Shown one piece after another: positions 1 to 64,000 of a stretch of DNA of 64,000 nt. The translations under genes and the position numbers were made by a program. Within the stretch, counting starts at the first letter, position 1. Every line of letters begins with the position of its first letter. Source of the DNA: Anthopleura xanthogrammica (Eukaryota; Cnidaria; Anthozoa; Actiniaria; Actiniidae); assembly GCA_964019055.1 (NCBI GenBank), contig OZ025208.1:11901597-11965596 (forward strand). The letters are read 5' to 3'. Under the pieces are notes generated by a model that saw nothing but the letters and a program-made list of their open reading frames with translations, had not been told where the DNA came from and ran no database searches.

Positions 1-156
1 TTTAATTTTCTGGCTTGGAGGGGCTAGAAATAATAATCCATTCATATTTCTTTGAGTAGATCATCATCTATTTTCTTTCAAACCCATTGTCTGTCTTACC
101 TATCGCGTTGACAGAAATCTCTTGTCATCCGGTGATTAAGTCTGTTTCTATCAACG

Positions 157-169
157 GTATCCTAGCAAC
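157..169 (+). promoter_or_regulatory. X-box (RFX-type) motif upstream of the first coiled-coil gene
   Basis: The sequence GTATCCTAGCAAC contains the strong RFX half-site AGCAAC and the core CCTAGCAACA, about 103 bp before the ATG at 272. From established knowledge, RFX X-boxes lie close to starts of ciliary and centrosomal genes. The left half (GTATCC) is imperfect, so this is a motif match only. Confidence 0.35.
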
Positions 170-271
170 AAGACTAAACTCCTTCCCGGTCCTCGCTCCA
201 ACAAAGAACCGTGAGTCGAGTATTTATCAATAGACCAAATTATGCGTTCAAACAAAAAGTGACTTTTAGCG

Positions 272-1657
272 ATGAAACGCATCGTAATTAAGCTTTCCAG
301 TCCATCTGAAGAGAATTTGTTTCACGAGCGCGTCCGAGTTACAACACCAGATCGAGCTACGCCAATGAAGGAACTGAACCTTGGGAATGGCGAGTTTAAG
401 ATCGCTGATGAGGAACATCGAGCCGTCAGCCCTACCAAGATAGATAATCAGCCGGCTAAAATACAGACCACAGGCCGAAGGGTTTTAACCACCGAAGAGA
501 AGAATAACGAGGTGAATGATCTGAGGAACGCGGAGAACACGCCGGTGATATCGAATGGAATCGCGCTTTTAAGCCCTTTAAAAACATACTGTCAGAACTG
601 TGGTGAGGTGGTAGAATTGAATGAATTGGAATCTGAATTGAACGCGACGCGGAAAGAATTAGAAGTGAAGAAACTGGAGATCGAAGAGATCAAAACAAAA
701 CTAGAAGACGAGTTGTTTGAAAGATTAGGGATCGAGGATGAGTTCAGTAGTGAGCGAGAACTCCATGAAAGAGAGATCGAGAATCTAAGAGAAAGAAATG
801 AAGAACTAGAAGGAGAAGCGGTCTGGAAAATCGAAGACCTGGAAAATAATTTCAAAGAACTGACAGCTAAACACGAAAACGCGAAAGAGGAAATCGGACA
901 TCTAAAGGTCATGTTAGAGAGAACTGTTGCTGAAAATATCAAGCTTCGTAATAATGAAAGCGTGACAGACGATAGGGTTATGGATATCTTGGATGAATTG
1001 GAAATGTGGAAGAGAAAAGCGCAAGAGAATGCTGTGAGGAGAGATACTTCAAGGAGCATTCTCGAGGATGAGACGGAGTCTTACGAAAACGAAATAAAAG
1101 AGTTGAACGAAAAATTAATGGAAATGGGAAAAAGCAATGAAGAACTGAGTCTTCGGGTTAGTGAACTTGAAAATGAAACCTGCGATTGTAGGAAAAAATT
1201 TAATCGAGGAAAAAGCTGCGAGCTCGATGACAGCTTGAATAGTGATACCATTCGCAGCAAAATAAAAACTAATGAAATATTGAATCTAGAAAATGAAAAA
1301 CAGATTCTAGAATTATCAAGTGAGCTGAACGAAGTGTACAGAGAACACATCAGTTTTCAAGAAAGATTTTCAGCATTGCAAGAACTTTTAACCGCCAAGG
1401 AAAAAGAACTGGAAGACGTTAGGAACGATTACGAAAGTCAAAATATCGAAATTCAGAATTACAAAGAAAGGAATGCAGAATTAAAAGATGTTATCTTAGC
1501 AACCTGCCAGGATAATGCACACCTTAAAAATCGCCTGGAACAACAATCTAGAGATTATACACAGTTGAAGAAAAAGTTTATTGTCTTAGAAACAGAGACA
1601 GTGTGGTTGAGAGATGCGTTGAAAATCGTTCGGACTTCAACATCGACACAGGACTAG
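272..1657 (+). CDS. Coiled-coil protein, 461 aa, unknown function
   Basis: This is an intronless ORF of 461 codons. The ATG at 272 is the first after an in-frame TGA at 260-262 and has G at -3. Residues 1 to about 105 are non-coiled and polar. A CxxC pair (YCQNCGE) at about residues 106-109 immediately precedes the coiled coil, and a second short cysteine cluster (CDCRKKF) lies near residue 307. From about residue 112 to the end the protein is rich in E, K, L and R with heptad spacing, typical of a long parallel coiled coil. No signal peptide, membrane segment or enzyme motif is visible. The CxxC pair could bind zinc, but no second pair is placed to complete a finger. It is compositionally similar to the two giant coiled-coil genes downstream on the same strand, so a cytoskeletal or centrosomal scaffold is plausible. 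I do not recognise the family. It might be one exon of a longer gene. Confidence 0.75.
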   Translation: MKRIVIKLSSPSEENLFHERVRVTTPDRATPMKELNLGNGEFKIADEEHRAVSPTKIDNQPAKIQTTGRRVLTTEEKNNEVNDLRNAENTPVISNGIALLSPLKTYCQNCGEVVELNELESELNATRKELEVKKLEIEEIKTKLEDELFERLGIEDEFSSERELHEREIENLRERNEELEGEAVWKIEDLENNFKELTAKHENAKEEIGHLKVMLERTVAENIKLRNNESVTDDRVMDILDELEMWKRKAQENAVRRDTSRSILEDETESYENEIKELNEKLMEMGKSNEELSLRVSELENETCDCRKKFNRGKSCELDDSLNSDTIRSKIKTNEILNLENEKQILELSSELNEVYREHISFQERFSALQELLTAKEKELEDVRNDYESQNIEIQNYKERNAELKDVILATCQDNAHLKNRLEQQSRDYTQLKKKFIVLETETVWLRDALKIVRTSTSTQD

Positions 1658-2208
1658 ATACTTTGAACCAGGCGTTGGGTGTATTTTTTTTTTAGACAAT
1701 GACGTCAGCTGCTCGATTTAAAGGCGGAACAATGCGATGCAAAAACATACTATCATGTTACGATTCTGTGTACTAAAAAAAACGGTACTAGGATGAAATT
1801 ATTCCCACGGATTTGAATGAGTAGTGTCACGATTTTTATGCCTTTAAGATACAGGAAATTGCTATTACAAGCGAGCACCAAATGAGAAGAACGTCTAGAG
1901 ACGCTGTATTAATATTCATAAGCGCCTGGCAAGTCTCCTAATAGAAATAAATCATTTTGAATAATGCTGAAATATTTATCATCGAAAATTGTATCAAGCC
2001 TCGGGCACCTAGGACTAATTTACTAAAATTTCATTTTGGAGTAAAACTTAAATTGAATAGATAAAAATAAATTCAAAGTATTGGAATAGATTTTTCTGTT
2101 GATTCTTCAGTTATTTTGGAGAAAACAGTTTCTTAAATTTCTTACTATTTAACATGCTTACATGAAATTTGAACAATGTTACACTTTTATAAACAGAATA
2201 TAAACCCG
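1658..2208. other. 3' flank of the first coiled-coil gene
   Basis: This is AT-rich non-coding sequence. It holds a perfect palindromic CRE-type octamer TGACGTCA at 1700-1707 and a poly(A) signal AATAAA at 1946-1951, about 290 nt after the stop codon. The left edge of the NLR tandem array lies at about 2209. Confidence 0.6.
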
Positions 2209-2454
2209 CTAGTTTTAAGAATTTATAAAAAATTAAGGGTTTGTAAATCATTTCGAAATATATGATATAGTAAGCTTAATTTTTAATGATAAAAATATTT
2301 TCACTAAAAAAAACTTGTTCAGGTGCAAATATATATAATTTAATTTAGATATGTATCTTGTATTTGTTTCCAATACTGAAATATTGAAATAATTAATGGA
2401 CAGTTATTTTCGTTTCAGTTGCTAATGCATGTCGTAGGTTTGTACATTGAGACG

Positions 2455-2945
2455 TTTTAGGAAGCCCTTTCAGTGCTAATCAATCAATAGGAATTACAAC
2501 AGGTGGATGGATTTCCGACAATATATTTCAATAAAGATTTGGATCAAAACAAGCCTACTTCAGAAACAAAACGTGCACCTTATAAAATTAAACTATTATA
2601 AAATAAATTGATGATTTATAAATGATTATTAGTATCGTTTTGGGAGGTCCTCTCAGTTGAGTTACAACAGTTGAATTAGATTTGTGAGAATACACGTCAA
2701 TAAAGATTTTGATCAAAACAAGCCCAACTCAGAAACAAAAATGATGCACATTATAAAATTGAACTATTATAAAATAAGTTGATGATTTATGAATTATTAT
2801 TAGTATCATTTTAAGGAAGCCCTCTCAGTGCTAAGCAATCAATAGGAATTACAACAGGTGGGAAGATTTCCGACAATACACGTCAATAAAAATTTTGATC
2901 AAAACAAGCCTACATAAAAACAAAACAAAAAAACGTGCACCTTAA
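2455..2945. repeat. ~175-bp minisatellite, 3 copies (unit 1)
   Basis: Three imperfect copies begin at 2455, 2638 and 2809. Each starts with a TTTT-GGAAG-like block followed by CTCAGT and later has CAATAAAG or CAATAAAA, so a potential poly(A) hexamer recurs in every copy. Confidence 0.8.
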
Positions 2946-3536
2946 ACGATTGTAAAAAAATATTTATAAGTTACACAAAGACCAATGATGATGATGATAA
3001 TAATAATAATACGTTTTTAACATCTCTTACATTATTTATTAGTTTTTTATTATTTGTTTATTATTATTTTTTTTATCATTAATGTCATTATTTCTTAGTG
3101 GTGGATTTTTTCAGCAAATACCCATCAAAACTCGCTGAAACTTCATACAAGAGTCTAAACAGAATGACAGCCGATAAGTCTACAATCTTTAATTTGCAAA
3201 TTTCAAATAAAATACGGCATATTCTGAATCCCCATACATTCTCTTACAAATGTATTGAGCTTGGGTTGTCTGTGATATGAAAAGTTTCAAACACGGAGAT
3301 GAACTAAGAATATAAGAGATTGATGTGTTCTGTAGGAAATGACTTGTATTCAATCTTACCCAGAGTCCTTCAGCGCCTTCCTTCTTTGTCGTCAGTGCCT
3401 GGTGAGACGCCAGCACGCTGACCAAATAGCCGGAGAACTCTGGGCTCGAGATGGGCTGGTATTTCATAATATACCAATAATGCATTTCGATCGTAGTAAG
3501 GCCACCGCCTTCATTGAGTACATATTAAGCCATATA

Positions 3537-3574
3537 ATCAGGGAGGTGTGAAAAATCCCTCACATCTCCCTGAT
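3537..3574 (+). promoter_or_regulatory. 15-bp hairpin immediately upstream of the NLR copy 1 ATG
   Basis: The arms 3537-3551 and 3560-3574 are perfectly complementary in RNA, allowing one G-U pair, with an 8-nt loop. The stem ends 3 nt before the ATG at 3578 and can extend to it with one bulged base. It would lie in the 5' leader where a scanning ribosome meets the start codon. Confidence 0.7.
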
Positions 3575-3577
3575 ATA

Positions 3578-6500
3578 ATGGAGAATCTAAAGGAGTTTTT
3601 GCTTCCAAAACGATTCAGCAGTTACGGATACATTGTGGCCATTCTAACAGCATTCGCTGGGGTAATCTTTGGAGTCATAACAAGTATTAGAACGACCGAA
3701 AGACGACAATTTCACTGCAACAGCCATGGTATTCTTGCCGACAAGAACTTCCTGACAGCCAAGTGTTTTAATCAATACGAGCAACATTACAATGCGCCTC
3801 TACCACTGTATGGCTTTGTTCTTCTTACTTTTGCTACTTTAGTGCTTATCTGCATCATTTATTCCTGGTGTTGTGTGAAATCCCGAGTTGATCAAGTCGA
3901 AGAAGCATGTACGCCGAACCCGGAAATCCCTCGACCTACTCCAGTAATACGAACTCGCTATATCTTCTGGTCATATTTGATCCAGTTATTGGTGCGATTT
4001 GGTTTTGGGGCTTTCTTTGTATCATTACAATTAACAGGACTCTATCCTTCGAACTTTCCGACACAATTTCATTGCCAGTGGAATCCAAAACGAACAACGA
4101 ATACTGTAACGCATTCTAATTCATCGTTACCCATAAACTGTGAAAACTCGATTGCCAGAGAGAAAACTGTTTGGGCAATGGTCGTGTGGATTTTGCACAT
4201 AATCTTTGCATGTCTTGTGTTATTGGAAGCGTTTTATCTTCTCGCAAGAGCTTGTCATGCAAAGACTTTCATGAGAGATCCTGAATTCTGCCAAAGACAT
4301 CTTTTCAAAAGAAGTAGTGTTCCTTTAGTGCAGGAGGATTTTATTGAACTTTTACAAGATCGAATGATTGAGCAGACAGAGTATCTAGAACCGCTGATTC
4401 CCTTAGATCCAGAGGAAGGTGACACGAGGAAAGCAATAGATGATATTTACATTGATCTGATTATAAGTCCTGGCAGAGTCACGCATGATTTCCACAGGTC
4501 AAAGAACAGACACGAGCTCTTGGACGTCTATATGAAAGCACCAGAATCTTCTGTTAAAATTAACAATGTCGATGAGCTTTTTCTTTTTAACGGCGAGTCG
4601 TATCACATCATACTTGTCGTCGGTCGCCCAGGAATTGGAAAGACGTCGTTGTGCACGAAAATCATTCGGGACTGGTGTAAAGGCAAAGCACTTAAACAAT
4701 TCAAGTATGTGTTTACATTTAGATTTAGACATTTGAATACTGAAACAGTCACGAAAATGTCCCTCAGGCAATTTCTCAGTAAAGCGGAACACTCATCAGG
4801 GACAATAGACTCTAGTCTTTTGCAAAATATTGCTGAAAACCCGAAATCCGTTTTAATTATTTTTGATGGGTTTGACGAGTATAAACATCGTGAAAACTTG
4901 ATGAAGGACCAGTTAGAATTCAGTGGATCAAATGGATTGACCGATGAAATTCCAGTCACTGCTCTTTATGTCAAACTTTTGCAAAAGAAACTGCTCTCTG
5001 GAGCTACGATCTTGACAACTTCAAGACCAAATACTGTGGACACTCTGAAAATGTTCCGTTTTGAGAGAGTAGCTGAAATCCTGGGATTTACTTCAAAGAA
5101 AATCCAATTATATGTTGAGAAGTTTTGCAAAGATGATACAGACACAGGAAGCAGTATATGGCAGCACATAGAAAGAAATGTCAATCTACTATATCTGTGT
5201 TACATTCCAGTCACTTGTTGGATTGTCTGTTCGTTATTAGAAGATTGCATTAAAACGCAAAATGCTGGCTCCCAAAACTTTGCTCTACCAACCACTCTCA
5301 CTGATGTCTACAAAGGAGCATTAAGGCTCTTTTTGTTTAAACATAATCCAGAATATCAACATCAAACTTTAACAGATCATTATCAAAACGATGCATTTTT
5401 GGATTCAATTGAGAATGCACTCTCTAAACTTGGATTGCTAGCAAGAAAAGGAATCGATGAGAGACGATTGGTTTTTGAAAAGGAAGAGGTTCAAGGATTA
5501 GAAAACTGTGGCCTGCTCAACTGTATGCCAAGTAAAGAAAATTCTCGTTTTGGATTTGTTCAGCCACCACAGTATTGCTTTATTCATTATACACTTCAAG
5601 AATTTCTTGCTGCAAGATACATTGCAAAAATACCTGACCCTGATGAAGTAGCTCAGTTTATTGAATCTAAAGTCCATGATGCAAATTGGCATCTTGTAAT
5701 TCAGTTTATAACAGGACTATTGCAAGATCGGCAGTTTGCTGCTAAAGTTGCTGAGTACCTTATAAGCATATTTTGTGACTCTGTGATTGCAACAACTAGA
5801 AAAGAAACACTTTTACTAATGCTAAAGTGCTTTTATGAGTTGAACTATGAAAATGTCACAATCAGAGCTGCCACGAAATTTACCTCTAACGATAAATTTA
5901 ACAATCATGTAGATTTATCTAACATCGATGTAGCACCTGTTGATTGTACTGCCATTGTGTATGTTTTGAGATACTGTGGACCTCCATTACATTCACTTGA
6001 CATTTCTGGTAACCACTCTTTTGGTGCCCATGGTTGCTCAGAGCTTACCAAGATATTCAACAGAAGAGAATATAACCAAAGAAATGATCAAGGTGCATTA
6101 AACCTGTGTGATGAAACCTGTCATCTCACTCAGTTGAACTTGAACTATAACCAAATAACTGATGAAGGTGTATTACACCTGAGTGATGCACTCAAAAGTG
6201 AAAACTGTCATCTCACCCAGTTGCAATTGATACATAACCAAATAACTGATGAAGGTGTATTACACCTGAGTGAAGCACTCAAATGTGAAAACTGCCATTT
6301 CACCCAGTTGAACTTGAGCAATAACCAAATAACTGATGAAGGTGCATTACACCTGAGTGATGCACTCAAATGTGAAAACTGTCATCTCACACAGTTGGAC
6401 TTGAGAGGTAACGGAATAACTGATCAAGGTGTATTACACCTGAGTTATGCACTCAAATGTGAAAACTGTCATCTCACCCAGTTGGACTTGAGAGGTAGCG

Positions 6501-7294
6501 GAATAACTGATCAAGGTGTATTACACCTGAGTGATGCACTCAAATGTGAAAACTGTCATCTCACCCAGTTGAACTTGAGATATAACGAAATAACTGATGA
6601 AGGTTTATTACACCTGAGTGATGCACTCAAAAGTGAAAACTGTCATCTCACCCAGTTGGAATTTTACAGTAACGAAATAACTGATGAAGGTGTATTACAC
6701 CTGAGTGATGCACTCAAATGTGAAAACTGTCATCTCACCCAGTTGAACTTGAGATATAACGAAATAACTGATCAAGGTGTATTACACCTGAGTGATGCAC
6801 TCAAAAGTGAAAACTGTCATCTCACCCAGTTGAACATTGGAGGTAACGAAATAACTGTTCAAGGTGTATTACACCTGAGTGATGCACTCAAATGTGAAAA
6901 CTGTCATCTCACACAGTTGGACTTGAACAGTGACCAAATAACTGATCAAGGTGTATTACACCTGAGTGATGCACTCAAATGTGAAAACTGTCATCTCACC
7001 CAGTTGAACTTGAGCAATAACGAAATAACTGATCAAGGTGTATTACACCTGAGTGATGCACTCAAATGTGAAAACTGTCATCTCACCCAGTTGGACTTGA
7101 ACAGTGACCAAATAACTGATCAAGGTGTATTACACCTGAGTGATGCACTCAAATGTGAAAACTGTCATCTCACCCAGTTGGAATTGAACCGTAACCAAAT
7201 AACTGATCAAGGTGTATTACACCTGAGTGATGCACTCAAATGTGAAAACTGTCATCTCACCCAGTTAACTGTCAACTTTTCCAGTTTGATTTGA
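3578..7294 (+). CDS. NLR copy 1: four-TM (connexin/innexin-like) domain + NACHT + 13 LRRs, 1238 aa
   Basis: This is an intracellular NACHT-LRR receptor with a membrane-embedded N terminus. I start at the ATG at 3578; an in-frame TGA lies at 3515-3517. Hydrophobic segments lie at about residues 16-38, 77-99, 128-153 and 197-223. Loop 1 has Cys47 and Cys63; loop 2 has Cys166 and Cys188 plus an NSS sequon, giving a four-helix large-pore-channel topology with the C terminus in the cytosol. The NACHT ATPase has Walker A GRPGIGKTS at 349-357 and Walker B LIIFDGFDE near 426-434. FIHYTLQEFLAARYI near 668 is the typical NLR helical-domain motif. Thirteen 29-residue LRRs run from residue 848, then a short cap. 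The downstream NACHT/LRR part matches copy 2, but the N-terminal part has its own substitutions (for example TTERRQ against TTEIRQ) and a loop 2 five residues shorter. The TATA block upstream of the other copies is missing here, so expression may differ or be lost. Confidence 0.88.
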   Translation: MENLKEFLLPKRFSSYGYIVAILTAFAGVIFGVITSIRTTERRQFHCNSHGILADKNFLTAKCFNQYEQHYNAPLPLYGFVLLTFATLVLICIIYSWCCVKSRVDQVEEACTPNPEIPRPTPVIRTRYIFWSYLIQLLVRFGFGAFFVSLQLTGLYPSNFPTQFHCQWNPKRTTNTVTHSNSSLPINCENSIAREKTVWAMVVWILHIIFACLVLLEAFYLLARACHAKTFMRDPEFCQRHLFKRSSVPLVQEDFIELLQDRMIEQTEYLEPLIPLDPEEGDTRKAIDDIYIDLIISPGRVTHDFHRSKNRHELLDVYMKAPESSVKINNVDELFLFNGESYHIILVVGRPGIGKTSLCTKIIRDWCKGKALKQFKYVFTFRFRHLNTETVTKMSLRQFLSKAEHSSGTIDSSLLQNIAENPKSVLIIFDGFDEYKHRENLMKDQLEFSGSNGLTDEIPVTALYVKLLQKKLLSGATILTTSRPNTVDTLKMFRFERVAEILGFTSKKIQLYVEKFCKDDTDTGSSIWQHIERNVNLLYLCYIPVTCWIVCSLLEDCIKTQNAGSQNFALPTTLTDVYKGALRLFLFKHNPEYQHQTLTDHYQNDAFLDSIENALSKLGLLARKGIDERRLVFEKEEVQGLENCGLLNCMPSKENSRFGFVQPPQYCFIHYTLQEFLAARYIAKIPDPDEVAQFIESKVHDANWHLVIQFITGLLQDRQFAAKVAEYLISIFCDSVIATTRKETLLLMLKCFYELNYENVTIRAATKFTSNDKFNNHVDLSNIDVAPVDCTAIVYVLRYCGPPLHSLDISGNHSFGAHGCSELTKIFNRREYNQRNDQGALNLCDETCHLTQLNLNYNQITDEGVLHLSDALKSENCHLTQLQLIHNQITDEGVLHLSEALKCENCHFTQLNLSNNQITDEGALHLSDALKCENCHLTQLDLRGNGITDQGVLHLSYALKCENCHLTQLDLRGSGITDQGVLHLSDALKCENCHLTQLNLRYNEITDEGLLHLSDALKSENCHLTQLEFYSNEITDEGVLHLSDALKCENCHLTQLNLRYNEITDQGVLHLSDALKSENCHLTQLNIGGNEITVQGVLHLSDALKCENCHLTQLDLNSDQITDQGVLHLSDALKCENCHLTQLNLSNNEITDQGVLHLSDALKCENCHLTQLDLNSDQITDQGVLHLSDALKCENCHLTQLELNRNQITDQGVLHLSDALKCENCHLTQLTVNFSSLI
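6119..7249 (+). repeat. 87-bp LRR-coding tandem repeat, 13 units (copy 1)
   Basis: Each 87-bp unit encodes 29 residues of the ribonuclease-inhibitor LRR type, with a CHLTQL frame, a variable stretch, then ITDxGVLHLSDALKxEN. Framework codons are almost identical at the DNA level. Differences cluster in the six codons after LTQL, for example NLRYNE, DLRGNG, EFYSNE and DLNSDQ. The array starts at 6119 and the terminal half-repeat at 7250. Confidence 0.95.
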
Positions 7295-7310
7295 TATATT
7301 AGAAAATGCT

Positions 7311-7350
7311 TGTTCAAGGTGCTTTACACTTGAGTGATGCACACGAATGG
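7311..7350 (+). pseudogene. Decayed LRR remnant after the copy 1 stop
   Basis: GTTCAAGGTGCTTTACAC followed by TTGAGTGATGCAC matches the framework of the coding LRR unit (GATCAAGGTGTATTACAC, then CTGAGTGATGCAC). It lies 17 nt beyond the stop codon, so the LRR array once continued further. Confidence 0.7.
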
Positions 7351-7877
7351 GAAAGGTGCGCTTGTAGAGAAAACGGATCAAGGTTTATTATTACAGCCGA
7401 TAATTTAATTACCTTGACATGTTAAACATAACCTACATGTACATAAGAAAATCAGTGTTACATTACTATGTTCCTGTCTCACATTGTGTTCTTTACAGAC
7501 ATGCTGCATTCAGCAATGTTTATGAATGTATAGACTTTTACTGTCTGGTGTAGATTGCATAGCATACAATGAATTTAGTGGTGACACTCATGACACACAG
7601 AAGCTAATCATAAGTAGTACTAGTGTTATAGCTAGTTTTAAGAATTTATAAAAAACTAAGGGTTTGTAAATCATTTCGAAATATATGATATAGTAAGCTT
7701 AATTTTTAATGATAAAAATGTTTTCACTAAAAAAAACTTGTTCAGGTGCAAATATATATAATTTAATTTAGATATGTATCTTGTATTTGTTTCCAATACT
7801 GAAATATTGAAATAATTAATGGACAGTTATTTTCGTTTCAGTTGCTAATGCATGTCGTAGGTTTGTACATTGAGACG

Positions 7878-8552
7878 TTTTAGGAAGCCCTTTCAGTGCT
7901 AATCAATCAATAGGAATTACAACAGGTGGATGGATTTCCGACAATACATTTCAATAAAGATTTGGATCAAAACAAGCCTACTTCAGAAACAAAACTCGCA
8001 CCTCAGTTATACCATTAAACTATTATAACTCAAATCTATAATTTATAAATGATTATTAGTATCGTTTTGGGAAGCTCTCTCAGTTGAGTTACAACAGTTG
8101 AATTAGATTTGTGAGAATACACGTCAATAAAGATTTTGATCTAAACCAGTCTACTTCAGAAACAAAACTTGCACCTTATAAAATTAAACTATTATAAAAT
8201 GAATTGATGATTTATAAATGATTATTATTATCGTTTTGGAAAGTCCTCTCAGTTGAGTTACAACAGTTGAATTAGATTTGTGAGAATACACGTTAATAAA
8301 GATTTTGATCAAAACAAGCCCAACTCAGAAACAAAAATGATGCACCTTATAAAATTGAACTATTATAAAATAAGTTGATGATTTATGAATTATTATTAGT
8401 ATCATTTTAAGGAAGCCCTCTCAGTGCTAAGCAATCAATAGGAATTACAACAGGTGGGAAGATTTCCGACAATACACGTCAATAAAAATTTTTGATCAAA
8501 ACAAGCAAACAAGCCTACATAAAAACAAAACAATAAAAAAACGTGCACCTTA
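7878..8552. repeat. ~175-bp minisatellite, 4 copies (unit 2)
   Basis: Copies begin at 7878, 8065, 8234 and 8405. This is one more copy than in unit 1. Each contains a CAATAAA-type or TTAATAAAG-type hexamer. Confidence 0.8.
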
Positions 8553-9076
8553 AACGATTGTAAAAAAATATTTATAAGTTACACAATGATGATGATGATA
8601 ATAATAATAATACGTTTTTAACATCTCTTACATTATTTATTAGTTTTTTATTATTTGTTTATTATTATTATTTTATCATTAATGTCATTATTTCTTAGTG
8701 GTGGATTTTTTCAGCAAATACCCATCAAAACTCGCTGAAACTTCATACAAGAGTCTAAAATAAACAGAATGACACAACCGATAAGTCGACAATCTTTAAT
8801 TTGCAAATTTCCAAATAAAATACGGCATATTCTGAATCCCCATACATCCTCTTACAAATGTATTGAGCTTGGGTTGCCTGTGATATAAAAAGTTTAAACA
8901 CGGAGATTGAACTAAGAATCTAAGAGATTGATGTATTCTGTAGCAAATGACTCGTATTCAATCTCGTACCCAGACTGAGTCCTCCAGCGCCTTCCTGTTT
9001 CGTCATCAGCGACTTGTAAGACGCCAGCCCGCTGACCAAAAAGCTGGAGGATTCTGGGCTCGAGGTTGAGAGGTAT

Positions 9077-9875
9077 TTTTTGGATGATTTCCGAATATGC
9101 AGTACTTTAGATCAGAAACGTTTTTCCTCAATTTGTGCGTGGCCAACATCGCGCATATTTCGTTCCATGTGCTTTGGCATCAGTTACCCGATTTCAAGTT
9201 TCACTTCTCGGGTTTGTGTTGTTTTATTTATCAATTTATCATGCCAAACTCTACTTTATTCGTAGCTGGAAGTATTCATCAAGGGGACGAACGCTTTAGT
9301 GAGATTTCCAGGGGAAGGCAATGTTCGTTCATGAGTTTTTGTGCCGTTTTGTGCGCTCAATCGTGTTCGATCTCACAATGGAAGGCTTCCACAGTCGATC
9401 AGATATTAACAGAAGGAGACGAAATGTACTTGGATGCTCTTGAAAGACGCTGACCTGTCTGCCTGATAGAGCTAGTTGTCTTCGCGCATTGACACAAACA
9501 AAACAAATCAATCGCCCAACGAGGCACAAACGAAAAACCAATCACCTATTATGGTGACAAATACTGACAGTTACTGTTGTTACTGTTCTTATAGTTATCA
9601 AAGAGCACACGGACATGATGGAAATAAATATATTCCACTTTAAGTTTATCTTGTTACTGTTGTTATATTCCATGGTATTTATTATTGCCACCACTTCTAT
9701 CTAATAGCAATAAATATTGCGTGACATATCTCCGCTATCAGCCTACTACTACTTGATTATGATCATTTGCTGTAACTCCAGTAGGCATTGCTATAAAAGG
9801 GAGGTTCTCATGATCACTTCATTCATCACAAAATTCACTTCGTCGCAGCAATTCACTTTCATTATGAAACCGCTA
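9077..9875. other. Promoter-bearing block present in unit 2 and absent from unit 1
   Basis: Comparison of unit 1 (3455-3475) with unit 2 shows about 800 bp present only here and in units 3 and 4. The block ends just before the shared TATACCAATAATGC and contains the TATA box. It is either an insertion in the ancestor of copies 2-4 or a deletion in copy 1. I see no terminal repeats or target duplication. Confidence 0.7.
9792..9799 (+). promoter_or_regulatory. TATA box of NLR copy 2
   Basis: TATAAAAG is followed by GGAGG, a canonical TATA box, with initiator-like TTCATTC about 27-33 bp downstream (about 9819-9825). This predicts a leader of about 160 nt before the ATG at 9984. Confidence 0.6.
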
Positions 9876-9942
9876 GTATACCAATAATGCATTTCGATGT
9901 AGTACGGCCATCGCCTTGATTGAGTACATATTAAGCCATATA

Positions 9943-9980
9943 ATCAGGGAGGTGTGAAAAATCCCTCACATCTCCCTGAT
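9943..9980 (+). promoter_or_regulatory. Start-codon hairpin, NLR copy 2
   Basis: The 38 nt are identical to the hairpin before copy 1: 15-bp stem, 8-nt loop, ending 3 nt before the ATG at 9984. Confidence 0.7.
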
Positions 9981-9983
9981 ATA

Positions 9984-12900
9984 ATGGAGAATCTAAAGGA
10001 GTTTTTGCTTCCAAAACGATTCAGCGGCTACGGATACATTGTGGCCATTCTAACTGCATTCGCTGGGGTAATCTTTGGAGTCATAACGAGTATTAGAACG
10101 ACCGAAATACGACAATTTCACTGCAACAGCCATGGTATTCTTGCCGACAAGAACTTCTTGACAGCCAAGTGTTTTAATCAATACGAGCAACATTACAATG
10201 CGCCTCTACCACTGTATGGCTTTGTTCTTCTCACTTTTGCTACTTTAGTGCTTATCTGCATCATTTATTCCTGGTGTTGTGTGAAATCCCGAGTTGATCA
10301 AGTCGAAGAAGCATGCACGCCGAACCCGGAAAACCCTCGGCGTACTCCAGTAATACGAACTCGCTATATCTTCTGGTCATATTTGATTCAGTTATTGGTG
10401 CGATTTGGTTTTGGGGCTTTCTTTGCATCATTACAATTAACAGGACTCTATCCTTCGAACTTTCCGTCACAATTTCATTGCCAGTGGAATCCAAAACGAA
10501 CAGCAAATACTGCAAACTTTAATGTAACGCATTCTAATTCATCGTTACTAATTATAAACTGTGAAAACTCGATTGCCAGAGAGAAAACTGTTTGGGCAAT
10601 GGTCGTGTGGATTTTGCACATAATCTTTGCATGTCTTGTGTTATTGGAAGCGTTTTATCTTCTCGCAAGAGCTTGTCATGCAAAGACTTTCATGAGAGAT
10701 CCTGAATTCTGCCAAAGACATCTTTTCAAAAGAAGTAGTGTTCCTTTAGTGCAGGAGGATTTTATTGAACTTTTACAAGATCGAATGATTGAGCAGACAG
10801 AGTATCTAGAACCGCTGATTCCCTTAGATCCAGAGGAAGGTGACACGAGGAAAGCAATAGATGATATTTACATTGATCTGATTATAAGTCCTGGCAGAGT
10901 CACGCATGATTTCCACAGGTCAAAGAACAGACACGAGCTCTTGGACGTCTATATGAAAGCACCAGAATCTTCTGTTAAAATTAACAATGTCGATGAGCTT
11001 TTTCTTTTTAACGGCGAGTCGTATCACATCATACTTGTCGTCGGTCGCCCAGGAATTGGAAAGACGTCGTTGTGCACGAAAATCATTCGGGACTGGTGTA
11101 AAGGCAAAGCACTTAAACAATTCAAGTATGTGTTTACATTTAGATTTAGACATTTGAATACTGAAACAGTCACGAAAATGTCCCTCAGGCAATTTCTCAG
11201 TAAAGCGGAACACTCATCAGGGACAATAGACTCTAGTCTTTTGCAAAATATTGCTGAAAACCCGAAATCCGTTTTAATTATTTTTGATGGGTTTGACGAG
11301 TATAAACATCGTGAAAACTTGATGAAGGACCAGTTAGAATTCAGTGGATCAAATGGATTGACCGATGAAATTCCAGTCACTGCTCTTTATGTCAAACTTT
11401 TGCAAAAGAAACTGCTCTCTGGAGCTACGATCTTGACAACTTCAAGACCAAATACTGTGGACACTCTGAAAATGTTCCGTTTTGAGAGAGTAGCTGAAAT
11501 CCTGGGATTTACTTCAAAGAAAATCCAATTATATGTTGAGAAGTTTTGCAAAGATGATACAGACACAGGAAGCAGTATATGGCAGCACATAGAAAGAAAT
11601 GTCAATCTACTATATCTGTGTTACATTCCAGTCACTTGTTGGATTGTCTGTTCGTTATTAGAAGATTGCATTAAAACGCAAAATGCTGGCTCCCAAAACT
11701 TTGCTCTACCAACCACTCTCACTGATGTCTACAAAGGAGCATTAAGGCTCTTTTTGTTTAAACATAATCCAGAATATCAACATCAAACTTTAACAGATCA
11801 TTATCAAAACGATGCATTTTTAGATTCAATTGAGAATGCACTCTCTAAACTTGGATTGCTAGCAAGAAAAGGAATCGATGAGAGACGATTGGTTTTTGAA
11901 AAGGAAGAGGTTCAAGGATTAGAAAACTGTGGCCTGCTCAACTGTATGCCAAGTAAAGAAAATTCTCGTTTTGGATTTGTTCAGCCACCACAGTATTGCT
12001 TTATTCATTATACACTTCAAGAATTTCTTGCTGCAAGATACATTGCAAAAATACCTGACCCTGATGAAGTAGCTCAGTTTATTGAATCTAAAGTCCATGA
12101 TGCAAATTGGCATCTTGTAATTCAGTTTATAACAGGACTATTGCAAGATCGGCAGTTTGCTGCTAAAGTTGCTGAGTACCTTATAAGCATATTTTGTGAC
12201 TCTGTGATTGCAACAACTAGAAAAGAAACACTTTTACTAATGCTAAAGTGCTTTTATGAGTTGAACTATGAAAATGTCACAATCAGAGCTGCCACGAAAT
12301 TTACCTCTAACGATAAATTTAACAATCATGTAGATTTATCTAACATCGATGTAGCACCTGTTGATTGTACTGCCATTGTGTATGTTTTGAGATACTGTGG
12401 ACCTCCATTACATTCACTTGACATTTCTGGTAACCACTCTTTTGGTGCCCATGGTTGCTCAGAGCTTACCAAGATATTCAACAGAAGAGAATATAACCAA
12501 AGAAATGATCAAGGTGCATTAAACCTGTGTGATGAAACCTGTCATCTCACTCAGTTGAACTTGAACTATAACCAAATAACTGATGAAGGTGTATTACACC
12601 TGAGTGATGCACTCAAAAGTGAAAACTGTCATCTCACCCAGTTGCAATTGATACATAACCAAATAACTGATGAAGGTGTATTACACCTGAGTGAAGCACT
12701 CAAATGTGAAAACTGCCATTTCACCCAGTTGAACTTGAGCAATAACCAAATAACTGATGAAGGTGCATTACACCTGAGTGATGCACTCAAATGTGAAAAC
12801 TGTCATCTCACCCAGTTGAACTTGAGATATAACGAAATAACTGATGAAGGTTTATTACACCTGAGTGATGCACTCCAATGTGAAAACTGTCATCTCACCC

Positions 12901-13976
12901 AGTTGAACTTGAGCAATAACCAAATAACTGATGAAGGTGCATTACACCTGAGTGATGCACTCAAATGTGAAAACTGTCATCTCACCCAGTTGAACTTGAG
13001 ATATAACGAAATAACTGATGAAGGTTTATTACACCTGAGTGATGCACTCAAATGTGAAAACTGTCATCTCACCCAGTTGGAATTTTACAGTAACGAAATA
13101 ACTGATCAAGGTGTATTACACCTGAGTGATGCACTCAAATGTGAAAACTGTCATCTCACCCAGTTGAACTTGAGATATAACGAAATAACTGATGAAGGTG
13201 CATTACACCTGAGTGATGCACTCAAATGTGAAAACTGTCATCTCACCCAGTTGAACTTGAGATATAACGAAATAACTGATGAAGGTTTATTACACCTGAG
13301 TGATGCACTCAAAAGTGAAAACTGTCATCTCACCCAGTTGGAATTTTACAGTAACGAAATAACTGATGAAGGTGTATTACACCTTAGTGATGCACTCAAA
13401 TGTAAAAACTGTCATCTCACTCAGTTGGAATTGACCAGTGACCAAATAACTGATCAAGGTGTATTAGACCTGAGTGATGCACTCAAATGTGAAAACTGTC
13501 ATCTCACCCAGTTGGAATTGAGCAGTGGCCAAATAACTGATCAAGGTGTATTACACCTGAGTGATGCACTCAAATGTGAAAACTGTCATCTCACACAGTT
13601 GGACTTGAACAGTGACCAAATAACTGATCAAGGTGTATTACACCTGAGTGATGCACTCAAATGTGAAAACTGTCATCTCACCCAGTTGAACTTGAGCAAT
13701 AACGAAATAACTGATCAAGGTGTATTACACCTGAGTGATGCACTCAAATGTGAAAACTGTCATCTCACACAGTTGGACTTGAGAGGTAACGGAATAACTG
13801 ATCAAGGTGTATTACACCTGAGTTATGCACTCAAATGTGAAAACTGTCATCTCACCCAGTTGGACTTGAGAGGTAGCGGAATAACTGATCAAGGTGTATT
13901 ACACCTGAGTGATGCACTCAAATGTGAAAACTGTCATCTCACCCAGTTAACTGTCAACTTTTCCAGTTTGATTTGA
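9984..13976 (+). CDS. NLR copy 2: four-TM domain + NACHT + 16 LRRs, 1330 aa
   Basis: The architecture is that of copy 1 with three more LRRs and a second extracellular loop five residues longer. Cysteines are at 47, 63, 166 and 193. Loop 2 carries two N-glycosylation sequons (NVT and NSS), which supports its extracellular placement. Walker A is at about 354-362, Walker B near 431-439, and LRRs run from residue 853 to about 1316. The first ATG after an in-frame TGA (9921-9923) is at 9984. The gene has its own TATA promoter and a leader with short upstream ORFs. The NACHT and helical region is identical to copy 1, while the N-terminal region and spacer match copies 3 and 4, so the gene is a mosaic. 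The likely role is nucleotide-dependent oligomerisation on sensing a ligand through the LRRs. A channel function for the N terminus is inference. Confidence 0.9.
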   Translation: MENLKEFLLPKRFSGYGYIVAILTAFAGVIFGVITSIRTTEIRQFHCNSHGILADKNFLTAKCFNQYEQHYNAPLPLYGFVLLTFATLVLICIIYSWCCVKSRVDQVEEACTPNPENPRRTPVIRTRYIFWSYLIQLLVRFGFGAFFASLQLTGLYPSNFPSQFHCQWNPKRTANTANFNVTHSNSSLLIINCENSIAREKTVWAMVVWILHIIFACLVLLEAFYLLARACHAKTFMRDPEFCQRHLFKRSSVPLVQEDFIELLQDRMIEQTEYLEPLIPLDPEEGDTRKAIDDIYIDLIISPGRVTHDFHRSKNRHELLDVYMKAPESSVKINNVDELFLFNGESYHIILVVGRPGIGKTSLCTKIIRDWCKGKALKQFKYVFTFRFRHLNTETVTKMSLRQFLSKAEHSSGTIDSSLLQNIAENPKSVLIIFDGFDEYKHRENLMKDQLEFSGSNGLTDEIPVTALYVKLLQKKLLSGATILTTSRPNTVDTLKMFRFERVAEILGFTSKKIQLYVEKFCKDDTDTGSSIWQHIERNVNLLYLCYIPVTCWIVCSLLEDCIKTQNAGSQNFALPTTLTDVYKGALRLFLFKHNPEYQHQTLTDHYQNDAFLDSIENALSKLGLLARKGIDERRLVFEKEEVQGLENCGLLNCMPSKENSRFGFVQPPQYCFIHYTLQEFLAARYIAKIPDPDEVAQFIESKVHDANWHLVIQFITGLLQDRQFAAKVAEYLISIFCDSVIATTRKETLLLMLKCFYELNYENVTIRAATKFTSNDKFNNHVDLSNIDVAPVDCTAIVYVLRYCGPPLHSLDISGNHSFGAHGCSELTKIFNRREYNQRNDQGALNLCDETCHLTQLNLNYNQITDEGVLHLSDALKSENCHLTQLQLIHNQITDEGVLHLSEALKCENCHFTQLNLSNNQITDEGALHLSDALKCENCHLTQLNLRYNEITDEGLLHLSDALQCENCHLTQLNLSNNQITDEGALHLSDALKCENCHLTQLNLRYNEITDEGLLHLSDALKCENCHLTQLEFYSNEITDQGVLHLSDALKCENCHLTQLNLRYNEITDEGALHLSDALKCENCHLTQLNLRYNEITDEGLLHLSDALKSENCHLTQLEFYSNEITDEGVLHLSDALKCKNCHLTQLELTSDQITDQGVLDLSDALKCENCHLTQLELSSGQITDQGVLHLSDALKCENCHLTQLDLNSDQITDQGVLHLSDALKCENCHLTQLNLSNNEITDQGVLHLSDALKCENCHLTQLDLRGNGITDQGVLHLSYALKCENCHLTQLDLRGSGITDQGVLHLSDALKCENCHLTQLTVNFSSLI
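12540..13931 (+). repeat. 87-bp LRR-coding tandem repeat, 16 units (copy 2)
   Basis: There are sixteen 29-codon units. NLSNNQ and NLRYNE units alternate at positions 3-6. The RGN/RGS pair that sits at positions 4-5 in copy 1 is at positions 15-16 here. Confidence 0.95.
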
Positions 13977-13992
13977 TATATTAGAAAATGCT

Positions 13993-14032
13993 TGTTCAAG
14001 GTGCTTTACACTTGAGTGATGCACACGAATGG
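13993..14032 (+). pseudogene. Decayed LRR remnant after the copy 2 stop
   Basis: Same remnant as after copy 1, 17 nt past the stop codon and identical in sequence. Confidence 0.7.
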
Positions 14033-14559
14033 GAAAGGTGCGCTTGTAGAGAAAACGGATCAAGGTTTATTATTACAGCCGATAATTTAATTACCTTGAC
14101 ATGTTAAACATAACCTACATGTACATAAGAAAATCAGTGTTACATTACTATGTTCCTGTCTCACATTGTGTTCTTTACAGACATGCTGCATTCAGCAATG
14201 TTTATGAATGTATAGACTTTTACTGTCTGGTGTAGATTGCATAGCATACAATGAATTTAGTGGTGACACTCATGACACACAGAAGCTAATCATAAGTAGT
14301 ACTAGTGTTATAGCTAGTTTTAAGAATTTATAAAAAACTAAGGGTTTGTAAATCATTTCGAAATATATGATATAGTAAGCTTAATTTTTAATGATAAAAA
14401 TGTTTTCACTAAAAAAAACTTGTTCAGGTGCAAATATATATAATTTAATTTAGATATGTATCTTGTATTTGTTTCCAATACTGAAATATTGAAATAATTA
14501 ATGGACAGTTATTTTCGTTTCAGTTGCTAATGCATGTCGTAGGTTTGTACATTGAGACG

Positions 14560-15234
14560 TTTTAGGAAGCCCTTTCAGTGCTAATCAATCAATAGGAATT
14601 ACAACAGGTGGATGGATTTCCGACAATACATTTCAATAAAGATTTGGATCAAAACAAGCCTACTTCAGAAACAAAACTCGCACCTCAGTTATACCATTAA
14701 ACTATTATAACTCAAATCTATAATTTATAAATGATTATTAGTATCGTTTTGGGAAGCTCTCTCAGTTGAGTTACAACAGTTGAATTAGATTTGTGAGAAT
14801 ACACGTCAATAAAGATTTTGATCTAAACCAGTCTACTTCAGAAACAAAACTTGCACCTTATAAAATTAAACTATTATAAAATGAATTGATGATTTATAAA
14901 TGATTATTATTATCGTTTTGGAAAGTCCTCTCAGTTGAGTTACAACAGTTGAATTAGATTTGTGAGAATACACGTTAATAAAGATTTTGATCAAAACAAG
15001 CCCAACTCAGAAACAAAAATGATGCACCTTATAAAATTGAACTATTATAAAATAAGTTGATGATTTATGAATTATTATTAGTATCATTTTAAGGAAGCCC
15101 TCTCAGTGCTAAGCAATCAATAGGAATTACAACAGGTGGGAAGATTTCCGACAATACACGTCAATAAAAATTTTTGATCAAAACAAGCAAACAAGCCTAC
15201 ATAAAAACAAAACAATAAAAAAACGTGCACCTTA
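14560..15234. repeat. ~175-bp minisatellite, 4 copies (unit 3)
   Basis: Same four-copy minisatellite as in unit 2, shifted by exactly 6682 bp. Confidence 0.8.
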
Positions 15235-16473
15235 AACGATTGTAAAAAAATATTTATAAGTTACACAATGATGATGATGATAATAATAATAATACGTTTT
15301 TAACATCTCTTACATTATTTATTAGTTTTTTATTATTTGTTTATTATTATTATTTTATCATTAATGTCATTATTTCTTAGTGGTGGATTTTTTCAGCAAA
15401 TACCCATCAAAACTCGCTGAAACTTCATACAAGAGTCTAAAATAAACAGAATGACACAACCGATAAGTCGACAATCTTTAATTTGCAAATTTCCAAATAA
15501 AATACGGCATATTCTGAATCCCCATACATCCTCTTACAAATGTATTGAGCTTGGGTTGCCTGTGATATAAAAAGTTTAAACACGGAGATTGAACTAAGAA
15601 TCTAAGAGATTGATGTATTCTGTAGCAAATGACTCGTATTCAATCTCGTACCCAGACTGAGTCCTCCAGCGCCTTCCTGTTTCGTCATCAGCGACTTGTA
15701 AGACGCCAGCCCGCTGACCAAAAAGCTGGAGGATTCTGGGCTCGAGGTTGAGAGGTATTTTTTGGATGATTTCCGAATATGCAGTACTTTAGATCAGAAA
15801 CGTTTTTCCTCAATTTGTGCGTGGCCAACATCGCGCATATTTCGTTCCATGTGCTTTGGCATCAGTTACCCGATTTCAAGTTTCACTTCTCGGGTTTGTG
15901 TTGTTTTATTTATCAATTTATCATGCCAAACTCTACTTTATTCGTAGCTGGAAGTATTCATCAAGGGGACGAACGCTTTAGTGAGATTTCCAGGGGAAGG
16001 CAATGTTCGTTCATGAGTTTTTGTGCCGTTTTGTGCGCTCAATCGTGTTCGATCTCACAATGGAAGGCTTCCACAGTCGATCAGATATTAACAGAAGGAG
16101 ACGAAATGTACTTGGATGCTCTTGAAAGACGCTGACCTGTCTGCCTGATAGAGCTAGTTGTCTTCGCGCATTGACACAAACAAAACAAATCAATCGCCCA
16201 ACGAGGCACAAACGAAAAACCAATCACCTATTATGGTGACAAATACTGACAGTTACTGTTGTTACTGTTCTTATAGTTATCAAAGAGCACACGGACATGA
16301 TGGAAATAAATATATTCCACTTTAAGTTTATCTTGTTACTGTTGTTATATTCCATGGTATTTATTATTGCCACCACTTCTATCTAATAGCAATAAATATT
16401 GCGTGACATATCTCCGCTATCAGCCTACTACTACTTGATTATGATCATTTGCTGTAACTCCAGTAGGCATTGC

Positions 16474-16481
16474 TATAAAAG
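16474..16481 (+). promoter_or_regulatory. TATA box of NLR copy 3
   Basis: TATAAAAG in the same promoter block as copy 2, about 190 bp before the ATG at 16666. Confidence 0.6.
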
Positions 16482-16624
16482 GGAGGTTCTCATGATCACT
16501 TCATTCATCACAAAATTCACTTCGTCGCAGCAATTCACTTTCATTATGAAACCGCTAGTATACCAATAATGCATTTCGATGTAGTACGGCCATCGCCTTG
16601 ATTGAGTACATATTAAGCCATATA

Positions 16625-16662
16625 ATCAGGGAGGTGTGAAAAATCCCTCACATCTCCCTGAT
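16625..16662 (+). promoter_or_regulatory. Start-codon hairpin, NLR copy 3
   Basis: Identical 38-nt stem-loop ending 3 nt before the ATG. Confidence 0.7.
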
Positions 16663-16665
16663 ATA

Positions 16666-19600
16666 ATGGAGAATCTAAAGGAGTTTTTGCTTCCAAAACG
16701 ATTCAGCGGCTACGGATACATTGTGGCCATTCTAACTGCATTCGCTGGGGTAATCTTTGGAGTCATAACGAGTATTAGAACGACCGAAATACGACAATTT
16801 CACTGCAACAGCCATGGTATTCTTGCCGACAAGAACTTCTTGACAGCCAAGTGTTTTAATCAATACGAGCAACATTACAATGCGCCTCTACCACTGTATG
16901 GCTTTGTTCTTCTCACTTTTGCTACTTTAGTGCTTATCTGCATCATTTATTCCTGGTGTTGTGTGAAATCCCGAGTTGATCAAGTCGAAGAAGCATGCAC
17001 GCCGAACCCGGAAAACCCTCGGCGTACTCCAGTAATACGAACTCGCTATATCTTCTGGTCATATTTGATTCAGTTATTGGTGCGATTTGGTTTTGGGGCT
17101 TTCTTTGCATCATTACAATTAACAGGACTCTATCCTTCGAACTTTCCGTCACAATTTCATTGCCAGTGGAATCCAAAACGAACAGCAAATACTGCAAACT
17201 TTAATGTAACGCATTCTAATTCATCGTTACTAATTATAAACTGTGAAAACTCGATTGCCAGAGAGAAAACTGTTTGGGCAATGGTCGTGTGGATTTTGCA
17301 CATAATCTTTGCATGTCTTGTGTTATTGGAAGCGTTTTATCTTCTCGCAAGAGCTTGTCATGCAAAGACTTTCATGAGAGATCCTGAATTCTGCCAAAGA
17401 CATCTTTTCAAAAGAAGTAGTGTTCCTTTAGTGCAGGAGGATTTTATTGAACTTTTACAAGATCGAATGATTGAGCAGACAGAGTATCTAGAACCGCTGA
17501 TTCCCTTAGATCCAGAGGAAGGTGACACGAGGAAAGCAATAGATGATATTTACATTGATCTGATTATAAGTTCTGGCAGAGTCACGCATGATTTCCACAG
17601 GTCAAAGAACAGACACGAGCTCTTGGACGTCTATATGAAAGCACCAGAATCTTCTGTTAAAATTAACAATGTCGATGAGCTTTTTCTTTTTAACGGCGAG
17701 TCGTATCACATCATACTTGTCGTCGGTCGCCCAGGAATTGGAAAGACGTCGTTGTGCACGAAAATCATTCGGGACTGGTGTAAAGGCAAAGCACTTAAAC
17801 AATTCAAGTATGTGTTTACATTTAGATTTAGACATTTGAATACTGAAACAGTCACGAAAATGTCCCTCAGGCAATTTCTCAGTAAAGCGGAACACTCATC
17901 AGGGACAATAGACTCTAGTCTTTTGCAAAATATTGCTGAAAACCCAGAATCCGTTTTAATTATTTTTGATGGGTTTGACGAGTATAAACATCGTAAAAAC
18001 TTGATGAAGGACCAGTTAGAATTCAGTGGATCAAATGGATTGACCGATGAAATTCCAGTCACTGCTCTTTATGTCAAACTTTTGCAAAAGAAACTGCTCT
18101 CTGGAGCTACGATCTTGACAACTTCAAGACCAAATACTGTGGACACTCTGAAAATGTTCCGTTTTGAGAGAGTAGCTGAAATCCTGGGATTTACTTCAAA
18201 GAAAATCCAATTATATGTTGAGAAGTTTTGCAAAGATGATACAGACACAGGAAGCAGTATATGGCAGCACATAGAAAGAAATGTCAATCTACTATATCTG
18301 TGTTACATTCCAGTCACTTGTTGGATTGTCTGTTCGTTATTAGAAGATTGCATTAAAACGCAAAATGCTGGCTCCCAAAACTTTGCTCTACCAACCACTC
18401 TCACTGATGTCTACAAAGGAGCATTAAGGCTCTTTTTGTTTAAACATAATCCAGAATATCAACATCAAACTTTAACAGATCATTATCAAAACGATGCATT
18501 TTTAGATTCAATTGAGAATGCACTCTCTAAACTTGGATTGCTAGCAAGAAAAGGAATCGATGAGAGACGATTGGTTTTTGAAAAGGAAGAGGTTCAAGGA
18601 TTAGAAAACTGTGGCCTGCTCAACTGTATGCCAAGTAAAGAAAATTCTCGTTTTGGATTTGTTCAGCCACCACAGTATTGCTTTATTCATTATACACTTC
18701 AAGAATTTCTTGCTGCAAGATACATTGCAAAAATACCTGACCCTGATGAAGTAGCTCAGTTTATTGAATCTAAAGTCCATGATGCAAATTGGCATCTTGT
18801 AATTCAGTTTATAACAGGACTATTGCAAGATCGGCAGTTTGCTGCTAAAGTTGCTGAGTACCTTATAAGCATATTTTGTGACTCTGTGATTGCAACAACT
18901 AGAAAAGAAACACTTTTACTAATGCTAAAGTGCTTTTATGAGTTGAACTATGAAAATGTCACAATCAGAGCTGCCACGAAATTTACCTCTAACGATAAAT
19001 TTAACAATCATGTAGATTTATCTAACATCGATGTAGCACCTGTTGATTGTACTGCCATTGTGTATGTTTTGAGATACTGTGGACCTCCATTACATTCACT
19101 TGACATTTCTGGTAACCACTCTTTTGGTGCCCATGGTTGCTCAGAGCTTACCAAGATATTCAACAGAAGAGAATATAACCAAAGAAATGATCAAGGTGCA
19201 TTAAACCTGTGTGATGAAACCTGTCATCTCACTCAGTTGAACTTGAACTATAACCAAATAACTGATGAAGGTGTATTACACCTGAGTGATGCACTCAAAA
19301 GTGAAAACTGTCATCTCACCCAGTTGCAATTGATACATAACCAAATAACTGATGAAGGTGTATTACACCTGAGTGAAGCACTCAAATGTGAAAACTGCCA
19401 TTTCACCCAGTTGAACTTGAGCAATAACCAAATAACTGATGAAGGTGCATTACACCTGAGTGATGCACTCAAATGTGAAAACTGTCATCTCACCCAGTTG
19501 AACTTGAGATATAACGAAATAACTGATGAAGGTTTATTACACCTGAGTGATGCACTCCAATGTGAAAACTGTCATCTCACCCAGTTGAACTTGAGCAATA

Positions 19601-20658
19601 ACCAAATAACTGATGAAGGTGCATTACACCTGAGTGATGCACTCAAATGTGAAAACTGTCATCTCACCCAGTTGAACTTGAGATATAACGAAATAACTGA
19701 TGAAGGTTTATTACACCTGAGTGATGCACTCAAATGTGAAAACTGTCATCTCACCCAGTTGGAATTTTACAGTAACGAAATAACTGATCAAGGTGTATTA
19801 CACCTGAGTGATGCACTCAAATGTGAAAACTGTCATCTCACCCAGTTGAACTTGAGATATAACGAAATAACTGATGAAGGTGCATTACACCTGAGTGATG
19901 CACTCAAATGTGAAAACTGTCATCTCACCCAGTTGAACTTGAGATATAACGAAATAACTGATGAAGGTTTATTACACCTGAGTGATGCACTCAAAAGTGA
20001 AAACTGTCATCTCACCCAGTTGGAATTTTACAGTAACGAAATAACTGATGAAGGTGTATTACACCTTAGTGATGCACTCAAATGTAAAAACTGTCATCTC
20101 ACTCAGTTGGAATTGACCAGTGACCAAATAACTGATCAAGGTGTATTAGACCTGAGTGATGCACTCAAATGTGAAAACTGTCATCTCACCCAGTTGGAAT
20201 TGAGCAGTGGCCAAATAACTGATCAAGGTGTATTACACCTGAGTGATGCACTCAAATGTGAAAACTGTCATCTCACACAGTTGGACTTGAACAGTGACCA
20301 AATAACTGATCAAGGTGTATTACACCTGAGTGATGCACTCAAATGTGAAAACTGTCATCTCACCCAGTTGAACTTGAGCAATAACGAAATAACTGATCAA
20401 GGTGTATTACACCTGAGTGATGCACTCAAATGTGAAAACTGTCATCTCACACAGTTGGACTTGAGAGGTAACGGAATAACTGATCAAGGTGTATTACACC
20501 TGAGTTATGCACTCAAATGTGAAAACTGTCATCTCACCCAGTTGGACTTGAGAGGTAGCGGAATAACTGATCAAGGTGTATTACACCTGAGTGATGCACT
20601 CAAATGTGAAAACTGTCATCTCACCCAGTTAACTGTCAACTTTTCCAGTTTGATTTGA
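16666..20658 (+). CDS. NLR copy 3: four-TM domain + NACHT + 16 LRRs, 1330 aa
   Basis: It is identical to copy 2 except for three amino acids, all between the fourth membrane helix and just after Walker B: IISS for IISP, NPES for NPKS and HRKN for HREN. These come from four nucleotide changes within about 430 bp. All three residues are shared with copy 4, so the tract probably moved between copies 3 and 4 by gene conversion, or copy 2 received the copy 1 version. LRR number and order equal copy 2. The reading frame, Walker motifs and all four loop cysteines are intact, so it should be functional. Confidence 0.9.
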   Translation: MENLKEFLLPKRFSGYGYIVAILTAFAGVIFGVITSIRTTEIRQFHCNSHGILADKNFLTAKCFNQYEQHYNAPLPLYGFVLLTFATLVLICIIYSWCCVKSRVDQVEEACTPNPENPRRTPVIRTRYIFWSYLIQLLVRFGFGAFFASLQLTGLYPSNFPSQFHCQWNPKRTANTANFNVTHSNSSLLIINCENSIAREKTVWAMVVWILHIIFACLVLLEAFYLLARACHAKTFMRDPEFCQRHLFKRSSVPLVQEDFIELLQDRMIEQTEYLEPLIPLDPEEGDTRKAIDDIYIDLIISSGRVTHDFHRSKNRHELLDVYMKAPESSVKINNVDELFLFNGESYHIILVVGRPGIGKTSLCTKIIRDWCKGKALKQFKYVFTFRFRHLNTETVTKMSLRQFLSKAEHSSGTIDSSLLQNIAENPESVLIIFDGFDEYKHRKNLMKDQLEFSGSNGLTDEIPVTALYVKLLQKKLLSGATILTTSRPNTVDTLKMFRFERVAEILGFTSKKIQLYVEKFCKDDTDTGSSIWQHIERNVNLLYLCYIPVTCWIVCSLLEDCIKTQNAGSQNFALPTTLTDVYKGALRLFLFKHNPEYQHQTLTDHYQNDAFLDSIENALSKLGLLARKGIDERRLVFEKEEVQGLENCGLLNCMPSKENSRFGFVQPPQYCFIHYTLQEFLAARYIAKIPDPDEVAQFIESKVHDANWHLVIQFITGLLQDRQFAAKVAEYLISIFCDSVIATTRKETLLLMLKCFYELNYENVTIRAATKFTSNDKFNNHVDLSNIDVAPVDCTAIVYVLRYCGPPLHSLDISGNHSFGAHGCSELTKIFNRREYNQRNDQGALNLCDETCHLTQLNLNYNQITDEGVLHLSDALKSENCHLTQLQLIHNQITDEGVLHLSEALKCENCHFTQLNLSNNQITDEGALHLSDALKCENCHLTQLNLRYNEITDEGLLHLSDALQCENCHLTQLNLSNNQITDEGALHLSDALKCENCHLTQLNLRYNEITDEGLLHLSDALKCENCHLTQLEFYSNEITDQGVLHLSDALKCENCHLTQLNLRYNEITDEGALHLSDALKCENCHLTQLNLRYNEITDEGLLHLSDALKSENCHLTQLEFYSNEITDEGVLHLSDALKCKNCHLTQLELTSDQITDQGVLDLSDALKCENCHLTQLELSSGQITDQGVLHLSDALKCENCHLTQLDLNSDQITDQGVLHLSDALKCENCHLTQLNLSNNEITDQGVLHLSDALKCENCHLTQLDLRGNGITDQGVLHLSYALKCENCHLTQLDLRGSGITDQGVLHLSDALKCENCHLTQLTVNFSSLI
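19222..20613 (+). repeat. 87-bp LRR-coding tandem repeat, 16 units (copy 3)
   Basis: Sixteen units in the same order as copy 2, offset by exactly 6682 bp. Confidence 0.95.
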
Positions 20659-20674
20659 TATATTAGAAAATGCT

Positions 20675-20714
20675 TGTTCAAGGTGCTTTACACTTGAGTG
20701 ATGCACACGAATGG
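20675..20714 (+). pseudogene. Decayed LRR remnant after the copy 3 stop
   Basis: Same framework match as after copies 1 and 2. Confidence 0.7.
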
Positions 20715-21241
20715 GAAAGGTGCGCTTGTAGAGAAAACGGATCAAGGTTTATTATTACAGCCGATAATTTAATTACCTTGACATGTTAAACATAACCTAC
20801 ATGTACATAAGAAAATCAGTGTTACATTACTATGTTCCTGTCTCACATTGTGTTCTTTACAGACATGCTGCATTCAGCAATGTTTATGAATGTATAGACT
20901 TTTACTGTCTGGTGTAGATTGCATAGCATACAATGAATTTAGTGGTGACACTCATGACACACAGAAGCTAATCATAAGTAGTACTAGTGTTATAGCTAGT
21001 TTTAAGAATTTATAAAAAACTAAGGGTTTGTAAATCATTTCGAAATATATGATATAGTAAGCTTAATTTTTAATGATAAAAATGTTTTCACTAAAAAAAA
21101 CTTGTTCAGGTGCAAATATATATAATTTAATTTAGATATGTATCTTGTATTTGTTTCCAATACTGAAATATTGAAATAATTAATGGACAGTTATTTTCGT
21201 TTCAGTTGCTAATGCATGTCGTAGGTTTGTACATTGAGACG

Positions 21242-21916
21242 TTTTAGGAAGCCCTTTCAGTGCTAATCAATCAATAGGAATTACAACAGGTGGATGGATT
21301 TCCGACAATACATTTCAATAAAGATTTGGATCAAAACAAGCCTACTTCAGAAACAAAACTCGCACCTCAGTTATACCATTAAACTATTATAACTCAAATC
21401 TATAATTTATAAATGATTATTAGTATCGTTTTGGGAAGCTCTCTCAGTTGAGTTACAACAGTTGAATTAGATTTGTGAGAATACACGTCAATAAAGATTT
21501 TGATCTAAACCAGTCTACTTCAGAAACAAAACTTGCACCTTATAAAATTAAACTATTATAAAATGAATTGATGATTTATAAATGATTATTATTATCGTTT
21601 TGGAAAGTCCTCTCAGTTGAGTTACAACAGTTGAATTAGATTTGTGAGAATACACGTTAATAAAGATTTTGATCAAAACAAGCCCAACTCAGAAACAAAA
21701 ATGATGCACCTTATAAAATTGAACTATTATAAAATAAGTTGATGATTTATGAATTATTATTAGTATCATTTTAAGGAAGCCCTCTCAGTGCTAAGCAATC
21801 AATAGGAATTACAACAGGTGGGAAGATTTCCGACAATACACGTCAATAAAAATTTTTGATCAAAACAAGCAAACAAGCCTACATAAAAACAAAACAATAA
21901 AAAAACGTGCACCTTA
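21242..21916. repeat. ~175-bp minisatellite, 4 copies (unit 4)
   Basis: Same four-copy minisatellite as in units 2 and 3. Confidence 0.8.
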
Positions 21917-23155
21917 AACGATTGTAAAAAAATATTTATAAGTTACACAATGATGATGATGATAATAATAATAATACGTTTTTAACATCTCTTACATTAT
22001 TTATTAGTTTTTTATTATTTGTTTATTATTATTATTTTATCATTAATGTCATTATTTCTTAGTGGTGGATTTTTTCAGCAAATACCCATCAAAACTCGCT
22101 GAAACTTCATACAAGAGTCTAAAATAAACAGAATGACACAACCGATAAGTCGACAATCTTTAATTTGCAAATTTCCAAATAAAATACGGCATATTCTGAA
22201 TCCCCATACATCCTCTTACAAATGTATTGAGCTTGGGTTGCCTGTGATATAAAAAGTTTAAACACGGAGATTGAACTAAGAATCTAAGAGATTGATGTAT
22301 TCTGTAGCAAATGACTCGTATTCAATCTCGTACCCAGACTGAGTCCTCCAGCGCCTTCCTGTTTCGTCATCAGCGACTTGTAAGACGCCAGCCCGCTGAC
22401 CAAAAAGCTGGAGGATTCTGGGCTCGAGATTGAGAGGTATTTTTTGGATGATTTCCGAATATGCAGTACTTTAGATCAGAAACGTTTTTCCTCAATTTGT
22501 GCGTGGCCAACATCGCGCATATTTCGTTCCATGTGCTTTGGCATCAGTTACCCGATTTCAAGTTTCACTTCTCGGGTTTGTGTTGTTTTATTTATCAATT
22601 TATCATGCCAAACTCTACTTTATTCGTAGCTGGAAGTATTCATCAAGGGGACGAACGCTTTAGTGAGATTTCCAGGGGAAGGCAATGTTCGTTCATGAGT
22701 TTTTGTGCCGTTTTGTGCGCTCAATCGTGTTCGATCTCACAATGGAAGGCTTCCACAGTCGATCAGATATTAACAGAAGGAGACGAAATGTACTTGGATG
22801 CTCTTGAAAGACGCTGACCTGTCTGCCTGATAGAGCTAGTTGTCTTCGCGCATTGACACAAACAAAACAAATCAATCGCCCAACGAGGCACAAACGAAAA
22901 ACCAATCACCTATTATGGTGACAAATACTGACAGTTACTGTTGTTACTGTTCTTATAGTTATCAAAGAGCACACGGACATGATGGAAATAAATATATTCC
23001 ACTTTAAGTTTATCTTGTTACTGTTGTTATATTCCATGGTATTTATTATTGCCACCACTTCTATCTAATAGCAATAAATATTGCGTGACATATCTCCGCT
23101 ATCAGCCTACTACTACTTGATTATGATCATTTGCTGTAACTCCAGTAGGCATTGC

Positions 23156-23163
23156 TATAAAAG
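23156..23163 (+). promoter_or_regulatory. TATA box of NLR copy 4
   Basis: TATAAAAG in the conserved promoter block, about 190 bp before the ATG at 23348. Confidence 0.6.
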
Positions 23164-23306
23164 GGAGGTTCTCATGATCACTTCATTCATCACAAAATTC
23201 ACTTCGTCGCAGCAATTCACTTTCATTATGAAACCGCTAGTATACCAATAATGCATTTCGATGTAGTACGGCCATCGCCTTGATTGAGTACATATTAAGC
23301 CATATA

Positions 23307-23344
23307 ATCAGGGAGGTGTGAAAAATCCCTCACATCTCCCTGAT
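23307..23344 (+). promoter_or_regulatory. Start-codon hairpin, NLR copy 4
   Basis: Identical 38-nt stem-loop ending 3 nt before the ATG. Confidence 0.7.
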
Positions 23345-23347
23345 ATA

Positions 23348-26300
23348 ATGGAGAATCTAAAGGAGTTTTTGCTTCCAAAACGATTCAGCGGCTACGGATA
23401 CATTGTGGCCATTCTAACTGCATTCGCTGGGGTAATCTTTGGAGTCATAACGAGTATTAGAACGACCGAAATACGACAATTTCACTGCAACAGCCATGGT
23501 ATTCTTGCCGACAAGAACTTCTTGACAGCCAAGTGTTTTAATCAATACGAGCAACATTACAATGCGCCTCTACCACTGTATGGCTTTGTTCTTCTCACTT
23601 TTGCTACTTTAGTGCTTATCTGCATCATTTATTCCTGGTGTTGTGTGAAATCCCGAGTTGATCAAGTCGAAGAAGCATGCACGCCGAACCCGGAAAACCC
23701 TCGGCGTACTCCAGTAATACGAACTCGCTATATCTTCTGGTCATATTTGATTCAGTTATTGGTGCGATTTGGTTTTGGGGCTTTCTTTGCATCATTACAA
23801 TTAACAGGACTCTATCCTTCGAACTTTCCGTCACAATTTCATTGCCAGTGGAATCCAAAACGAACAGCAAATACTGCAAACTTTAATGTAACGCATTCTA
23901 ATTCATCGTTACTAATTATAAACTGTGAAAACTCGATTGCCAGAGAGAAAACTGTTTGGGCAATGGTCGTGTGGATTTTGCACATAATCTTTGCATGTCT
24001 TGTGTTATTGGAAGCGTTTTATCTTCTCGCAAGAGCTTGTCATGCAAAGACTTTCATGAGAGATCCTGAATTCTGCCAAAGACATCTTTTCAAAAGAAGT
24101 AGTGTTCCTTTAGTGCAGGAGGATTTTATTGAACTTTTACAAGATCGAATGATTGAGCAGACAGAGTATCTAGAACCGCTGATTCCCTTAGATCCAGAGG
24201 AAGGTGACACGAGGAAAGCAATAGATGATATTTACATTGATCTGATTATAAGTTCTGGCAGAGTCACGCATGATTTCCACAGGTCAAAGAACAGACACGA
24301 GCTCTTGGACGTCTATATGAAAGCACCAGAATCTTCTGTTAAAATTAACAATGTCGATGAGCTTTTTCTTTTTAACGGCGAGTCGTATCACATCATACTT
24401 GTCGTCGGTCGCCCAGGAATTGGAAAGACGTCGTTGTGCACGAAAATCATTCGGGACTGGTGTAAAGGCAAAGCACTTAAACAATTCAAGTATGTGTTTA
24501 CATTTAGATTTAGACATTTGAATACTGAAACAGTCACGAAAATGTCCCTCAGGCAATTTCTCAGTAAAGCGGAACACTCATCAGGGACAATAGACTCTAG
24601 TCTTTTGCAAAATATTGCTGAAAACCCAGAATCCGTTTTAATTATTTTTGATGGGTTTGACGAGTATAAACATCGTAAAAACTTGATGAAGGACCAGTTA
24701 GAATTCAGTGGATCAAATGGATTGACCGATGAAATTCCAGTCACTGCTCTTTATGTCAAACTTTTGCAAAAGAAACTGCTCTCTGGAGCTACGATCTTGA
24801 CAACTTCAAGACCAAATACTGTGGACACTCTGAAAATGTTCCGTTTTGAGAGAGTAGCTGAAATCCTGGGATTTACTTCAAAGAAAATCCAATTATATGT
24901 TGAGAAGTTTTGCAAAGATGGTACAGACACAGGAAGCAGTATATGGCAGCACATAGAAAGAAATGTCAATCTACTATATCTGTGTTACATTCCAGTCACT
25001 TGTTGGATTGTCTGTTCGTTATTAGAAGATTGCATTAAAACGCAAAATGCTGGCTCCCAAAACTTTGCTCTACCAACCACTCTCACTGATGTCTACAAAG
25101 GAGCATTAAGGCTCTTTTTGTTTAAACATAATCCAGAATATCAACATCAAACTTTAACAGATCATTATCAAAAGGATGCATTTTTAGATTCAATTGAGAA
25201 TGCACTCTCTAAACTTGGATTGCTAGCAAGAAAAGGAATCGATGAGAGACGATTGGTTTTTGAAAAGGAAGAGGTTCAAGGATTAGAAAACTGTGGCCTG
25301 CTCAACTGTATGCCAAGTAAAGAAAATTCTCGTTTTGGATTTGTCCAGCCACCACAGTATTGCTTTATTCATTATACACTTCAAGAGTTTCTTGCTGCCA
25401 GATACATTGTAAAAATACCTGACCCTAATAAAGTAGCTCAATTAATTGAATTTAAAGTCCATGATGCAAATTGGCATCTTGTAATTCAGTTTATAACAGG
25501 ACTATTGCAAGATCGGCAGTTTGCTGCTCAAGTTGCTGAGTGCCTTATAAGCATATTTTGTGACTCTGTGATTGCAATAACTAGAAAAGAAACACTTTTA
25601 CTAATGCTAAAGTGCTTTTATGAGTTGAACAATGAAGATGTCACAATCAGAGCTGTCGCGTCACTTACCTCAAATGATAAATTTAACAATCATGTAAATT
25701 TATCTTACATCGATGTAGCACCTGTTGATTGTACTGCCATTGTGTATGTTTTGAGATACTATGGAACTCGGTTAAATTCACTTGACATTTCTGGTAACCA
25801 CTCTTTTGGTGACCATGGTTGCTCAGAGCTTACCAAGATATTCAACAGAAGAGAATATAACCAAATAACTGATCAAGGTGCATTAAACCTGTGTGATGAA
25901 ACCTGTCATCTCACTCAGTTGAACTTGAACTATAACCAAATAACTGATGAAGGTGTATTACACCTGAGTGATGCACTCAAAAGTGAAAACTGTCATCTCA
26001 CCCAGTTGAGTTTGGGCAAAAACAAAATAACTGATCAAGGTGTATTACATCTGAGTGATGCACTCAAAAGTGAAAACTGTCATCTCACCCAGTTGAGTTT
26101 GGGCAAAAACCAAATAACTGATCAAGGTGTATTACATCTGAGTGATGCACTCAAAAGTGAAAACTGTCATCTCACCCAGTTGGAATTGAACGGTAAAGGA
26201 ATAACTGATGAAGGTTTATTACACCTGAGTGATGCACTCAAATGTGAAACCTGTCATCTCACCCAGTTGAGTTTGGGCAAAAACAAAATAACTGATCAAG

Positions 26301-26992
26301 GTGTATTACACCTGAGCGATGCACTCAAATGTGAAAACTGTCATCTTACCCAGTTGGGCTTGGGATATAACGAAATAACTGATCAAGGTGTATTACACCT
26401 GAGTGATGCACTCAAATGTGAAAACTGTCATCTTACCCAGTTGGAATTGACCAGTGACCAAATAACTGATCAAGGTGTATTACACCTTAGTGATGCACTC
26501 AAATGTAAAAACTGTCATCTCACTCAGTTGGAATTGACCAGTGACCAAATAACTGATCAAGGTGTATTAGACCTGAGTGATGCACTCAAATGTGAAAACT
26601 GTCATCTCACCCAGTTGGAATTGAGCAGTGGCCAAATAACTGATCAAGGTGTATTACACCTGAGTGATGCACTCAAATGTGAAAACTGTCATCTCATCTG
26701 GTTGGACTTGAGAGGTAACGGAATAACTGATCAAGGTGTATTACACCTGAGTTATGCACTCAAATGTGAAAACTGTCATCTCACCCAGTTGGACTTGAGA
26801 GGTAGCGGAATAACTGATCAAGGTGTATTACACCTGAGTGATGCACTCAAATGTGAAAACTGTCATCTCATCCAGTTGGACTTGTTATGTTTTAATATAT
26901 CTGATCAAGGTGAATTACACCTGACTGATGCACTCAAATGTGAAAACTGTCAACTCACCCAGTTAACTGTCAACTTATCCAGTTTGATTTGA
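23348..26992 (+). CDS. NLR copy 4: four-TM domain + NACHT + 12 LRRs, 1214 aa (divergent 3' half)
   Basis: The first two thirds are almost identical to copy 3: same membrane domain with cysteines 47, 63, 166 and 193, same Walker A and B. From about residue 520 substitutions accumulate (DGTDTG, YQKDAF, RYIVKIPDPNKVAQLIE, AVASLTS, RYYGTRLNS). The LRR set differs most, with SLGKNK/Q units found in no other copy, IWL and IQL in place of TQL, and a unique last unit (DLLCFN). It therefore carries the most distinct predicted ligand surface in the array. The sharp change from near-identity to divergence marks a conversion boundary. The last array unit is often the least homogenised, and this copy fits that. 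The frame is intact. Confidence 0.9.
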   Translation: MENLKEFLLPKRFSGYGYIVAILTAFAGVIFGVITSIRTTEIRQFHCNSHGILADKNFLTAKCFNQYEQHYNAPLPLYGFVLLTFATLVLICIIYSWCCVKSRVDQVEEACTPNPENPRRTPVIRTRYIFWSYLIQLLVRFGFGAFFASLQLTGLYPSNFPSQFHCQWNPKRTANTANFNVTHSNSSLLIINCENSIAREKTVWAMVVWILHIIFACLVLLEAFYLLARACHAKTFMRDPEFCQRHLFKRSSVPLVQEDFIELLQDRMIEQTEYLEPLIPLDPEEGDTRKAIDDIYIDLIISSGRVTHDFHRSKNRHELLDVYMKAPESSVKINNVDELFLFNGESYHIILVVGRPGIGKTSLCTKIIRDWCKGKALKQFKYVFTFRFRHLNTETVTKMSLRQFLSKAEHSSGTIDSSLLQNIAENPESVLIIFDGFDEYKHRKNLMKDQLEFSGSNGLTDEIPVTALYVKLLQKKLLSGATILTTSRPNTVDTLKMFRFERVAEILGFTSKKIQLYVEKFCKDGTDTGSSIWQHIERNVNLLYLCYIPVTCWIVCSLLEDCIKTQNAGSQNFALPTTLTDVYKGALRLFLFKHNPEYQHQTLTDHYQKDAFLDSIENALSKLGLLARKGIDERRLVFEKEEVQGLENCGLLNCMPSKENSRFGFVQPPQYCFIHYTLQEFLAARYIVKIPDPNKVAQLIEFKVHDANWHLVIQFITGLLQDRQFAAQVAECLISIFCDSVIAITRKETLLLMLKCFYELNNEDVTIRAVASLTSNDKFNNHVNLSYIDVAPVDCTAIVYVLRYYGTRLNSLDISGNHSFGDHGCSELTKIFNRREYNQITDQGALNLCDETCHLTQLNLNYNQITDEGVLHLSDALKSENCHLTQLSLGKNKITDQGVLHLSDALKSENCHLTQLSLGKNQITDQGVLHLSDALKSENCHLTQLELNGKGITDEGLLHLSDALKCETCHLTQLSLGKNKITDQGVLHLSDALKCENCHLTQLGLGYNEITDQGVLHLSDALKCENCHLTQLELTSDQITDQGVLHLSDALKCKNCHLTQLELTSDQITDQGVLDLSDALKCENCHLTQLELSSGQITDQGVLHLSDALKCENCHLIWLDLRGNGITDQGVLHLSYALKCENCHLTQLDLRGSGITDQGVLHLSDALKCENCHLIQLDLLCFNISDQGELHLTDALKCENCQLTQLTVNLSSLI
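25904..26947 (+). repeat. 87-bp LRR-coding tandem repeat, 12 units (copy 4)
   Basis: Twelve units. Positions 2, 3 and 5 are the SLGKN type, 7-8 are both ELTSDQ, 10-11 are the RGN/RGS pair, and 12 is a unique DLLCFN unit ending in ISDQGELHL. Confidence 0.95.
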
Positions 26993-27453
26993 TATATTAG
27001 AAAATGTTTGTTCAAGGTGCTTTACACTTGAGTGATGCACTCAAGGAAAGGTGCGCTTGTAGAGAAAACGGATCAAGGTTTATAATTACAGCCGATAATT
27101 TAATTACCTTGACATGTTAAACATAACCTACATGTACATAAGAAAATCAGTGTTACATTACTGTGTTCCTGTCTCACATTGTGTTCTTTACAGACATGCT
27201 GCATTCAGCAATGTTTATGAATGTATAGACTTTTACTGTCTGGTGTAGATTGCATAGCATACAATGAATTTAGTGGTGACACTCATGACACACACAAGCT
27301 AATCATAAGTAGTACTAGTGTTCTAGTTAGAGATACCAGTCAGCATAAAGCATTTGTATATACAGTGGAGCCTCACTAATGGTCACCTCCACACACCAGA
27401 CATTACTACAGAGACTGGCAGAGGAGAAACTATTGTCCTCTCTTGTTCACGTA
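26993..27453. other. 3' flank of the NLR array and its right boundary
   Basis: Homology to the other units continues to about 27322, where CTAGTT marks the boundary. TA followed by CAGTGGAGCCTC at 27361-27374 resembles the CAGTGGAACCTC ends of pogo/Tc1-type transposons with a TA target. No matching second end was found. Confidence 0.4.
27009..27046 (+). pseudogene. Decayed LRR remnant after the copy 4 stop
   Basis: The remnant reads GATGCACTCAAGG and is closer to the coding repeat (GATGCACTCAAA) than in the other units. Confidence 0.7.
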
Positions 27454-27684
27454 AGCACAGATATCCCAAACTAACATCGTGAAAATCCAGTAACAAATCA
27501 AAAGTAAAAAATATACATCGTATACTCCACTATGATACTAACTCAATCATTGATGAAAATGACCTGAAACTTCATAGAGACCCAAAGGAAATCACAAGAC
27601 ACAAGTAGGAACATTTATTTGTATGATTTTACTATTGTAATTCTTAACTAGATTTTCACGATGTTCACTTGGGAAACCTGTGCT
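27454..27684. mobile_element. MITE-like element with 34-bp terminal inverted repeats
   Basis: The arms 27454-27487 and 27651-27684 are inverted copies matching at 28 of 34 positions, including 15 consecutive bases. The element is about 231 bp, non-coding, and flanked by TA on both sides. This fits a small non-autonomous DNA transposon. Confidence 0.45.
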
Positions 27685-27786
27685 ACATACCATTAATAAT
27701 TCAATCGGTAAAATTTGGCCATATAACAGCGCCGAAAAACACTTGCCCGTAAAATGTCACTAAATCGTTCGTGAACTTGATAAATG

Positions 27787-28049
27787 TCTCCAGCAGCTTT
27801 ATGGAATGCCCTCCCCAAAAATGCACGAATGGTCTCAGTTCTTTTAAAAGAAATCTTCCAATCAGTTTATCATTTTTGCATATGATTAGCTCTTATATTC
27901 AGAATTAAATGTTTGTATTTTTATATTTTCTCTATTTTCATGTATTATCGTACAATATGTAATTCTTATATAGTATTATAATGTATTTTTATACGTCTTC
28001 CTGAAGACCATGTAAAGTGAGTGAAATTACCGTATTTAAATAAAGGATT
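27787..28049 (+). mobile_element. 3' end of a truncated non-LTR retrotransposon (LINE)
   Basis: The frame at 27787-27885 reads SPAALWNALPKNARMV and ends at a TGA. This resembles the C-terminal xLWNSLPxxxR motif of CR1/jockey-type reverse transcriptases. An AT-rich tail follows with GTAAAGTGAGTG and AAATAAAG, then a pentanucleotide repeat, as at LINE 3' ends. Only the last part of the element remains here. Confidence 0.5.
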
Positions 28050-28199
28050 CTATTCCATTCCATTCCATTCCATTCCATTCCATTCCATTCCGTTCCGTTC
28101 CGTTCCGTTCCGTTCCGTTCCGTTCCGTTCCGTTCCGTTCTGTTCTGTTCTATTCTATTCTATTCTATTCTATTCTATTCTATTCTATTCTATTCTATT
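28050..28199. repeat. Pentanucleotide microsatellite in three variant blocks
   Basis: It starts as TTCCA repeats, changes to TTCCG repeats, then two TTCTG, then TTCTA repeats. It directly follows the LINE tail. Confidence 0.9.
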
Positions 28200-28211
28200 A
28201 ATATCTTTTCC

Positions 28212-28260
28212 GGAAGCGCTTTCAGTGTAAATCTATCAACAGGATTGACAACAACATGGT
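28212..28260. repeat. Diverged single copy of the array-spacer minisatellite
   Basis: GGAAGCGCTTTCAGTG, then AATCTATCAACAGGATTGAC, aligns with the minisatellite start GGAAGCCCTTTCAGTG, then AATCAATCAATAGGAATTAC. The minisatellite family therefore exists outside the NLR array. Confidence 0.5.
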
Positions 28261-28478
28261 CTAGTTTTGACATCTCAAAAACAGGCCTATATATCCGACA
28301 AAAATTAAGGTATTTACTTCATAATACTACAACGGATCAGTAATATAACTGAGTACTCCAGTCCTTGGGGACTGTTAGCTATTTATCGGAGAGGAGGGAG
28401 GGATGAGTGACTGAAAAATATTAGGGGAACTGAAAATTTGGGATTTACGCACGGTGTTCTTAGTTACGCAGATTTAGA

Positions 28479-28495
28479 GGGGGGGGGGGGGGGGG
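28479..28495 (+). repeat. Run of 17 G
   Basis: Homopolymer tract that can form a G-quadruplex; the length may be affected by sequencing error. Confidence 0.8.
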
Positions 28496-28966
28496 TTGTA
28501 TAAGATTTTCATCTCTTAAAATGGGGGTGGGGGGTACAGGCTTTGAGGACGAGACAGAGGTCTCGCAGTGGAAATACTGAAAATATTTTGAGCGTATTTT
28601 GATAGCTGGGAGATCAGAGTGAAACAGAGAAGGAGGGGGTGGGGGCAATACGTTGGTTTAAACCCTGAAGCTAAACGAAGAAAGACATACACTGATACAT
28701 ACCCAGCCGTACTTTGGAATGAATGGGCGCAACATCATCGTGGAGGACAGATCTAATAACGCTGGAAAAAACCCCAAGTCTCACAGGTATGAGATAAACT
28801 ACGAATTGAATAGCAGTCTTCGTTGAGGCCCTGTCAGCGCGACGTTAGGGGATCTAGGAATAGGAGGGATGATGAATGTACTCGGAATATTTCCCTCTGT
28901 AGCAAATCAGTAAACAAGCTATAGGTGGTCTGCATCCCTGGCCTGCATCCCTAGTACAAAAGTCCT

Positions 28967-29079
28967 ATAGCCGCCATGTTGGATGACATGATAAAAGAAT
29001 CCAGACTACTGAAATATCAACCAACATGGCGGCTATGACGTCACGCAGAAGTCCATAACTATGGACTTCTGCGTCACGT
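28967..29079. promoter_or_regulatory. Nested palindromes with two YY1-type sites and a CRE
   Basis: ATAGCCGCCATGTTGG at 28967-28982 is repeated inverted at 29021-29036. Each arm holds the YY1-type core CCGCCATNTTGG. TGACGTCA lies at 29036-29043. It is followed by a second palindrome, 15-bp arms at 29043-29057 and 29060-29074 with a 2-nt centre. It could be a promoter or a fold-back mobile element; no gene is visible next to it. Confidence 0.45.
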
Positions 29080-30959
29080 TATCTGCACCCCAAGAAAGAA
29101 AACAAAATATAAAACATAATCTTTATCAGTTTTCATGCTTGGCAATACACTTAACAAGTCGCTTGTGCTAAGAATAAACTACCTAGGGAATCGCTGACTT
29201 AACGTGACTGTCAGAGAACGCTGACTAGTAGTGACTGACAGCTGTCTATTATGAAAAATGATCTCCCATTTTGTTCAAAAAGTGTTCAAACATTTTCGTC
29301 TTTCATTACCCAAACGGATAGTCATCTTTGCCAACCCGTTTTATTTTTTAATACAAAATCGAATTATTTATGAAAATTGATATTGACCATTAACGTCAGA
29401 ACTGTCAGCTTACCCGCTTGTCTTCTGTTTCCCGTTCATTATTATTCAAATTTGACCCAGTTCTTGATCTGTTTGTTTCCTGTTTCTTTCAGGTGGACAT
29501 TCATTTCTGGTTTGTCGGATTTTACCTTGGTACAGTGATTATTGGTGAATGAGCTGGTGGAAGTGAAGTAATTCACACCTGCGTCCTGAGCCAGGAATCG
29601 CATTCTCGTAAGTTCATCCCTTATCATGCATTGCAATAATCTTAGCACTAGAACCCATAGTTTCTTAGTCAGAAATTTTCTTCCCTATTAGATGAATTAG
29701 ACATTAACTTTAGTACTGAGACATGCGACAAATTCTATTGTTTTCTCTTGTTTTCTTTGAACTGGATTGGACACTAACCTTGACCCAGGGAACTGTTTCA
29801 CTTGTTAAATGAAATCAGTTTGCGTGAACTTTGTTATTTGGAGTATTTTGTCAGTTTTCCTAAATCAGTCGCGCTATATAGCAAAAACGATAAACAGTTA
29901 GAAGAGGAATAAAAGAAAGCCTCTCCTCTCCTACCCCTCAAATGATTGGAGTTAATAAGAAAGAGCGGGAAAAGGAAAGAATAATAAAAAAAGAAAAGAA
30001 ACCAGGAAGATAAAAAGAACGGAAATGACGCATAAAAAAAGGAAAAGAAAAAGTAGCCTCTCCACTCCACAAAATTTGAATTGAGATAGAGCGGGAAAAG
30101 GATAGGAAAGGAAACAAAAGAAAAATAAAAAGGAAAAAATGAGAAGTATTAAAAACGAATGAGAAAAGAGAAATCGAAATGATAAAAGTGAGAAAAAGAT
30201 CAAAGTCCCAAAAACTGAAAACAAAATGAGAATTACCAGGTATAATTTAAAATACAGAAATAACTATACATATCCTAGTAGTAGTATTTTAGATATACGA
30301 TACTCGAAAAACATCAATTTCTACACACATAAGTAACTCTCGCAGACTTGTAATGAAGATAAAACTAATGCATGATATCCACTTTCTACGATTAAATTTC
30401 CTTAGTTAATTGGCGTTATTTCAATATCAAACGCGCGCTTCTTTCGTGATGCAAATGACTGTGGAAACACTATTAGATAAAGGCTTGACGTTTCTTTTCG
30501 GAAACCGCTTTTAGTTCAGTTTTCTTTATTATACTGAGAGGAAAAATAAGCCTATAATGCGAATTTTGAGGGTATAATCTTATCTGGAAAACCATTCCTT
30601 ATTGTATTTCATTCCTTCTTGTTTTTTTCTGGAAACTGCTGTTAGTTCCTGAAGTTCAGAGGAAAAATGAGAGGAAAAATAAGCCTATATATCAATGCGA
30701 ATTTTGACAGTATCTTATCTGGAAAAGCATTCCTTATTGTTTTCCGTTCCTTTAGCTTGTAGGTGTTCTAATGCACTGATTTAGACAATGACCGCATTTT
30801 CATTTTAAGGTTTTCATTTTACAAAGCAAGACAAAGCCATTAAATGCGTGGATGACTTAGTTGAAATAAAGATAAAGACAATGGTGGATCTAAGGTACCT
30901 ACATTTCGAACATTTTATGATATTAAGGAAGACTCCCGTTTACTGGTTGATGGCCATAA

Positions 30960-30981
30960 TCACGTGATCTTGATCACGTGA
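30960..30981. promoter_or_regulatory. Two TCACGTGA E-boxes 14 bp apart
   Basis: Perfect TCACGTGA palindromes at 30960-30967 and 30974-30981. This is the MiT/TFE- and USF-type bHLH-ZIP site. No adjacent gene is apparent. Confidence 0.35.
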
Positions 30982-31657
30982 ACTAAGTCAAAATTTGATA
31001 TGGGAGTAACTTGAGAGTTGTACGCAAATCCTCCCTGCCTCTCTTTACTTCTCTTCCCATATTCTCTCGTCTCGTCTTTGTAGGTAATAGGCCATTTGCA
31101 ATATAACTTCATTTACTTCAGCTACCAGAATTCCTGCACACTGCCTGTCGTTCAGTTAGTCCATTGTTTTGCTACTTTCATGATGAAATACAAATTGACC
31201 GGCTAAGAAAGAAAATTTACGAAGGATTTCGGTTGTGGTGGTAAAATGACGCAAATCATGCAAACGGGCTACTATCATCATCATTGTAGACTTCAACTTA
31301 TCCAACAGTTAAACTTCTTCGTACTATAACTCAAGATGGACTTTTAATACTGATTCGAGGTTTTCGAACGGCACATGTAAGCTCTGATTCTGTATGATTC
31401 TGAGAGTGTAGGAAAGTTCGTGCAAGTATGTGTAGTATGTGTAGTATGTGTGAGCATGTGTGAGCAGTGTGTTTGTGGTTCGACTGAAAAAAGGAAAAAA
31501 TAAATAAATCATTACAATTTGAGGAAGAAAAACTGACTAAACATCAATCATATCGATATTTACAAATTATGTCCTGCCTGGCGACTCAACTCAATTACAA
31601 TCTAGAACTCGCACCTCTATATAGGTATTGCGCGCAATGCCTCATTATGGGCCGAAA

Positions 31658-31775
31658 TGCAACAATCATCATCATCATTGTTACTATTATTATCATTATC
31701 GTCATCATTATCCAGTATTAGTATAATCTAATTATTATTGTTATTATTATTATTATTATTATTATCATTATTGTT
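31658..31775. repeat. ATC/ATT trinucleotide microsatellite
   Basis: Interrupted ATC repeats grade into ATT repeats, ending in about ten ATT units near 31741-31768. Confidence 0.8.
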
Positions 31776-32077
31776 CTTTTTAACATTTTCACCCTCCCCT
31801 CCCCTCACACATGGTAATGGGTATCAATGCATTGCTTGAATCAGATTTGTTTTCACTTGACAATAGCTCAGTTCTACCAATATCGCTATATCGCTTCTTT
31901 TTCTCTCGTGCTGTCTGTACAATAATACCTCTATCAAGAAAACTTCTATTAAGCGGATCTAAGATAATTTCCTGCCTCAAGATTTGAGCATATGTTACTG
32001 ACGTAATTCATTTTGAAGCTAATGGACAAATAACTATACAATGGTAGTCTTTGTCTCAGTGTTCATTGATCACGAGA

Positions 32078-32239
32078 GAGAGACAGAGAGACACAGAGAG
32101 AGACAGAGAGACAGAGACAGAGAGCAGAGAGCAGAGAGACGGAGAGACGGAGAGACAGAGAGACAGAGAGACAGAGACAGAGACAGAGAGCAGAGAGACA
32201 GAGAGACAGAGAGCAGAGAGACAGAGAGAGAAAGAGAGG
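32078..32239. repeat. GAGACA-type purine-rich microsatellite
   Basis: Irregular GAGA/GACA/GAGC repeats. ORFs overlapping it encode only R, E, T, D and Q strings and are not genes. Confidence 0.85.
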
Positions 32240-32731
32240 CGTCGAATCCGACTCAGACTTCGATTTAATTGTAATTGTACCTGATGTCTCGTTCCTTGTT
32301 AAATCGTTCTTGTTTTACGATGGTAACACTTAATACGTATACCCTCAGGCTAACAACAGACCTGTGTTTCTCATTCTTTGATCGAATTGGAATTTAGTGT
32401 TGGTTTTCACGGAGGGAGGAAAACCAGAAAACTTTAGAAAAAAACTTAGCGCAAGCCAACAAATGTGTGTTCACGATTTCCAGAGATTTGTGGGATTTCT
32501 TTTTTCATTTTTGTATCCTCCTTTTTCTATAAAATGAAGCAAATCTGAGTGTGTATAATTTAAATATACATTTGGAAATTACATCCATTTTCTTCTTCCG
32601 CCAGCTTCCGCCTTTAGTAACGTTTTCTAATGAATGAGTTGATCTGAATTCCAAAAACACTGAAAGCAGATGCTAAAACACTCAAACCATTAAATAAAAA
32701 CATCAAACAAAACCTCACGATTGTGATAACC

Positions 32732-32766
32732 GTTACCATGCCAACGGCAAATCCTACGTCACGTGG
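32732..32766. promoter_or_regulatory. X-box plus CRE/E-box, candidate promoter of the giant coiled-coil gene
   Basis: GTTACCATGCCAAC at 32732-32745 matches the RFX X-box consensus at 13 of 14 positions. ACGTCACGTGG at 32756-32766 combines a CRE half-site with an E-box. The pair sits about 275 bp before the candidate exon at 33021. Confidence 0.4.
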
Positions 32767-33020
32767 CTGTTAGTGTTTTGAATGTCGATCGTGGTACATT
32801 GGTTTGTGGTTCTGTAGTTACAGTTTGCCTTTGAAAAGGCCCTTTAACTTCAGTAGGTGACTGACTATTATGATTTAGAGTTCGTTTTTCCTCCCGCGTT
32901 CATTTTAGGGAATTATTTTTTAAGCAATGGTTAGGGTAAATATCTGGAAATTTTCTCAAATTTATTAGAAATTCAACCATGAAGTAATGGTTTGTTTTCT
33001 ATCTCTCTTTCCTTGAAAAG

Positions 33021-33095
33021 CCATGATCGACTCAAGGAGTGCAACCCTGGATCACCACAGTCTATCATCCGTAGAAAAACACGATCAAGATGAAG
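33021..33095 (+). other. Candidate small exon (5' exon of the giant coiled-coil gene?)
   Basis: A pyrimidine-rich tract ending in AAAAG precedes 33021, and AAG|GTAAAA follows 33095, so both splice signals are plausible. Only one frame is open; it starts with ATG at 33023 and reads MIDSRSATLDHHSL. Joined to the acceptor at 38080 it stays open until TGA at 38134-38136, overlapping the main ATG at 38117 in another frame. It could be a 5' leader exon with an upstream ORF, or part of the coding sequence if the assembly has an indel near 38120. Unproven. Confidence 0.3.
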
Positions 33096-34411
33096 GTAAA
33101 ACATACTCTTTGGATTTCCCTAATTGTTTTTTTCCCTATATTGCGATTAAGATTCATAATCAAGGTCTGAAAATAAATTCAAATTATATTGATCTTTTTT
33201 CCATACTAAATCACACAGAATGACACATTTAATTTATTGTTTTTGCAGTTTTGTTATCTATATTTCTGTATCCTGTAATATCATTTTAAACCAGGTTTTC
33301 TGAGTTATATTATTCTAGATTTGAAAATGAATTCTATTTTTTGTTGATCTTTTTTCACCTAAGATCAGACAGAAATTGACACAATGTGATTCTCTGTTTT
33401 TATTGTATTATCTTTATTTTTGTAGCTGTAATATTATTTTAAACTAGTTACCACACATTATTTCAATAATATCCTTATATCTCGTTTTAAATATTCGCTT
33501 TTTCCTTTGAATCATAATTTTTCCTTTTGTAAATATTGTCGACTCATCTTGTCACATTCGAATTCCACTTTGAGCAAAAACAACTTAACTTGCTACGACA
33601 ATTTGTTTCTTCAAATATTATTATTGTAAATTGATTTCGATATTTACCAGATCTAAAGCCATTGGTCTTCGAGAATTAAGGTCAATTTAGCCACATCAAA
33701 CTCTGTAGCTAATTTCACCCAGGACGACTGAAAAGTAAATGTTCATTTACATTTTAGACAGACAGACCACACAGGGTCACTTAAAACCCTATTATCCACA
33801 GGACTTCATCACAGAGTAATCAAGCTTTGTAGCTGTCTTGTACCCTTATCAAATGTGTCAGTCAGCCCAAGAGTCCTTTAATAATTTATCCATGTCGCGT
33901 TTGGCGAGAATTTAATGTCAATTAACATTTATTTTCGTCGCTGAGATTGGTAGTGGAAATGATAAATAGGTTGTTAGTGAGAGTGGATTAAGTGGGCGGT
34001 TGGGTGAGTTTGACCTTCACAAATGTACTACGCACACTAGAAACATGGAAAGTAAAGTGTTTTGAGTTGCAACGGTGTAATAGATTAGATAACGGTTTTT
34101 GTCGATAATGGCCTTTGACTATTTTTCATCGTCTACGATTTACGAGGCTAATTTAACACAATAGAAACCTGGCGGTTGGGGGCGTCGGTGTAAGAAATAG
34201 ACCTCACACTTCTATAATCAAGTGTTATTAGGTAGAAATAATACTCAAGGAATGACAAGGTCTTGAGTGAGAATGGTTGCGTCTTTGGTGTAAAGTGTGT
34301 GTTGGAGACTCCTCTCTCCTCCAGCGTTACCCAGATAAAAAGAAATAATACTAAAGGGAATGACATGTGGTTTTACATAGGAGTAGTGTGTTGTTGGTGT
34401 GCGGTGTGTTA

Positions 34412-34619
34412 CTCCTCTCCTCTCCTCTCCTCTCCTCTCCTCTCCTCTCCTCTCCTCTCCTCTCCTCTCCTCTCCTCTCCTCTCCTCTCCTCTCCTCTCC
34501 TCTCCTCTCCTCTCCTCTCCTCTCCTCTCCTCTCCTCTCCTCTAATCTCTTCCCCTCCCCTCCCCTCCCCTCCCCTCCCCTCCCCTCCCCTCCCCTCCCC
34601 TCCCCTCCCCTCCCCTCCC
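34412..34619. repeat. TCTCC then TCCCC pyrimidine microsatellite
   Basis: About 26 TCTCC units (34412-34542), a short break (TAATCTCTT), then about 14 CCCTC units (34552-34619). It is a long polypyrimidine tract with mirror symmetry, able to form triplex DNA. The serine/leucine/proline-rich ORFs over it are artefacts. Confidence 0.9.
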
Positions 34620-35559
34620 TTCAGTAGAACTAAAAAGAATCATAGAAACCTCATTTCTCAAATTGTTGTTTTGACGGCATGAACAGGTGTTTGTACGTTA
34701 CAACAGCATCCTAACAAAACCAAAACTGTTATCGGAAAGAGAAAACAATCTTTTTTCTTCCAAGCGTCTTTTCTTTGTTTCATGTCTCCATTCGTCTCGC
34801 TAATAGCCACGAATTTCTCTCTGTTCTTTGTCACTTAGGAAATCGAGAAATCGAGATTCACAAAACACGGCTTTGTGTGCAGATGTAACTTCCGATTAAA
34901 CGACTTAATGTAATTAAACTCAAACGATGTTTTTTTAAATTCCTGCCAATAGATTGAATCTTTAAATTTCATAAATTATGTAAAACGTTTTGTTTGGGTA
35001 AGTGTTCCAGAAACTACTCGTCTGTCTCTCTTTTTCTTTATCTTTTATCGTCCTAATTTTATCCAATTCGATCTGTGAGTTAGTCGTGCTCTGTCTTTGA
35101 TCACCCCAGAGATTATTTCAGGGTTTGAAAATTTTTGAGGTTTTTGAAGGTCTTAAAATTAGTATTCTATTTGTTTGAGCAATGCGGCTACTCAAGTATT
35201 ATGTTAAAGAATATAATAATACTCAAGGAGATGGAAAGTGTGATAAGACTCGACGTCTCTAAGCTGTTACCGTCGTGAGTTTGAACACCACCGTCTTTAA
35301 CTATTATTACTGTCACTCCTGCCAATTGGTTAATTGAACGACCACCTTTTACAAGTTGAACAATCGTCACATACACAGGATAACACAATTAATTTGAATC
35401 TACGAATAAATGGTTACTGAGGTCAGGGGGAAAACGATGATACAATCGACTGTCTTTTCAGCCATTTTCTGCTAAAGTAAACCCCCCCGGATTCGCATAT
35501 TATTACTTTGGCGCGCATTTACTATTTTGGATGACGTCACCTAAATAGTTATCTAGTTA

Positions 35560-35602
35560 GAATAAAATAAAATAAAATAGAATAAAATAAAATAAAATAA
35601 AT
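35560..35602. repeat. AAAAT microsatellite
   Basis: About eight AAAAT units with one G interruption. Confidence 0.85.
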
Positions 35603-35733
35603 GCGAATTAACAGTGGATTCCACAGAGTGGCTCTTCTTCCACTGCATTTCGATAAATTTATCTAACTATTGAACAGTGTGACTAAATGCACTCTATCAA
35701 GCCCTGAAACAAACTGGGCTGATCTAAGTTGGG

Positions 35734-35793
35734 GCACACGGGAGAAAAACCGGAGAACCCGCGGAGAAAACCCTCGAATCAAGGGAGAGAACT
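35734..35793. repeat. SINE-like fragment (CCGGAGAACCC-GGAGAAAACCC motif)
   Basis: ACCGGAGAACCCGCGGAGAA followed by AACCCTCG resembles a motif I remember as shared by many metazoan SINE-like repeats (Nin-type central domain). No A/B boxes or target duplication were identified, so this rests on recall. Confidence 0.3.
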
Positions 35794-37433
35794 GACAGTA
35801 TTTATAGCACTTGTACTAAGGATGCATTCAACAAGTTTTCCAGTATAAACGAACACAAAATCTAAACATTCGACCGCAATCATGAAATATACATGATACT
35901 AGAACAATAGTCGCCTCTGATTGGTCCAAATATAAGGTTGTGGGATATTACATCTTAATTCAGACAAAATTTTTGTTTCATAAAAACTCACGAACCACAC
36001 GAAAATTGAACATTTTATCATTCAGACGAATCTCTGTGAGAGCTGACTAAACACCTCTTTAAAAGAGACTTAATTATTTCCATGTTGAAAATTTATGAAC
36101 AATTTAACAGTATCATCAGTATATTGTCTCGTCTAAATACCAGTCAAATAACACACTACAGGTGAGGAATTTTAAAAATTTCTTAAAAGAAATATTTTTA
36201 CTTTTTGCCCAGAAAATAACTTAATTGCTTATATTTCAGAAACTTGAAATTTCATTTTCCATTTACGTATACTTTTCATAACTATTATTGATTGTTTTTG
36301 GAATCAAATGTGTCGGATTTAATTGCACCTAAAACATCTGGTTAGTTCAATTACAGTGTGGTAAACTTCTAACAGCCTCGATGTAATATATTTATTACAT
36401 TACAGTTATAAATGTATTTGTTTATCTAGCTGTTATTCGATGGAGGAAATGTTCTATTTCATATATTTGAGAACTTATAATCTAGGGATTCTGAAAACGA
36501 TTGTAACCAGTACTATGTGGTTGAGCGACATTTTGTTAAATTTCATGTGTGTCAGCGTACTTTCCCCATCGAGTCCTGGGAAAATTTCGAACCGGCAAGC
36601 ATCCAAAAGTAAACTTCAAAATAGTCAAAATTATTAAATTTCATTAACGGTTTATATCAGAGTTGGAATAGCAAATGCCATTCAAATTTGTTCAAAAATT
36701 GGGCATGAAGTATTCAGGGGATTCATGGTTGGTATAAAATATGCTAAAATCAGTTGCATAAGTAGAGTAATGAAAGTTTAAACCCTTGAAATGTTTAATA
36801 GATGAAATATTATTGTAAAACATAGTGGATACTTTTTCTAGTTTTCCCCCCGTTTTTCTTCGACTATTAGACACGGACTATGAAGTTTTATTTCACGGTT
36901 TAAATGATCGCTCTACTGAAATAAACTATCGAAACTGAAAAGAAATTTTTGAAGGTTGAAATAGAAGTAAGAAGTCCATAAAAAAAACCCAGGTACTCGA
37001 AAATGAAGGTTTTTCTGAGGAATTCTCAAGAGAAATATTAATTTTCTTGGTAGCAACAAGTTATACAAATCTAAAAATCTAAATTAGTGACTTGATTCTC
37101 TTGCTCGTCAGTCTTACCATTTTTTTTAAAGAAGAATTATTGTCTGCCTATTATTTCAGAGGAGTTTGATTTTGTTGAACAAAATGAACTAATGAACGTT
37201 TTTATTTTAATTTATTATTTTTTTGTTTTGATTTGATTGATTTACTTAAATTTGAAACTGAAATGTTTCTCATTGCATAGCAGGTTGATTAATTATAAAT
37301 GTTCTGTTTAAAAGAAATAACAGAGACACCGGTTAAACAATGTTTTTGTTTCAATCAAAGTTAATTTTCTTTTCTTTTCTTTTTTTATTTGGTTTGACAA
37401 AATATCTTATCAAATAAAGAAAATAGAAAGAAG

Positions 37434-37640
37434 GAACAACGGAAAGAAAGAAAAAAAAGAAATATAATAATAATATAATATATAATATAGATATAATATA
37501 GAAGAGGAAGGAAAGGAAGGGAAAGTGAAAGTTAATGAAAGGGAAGAGAATGGAAGAAAAGAAATGAAACGAAAAGAAACAGAAGGAAAGAAAGAGAAAG
37601 CAAGGGAAAGGAAAAGAAAAATAGGAAAGAAACTGAGTAA
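37434..37640. repeat. Purine-rich low-complexity tract
   Basis: GAAAGG/GAAAAG-rich sequence with a short AT-repeat centre (37461-37500). Not coding. Confidence 0.75.
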
Positions 37641-38116
37641 TGGAAAGGGAGGAAAAAGAAAAGAAAATGGTAAAGAAAACTGTGAAAACTCCAGTTGTAC
37701 CATCGTTTTTCTTTACATTTGGAACTTATTAAGTATATAATGATTTAAAGAAAGAGCAAAGTTACTTTGATAGAAAAAAACAAAACAATCAAAGTCAAGG
37801 TAGCGAAAACTTTTCCTATAATTACTTTGTTTCTAGTAACATCTAAGCCAAAGAACCAAGACGGCTTGTAAACAATGTTAGCATCATGGTCAATGTGGGA
37901 TAAAATTAGATCAAAATAAAGCTAAAAATCATTCGACATTTAAAACAAACTATCCAGACATGGGTTCCTTAGTTTTTGGTGGCAAAACCGCAAATCCAAA
38001 ACTTTCAAAAAACTTGATCAATTTTTTTTCCTATCGAAGTCAATTAGTTATAATTGTGTTATTTTTTCATTACTATGAAGGTATTCGTGCACATGAAGAG
38101 ATAGAAGACGCTGGAT

Positions 38117-41100
38117 ATGACTTCAAGAATGGATGACAATAAAAAGCGTGACAAGCTAAGATATTCGTCACTGGAGATAGAAAACATGGAGCTTAAGGCT
38201 GCGGTTGACAGCCATGAATCTATAATCCAACAACTCAGAGAAGAGTTACGAGCTATCAACCATGTTCAAGTGAATCCTGGAGAAGGAGAACGCTTCCGTC
38301 TGGAGCAAGAGATCTTGGATTTACGAGGGGATTTGCAAGGAAAGGGGATTTCTATCAAGCAGTTGAAACAAGAATTGGTTAATTCACAACAGACCATTGA
38401 ACAGTTACACCACAATTACGCATGCGCACGTGGGTCAATCGAGGCAAAGGACGCGACTATTCGTAAACTGCAAAAAGAAATTAGTAACCTGCAGGAATCG
38501 CTTGAGGTCTCGCAAAGGGAGAAGCTTAGCGTCCTCGATCGGCTCAAGTCGGTGGAAGCCGATTTATCCGCCATGAGTATCGACAAGGCATGGCTTGATC
38601 AGCAACTGGAGGTGTCACAGACTGCAATGGCAGAGTTCCGTGTAACCGGCAGCCCGCGTTCTGATACCCCCAGGTCAAAACAAGAACTGGAAGTGAGGAT
38701 GGAAGGGGTGAAGAAAGAGAGGGAGAGTCTTCAGGAGTTGATACAGACAGCGGCGAATTATGAAGAAATGATAAGAAACATGGATACTAACGGGGGATAC
38801 AAGAACACTAGAAGTGGTCATCACTCGCATAGGTCTTATGGGAGAAGCGCAACTGAAGCTCACAAAGTGGACGAATCTACGATACAAGACTTGGGTAACA
38901 AAATGACTGCAGTGGAGGAAAGGCTACGCAAAGCCGTCTTATCGCAGAAATACCAACTTCAAACAGAAAGGGAACAGCTTATCCAAGAATTTAAGACAAT
39001 GCAAAGACAGTTATTAGAATATCAGAAACACCAAGAATTGCACAAATCTGACATGGAGGCAAAGGATACATTGATTCAAAGGTTGAAGACCGCAAAAGCG
39101 TCTCTTGACAACGAAGTAGAATCACTAAAGCGTGACTTGGTCTCTTGCCAAAACCAAAACCAGCGATATCAACAGGAAAAAAGTACATTTGAACATGAGT
39201 TGAAGTCTTCCAGAAATCAAATTGATAGGATGGAGTCTGATTTGGTGAACGAGAAGCGACAGAGAGAGCTGATGCGGGCTAGGATAGAACAGTTTAGTTC
39301 GTCCAGCGCGATGGAAAAAGAGGAGCTTTCGAAGCTGAAGATGAGCTTACGTGATCAGTCGTTCCAGGCGGAGACTTACGCCAAAGAGAATAAAGCCAAG
39401 GATAGTTTAATCGTGCAGCTTCGGGAAAGACTTGTGTGGAGTGAAGAAGAACTCGAGAAAATGAAAGGCCAACTCATAAACACAAGAAATTTGGGATCGG
39501 ACTTCGATAGAGAAAGAGAGAACCTTAGTCGAAGTTTGTCCAGTGCTGAGAGACGGATAAGTGAGCTAGAATCAGCTTACCAACAATGCTGTCAGACCAA
39601 GGACGCACTTGAAAGAGAAGTAAAGAATTATCAGCAAACTTTTTCAAAGTTAAAGTCAAGTGGTGATTCTAATCAGCAAAGAAACATGGAGTTGGAAAAC
39701 GAGATCTTAGTGCTGCGAAACAAGTATTCCAAACTGGAGACTGTTTATGAAAGCTGTCAGAAGGAAAAGATTCAACTGCAGCAAGAACTCGTGCCTGCGA
39801 CAATGAAAAATTCCCATCTGAAGAGTGCTTTTGATAGCAGCCAACATCATCAGCTGCACATGCAAGAGGAGATCCTTTTATCGCACAAGAAAGTCAGTGA
39901 AGCAGAAGCAAAGTTAGAAAGAATCAAACAAGAAAAAAGTGAGATCCAACGCGAGCTGAATAGCGTCAGGAACACGCTGAGCAAGACAGAGCAACAACTA
40001 CAGCGCGTCACCAAAGAAAAGGCAGAAGCTTCTGCAAGACTAGAAGATGCTAATAACAGGCTTTGGAGATCATCGGGAGACAGCAAGAAAATGGAGACCT
40101 ACTGGCAGGAGTATCAACAAAAATGTGATGCTCTTAATTCTGAAGTCGATCGTAAGGAACACACGGTTATTGAGCTAAGAAGCGAAAAGGTCAACCTAGA
40201 ACAAGAGGTTCAGAAACTAAAACACGACTTTGAAATCATAAACAGTGATTTAAGAGCGTGCCAAAGAGAGAAAGAAAAGATTGCTTATGAGCTGACGAGT
40301 AAGAAACAGAGAACAGCGGAAGCGGAAGACAGCGTCACGCGCTTGCGCAGTGAGAGAGAGAAACTTCAACATGAGTTGATCGTGATGAAAGAGAATAATA
40401 CTCAATGGAAAGACATGTGCGAGAAAATCCAACAAGATAAAGAAAGGCTGCAGCAAGAGATGATCGAACTGCAGCGAACCATCTCTAAGTATGAAGCAAA
40501 CAAAAGTAATGCTAAATACGATCGAAACGAGGCTAGTGACAGTGAAGTTATTTCTCTGAAAGCACGTGTGGATCACCTTGAAAGTCAATTGAGCAGCGCA
40601 AAAAGAACAGAAGAAGATCTAAATAATCGGTTAAGAGAAAGGCAAGGATACAAACAAGAACATAGGCTGGTTGAAAGGGAATTGGATGAAAAGAATAGAC
40701 AGATCTCATACTTGACCAAAGACATCAATGTCAAAGTAAACTTGATCGAACAGCTGAAAAAAGAGAGCATTGGTCTTAAAACAGAACTTGATGAAGTGAA
40801 CAGGACAACACTGGCTGCAAGTCCCAGGGAAGACCGCAAAGATCGCGAGTTGACCATCTTGAAAGCTGACCTGACAGAACTTCGTCAAAAGGCGCATGAC
40901 TATGACAACGACCGCGAATCATTGAGACAGAAGAATATGCAGTTACAGAAAGAGTTGCTTTCGCTCCAAAGCAGGAATAAAGAGTTGGAAAAGAGCTACG
41001 ACAAGCTGAAGGACCGAGAGCATAAAATACAGCGAGAGGCAACAACCAATAAAGATTACATCTCTAAGTTAGAATACGAGCTGAGAGAACACAATGACAA

Positions 41101-44100
41101 CAAAGTTAAGATCCAGAATGCCTTTGAATCGTCCGAAGAAATAAAAGAGGAGCTTTCCAAAGAGATTCTAGAGGCAAGAAAGAAACTCTTTGAGCTGGAA
41201 GGCCTTTACAGAATTACAAAGAACGAGAATGAAACTGCAAAGGAAGTAGACAGGCAGAAAATCTCGAAACTAGAGAGCCAGGTTGAGAATCTCCAAAGAC
41301 AAAAGACACAGCTTCAGCAGCAGTTAGAAGAAACGCGTGAAAACTTGAAAAGGAACATAGACGAGGCGTATAAACTTAGAGAGCTTCTAGATGAAAGACA
41401 GAGGGATTCAGACGCTCAACAAAAAGGTGTCCGCTCCAATGCAAATCTCGTCGAGAAACTTCAGTCTGAAAAGAATACCGTGACAAGAGAGCTCGAAATG
41501 ATTAGCATAGAGCTGACCACAACTTGCTCAGCTGTGCAGACGTATAAGGAAGAGAAGACTGATGTTGCTCAAGAACTGGAATCTGCTCAAGAAAAATTGA
41601 CTGAGTGGGAAAATGCGTACAAGATTCTGCAAGAAGAACAAGACAACATGCTAAGAGAACTGAAGACTGCCGAGCAACGATTCAATAATGTTGAAGGAGA
41701 CTTCAATCATAATCAAAAGAAATTTGATCAAGAAGTTCATTCGAGTCAGCTGAAGATAATAAAGTTGGAATCGCAGGTACAGAATATCATAAAGCAGAGG
41801 GATTCCCTCAGGGATCAACTTGAGGATGTCAAAAACGAACTGAAAAGAAACAAAGTTGACTACTCTTCATTACAGAAAGAGTTTATCGAGCATCAAAAGA
41901 GATGTGATATCTACCGCAATGATCTGATCTCAAAGACTCACGAACTCGAAAAGCTAGAAACGGAGAAGCAATCTCTGGAGCGCAAAATTGAACTTCTGAA
42001 GAACCAACTTACGACTTCTGAGCTGAAGGGTGGTGCCTCAAAACAACGCAAGAATGATCTCGAAAGCGACCTTACCAACGCTGAGGAGCGATTAGCTGAA
42101 CTCGAGTACAATTTTGACCAATTAAAACGAGAGAAAGAAGACACACAAAGAGAGCTTCATGGTGTGACATGCAAGTTAAACGAGATTGAAATTTCCTATG
42201 GAAAAGCACAAGAAAGAATAAAAGAGTTAGAAGGACACCTTAATAATGCGAGGAGGACTATAACAGAGCTAGAGGAAGAGGTGTTTGCGCTTAGGAGCAG
42301 CGTCACAGAACATGAAGCGGTTTATGGACACAGTTCTGGAAATCTCGATGATCTGGAGTACCAGCTTGAAGTTACTCAACAGAGTATGACGGAGTTGGAG
42401 TCATCGTACGACTTCAGTGAACGAGAAAAAGATGACTTGAAGCAGCAGCTACAGCATGCAGAGAGAAAGATCGCAGAACTCAAAGTTTCTTTGCAAAAGA
42501 ACGAAGAAGAATATGATGATTTGGAAAGGGAGTTGGATTCTACAAAGGGCCGAGTATCAAAGCTCGAACTGCAGCTTAGTAACGCGCAGAAGCAAAAGAC
42601 GCAGTACAAGGAACAGCTTGATGAGTCAAAAGCCAAGCTTGCGAAAACCAAAGACGAACTCTTCTCTCTACAAAGAGAATTGTCCGACTACCAACGCAGT
42701 CTGGATAATTTAAAGAAAAATAAGGGGACGAAAGAAAGTACCTTAGCAGATCTCAGAAACAAATGTTCGCTCTTGGAGTCTACCTTGAATCAAACTGATG
42801 ATGTTCTTCATCAGGAACAGACGAAGAACGAGCTCATGGAACTGGATAAACAAGCCTTGCACGAAGAACTGCTGCATACACAGCAGAAGATACAAGAACT
42901 TGATGCAGCTCTTCACATCAGCGAAGAAGAAAAAATACGCCTTGAGGAGGAGGTACAGTTGTTCTACAAGCAAATTTCTGAACTCCAAGCAAGTTACCAT
43001 ATCTGTGAACAGGAAAAGCTTGATGCTCAGAGACAGGTTTCAGTGCTGGAGCAAAAGGAGACAAAGCTTATCATCCTTCTTGAACAAATCAAGAAGGAGA
43101 AGGAAATCTTTGAAACAAAAGCACAAGAATCCGAGAACTCCAACAGAAAAATTGCCGAAGAATTACGCATCGTTAAAGCGCGGGCACAAGAGTATGAAAA
43201 ATCTTGTTCAGATGTCACCGGTACTTATAAGCTGCAAGAGAATATTGTGGAAGAATGTAAGACTAAGATTGCAGCGCTGAGTTCAGAGAACGAGTTCTTG
43301 AACGCCCAGATTGACTCGTTGAAGCAAAACCATCTCAATCTTGAGAATGATAAGAAACGACTCCAAGAAAAAATACGCGACACTACTGAGGAACTGATCA
43401 AGTTGAAACCTCTACATGAAGCAACCCAGAAGAAGAAAGAACAACTTGAGACAGACATGCAGAGTACTCGCAGGAAACTGGCCACCTTAGAGACAAGTGC
43501 CAAAAGAACAGAAGAAAAGTTAGAGAATGTAGAGAAGGAGTTGCAAGTATGTAAAGATAACATTTCCAAGCTTGAAACTGAACTTGCTGCGGCTAAGAGA
43601 AGAGCGGACAGTCTGGAAGTTGACTACCAAACTGTTTCAGATGACCTTGAAGAAGCAAGAAGTGACCTCAGAGCCGCCGAAGAGAGAAACGTTACACTTG
43701 CTCTGCAGCAAGACAGGAAGAACACTGACCAAAAGTCACAAGAGCAGCAATCATTTGACCTTGAAAGAAAGCTGGATAATCTTGATGACGACAACGTGAA
43801 CCTACGACAGCATAAAGAACTCCTTGAAGACGAAATAATTGAAGCCAGAAACCAAGTTTCCAAATTGGAGGTAACAGTTGAGACGTTAACAAGACAAAAG
43901 AGAGAAATCAAAGATCAGCTTGATATATCTAAAGACAGGATCATCCAATTGAAAGAAGAAGGACTGAAAACTGGCAGCCAGTTGCTGGAACAGCAAGGAA
44001 TGGCAGAGTCTCTGAAAAGGGCCATCGAGAAGAAAGCAAAATTGATCGATGAGCTTCAAGAAACGATCAGCAATATGGAAAAAGAACTGGAAGTTTTGAA

Positions 44101-47100
44101 GAAAGAAAAAATGACTCTTCAGTTGTCCTGTGACGCTTTAAAGAACGAGAGTAGGGAACAAGAGAACAAGATCTTTGACTATGAATCAAGAATTGAAGAC
44201 TTCAAACAACAGGTTATTGAGCTCACAGAAATCCATACCAAGCTCGAAGAACAAACGACTTTCCAAGTCAGGGACCAGACAGTTGTGGAGACTGAGATAA
44301 GGGCGTTGCAAAGAGACCGCAACCAACTGAGGTCTGACTTAGATGATGCTTTGGTCAAGCTGGTAAAGGAAACTGAAGATAAAACCCGTGCGCAAAAACT
44401 ACTGGAAGACTATAAAAACAGCTCAGAGAAACACGCAAGAGATGTCCAAAAGAGAGAAGAAATTATTGCAACGCTTCGGGAAACCAACATCAAGTTTGAA
44501 ACAGAATTGTCGAGTCTCAAAGAAGAAGTTATGGAAGCACGTGAAAGCTTTAAGGACACTGGCACGAAGAATGATGAGCTCTTGGACAAAGTCAAGACGT
44601 CTAAGTTTACTATAACAAACCTGGAAGACACTGTCACGAGTCTAGAAAAGGAACACCACTCGTTGACTTCCCAGCTGAAACTCAAAGAGACTAAATGTCA
44701 CGAGCTTGAGCAAAAGTACAAGAAATCTTACCAAGCTGAAACTGAACTGAGAGAAGAATTAAGAAACTGTACCTTCAACCTGAATGAGCTAGATTCTGAA
44801 CACAAGATATTTGTTCAGCAACAGACACAGACGAGGAAAGAGGTTACGGTCCTAGAAAGGAAGATAGTAGAACTAGAAGCGACGTACGAGAAGTGTGATA
44901 TGGAAAGAAGAAGTTTAAGGCAAGAAGTTGTCGTTACAAAGAACAAGATTACTGATTTGGAGCTGCAGTTGGAATATGAGATTAGTGAAAAGAATACTGT
45001 ACAAGATGAGCTACAGCAGACAACTTCAGAGAATGATAGTCGTCAAAACACCATCAATGAGTTGGAAAAAGCCATCATGGATCTTAAGGTTCAACTTGAA
45101 GCTACAAACAAGGAGCTAGAAGACAAGGATGAGAAGATCAAACAGCTGAAGTCTCGAAAGAGTTTCCTAGAAGGGCAGCTAGAAGCGATGAAGCAAAGCC
45201 TCTCTAGCAGCAAGGAGGAGTGTGAGAGACTTCAGCAAGAGCAAAGCGCCGTTCAACGTGAGAAACTTACCTTGAGCAAAAGAATTTCAGAGCTTGAGAG
45301 TAAGCTGGAGAAGGAAAAAACTTCGCGGGAAAAGATCATGGATGAATTAAAATTGAACGAAAATGAGCTTCGATCCCTTAGAATACAACTTGAGGATTGC
45401 TTATTTGAGAAAGAAAGGCTGAACCAAGGACTAGAGGAGTACAGAACGACGGCGATGAACTTCAAGAACGAAGTTGTTGCGTTACAGAGGAATTTTACCG
45501 AAGCTGAAGGACAGTGCGAAATCTTAAATGAAGCACTCGAAGATCGTGATGCAACGATAGCACAGTTGAAAGAAACAAGAGAGGTCTTGCAAAAAGACAT
45601 CAATGAAATGAAACTGACTTTAAAAAGAAAAGATCAAGAGCTTGAGTCCCTGAGGGCGAAGAGAGAGGAGCTTGAAAATGCGCTGAATTCTGCTTTGAAC
45701 AAACTCACTGAACTAGAGAGTTCTTATGAAATGATCAAGGCATCTGGGAAGAGGTACGAAGAGGAGATTACGTCATTGCAGGAACGCATCTCCAAAACTG
45801 AAGACAAACTTCTCGAAAGTCAAGAGAAAGAGATGACACTGAGACAAGAGCAAGTTGTCATCAAAGCACAGTTAACAAAGCTTGAGACGAGTTATCAGTT
45901 CTTGCTGGATAAGAATACCGAAACAGAAAAAGAGCTGGATATTGTTCGAATGGAATTTGATTCCACGCGTCGCAGGCATGAGGAAGACGCTACTGAGCTC
46001 GAGGATTTGAGGTCCGAAATTACTAAAAGTAAAAATAAAATGTTCAAGCTTGAAACACAGGTCGAGAAACTGGGAAAAGACAAGCTGGACATTGAGAGAC
46101 GTTACGAAGAAGTTTCAGTCAAAGCAAACAAGTACGATAGTGAGATCTTGCCAATGGAACGCAAAGTGAACGAACTTGAAATCCAAAACGATTCCCATAT
46201 GAAAGAGCTTGAAAACAAAAAAGAAATCATTGAATCTTTGACCGATGAGAAAGACAACCTTGAGAATAATGTATGGGATGTTCAGAGTCAACTTATGAAT
46301 GCACAATCAAGTCTTGAAACATTACAGAAAGCAAAAGAGGTGATGGAGAAAGATTTGTTTGATTCTATGAAGCAATGCTCTGACTTTGAACTCCGATACG
46401 AAACGACCAAACAAGAGAATGAAGAAATTCAGAAAGAGCTCATAGAGGGACAAGCAAAATTGAACCGACTTGAAGAAGAAATGAAAAGAACTGTGAAAGA
46501 GTTAGCAGATGTCAAGAACGAGAAACAAGACTTGAAGGGAAAAGCTTCCCATAGGAAAGACGAGGTGAATCGCTTGGAGCGTGAGTTAGCTGACAAGGAA
46601 TCAGAAATGAGGCGTTTGAAACGTGATCTTGAAAATACAGAAGAGCGATTGACGTCAGTTGAGCTTCAAAACGAGGAAATGGACAAAGAACTTGAAAATA
46701 CGTACAAATTGTACGAAGACGAAGAGGATAAACTAGCTGATACACAAGGAAACCTGTCAAGGACTCAGGCAGAGCTGGATGAAAAGGACCAAAGATTGAC
46801 TGACTTGGAGCAAACGTACAAGATGTGTCTAGAAGAGGGGAGAATCTTGAAGCAGGATATCATGAGCTGTAGAGAAAAGGTTGCAGATATGAAAGCAAGT
46901 TATCAGGAATCTCTAAATGAAAGCAACAATATGCGCCAAGAGATTGCATCTGTCAATCAACAAATATCCCATGTTCAATCAAGGAATGAAACCCTTTCTA
47001 AGGAAAAGGACAATCTGAAAAGAAATTATGATGATCTGAAAAGTGAGAAGAATGAGCTGAAGGCTGCATGTGATAGCTTGCAAAGGGAGAAGACAAGACT

Positions 47101-50100
47101 CGAGACGGAGAACCAACAACAGCAACGTCAGCTAGATGATCTTCAGAGCAATTTGGAGAAACTTAATAAAGAGAAGAAAGATACTAATGGTGATTTGTTG
47201 GACACCAAGAACGAGCTCTCAAGTCTCAAGTCTTTACATGAGGACCTAAAGAAGCAATACGATACGAAAGACAGAAATAATAAGGAGCTAGAAAAGAAAT
47301 ACAACAAACTGGAGCTGGAGCATAGTGAATGCTTTAGAACGAAGAACTTGATGCAAACTCAAATAAATGGTGCGGATAGAAAGGTAACGGATCTAGAACA
47401 GAGTGTAGAATACTTGAATGAAAGAGTTAAAAATCAGCAGAATGATCTACTAGATTCTTCAAAGAAAGCGTCAAGTCTAGATCAAGAGCTAACAGCAGCA
47501 CGTAACAAGGTGGTGAGACTAGAAGCCTTTGATGAGACAAATAAAGAAAAGAACAAGCGTCTCTCTGATGAGTTGATTAAGGTTGAGCAAAATGCTGCGG
47601 AACTGGAACAAGCATTGACAATTATGCAAGAGAAACAACCTCGAATGCAAAAGGACCTGCTGGACGCCACCAAGAAAGCTACTGAGTTTGAAATGGCTTT
47701 GAACGCGTCTCAGGCACTAAAGACCCAGCAGCAGCAAGATCTTAACAATGCCAAGAGCAAATGTATCACGTTACAAAGTGACTTGCAGAAGGCACTAAAG
47801 GAAAAAGCAAATCTAGAGAGCCAGTTTGAAGATACTAAAGGCAAGCTAGAGAACCTGAAGCTTGATAGCACCCAGAGTCAAAGACAGCTGGTAACCCTGA
47901 AGCACGACGTTGAAAGTTACAGAACCGAAAGCAATGAGAAACAACTGCTGATTGATGCATTTGAAGTAGAGAAGTCGGTCATAGGAAATGATCTCAAAGA
48001 TACCAGAAATGCTCTCACGACCACCAAGTTGGACCTAGAAGAAATGAAGAGGGTAAATGATGACTTGAAGTCTGACTTCAGTGACATTCAACAACAAGTT
48101 AATGATCTAAAATCTCTTAATGAGACGCTGAAAATCCAGAACGAACAGTTGTTGGAAGAGAAGAAGGTTGCTGAGACAAATTACAAAGAATCGAAGTATC
48201 TTCTTGATACGATGCAATTGGAAACGGAAACATTGAACGCAGAGTTGGTAGAAGCAACGGAAAATAATGAAGTTGCTGCACAACTCGACACTGTGACAGA
48301 AGAAAAAGAGAAGTTGAGGAATGAATTAGATTCGTTGAATGAAGAACTGGAATCCTTGAAAACAGTTTATGAAGATATTTCCAAGGATAAAGGCCAGCTG
48401 GAAGATCAACTTAGCTCGACTGTAGAAGAGTTGGATGATTATCGTGACAAGAATCAAAATCTACACACGGAAAACACCAAGGTAACATATGAGTTGGAAT
48501 ATGTTAAAGAGAAACTGGAGAATTTGGAGCAATCAAGCCAGGACGTTGATTCTCAGAAAGAAAGATATCAAGAAAAGGCTAACGAGTTGGAACGAAGTAT
48601 TGCACAACTAGAAGCCGACTACGAGTTCAGCCAGGCGAAAATCAATGATCTGCAAAAGGACCTTTCATTTGCTGAAGATAAGGTGAAATTTCTCGATACG
48701 ACGGTGTCTCGAAGCAAGATGAGAGAGGAAGCACTTGAGAGTGAGAATCTCGAGAACCACAAGAAGGCCTCAACAATGGAATACGAGCTGCAGTCTTCGC
48801 GCGAAATTCTTGATGATCTTCGTTCCGAGTTTGTAAATTCAGAGAAGGAGAATTCCGACCTGCGCAACGAAGTACTTGATGCCCAACGAAAGATACACGA
48901 TTTCGAATCGAAACTCGAAGACGCTAACGAAAAGATACGAAGCCGTCAAAGAGAATTGGTGCAATCCCAAGATTTGATTGCTGCACCTGTTGAAGCGGTG
49001 ATGCTAGGAGATGACATTGACAATACTGATAAAGCTAACACCACAAACAAACATAATGAAACTGCAGCGTTAAGATCTCAGATTTCGACACTGGAATTCG
49101 AACTTGATGGCGCAAATAAAGAGAGAGACAGCCTTGCTTCGTATCTCGAAGAGCTCAAGAACGCAAAAGATGCTGATCGAGATGACGTGAACAACATGAG
49201 ACGAAAAGTTCAAGAACTAGAGATGCATTGTGAGCAATTCAAACGAGGACTAACGGAAAAGGCAGAACAAATTGAAGAGTTAAGAAAACAAAAGACTTCT
49301 CTAGTTTACGAGGTTGAAACTTTGAAGAACGAAAATCTGAACAAAGACAAAGTGAATGAAGATGCAGTAGTTGAGAATGAGAAGTTCAAGAATGATTTCG
49401 ACAACCTGATGAACCAGATAAGTCAGCTTGAAGAGAAGTTACAAGCAAGTGAAAAAGAGAACGAAAGGATACGAAATGAATCCATTTCCACACACAATTT
49501 TCTGTGCGAGATGAAGGATGACAAAAATGACGTTGAGAATAACAATGGATTGCTGCAGCACGAGCTGCAGGTTACACAGAAGAGGCTATCAGAAACCGAA
49601 CTACAGCTCCAGGTACTGAAACGACAAAACGAAGCTCTCAAGAAGGAAGCAAAAAATGACAACGATTTTGAAATTAGAAAACTCAAGCAAGAAGTTGAAA
49701 AGTATGAGCGCTTGTACAAAGTCAGTGATAATGAAAAAACTAAACTGAAAAATGAGCTCATGGAGTTTAGTAACAAGAATCAAACTGTGCAAAGTGAGAA
49801 GAGATCTCTGGAGAATGAAGTGATGACATTGAGGAAAAGAATAACAGAATCCGAGAAGAGCTACGAGAGAACGGAGGAAAGAGAAACAGATTTGCAGAAC
49901 GAAATCCTTGAAATGCAGCGCAAGTATTCCAAGATGGAATCCATGTATTACGAGAGTCAGGAAGAGGAACGTACACTCAGAAGAAAAGCCGACTACGCTG
50001 ACAACAGACTCCAAAGTCTGACAGAAGAACTCGAGGATAAAACTCTAAAACTAGAAGAACTGCAGCTCGAATGGGAAAGTAAGCAGTACGATGATGAAAT

Positions 50101-51883
50101 AGACAAACTAAGGCGCGAAATGAATGATTTCGTGCAAGAGAAAGCAGAACTTGACGAAGAACTTATATTAGCTAAAGGTGAAGTGGAATACTTCAGAAAC
50201 AAGATGGGTGACGTCGAGGAGGAGACAAGTCTGTGGGAAGATGAGCGTGAGAAACTGAAGGAAGATCTGAACGAAGCGAGAAGAGAAAACAATGAGGTTA
50301 ATAGAGAGAAACAACGCCTTGAAGAGGAACTGAGGAGCGCAAATAGAGAGATTGAACGACTTAATCGTTTGTTAAAAGAAAAGGAAAACGAAAAACAAAG
50401 AATAGAGCGCGAGAAACAGAGACTTTTAGACGACGTCAGTACTGCAAAGGATGATAACAAGACCAGGAATGAGGAATACAGGTCTCTAAAGAACGAGCTT
50501 GCAATGATGAGTGAGGAAAACACCCAGATTAACGATGAGAATCAAAGGCTCCGTCGAGAAAAGGATGATTATGTCCTGGAACTATCGGCATTAAAAGACA
50601 AGTACTCAAAACTGGACCAAGATCAATGGAGAGTCAAATCAGAGCAAAATGACTTCATCAGAGCTAAGCAAACACTGCAATATGAACTTGAGGGTTGTAA
50701 GACAAAGATTCGTAGTAAAGACGAGAACATCAAATCGTTAGAAGCAGAGAAAACTAAGGTTGTGCAAGAAAAGAACAAGTATGAATATGAGTTGAGAATC
50801 GTCCGTGAGAAAATGGTGGTCATCGAAAAAGAGTCAAGAAATGTATTGATACTTAAAGAACAATACGAAAAGGAGATCAGCGAGCAGAAGGAGCTGCAAC
50901 ACTCAAGCAGATCAGAATTACGCCAGAACATATCCGAGATCCACAGGCTTGAACACAGGGTTGAGAGTTTGGAGAAGGAGAATGAAAGTCTTCAGGATGA
51001 CTTGATGCTTAGTCATACGGCCTACAATGAATTGAAAGAGAGGTATGAATTAGCTGAAGTGACCGAAGTGACTGAGAAAACTGATTATATACAGATGGAA
51101 GAGGTGAGAAAGACCACGTCTCTTACCTTGGACATACAACCTCGTCCACGGCAAACCACAGTTATGGACATTAATGTACAACCACGTGACTACGAGACAA
51201 CAAGAGTTGAGGACCGTGTATATACTGAATCACGTGATTACGAAGCGAGGGTCATTAACGTCAGCATAGGACCGAGTGACCATGACAATACGAGAGACAG
51301 GAACAACAATGTAACACCACGTAGTTATGACAGAAAGACGAGAGTCATGGACTTTACTAGTCCATCCAATGAGTACGAGGATGTAATAGAAGCCATTGCT
51401 TATGAGGAAACTCCTGAGTCCCCGTATAGTAGCAAGGTATCCCGCACAGAACCCCGGGGTTATGGTGGCAGAAGGTACGGTAAATCCAAAGATAAACCAT
51501 TCCAGCCCAAAGAGTTCATAATAGCTGAACCATTGGAGACGTCCAAACTAGAGATCGAAGTGGAGGGTAAGGAAATGGAATCCCCGTATAGTAGCAAGGT
51601 ATCCCGCACAGAACCCCGGGGTTATGGTGGCAGAAGGTACGGTAAATCCAGAGATACACCATTCCAGCCCAAAGAGTTCATAATAGCTGAACCACAGGAG
51701 ACGTCCAAACTAGAGATCGAAGTGGAGGGTAAGGAAATGGAATCCCCAAGAGCCGTGTCGACCATTAAAGTACCAAGCGTCCAAACCTATGTACCCATAG
51801 ATGTCACACTGGAAGAAGATGAAGACGGAGAGTATGGAGTCACTGATATCGAAAGCTCCCCGAGGAGAAGATGGAAATACTAA
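38117..51883 (+). CDS. Giant coiled-coil protein, 4588 aa, single exon
   Basis: This ORF runs 13.8 kb without a stop or intron. The first ATG after an in-frame TAG (38102-38104) is at 38117, with G at -3. Nearly the whole chain to about residue 4310 is heptad-patterned and rich in E, K, L, Q and R, predicting an extremely long coiled coil. A short histidine/serine/glycine-rich break lies near residues 222-250. A loose module, LExxYxxCxxE with a following L..EL, recurs, for example near residues 484, 540, 1623, 2253 and 2897. The C-terminal ~280 residues are non-coiled, with repeated RDYE-like motifs, two 54-residue repeats containing RGYGGRRYGKS, and an acidic then basic end (RRRWKY). No membrane segment or enzyme domain is visible. 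By size and composition it could be a rootlet, centrosome, Golgi-tether or kinetochore scaffold; I do not recognise the family. X-box-like motifs 5.4 kb upstream hint at a ciliary role. Confidence 0.85.
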   Translation: MTSRMDDNKKRDKLRYSSLEIENMELKAAVDSHESIIQQLREELRAINHVQVNPGEGERFRLEQEILDLRGDLQGKGISIKQLKQELVNSQQTIEQLHHNYACARGSIEAKDATIRKLQKEISNLQESLEVSQREKLSVLDRLKSVEADLSAMSIDKAWLDQQLEVSQTAMAEFRVTGSPRSDTPRSKQELEVRMEGVKKERESLQELIQTAANYEEMIRNMDTNGGYKNTRSGHHSHRSYGRSATEAHKVDESTIQDLGNKMTAVEERLRKAVLSQKYQLQTEREQLIQEFKTMQRQLLEYQKHQELHKSDMEAKDTLIQRLKTAKASLDNEVESLKRDLVSCQNQNQRYQQEKSTFEHELKSSRNQIDRMESDLVNEKRQRELMRARIEQFSSSSAMEKEELSKLKMSLRDQSFQAETYAKENKAKDSLIVQLRERLVWSEEELEKMKGQLINTRNLGSDFDRERENLSRSLSSAERRISELESAYQQCCQTKDALEREVKNYQQTFSKLKSSGDSNQQRNMELENEILVLRNKYSKLETVYESCQKEKIQLQQELVPATMKNSHLKSAFDSSQHHQLHMQEEILLSHKKVSEAEAKLERIKQEKSEIQRELNSVRNTLSKTEQQLQRVTKEKAEASARLEDANNRLWRSSGDSKKMETYWQEYQQKCDALNSEVDRKEHTVIELRSEKVNLEQEVQKLKHDFEIINSDLRACQREKEKIAYELTSKKQRTAEAEDSVTRLRSEREKLQHELIVMKENNTQWKDMCEKIQQDKERLQQEMIELQRTISKYEANKSNAKYDRNEASDSEVISLKARVDHLESQLSSAKRTEEDLNNRLRERQGYKQEHRLVERELDEKNRQISYLTKDINVKVNLIEQLKKESIGLKTELDEVNRTTLAASPREDRKDRELTILKADLTELRQKAHDYDNDRESLRQKNMQLQKELLSLQSRNKELEKSYDKLKDREHKIQREATTNKDYISKLEYELREHNDNKVKIQNAFESSEEIKEELSKEILEARKKLFELEGLYRITKNENETAKEVDRQKISKLESQVENLQRQKTQLQQQLEETRENLKRNIDEAYKLRELLDERQRDSDAQQKGVRSNANLVEKLQSEKNTVTRELEMISIELTTTCSAVQTYKEEKTDVAQELESAQEKLTEWENAYKILQEEQDNMLRELKTAEQRFNNVEGDFNHNQKKFDQEVHSSQLKIIKLESQVQNIIKQRDSLRDQLEDVKNELKRNKVDYSSLQKEFIEHQKRCDIYRNDLISKTHELEKLETEKQSLERKIELLKNQLTTSELKGGASKQRKNDLESDLTNAEERLAELEYNFDQLKREKEDTQRELHGVTCKLNEIEISYGKAQERIKELEGHLNNARRTITELEEEVFALRSSVTEHEAVYGHSSGNLDDLEYQLEVTQQSMTELESSYDFSEREKDDLKQQLQHAERKIAELKVSLQKNEEEYDDLERELDSTKGRVSKLELQLSNAQKQKTQYKEQLDESKAKLAKTKDELFSLQRELSDYQRSLDNLKKNKGTKESTLADLRNKCSLLESTLNQTDDVLHQEQTKNELMELDKQALHEELLHTQQKIQELDAALHISEEEKIRLEEEVQLFYKQISELQASYHICEQEKLDAQRQVSVLEQKETKLIILLEQIKKEKEIFETKAQESENSNRKIAEELRIVKARAQEYEKSCSDVTGTYKLQENIVEECKTKIAALSSENEFLNAQIDSLKQNHLNLENDKKRLQEKIRDTTEELIKLKPLHEATQKKKEQLETDMQSTRRKLATLETSAKRTEEKLENVEKELQVCKDNISKLETELAAAKRRADSLEVDYQTVSDDLEEARSDLRAAEERNVTLALQQDRKNTDQKSQEQQSFDLERKLDNLDDDNVNLRQHKELLEDEIIEARNQVSKLEVTVETLTRQKREIKDQLDISKDRIIQLKEEGLKTGSQLLEQQGMAESLKRAIEKKAKLIDELQETISNMEKELEVLKKEKMTLQLSCDALKNESREQENKIFDYESRIEDFKQQVIELTEIHTKLEEQTTFQVRDQTVVETEIRALQRDRNQLRSDLDDALVKLVKETEDKTRAQKLLEDYKNSSEKHARDVQKREEIIATLRETNIKFETELSSLKEEVMEARESFKDTGTKNDELLDKVKTSKFTITNLEDTVTSLEKEHHSLTSQLKLKETKCHELEQKYKKSYQAETELREELRNCTFNLNELDSEHKIFVQQQTQTRKEVTVLERKIVELEATYEKCDMERRSLRQEVVVTKNKITDLELQLEYEISEKNTVQDELQQTTSENDSRQNTINELEKAIMDLKVQLEATNKELEDKDEKIKQLKSRKSFLEGQLEAMKQSLSSSKEECERLQQEQSAVQREKLTLSKRISELESKLEKEKTSREKIMDELKLNENELRSLRIQLEDCLFEKERLNQGLEEYRTTAMNFKNEVVALQRNFTEAEGQCEILNEALEDRDATIAQLKETREVLQKDINEMKLTLKRKDQELESLRAKREELENALNSALNKLTELESSYEMIKASGKRYEEEITSLQERISKTEDKLLESQEKEMTLRQEQVVIKAQLTKLETSYQFLLDKNTETEKELDIVRMEFDSTRRRHEEDATELEDLRSEITKSKNKMFKLETQVEKLGKDKLDIERRYEEVSVKANKYDSEILPMERKVNELEIQNDSHMKELENKKEIIESLTDEKDNLENNVWDVQSQLMNAQSSLETLQKAKEVMEKDLFDSMKQCSDFELRYETTKQENEEIQKELIEGQAKLNRLEEEMKRTVKELADVKNEKQDLKGKASHRKDEVNRLERELADKESEMRRLKRDLENTEERLTSVELQNEEMDKELENTYKLYEDEEDKLADTQGNLSRTQAELDEKDQRLTDLEQTYKMCLEEGRILKQDIMSCREKVADMKASYQESLNESNNMRQEIASVNQQISHVQSRNETLSKEKDNLKRNYDDLKSEKNELKAACDSLQREKTRLETENQQQQRQLDDLQSNLEKLNKEKKDTNGDLLDTKNELSSLKSLHEDLKKQYDTKDRNNKELEKKYNKLELEHSECFRTKNLMQTQINGADRKVTDLEQSVEYLNERVKNQQNDLLDSSKKASSLDQELTAARNKVVRLEAFDETNKEKNKRLSDELIKVEQNAAELEQALTIMQEKQPRMQKDLLDATKKATEFEMALNASQALKTQQQQDLNNAKSKCITLQSDLQKALKEKANLESQFEDTKGKLENLKLDSTQSQRQLVTLKHDVESYRTESNEKQLLIDAFEVEKSVIGNDLKDTRNALTTTKLDLEEMKRVNDDLKSDFSDIQQQVNDLKSLNETLKIQNEQLLEEKKVAETNYKESKYLLDTMQLETETLNAELVEATENNEVAAQLDTVTEEKEKLRNELDSLNEELESLKTVYEDISKDKGQLEDQLSSTVEELDDYRDKNQNLHTENTKVTYELEYVKEKLENLEQSSQDVDSQKERYQEKANELERSIAQLEADYEFSQAKINDLQKDLSFAEDKVKFLDTTVSRSKMREEALESENLENHKKASTMEYELQSSREILDDLRSEFVNSEKENSDLRNEVLDAQRKIHDFESKLEDANEKIRSRQRELVQSQDLIAAPVEAVMLGDDIDNTDKANTTNKHNETAALRSQISTLEFELDGANKERDSLASYLEELKNAKDADRDDVNNMRRKVQELEMHCEQFKRGLTEKAEQIEELRKQKTSLVYEVETLKNENLNKDKVNEDAVVENEKFKNDFDNLMNQISQLEEKLQASEKENERIRNESISTHNFLCEMKDDKNDVENNNGLLQHELQVTQKRLSETELQLQVLKRQNEALKKEAKNDNDFEIRKLKQEVEKYERLYKVSDNEKTKLKNELMEFSNKNQTVQSEKRSLENEVMTLRKRITESEKSYERTEERETDLQNEILEMQRKYSKMESMYYESQEEERTLRRKADYADNRLQSLTEELEDKTLKLEELQLEWESKQYDDEIDKLRREMNDFVQEKAELDEELILAKGEVEYFRNKMGDVEEETSLWEDEREKLKEDLNEARRENNEVNREKQRLEEELRSANREIERLNRLLKEKENEKQRIEREKQRLLDDVSTAKDDNKTRNEEYRSLKNELAMMSEENTQINDENQRLRREKDDYVLELSALKDKYSKLDQDQWRVKSEQNDFIRAKQTLQYELEGCKTKIRSKDENIKSLEAEKTKVVQEKNKYEYELRIVREKMVVIEKESRNVLILKEQYEKEISEQKELQHSSRSELRQNISEIHRLEHRVESLEKENESLQDDLMLSHTAYNELKERYELAEVTEVTEKTDYIQMEEVRKTTSLTLDIQPRPRQTTVMDINVQPRDYETTRVEDRVYTESRDYEARVINVSIGPSDHDNTRDRNNNVTPRSYDRKTRVMDFTSPSNEYEDVIEAIAYEETPESPYSSKVSRTEPRGYGGRRYGKSKDKPFQPKEFIIAEPLETSKLEIEVEGKEMESPYSSKVSRTEPRGYGGRRYGKSRDTPFQPKEFIIAEPQETSKLEIEVEGKEMESPRAVSTIKVPSVQTYVPIDVTLEEDEDGEYGVTDIESSPRRRWKY
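51416..51739 (+). repeat. Two 162-bp tandem repeats encoding a 54-aa tail module
   Basis: The copies 51416-51577 and 51578-51739 differ at only a few bases. Each encodes SPYSSKVSRTEPRGYGG, KPFQPKEFIIAEP-like and KLEIEVEGKEM segments. A third copy begins (ESP) and then diverges. Confidence 0.9.
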
Positions 51884-52020
51884 TCATGCGCCAGTTTTTA
51901 ACTGAGGTTTTACTGATGCTCATTGATACACCCGGCGCAGAATTTATTAGGATTTTATAGAATCAAATAGATACCTAAGAAAATGGCCGCGACATAGAAA
52001 AACATTGTGATTCAATGTTG

Positions 52021-52099
52021 CATCAAAGGGTTGCGCATTACATCAAAGGGTTGCGCAATGCATCAAAGGGTTGCGCATTACATCAAAGGATTGCGCATA
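52021..52099. repeat. 20-bp repeat x4 in the 3' flank of the giant gene
   Basis: Four exact-period copies of CATCAAAGGGTTGCGCATTA with minor changes. Each holds TTGCGCA, the half-site of the C/EBP palindrome ATTGCGCAAT. It lies about 140 bp after the stop codon. Confidence 0.85.
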
Positions 52100-53129
52100 A
52101 GCTAAGAAGCTGGAAGCCAGGGGAGTGGAGAGTGAGGTTACGTACATTGGATCGAAATGCGCATGCATATAGAAACCATCCAACGTACTAACATACTAAT
52201 ATTTATAAAAAAGAAATCCACTTTGAGGATCTTAGAGTATTTCAATAATGTGATCAAGGCATTGCTAATGAGTTCGTTATTATTGATGCTATATTAACAT
52301 TTGATGAGGATATTTGGGTTTTATATTAGAAGGATATAGTTATGTAATTGTTGCGCAATATTTAGTAAGATTTTTATTAGCTGTTTATAGTTCAAGTAGT
52401 AACACTAGCCAATAATATCGGGTCAACAAACAAGATAACATAGGCATAAGTGAATTCAACGAATTTTATGATATAAGTCCGCTGAAAATTAGTTTTGTAA
52501 TAAGTAATTCGCGCGGTTTAACTTCCTTTATGTATGTCATTTTCAGAATATACTTAAGTTCCAACCAGGGTTTTAGGATTTTGTTTTAGGGCGGTCGGCT
52601 CACCGAGAAATTAATGTCAATCTTACATATCAGAGATATTGTTCACAACATGTTCTACAAAATCGTGGGCGGGAAGAAAGTTCCACAGGCACCCGAAAAC
52701 CTCTCCCATATCCACCACAATTTTACAGTGTTGAGCATCGCTCTTAATGATATGGATTTCGAAAACCTTTCATTAATACTGATAAGAGTGCATGATAAAG
52801 AGAACTTCAAAGGGTTCTATTGTATTGTTTTTAAAACAGAAAACTTAAATTTATAGACTTTTTAAACACTTTTACCATGTAAGTAGAAATTCTTATGTTA
52901 AGATCGCCGTTACGAAATTCTGAAGCGGAGCAGTGCCCTTTCTTTTTCCTGGCCTATTTGATTTTGAAATATCAAATTACCGCTAACTATTTCTATGAAA
53001 CTGCCTGATATTTATATTTCTTATTAATATTCAGTTTACTATTTAATATTGTTAGATTTATAGTTAACAAAGTTGTAGGTATATTTGAAAATATTGTATT
53101 ATAGTGTAATTATAATGTAATTAGTCGTA

Positions 53130-53135
53130 AATAAA
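53130..53135 (+). terminator. Probable poly(A) signal of the giant coiled-coil gene
   Basis: AATAAA in a T-rich context about 1.25 kb after the stop codon at 51883, followed by TATATTTAAG and T/TG-rich sequence. Confidence 0.4.
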
Positions 53136-53474
53136 ACTTATATTTAAGATTTCTGCTAATTCCCTGTGTATCATTAATGTTCAATATATATATATTAACG
53201 AAGTGTTGAGATTTTGCAAAATACTAAATAACTTTATTTTTTTCTCCTTTTATCTTATTTATATCCATTTGTGAGGCGTTGTTGAAAGTACATGAATTGA
53301 CGCTATAGAAAACATTGTATTATTATTGTATTATTATTATATATTTTACTTGTAAGGCAATCAGTACTAGTAACCCTCCTTGAGGGATATTTGTTTGGTT
53401 GGAAAGAGCCGGTGTTCGTGGAGCGACTAAAAAAAACACGAAAAAACAAGTTTTTTTAGCATCATTACTTTTTC

Positions 53475-53808
53475 AGTTCTAGGGTTCTTGCGAACTGTCC
53501 GACAGTTTGAAAGGGTTTTCGGCTGATATAAAGAACATACTTTTAAGAAAAGTATGGGAAAGATGGAAAAGCCAGAAGAAACGGTTTTTTTTTTGCTGAA
53601 AAAATCTCTTTAGACGATCCTCTTAGATGGTTCTAGCAAACTGTCCAAATTATTTCCAAGGTCGTTGGCTAAAAACAATCTTGGAAGACAACCCTCGTGG
53701 ATGGTTCTAGCAAACGACAACTTTTTTCCAGGCTTTTTAGCTGAAACAACTGTTTTTAGCGTTCGTGCGAACTGTCGCAGGGTTTGGCAGGGTTTTCGAC
53801 TAATAAGA
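53475..53808. repeat. Degenerate ~65-70-bp tandem repeats
   Basis: Four diverged copies share a GGTTCTAGCAAACTG- or GTTCTTGCGAACTG-like start and a GGTTTTCGRCT- or GGCTTTTTAGCTG-like end (starts near 53480, 53625, 53700 and 53758). Confidence 0.5.
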
Positions 53809-53944
53809 ACAGTATAACAGTTCATTTGCCATTGTACAATATATTTACAATTGTTAGTCAGACTGATATAACATATAATAGCAAGGATGTCTGATGCCAT
53901 GGGGCTTATCTATAACATCAGACCTACAATTTAGCTATATTGAG

Positions 53945-54090
53945 AATAGACCTTTCCTGAATTCGCTTGGATGATCACGAAACAATGGTTCCAAGTCGAG
54001 ACTGAACTTGATTCTTTTATTTATTAAGGACAACCTTGACTTGAAACCATTGTTTCGTGATCATCCAAGCGAATTCAGGAAAGATCTATT
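53945..54090. repeat. 53-bp near-perfect inverted repeat with 40-nt loop
   Basis: The arms 53945-53997 and 54038-54090 are inverted copies with two differences, both of which still pair as G-U when transcribed from the + strand. It could be a fold-back element or a long RNA hairpin. Confidence 0.85.
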
Positions 54091-54604
54091 ACATGATGGC
54101 ATTTAAACAAATTCTAATTATAGACTAAATATTTATAGATTTATATATAGATATTATATATAGATATTATATATAGATATTATTCATAGACATTTCTTTA
54201 TGGTTCATACAAGGACATACCGTGTTTTTTTTTTTACATCTAGCTTCAAAAACTCATCCAAAACTCCTTTGTTGTACTTTAATTCGCATAAACACTTTTT
54301 CTTTTGTCCCATAAAGCATGTCAGGGGCTTATTCATTTGACCCAATACGTTAGAAAGTCTTTGTGAATGATGCTATCACACAATTGTGAACCCTTTGAAT
54401 AGTAGTACGAGACAAACATTTTGTACATAAAACCACAGACCACCTGTAATGTTGAAATGTCAAAACATTTGCCAAACTTAGATGTTTTTTGAGCTCAACT
54501 CAGGAGCTTGTCCACATGGCCAAGCGAATGTTCTTACTACCTTGAGTGCGATTTATTCTTTATTCAAAAATGTATAAATGTTCCTTCAGAGACGAAGAAA
54601 GCTA

Positions 54605-54790
54605 TACAATACAATACAATAAAGATTTATTCCAGATGCAACTAAGTAGATACATATACAAAATATAAAAGCTGAATAGAGCAGGCGAAACACTACAAAA
54701 ATAACTAAAAAAAAGCATCTAGAAAGGAAGTTAAGAGGTTATCCCTATGTAAAAACTCCCTAAAACGACAAACAAATAGACGAGCAAAGC
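54605..54790 (-). mobile_element. Possible LINE 3' tail on the minus strand
   Basis: Read on the minus strand, an AT-rich tail ends in GAATAAATCTTTATTGTATT and further TTGTA units, a typical non-LTR retrotransposon 3' end with a short-repeat tail. No protein remnant was seen. Confidence 0.3.
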
Positions 54791-56066
54791 TACAAATATA
54801 CGAATAAATGAAGCTGTTTATAGACAGCGCTTGATCAAGGCTGTCAATCTATATTGTCGTTAATTTATCAGTTTTGTATTTTAGTTTCAGCATCTTGATC
54901 TACATTCAATAACTATTTTAACATTTCATTTCCTGCGCGACTACGGCGTTCACAGCTGACAAACTCAGTTGATAGGACAATTCGATAGACTGAGCTGAAG
55001 CTAACTCACTGACCACGCCTTATTTGGAGAAAATAGTTATGCAGGCAAGCTTAAGCTTTTAATCTCATGAAGATTTTAGGTATAATTTGTGACGCTATCT
55101 TCACTTGAAATCTTCGATTTTGAACCTCAGAACTCGATTGAAACTTAGTTTCTGAATGGAGTGAGGATTAATTCACATTTTCGTTAAAACATGAATAATA
55201 ACACGAGTAATTCTTTGCGAGTGTCGTTTCTTTTGACAACTGACAAAACTGTGATAATCTTTATTCAAAACATTTATTTCCATTCTCAATGAAAAACACA
55301 ATTCTTAAAAAAAGTCATTGAATTCTTTACTACACGAATACTATTGGTACACAACACAGATACACAATACAGGTAGAATTGAAGTAAGCAACTGATAATA
55401 TGAGATTCAATTGAACTATACAAAGAAAAAAATACAATCGTTCACAATGTTGTACAATTTACCTCGAAGAAATTCAATATTATGGATTTTGGAAACTTAT
55501 CAAGTGCTTTTAAGTTTGCTTTTAATTCCCTGAGTGCAAAATACATGTCAATCGTATCGTGTTTCTAGACAGGCTTAGAATAATATATTAGACTTGGCCC
55601 GTAATACGATAGGTATAATTGCAAAAAGATGGAGTTCAATTCAATCAATGAATCGATAAAAAAATGTCACAAAAATAAAAGAAAATATTCAAATCTGGTG
55701 CCAACACAGTCGTTTTTGAGCGAATTGCCTTTGTCAGAAGTGCAGACAAATATTGTTTTAGGACTCTTGGTTTTGGGCAGTGTTTTGGCAGATAATTTGT
55801 TAATCAAATTCTTCGAGATTTCTCGCTCAGAAATCCTTGTCTATTCTTTTAACAAGCTAGACGTTTCTGGTACTTCATTAGAAATTCAAATTCAAAAAAG
55901 AAAAAAAAAAAGGTTGAAACTTCAATTCAGAACATCAAAAATTATAAGTATGCTTGAATCCTCAGTTCTATTTTGGCTCGTGCCAGCATCCATCAAACAC
56001 GCTCTTCAAACATTAAATAATTCCTTATTATTAAAATGCCCATTACAGCGAAAGAAAACCGGAGCC

Positions 56067-56367
56067 GTTACCACGGAGACGTTGAGTCAGAGAGTAGCAC
56101 CTGTCTTGCCGCCAAAACAGGAACCAATCAGGAAACGGGAATTACAATCAATAAAGCGATTTGTTTGGGTCAAGACCTATTTAATGATGCCTTTCTACAG
56201 GTGCTAGGGGGAATATTTTGTGGTGAAATTATCCTAAACGCCATGTGTTGGCTTTGCCATTCATCTTTATTCACTCGTAACAACAACGACTTCTTTTCGC
56301 CAAGCGAAAAAGTACATTACAATAAGGGGATTTGCCAGCCGAAATCATAACGCTTTTTTCCGGAAGT
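56067..56367 (+). promoter_or_regulatory. Promoter-type cluster upstream of the third coiled-coil gene
   Basis: GTTACCACGGAGAC (56067-56080) matches the RFX X-box at 13 of 14 positions. CCAAT lies at 56124-56128 and the ETS site CCGGAAGT at 56360-56367. The region is less AT-rich than its surroundings. The ATG is at 56705; no TATA box is evident. Confidence 0.4.
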
Positions 56368-56704
56368 TTCGCTTTCGGGTCTCGTTGCTTGTAGCAAGAC
56401 GTACTTCAAATTATTCAGAATTGGTGGTTTACTGGGTAATTCGCTGGATTCACGCAGACTAAGCTGAAGATACTACCCATAGATGGTCGCATTTTGAAGA
56501 AAACATTCGCCTTTTCAATCGTATTCTTAACTTCAAATATTTAACGAAGAAAAATAGAAAGATATTTCATCTGTGGATGGTGAAAGTTGGATTAACTGAC
56601 GTCGTTGCTGCGTTATCTTGAGCAGTTTATATTTATGTTTTGCTAGTCGAATTGAAATTCACTTGAATTAGATTAGAATTTCAAACGCATCGACAATTTC
56701 CCAA

Positions 56705-59700
56705 ATGGCGAGACCAAAGAGTGTAACGGAAAGAGAACTAATCCAAGAACAGTTAAGCGAGGCCAAAAAGGCTCTAGCCAGACTGAGGCATATCACTGAC
56801 TCGCCTGTGAGAAACGGTGATATTGGTGCCGAATGGAAGGGCAATTCATCAGAAGATCCTAACACATCGGTAAACTCAAGCAACCACTTTTCAAACGGAG
56901 ATACAAGAAGCAGTTCGCGTTCAGACGACATAGCATCACGATCTGGGAGCAGGCAACAGCCATTACGGATTTCTACAGCAGCGAGAGATAATTTAGTTCA
57001 AGCACTAGGCTATCAAGTGTCGCAACTCGAGGATGATTTAAAGGCCTCGTTACTCTCTTATTTTGAGCAAGTTGAACGGCAGAAAGAGGATTTAATTAAT
57101 AGTTTTAATGTCATGCAACAACAATTGCTTCGACACCAACAAATCTGCCAAGAACAGACACAGGAAGCAGTAGCGAAGGATACAATTATACACGACTTAA
57201 AAAAATCGAAACGACAGCTTGAACAGGAGGTAGAGCGACTAAAAGCCGAAAATGAGAAATACGCATTGGAAAGCTCGAGTTTTTTGAACGGGCTCGATTC
57301 CTCGATGGACTCTTTATCGGACAGTTTAAACTTTGCTCCAAGTTCGCTAAACTCGGGATATTCTAGCGAAAAATCAGACGTTAGTGAGAAACTTCTGCGA
57401 GAAAATGCTCGCCTTCGAGGGCTCTTGAGACAGCAAGAGAATCTTGATTCATCGATGTTGGAAAGAAAGGTGGATTTGCAGCAGAAGCTGTGCCACTCAT
57501 ATGACAAGGATGTAGCGTCCAAGGATATGCTTATCAAACGATTAACAGCAGAAAATAAAGGCCTGCTAAGTGATATGCAGTCGATGCAAGATGAAGTATT
57601 ACGAGTAAATGCAAGTCGCTTTAATGCAGAGAAAGAAAAAACAAGGCTACAACAAGAGATTCAGTTCAAGGATGAACAATTCTTGTCCCTTCGAAAGAAA
57701 TTGGCTGAAACTTTGGAAGACAGGGATGAGTTGAAAAACTATGTAAGTCAAGTGAATCCAAGTGCTAACGACAGTGATGCCAGTTTTCCAAACTATGATG
57801 CAACAGAGATTGCTCAACTTCGACACAAGTGTGATACCTACAAAGATAAATTAGGCGATAAAGAAAAGTTTATTAATTCAATGAAGAAGGATAACCAAGA
57901 TATGGCAAAAACACTTGAAACGTTTAAGAAAGATCTAACTGCAGCAAAAAATGAGGCTCAACGAATGAAACGAGAAAATGAACGCTTGCAGAGGGAGAAT
58001 GCAGATAGAGATATTGATAGGCTTTCAACGGAAAGTACCACAAAGGCAAGCAATTCTACGATAGCTCGATTAAAGAATAAAATATCAGACTTGGAAGATG
58101 AAATAAGGAATCTACAACGTAAATGCCGAGATACAGAGCTGAGAGAGGCAGCGTTGAGTAAAGATGTGTTGGCAAACGTAGAAAAGCACACACATGCTGA
58201 ACAGGAACTTTATGCAACTAAAAAAGAACTCGCACAACTTCGTGGATTTTACGAATCAACCGAAAAGAGGAAAAAAGAGCTGCAAAATGAAGCCATTGCT
58301 GCAAGAGAGAAAATAATTCGGCTTGAGAAGGAGCTTCGGCATGCAAGAGACTCAAGGAACCTGGGAACTCCTACTGATTTGGAAGAGGTGGAAAGTGAGA
58401 ACAGAGAACTTAATGGTGAAGTATCACGACTAAATGATGCGTTGAGTTCAAGCAGGTCAGAACTGAATGAATTAGAAAATGCCATAGAAAGTTCGCGTGA
58501 ACAAATTTCCATTCAAAAAGTGAGATTAGATGGCAATGAAACCATGATTATGAGGAAGGATGAGCGAATCAAAGAACTTCAAGAAGAATTAGTAGAACTC
58601 CACAATCAAAATGATGCTCTTACGGATGAAATTCTACGGAAAAATCGAGAAATAGAAAGCATCAAGATGGGAAAGCTCCTGGCTGAACAAGAACGAGAAT
58701 TATTGAAAACTGGAAAACTGCCAATGAGAAGTTCAAATAAAGATACTACGTCATTCTCTTGCGTTGAACCATCTACACCAGACAGCGGTTTCTCTGAGAC
58801 GTATGGACAGACACGTGGGAGAGATATAGCAGGTAATAACAGAGATGCTGCAGAAGAATTACAAGAAGATGGCAGACCAAATGAAAGGTATAGAAATGAC
58901 AAGGATACAAGATTGCAGCAAAAGATGTCTGCATTAATGGAAGAAAACGCCAAGCTAAAAGAGCAAGAAGCTGAGATGACCGATATTGTAGGTGACATGG
59001 AGGGAAGACTAGCAGATTTGCGAGAAGAATGCCAACAGATGAAAGAAAGGGAAGCAACCTTGAACGAAGAGTTTGAAGGAAAAGAAAATGATTTGATGAA
59101 AGCCTTAGATGATGTCAGGCTTGAGGTATCTGATCTGCAGGATGAGAACTCGAAGTTGAAGGAAAAGAAGGAGTCTCTGGAGGAAGCGCTGAAAAGTGAG
59201 AAAGTTCAAGAACACAAGACTCCAAAACAAGAAGTTTTGTTACTTGACCAACTCGATGCTCTCGAATCAACGCCCATGATGGATCCGTGGGAGTTCGACT
59301 CACGAGCCAACGAGCCAGCAATTGACTTCTTGCAACAAGAGCAAGTTCAATCCTTGGAAGCAGGGGGAAATGGAGAGCTTCTAAATTTTAGTGAGGTTCC
59401 TGTAAGGACATCAGAATCAGAGCTGCAAAATGCACCCAATGATAACATCACGAACGGTGAGATAATGAAGGAAAATGAAGATTTAAAGAATGAGATTCAA
59501 AATTACCAGACTCAGCTTGAAGATCTAAGTAATGAAAACCAAGGATTGGAGGCTGAGTTGGAAAAAACTCGTAAGCTGGTGAAAGAGAAACAGAAGGAAT
59601 GCGAGGAAGCAAAGAGAAAGAGAGAAGAGATACAAAACAACCAACGTAAAGAGACTGCAGCTAAAGAAGCCAAGATCGGTGAGCTACAAAAAGAGTTAAA

Positions 59701-62700
59701 ATCCACGAATAAGACCAGCAATGATCTTAAGTCTCAAGTTGAAAAGCTAAAGGCAAATGCAGCAGAGAATGAAAACAAGTTCAAAAATGCTCAAGGAAAA
59801 TGCACTGAGTTAGAAACCAAAGGCACTGCTAGTAAAAAGAAACTCGAAGAGATGGTGGAGAAAGCAAAAGAGGACGAGGCTAATATCCTTGCTGAATTAG
59901 GGCAGGCGAAGACTAAGATAAAGTATTTGGAGAACGAGATAAAAGAATTTCAACATGAAGAAACGCAGTCAGGAGATGAACGCAGGGAGCTCCTAAGAGA
60001 AAAAAGAAACTTAGAGGAGCATATACAATCTCTTGACAAAGAGAAATCAAAATTGGAAAAGAAAATGAAAGAACTGCATAATGAAAAAGAAGAGAATTCG
60101 CAAAAATGGGAAGAGGCAAAGCGTAATCTAAAAGAAACAAAAAGTGAGCAGAGAAAACTCCAAGAAGAGAAAGAAGACTTGGAATTCGAAATGAGCGAAA
60201 TTTTGAAACAAAAAAATCGAGAAATCAAGAATCTTAGAGAAGATTTAGATAATTCTGAGCAAAAATGTGAAGATTTAAAGTCTTCTTGGAACAACTATGA
60301 AGTGATGAGTACAGACTTGAAAGGCGAGTTGCTGAAAGTCAAAGAAGAATGCATTGATTTGACAAATGAGAACGAAAAATTGTACGACTTTAAAAAAGAA
60401 CTGGTCAAAGACCTCGAAGCTAAAGAGAAAATAGTTGAACATTTGAAAAGTGAGAATGATGAACTTCAAAGTTTAATTAATAATAATGAAAAGGATGTGG
60501 AAAAGATGCGCGATAAAGTAAAAGAACTCCAAGAAGTGAATGAGGAACTGAAGGACGAGAGTGATGAACTGAGAAAAACAATTGATCAGTCAAACGAAGA
60601 ACAAAAAGAAGTCGATAAATTTGTAAATAAGCTGCAGGAAGAGAAAGAGACGGCTGAAAATCAGTGGCAAGAAGCACAAGAAAGCATTTCTGAATTGGAG
60701 AAAGCGTTTGAAATACACGACGCTGAAAATACACTCTTGAAAGAAAAACTCAACAAGGCAGATAAGAAGATATCAGAGCTGCAAAAACGAGAGGACAATG
60801 CACAGAACGAACTTATGGAAGCAGAGAAACGAGTAAAGGCTGCCGAAAGAAAGGTCAAAGAATTGAACAGCGCATTGCAGAAGAGCAAGGAAGATATAAA
60901 TTACTTGGAAAATAAACAAACAAAACAAGAAAACACGATTGCGACATTGGAGGAAGATCACTCCAAAGCTGAAGAACAACAAAAAGTACTTCAACGAAAA
61001 CTACTGGAAGCAACAAACCGACTAAGTGACTTGGAAACGCAAGATACAGAGAACTCGGAAAGACAGAAAAACAATGACAAGAGACTTGCAGATCTTAGGC
61101 ACTATAATGAAGAGTTAGAAGCCGAGAGAGATGATTTGGAATACAAAGTAAAGGATCTTCAAAAGAAGCTTGTTAAAGAAAAAAAGAGAGTGGATGCTTT
61201 AGAGGATGAGTTAGCAGCAAAGAAAATGGAAAGAGATGGTGCAAAACAAGAGTTGGGGATGCTAAAGAGTAGTCTGTCAGAGACAGAGTATGAACAAAAT
61301 GCTAACCTAAATGAAAAAGAAAAGCTCAAAAAGGACTTGCTTGAATCATCAAAGAAGATCATTGATCTGGAAGTGGAAATCGAGTCCCAAAAGGAACAGA
61401 TTGAAGAACTGGAAAAATTACTGGATCAAAAACGAGCCACGGTTCTTGACATGGAGGACAACTTGAAAGATTCAACAGAATCGCTTGCACGACTACAGAC
61501 CCAGAACGAGGAAGACGCAAGGATGCTGAAGAGTCTCAAAGAAGACAATGCAAACCTCGAAAAAATGCTAGAGAAGCAGAAACAGTTAAGTGAAGGATAT
61601 AAGAACAGTATGGCTCAGAAAGAAGCCGAGATAGCAAAGCTGACGTTCAATCGCGACGATGCTGAAGATGCCTTACAGCTGTTGAAGAAAGACTTGGCAA
61701 GGAGAGAAGGAGTCAATAAAGCTAACCGAGAAGAACTAGAAGAAGCAGAGAAACATCTAGAAAGCACTATGAAAAAGCTCCAAGAGACAAAGAATGCCCA
61801 CGACAAGGTGCTAAACGAGAATGAGAGGCTACAAAGAGATCTGGAAAATGCAAGAAAGAGGCTAGGAGACATGGAAGGGATGCCAATTGAGCCGAATTTA
61901 GTAAGTGTTCTGGAGATGGATCCATTATATTCAAGGAAAAGCAGCACTTCATCCATCGGACTGACATCAGCAGATGGGAGAATCAAAACACTAGATGATA
62001 AACTGACCAAAGCACAGACTAAAGTTACTGACTTGGAGAACGAGCTGTCAAAGGAAATCAGGCGACATGAGTATGACTGTATCAAAACCAGGCCATCCCT
62101 TCCATACTCAGGAAAGAGATCGGGATATTACGATGTCAGCGGGATGAACAACAAATACGGAACTAGGAGATCTGATTCAAGTGATTCTGAATTTAGTGGC
62201 AGCGTAGACGAAGTCTTTGGTAAAAACCGTGGGTCTTCTCGGAGGAGGTCCGTGGACTCGACCGAGGGGAGCTTGGACAGAGGAAGTGATTTTGACTCCA
62301 AAGGGAGCGAAAAGAATATAAAGGCAATGAGCTCAAACACTCCTCAGACTCCAACCTCTCCTGTATTCAGCTTTGATCTGCCGACGAACTCTAAAAACCA
62401 GAGGGTTGGAAACCTAGAGCCCACCCCGTCAAAACAGCCCAACGACAGCTTCTCGGAAACCTCTAGCAGAGACCATGAAGCCCATGAAGACGTTTCGTTT
62501 GACCACAGCATCGGTAACCTTAACGAGTTGATCTCAGAGTTCAATGAAGCAGAGAAACAGGACCCACTCCTGCAGAAATTCTTGCTCGATCAGTCCAGGC
62601 CTGAAGGTACAAGTTCGCCTCAACAAAACGACAGCTTTGATATGATACAACCAACATACACATCAAAAAGAAGCAACAACGATGGGTACTTATTTCAAGA

Positions 62701-64000
62701 GCCAAAAAATATTGACAAGTCCAGTGAATTCATAGCGCCACCGTCAGAACATCTACTAGATTTTAGCGCGTTGGAGACCGCGTCTGACGTAACGAGCGTT
62801 ACTGACGTCACAGCAATGTCTGAACCAATCCAAAGCCAGAACCAGTCCCTATTAGACTTTGATCCCTTCAGTAATAATAAAGAAAAGCAAACTAATAAGA
62901 ACGACGGAAAGGATACAAAAAGGAGTTCTGCAAACAATATTGGAAGGAATAGCTATGACTTTGTAAACGAAGAGCCAGGTGTATTTGACAGTAATTCACC
63001 TCGTGACGTCACTGATAACTATTCGACACCTTTTGACATTCCAAACTGGGATGAGGAGAGCAATTCAAGTTTCGAAGCTGAATGTGCGACGGAGTTGTTT
63101 GATGATACAGATGAAATGGATAAACCGGTTTTGATCTTGATCAACGATAAGAAATACAGCGACGATGGCAAGGAGAGTAAGGGAAAAGAAGTCCACCAGT
63201 TGGAGAAAGAATCGAAGAGTGTCCCTGTTACTGAGCACAAGGTTGAGCCAAAAGATGCATTCAAGAATAAATTTGGTTTTGATTTTAAAGAGAAAGACGA
63301 TTCCTCAATACCCGATTCTAAACGAGTCCCGGGAAAAGGCGACACAAAGGTGCCAGAGAAACGTTTTTCAGAAATTGAAGTCGATATTGCACTCGAGAAC
63401 AGTACCAGAGACTCGGAGGAATCCTCGGAGCCAACAGCTTTAGACAAGCCTTCACAAAAACAAGGGCGCTTTGTGAAAAATTTGGTACGTTTTACAGAAG
63501 AAAACGAGAAAAATCGCAGCTCTCCAGAAAAGCACAAACCCGAGAGCTACAAAAAAGCACAGCAAGTTGAACGCCATGAACAAGATATTACAAAGACAAC
63601 CGAACCAGAAAGGCCACAGGCTACCCAACAAGAAAGACCATACCAACAAATTGATCGGGACTCTGACGATGAAGAACCTGTTTCTAGAAGACCAAGCGAC
63701 ATTATAAAGCAACTTGAGCAGGCGTCGTTCAGTGTTGCAAAACCAGGTACGCGGCCGCCTCGACCCAAGCGAGCGCAAAATAAAAATGCGAATTCCAAGA
63801 GCGAGACTGGGAACAACGATGACGAGAACGATGCTACTACGAAGCCAGAGCCCAAACCTCGAAGAAGTCGAGGAATAAAGGATGAGGAACAAGGGCGTGG
63901 CAACGATGGGCGTGCCCAAGAACAGCGACCAGAACCAAAACAGAGAACTACACCACCAGAAGAAACACAAACTGAAGAAGATGATGAGGAAAACAGCGTG
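56705..64000 (+). CDS. Large coiled-coil protein with clathrin/AP2-type motifs, partial (at least 2432 aa)
   Basis: The ORF opens at the first ATG after an in-frame TAG (56669-56671) and runs 2432 codons to the window edge without a stop, so it is incomplete at its 3' end. Residues 1-100 are polar and serine-rich. Coiled coil runs from about 100 to 700, 740 to 850, and 920 to 1800, separated by serine-rich linkers (for example DSSMDSLSDSLNFAPSS near 200). From about 1800 on it is disordered, acidic and proline/serine-rich. Short motifs stand out: DPW at 860-862, LLNFS at 892, LLDFS at 2017, and LLDFDPF at 2049-2055. The last combines a clathrin box (LLDFD) with an AP2-appendage DPF motif. This suggests a vesicle-trafficking or tethering scaffold, but short motifs occur by chance. 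A centrosomal scaffold is the alternative. The family is not recognised. Neither a membrane segment nor an enzyme domain is visible. Confidence 0.82.
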   Translation, partial: MARPKSVTERELIQEQLSEAKKALARLRHITDSPVRNGDIGAEWKGNSSEDPNTSVNSSNHFSNGDTRSSSRSDDIASRSGSRQQPLRISTAARDNLVQALGYQVSQLEDDLKASLLSYFEQVERQKEDLINSFNVMQQQLLRHQQICQEQTQEAVAKDTIIHDLKKSKRQLEQEVERLKAENEKYALESSSFLNGLDSSMDSLSDSLNFAPSSLNSGYSSEKSDVSEKLLRENARLRGLLRQQENLDSSMLERKVDLQQKLCHSYDKDVASKDMLIKRLTAENKGLLSDMQSMQDEVLRVNASRFNAEKEKTRLQQEIQFKDEQFLSLRKKLAETLEDRDELKNYVSQVNPSANDSDASFPNYDATEIAQLRHKCDTYKDKLGDKEKFINSMKKDNQDMAKTLETFKKDLTAAKNEAQRMKRENERLQRENADRDIDRLSTESTTKASNSTIARLKNKISDLEDEIRNLQRKCRDTELREAALSKDVLANVEKHTHAEQELYATKKELAQLRGFYESTEKRKKELQNEAIAAREKIIRLEKELRHARDSRNLGTPTDLEEVESENRELNGEVSRLNDALSSSRSELNELENAIESSREQISIQKVRLDGNETMIMRKDERIKELQEELVELHNQNDALTDEILRKNREIESIKMGKLLAEQERELLKTGKLPMRSSNKDTTSFSCVEPSTPDSGFSETYGQTRGRDIAGNNRDAAEELQEDGRPNERYRNDKDTRLQQKMSALMEENAKLKEQEAEMTDIVGDMEGRLADLREECQQMKEREATLNEEFEGKENDLMKALDDVRLEVSDLQDENSKLKEKKESLEEALKSEKVQEHKTPKQEVLLLDQLDALESTPMMDPWEFDSRANEPAIDFLQQEQVQSLEAGGNGELLNFSEVPVRTSESELQNAPNDNITNGEIMKENEDLKNEIQNYQTQLEDLSNENQGLEAELEKTRKLVKEKQKECEEAKRKREEIQNNQRKETAAKEAKIGELQKELKSTNKTSNDLKSQVEKLKANAAENENKFKNAQGKCTELETKGTASKKKLEEMVEKAKEDEANILAELGQAKTKIKYLENEIKEFQHEETQSGDERRELLREKRNLEEHIQSLDKEKSKLEKKMKELHNEKEENSQKWEEAKRNLKETKSEQRKLQEEKEDLEFEMSEILKQKNREIKNLREDLDNSEQKCEDLKSSWNNYEVMSTDLKGELLKVKEECIDLTNENEKLYDFKKELVKDLEAKEKIVEHLKSENDELQSLINNNEKDVEKMRDKVKELQEVNEELKDESDELRKTIDQSNEEQKEVDKFVNKLQEEKETAENQWQEAQESISELEKAFEIHDAENTLLKEKLNKADKKISELQKREDNAQNELMEAEKRVKAAERKVKELNSALQKSKEDINYLENKQTKQENTIATLEEDHSKAEEQQKVLQRKLLEATNRLSDLETQDTENSERQKNNDKRLADLRHYNEELEAERDDLEYKVKDLQKKLVKEKKRVDALEDELAAKKMERDGAKQELGMLKSSLSETEYEQNANLNEKEKLKKDLLESSKKIIDLEVEIESQKEQIEELEKLLDQKRATVLDMEDNLKDSTESLARLQTQNEEDARMLKSLKEDNANLEKMLEKQKQLSEGYKNSMAQKEAEIAKLTFNRDDAEDALQLLKKDLARREGVNKANREELEEAEKHLESTMKKLQETKNAHDKVLNENERLQRDLENARKRLGDMEGMPIEPNLVSVLEMDPLYSRKSSTSSIGLTSADGRIKTLDDKLTKAQTKVTDLENELSKEIRRHEYDCIKTRPSLPYSGKRSGYYDVSGMNNKYGTRRSDSSDSEFSGSVDEVFGKNRGSSRRRSVDSTEGSLDRGSDFDSKGSEKNIKAMSSNTPQTPTSPVFSFDLPTNSKNQRVGNLEPTPSKQPNDSFSETSSRDHEAHEDVSFDHSIGNLNELISEFNEAEKQDPLLQKFLLDQSRPEGTSSPQQNDSFDMIQPTYTSKRSNNDGYLFQEPKNIDKSSEFIAPPSEHLLDFSALETASDVTSVTDVTAMSEPIQSQNQSLLDFDPFSNNKEKQTNKNDGKDTKRSSANNIGRNSYDFVNEEPGVFDSNSPRDVTDNYSTPFDIPNWDEESNSSFEAECATELFDDTDEMDKPVLILINDKKYSDDGKESKGKEVHQLEKESKSVPVTEHKVEPKDAFKNKFGFDFKEKDDSSIPDSKRVPGKGDTKVPEKRFSEIEVDIALENSTRDSEESSEPTALDKPSQKQGRFVKNLVRFTEENEKNRSSPEKHKPESYKKAQQVERHEQDITKTTEPERPQATQQERPYQQIDRDSDDEEPVSRRPSDIIKQLEQASFSVAKPGTRPPRPKRAQNKNANSKSETGNNDDENDATTKPEPKPRRSRGIKDEEQGRGNDGRAQEQRPEPKQRTTPPEETQTEEDDEENSV

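Follow-up and report, generated by a model that had tools for sequence, protein, structure and literature searches.

A divergent connexin-like membrane domain at the N terminus of tandem NLR genes in the sea anemone Anthopleura xanthogrammica

The window considered here is a stretch of 64,000 nucleotides of Anthopleura xanthogrammica (contig OZ025208.1, positions 11,901,597 to 11,965,596), and its plus strand carries four tandem NLR genes, each of which translates as one open frame. The frame of copy 1 starts with the ATG at 3578 and ends at about 7291-7294. All four copies have the same domain order, in which a four-helix membrane domain (237 or 242 residues long) is followed by a linker, a NACHT domain and LRRs of the ribonuclease-inhibitor type. 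This order was read from a Pfam run for copies 1 and 2; for copies 3 and 4, the NACHT comes from the NACHT search of the genome and the LRRs were recognized by eye. The features are the following:

3578-4288, plus strand: copy 1, connexin-like four-helix membrane domain, residues 1-237 (hydropathy, PF00029, AlphaFold2 model, fold searches)
About 3632-3688, 3806-3862, 3977-4033 and 4169-4225, plus strand: copy 1, hydrophobic segments (hydropathy)
4607-5134, plus strand: copy 1, NACHT, residues 344-519 (PF05729, E 6.7e-31; NLRP among the best solved relatives)
6118-7291, plus strand: copy 1, ribonuclease-inhibitor-type LRRs (PF13516, E 1.7e-61; start placed by eye)
9984-13973, plus strand: copy 2, whole connexin-like/NACHT/LRR gene, membrane domain 9984-10709 (frame, Pfam, genome protein search)
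16666-20655, plus strand: copy 3, whole gene, membrane domain 16666-17391 (frame, genome protein search; NACHT search; LRRs by eye)
23348-26989, plus strand: copy 4, whole gene, membrane domain 23348-24073 (frame, genome protein search; NACHT search; LRRs by eye)

Copy 1 carries both elements that define an NLR, a NACHT NTPase (PF05729) and C-terminal LRRs (PF13516). Its NACHT-LRR part, judged from its sequence, is of the ordinary animal NLR type, and its top-ranking solved relatives include chains of NLRP14, NLRP5 and NLRP3. Neither CARD, PYD, DD nor DED was found in copies 1 and 2 among the Pfam families listed (25 of 26 and 25 of 28, respectively), and the position of the death-fold effector is taken in these copies by the membrane domain. 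Pfam cytochrome c families and SPMIP10 were also reported in the LRR part, and we rejected them as spurious, since a repeated CENCH-type motif mimics CxxCH.

The copies are 95-98% identical to each other over stretches of 3.7-14 kb (blastn), and copies 2 to 4 follow one another with a start-to-start spacing of 6,682 bases. Their membrane domains are 97% identical to that of copy 1, and no difference is found among copies 2, 3 and 4 across residues 1-230. Over these same residues, copies 1 and 2 differ by 20 changes (11 synonymous and 9 others), but they do not differ by a single nucleotide over residues 231-560, a contrast that points to gene conversion. The LRR units measure 87 bases, share about 87-93% of their sequence whether they come from one copy or from different copies, and vary in number (see for example 6118-7291).

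The start codon of copy 1 lies in a hairpin (3530-3581) with a 15-bp stem (3537-3551/3560-3574), whose outer 4 bp pair with the ATG and whose z-score against shuffles is -6.4. The same fold precedes the ATG of copies 2-4, and a different hairpin precedes the gene of locus L016; such a structure could affect translation or be the remnant of a mobile element. The ATG and the residues that follow it are conserved among the NLR members of the genome. In three of these loci (L011, L012 and L013), a splice-acceptor-like sequence can be seen by eye directly before the ATG, so that a 5' untranslated exon is likely. The rest of the window contains coiled-coil-like frames: one of 464 codons upstream of the array (263-1657), one of 4,592 codons in a single frame without introns (38105-51883), and one of at least 2,443 codons, also in a single frame without introns, that runs off the window (56672-64000).

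The membrane domain of copy 1 (residues 1-237) begins with an N terminus of 18 residues, and hydropathy places its hydrophobic segments at 19-37, 77-95, 134-152 and 198-216. Four such segments lie within the first 260 residues of all ten members considered (nine NLRs and one standalone gene), after an N terminus of 17-19 residues, which is the organization of connexins, with their four transmembrane helices and N terminus of about 20 residues. The first-pass annotation had proposed a cytosolic N terminus of 15 residues followed by four helices; the helices are present and the length is about right, but the net charges of the loops do not by themselves fix which side is cytosolic. The short motifs that it had singled out (NCENSIAREKTVW, EAFYLLAR and IRT) are all found, and its loop-2 block YPSNFPSQFHC is the version of copies 2-4, copy 1 reading YPSNFPTQFHC instead. 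It had also counted two cysteines in each extracellular loop, and these are present in copy 1. Their counterparts in connexins were assigned from the alignment of the profile to PDB sequences and from a pairwise profile comparison:

3716-3718, plus strand: C47, first cysteine of outer loop 1, pairs with the first loop-1 cysteine of connexins
3764-3766, plus strand: C63, second cysteine of outer loop 1, pairs with the third loop-1 cysteine of connexins
4073-4075, plus strand: C166, first cysteine of outer loop 2, pairs with the first loop-2 cysteine of connexins
4139-4141, plus strand: C188, second cysteine of outer loop 2, pairs with the third loop-2 cysteine of connexins

Connexins have three cysteines per loop, so it is the middle one that is missing from each loop of the anthozoan domain. 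Another connexin hallmark is Trp3, which passages of PMC6858305 give as invariant in most connexin clusters. It is absent from the members of this genome, which begin with MENLK, MESLK, METIK, MDLVK and similar, and a tryptophan does occupy position 3 in P0001, a fragment from elsewhere.

The resemblance to connexins that had been noticed by eye was borne out by several methods. The window domain alone matches the Connexin profile PF00029 with an E-value of 5.1e-6; its score of 26.8 bits is below the Pfam gathering cut-off of 31.3 bits, and the match of copies 1 and 2 is confined to the half of the domain with TM3 and TM4. Among 15 aligned members, 14 match Connexin with an E-value of at most 1 (5.1e-12 for the best), the runner-up Pfam family being 7tm_1 (4 of 15, best E 6e-4). 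When the profile of these 15 members was compared with all PDB sequences, 30 of the 36 matches at E up to 10 were connexins, the best one being Cx32 (E 4e-8, profile positions 17-231 of 238), and the six others were rhodopsin and somatostatin-receptor chains. A profile restricted to ten NLR domains of this genome, thus leaving out the standalone gene, the broken copy L006 and all outside proteins, gave 28 connexins among 29 PDB matches (best E 9.6e-7). A pairwise profile comparison with two connexins (hhalign) reached a probability of 98 and an E-value of 1.6e-13, which holds for that one comparison. A single-sequence phmmer search of the PDB with the window domain returned nothing. Low PF00029 matches elsewhere in the genome contain internal stops and were taken as chance.

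An unrelated four-helix membrane domain that shares only its topology with connexins, innexins and LRRC8 would be a case of convergence. This possibility was confronted with shuffled versions of two connexin sequences, shuffled whole or in blocks of 8 or 15 residues so that the hydrophobic pattern was roughly kept, in twelve settings of 5,000 shuffles each (3,805-4,993 scored per setting). The real score was reached by a single shuffle out of 4,980, in one of the twelve settings; this was Cx32 against a wider profile of 37 sequences, where the real score is only 18.3 bits. The likeness thus exceeds chance at the sequence level. Moreover, the sequence matches are nearly all connexins and are colinear over most of the domain, and the standalone relative described below exceeds the connexin cut-off. 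We consider convergence very improbable. Since PF00029, the profile-to-PDB comparison, hhalign and the predicted fold agree, we favor homology, and the membrane domain is almost certainly a divergent connexin homologue.

The fold itself was predicted with AlphaFold2 (pLDDT 81), and all 50 matches listed by Foldseek for this model are connexins. The predicted structure has the connexin protomer fold, and it also has the large-pore four-helix fold of LRRC8, which turns up in the fold comparison only. No innexin, pannexin, LRRC8 or CALHM chain is found among the PDB profile matches at E up to 10, and innexins, pannexins and CALHM are likewise missing from the 50 matches listed in each fold search. 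Of the large-pore families that had been suggested for comparison, connexins alone are represented in these PDB profile matches, LRRC8 appearing by fold alone. Within the scope of these matches, the sequence of the domain looks specifically connexin-like. The innexin profile PF00876 had no match in the Anthopleura genome; it had none in the control genomes either, so that this result is not informative on absence. If the absence were real, the connexin-like family would become more interesting as a source of channels.

The family extends well beyond the window. When the same assembly (290 Mb in 125 contigs) was searched at the protein level, 16 matches were obtained, 12 of which lie in open frames of 1,133-1,350 residues (four on contig C3, three on C4, two on C6, and one each on C7, C14 and C18). 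These 12 intact genes are all in the genome NACHT list as well, and their translations show LRR-like repeats. Three other matches are short or broken stretches, and the last one is the standalone gene. Short or interrupted relatives adjoin intact genes at C18:3022222-3026470 and C4:15907612-15907905 and probably represent degenerated members of this NLR family. Across the genome, at least 85 NACHT matches have an E-value of 0.001 or less (135 candidates, 95 of them scored), so that NLRs with the connexin-like domain account for a minority of them. The NLR of contig C7 scores 33.9 bits against PF00029 with its pieces added, which is above the cut-off.

The standalone gene shows the domain on its own:

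C3:13985238-13985864 (L015 1812-2438, L031 812-1438), about 2 Mb from the window: standalone connexin-like gene, frame ending right after the fourth helix

The genome NACHT list has no entry near it. Its PF00029 score is 43.7 bits with two pieces added (26.0 and 19.2 apart), above the cut-off of 31.3, and its database relatives P0008 (40.1 bits, 97% identical to the standalone protein) and P0010 (33.1 bits, 61% identical) also exceed it. P0010 likewise ends just past the fourth helix, at a stop or at the end of its contig, and P0008 goes on for 55 residues. A profile of the three proteins finds 30 connexins among 33 PDB matches with E-values up to 10 (6e-5 for the best), the N-terminal stretch included, and the standalone protein used as a genome query retrieves the NLR domains with E-values down to 1.9e-8. 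The standalone protein, the NLR domain and connexins are thus linked pairwise. The database relatives with species names come from Desmophyllum pertusum, Oculina patagonica and Exaiptasia diaphana, all of them hexacorals; the Exaiptasia proteins, annotated as NLRP-like or uncharacterised, reach 67% identity. The other matches have no species names. Since a protein had to have short exact words in common with the query to be retrieved, the family may be more widespread.

A connexin homologue need not be a channel. It could be a mere membrane anchor, or the oligomerisation platform of an NLR that otherwise signals in the ordinary way, and several observations fit this idea. Of five close pairs, three show fast evolution of the membrane domain, with dN/dS values of 1.09, 0.87 and 0.91 (0.23 and 0.39 in the two others, all from simple Nei-Gojobori counts); Trp3 and the middle cysteines are gone from the members of this genome; and the PF00029 match of copies 1 and 2 is limited to half of the domain. 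On the other hand, the four cysteines, F45, Y67, Y133, R140, F160-P161 and E217 show little or no variation in one or more alignments of distant members, and the standalone relative is conserved at 61% identity in a protein of another source, which implies that the fold is under selection. In addition, the Pfam families listed for copies 1 and 2 offer no other N-terminal effector domain. We regard the loss of pore function as unlikely, but a plain membrane anchor is a fair alternative.

The reading that we prefer, with a probability of roughly 0.6, is that these NLRs are anchored in the membrane and that their connexin-like domains form a hemichannel ring, which the NACHT-LRR part gates. The connexin fold assembles as rings, and NACHT proteins do likewise. 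The four-helix domain would form a hemichannel-like ring in the membrane, either pre-assembled or inducible. Its N terminus and the NACHT-LRR part would face the cytosol and its glycosylated loops the outside, where they would hinder docking to a neighboring cell. The LRRs would probably sense a ligand or a danger cue, after which a nucleotide-driven change in the NACHT would open the ring or complete its assembly; ions or small molecules such as ATP could then cross the membrane as an alarm or death signal. The steps are not equally secure: formation of a membrane pore by this domain is rather probable, and gating of the pore by the NACHT is nearly an even bet, leaning to the doubtful side. 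Connexin rings are mostly made of six subunits and those of active animal NLRs of about ten or more, a difference that makes stoichiometry a problem for the ring model.

The same homology and predicted fold might suggest true intercellular gap junctions, through which the NLR would control the coupling between cells. Indeed, Cx23, which has the same four-cysteine pattern, is cited in a passage of PMC4729916 as forming both hemichannels and gap junctions, and a figure legend of PMC8769644 indicates that some innexins with loop sequons do make gap junctions. Loop 2, however, argues in the opposite direction. The sequon that had been announced there does lie between C166 and C188 in copy 1, and at least one N-x-S/T is found between the loop-2 cysteines in all ten NLR domains examined; these cysteines are also separated by more residues (21 in copy 1) than their Cx32 counterparts (10). 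Glycosylation is held, in passages of PMC8769644, to keep the chordate innexin homologues from making gap junctions, which makes a single-membrane hemichannel the likelier product here. As for Cx23, the mouse protein makes no functional gap junctions and raises ATP release, according to the title of a paper cited in PMC6858305. Intercellular junctions are thus an improbable use of this domain, and the hemichannel remains our preferred reading.

We know of no animal NLR that carries its own channel domain. NLRs of Acropora were reportedly treated by Hamada et al. in 2013. NLRs with 3-5 N-terminal transmembrane segments were then described by van der Burg et al. in 2016 in anemones and Acropora, where they form a single anthozoan clade for which a membrane-bound state was proposed (PMC5094078). 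The main text of that article, which leaves the membrane part unidentified, uses neither "connexin" nor "gap junction", and the same holds for the main text of a survey of cnidarian receptors from 2021 (PMC8260672). The genes of the window probably belong to this transmembrane NLR family, with which they share the N-terminal membrane segments, the comparison being one of descriptions and not of sequences. The initial statement that no NLR of this kind had been described thus needs to be split: membrane-helix NLRs were published in 2016, and what appears to be new is the link of such a domain to connexins. In open-licence PMC full texts, a body of literature distinct from preprints and most subscription papers, we found no report linking cnidarian NLRs to connexins.

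The prevailing view of connexins is that of a chordate invention. In passages of their article, Welzel and Schuster (2022), who searched sequence databases of non-chordates, accept no connexin-like protein there, save one unconfirmed sea-urchin transcript, and have connexins arise de novo in chordates (PMC8769644). Using HMMER with PF00029 together with BLAST, Slivko-Koltchik et al. report connexins only in tunicates and vertebrates, the sole cnidarian in their table being Hydra (PMC6391747). A hexacoral homologue would push the origin of connexins back, or else require a transfer, and it would supply an outgroup for rooting connexin evolution. We tentatively propose, at somewhat less than even odds, that connexins descend from a family present in the ancestor shared with Cnidaria, one branch of which became an NLR effector, the NACHT opening a connexin-type pore of the same chain as an animal equivalent of plant resistosomes. 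Whether animal NLRs kill or signal by opening pores directly, as in plants, is a question that becomes testable in a sea anemone grown in the laboratory.

Among known systems, connexins are the closest. The anthozoan domain shares with them the four helices preceded by a short N terminus, a sequence similarity that is colinear, the fold as predicted, and, in both loops, the outer cysteines. It departs from them by its occurrence outside chordates, the lack of Trp3 (in this genome), a score below the Pfam cut-off (in the window copies), a long loop 2 with sequons, and the NACHT-LRR fusion. Cx23/GJE1 has the same reduced cysteine set, the second cysteine of each loop being gone; a passage of PMC4729916 gives it four extracellular cysteines, with the second pair absent. 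Innexins and pannexins are alike in topology, in their two cysteines per loop and in loop glycosylation (partly from passages of PMC8769644), and none is found among the profile matches.

For the LRRC8 volume-regulated anion channels, there is likewise no LRRC8 chain among the sequence-profile matches. They have no NACHT domain, and their LRRs influence the channels, much as the NACHT-LRR part would gate the pore in the model proposed here. In plants, the oligomerisation of CC-NLRs into resistosomes creates or opens a membrane channel, and the anthozoan proteins resemble them in the proposed NLR-driven channel. The N-terminal domain of the plant proteins is, however, unrelated, and these remain soluble until activated, whereas the anthozoan membrane domain would be integral to the membrane.
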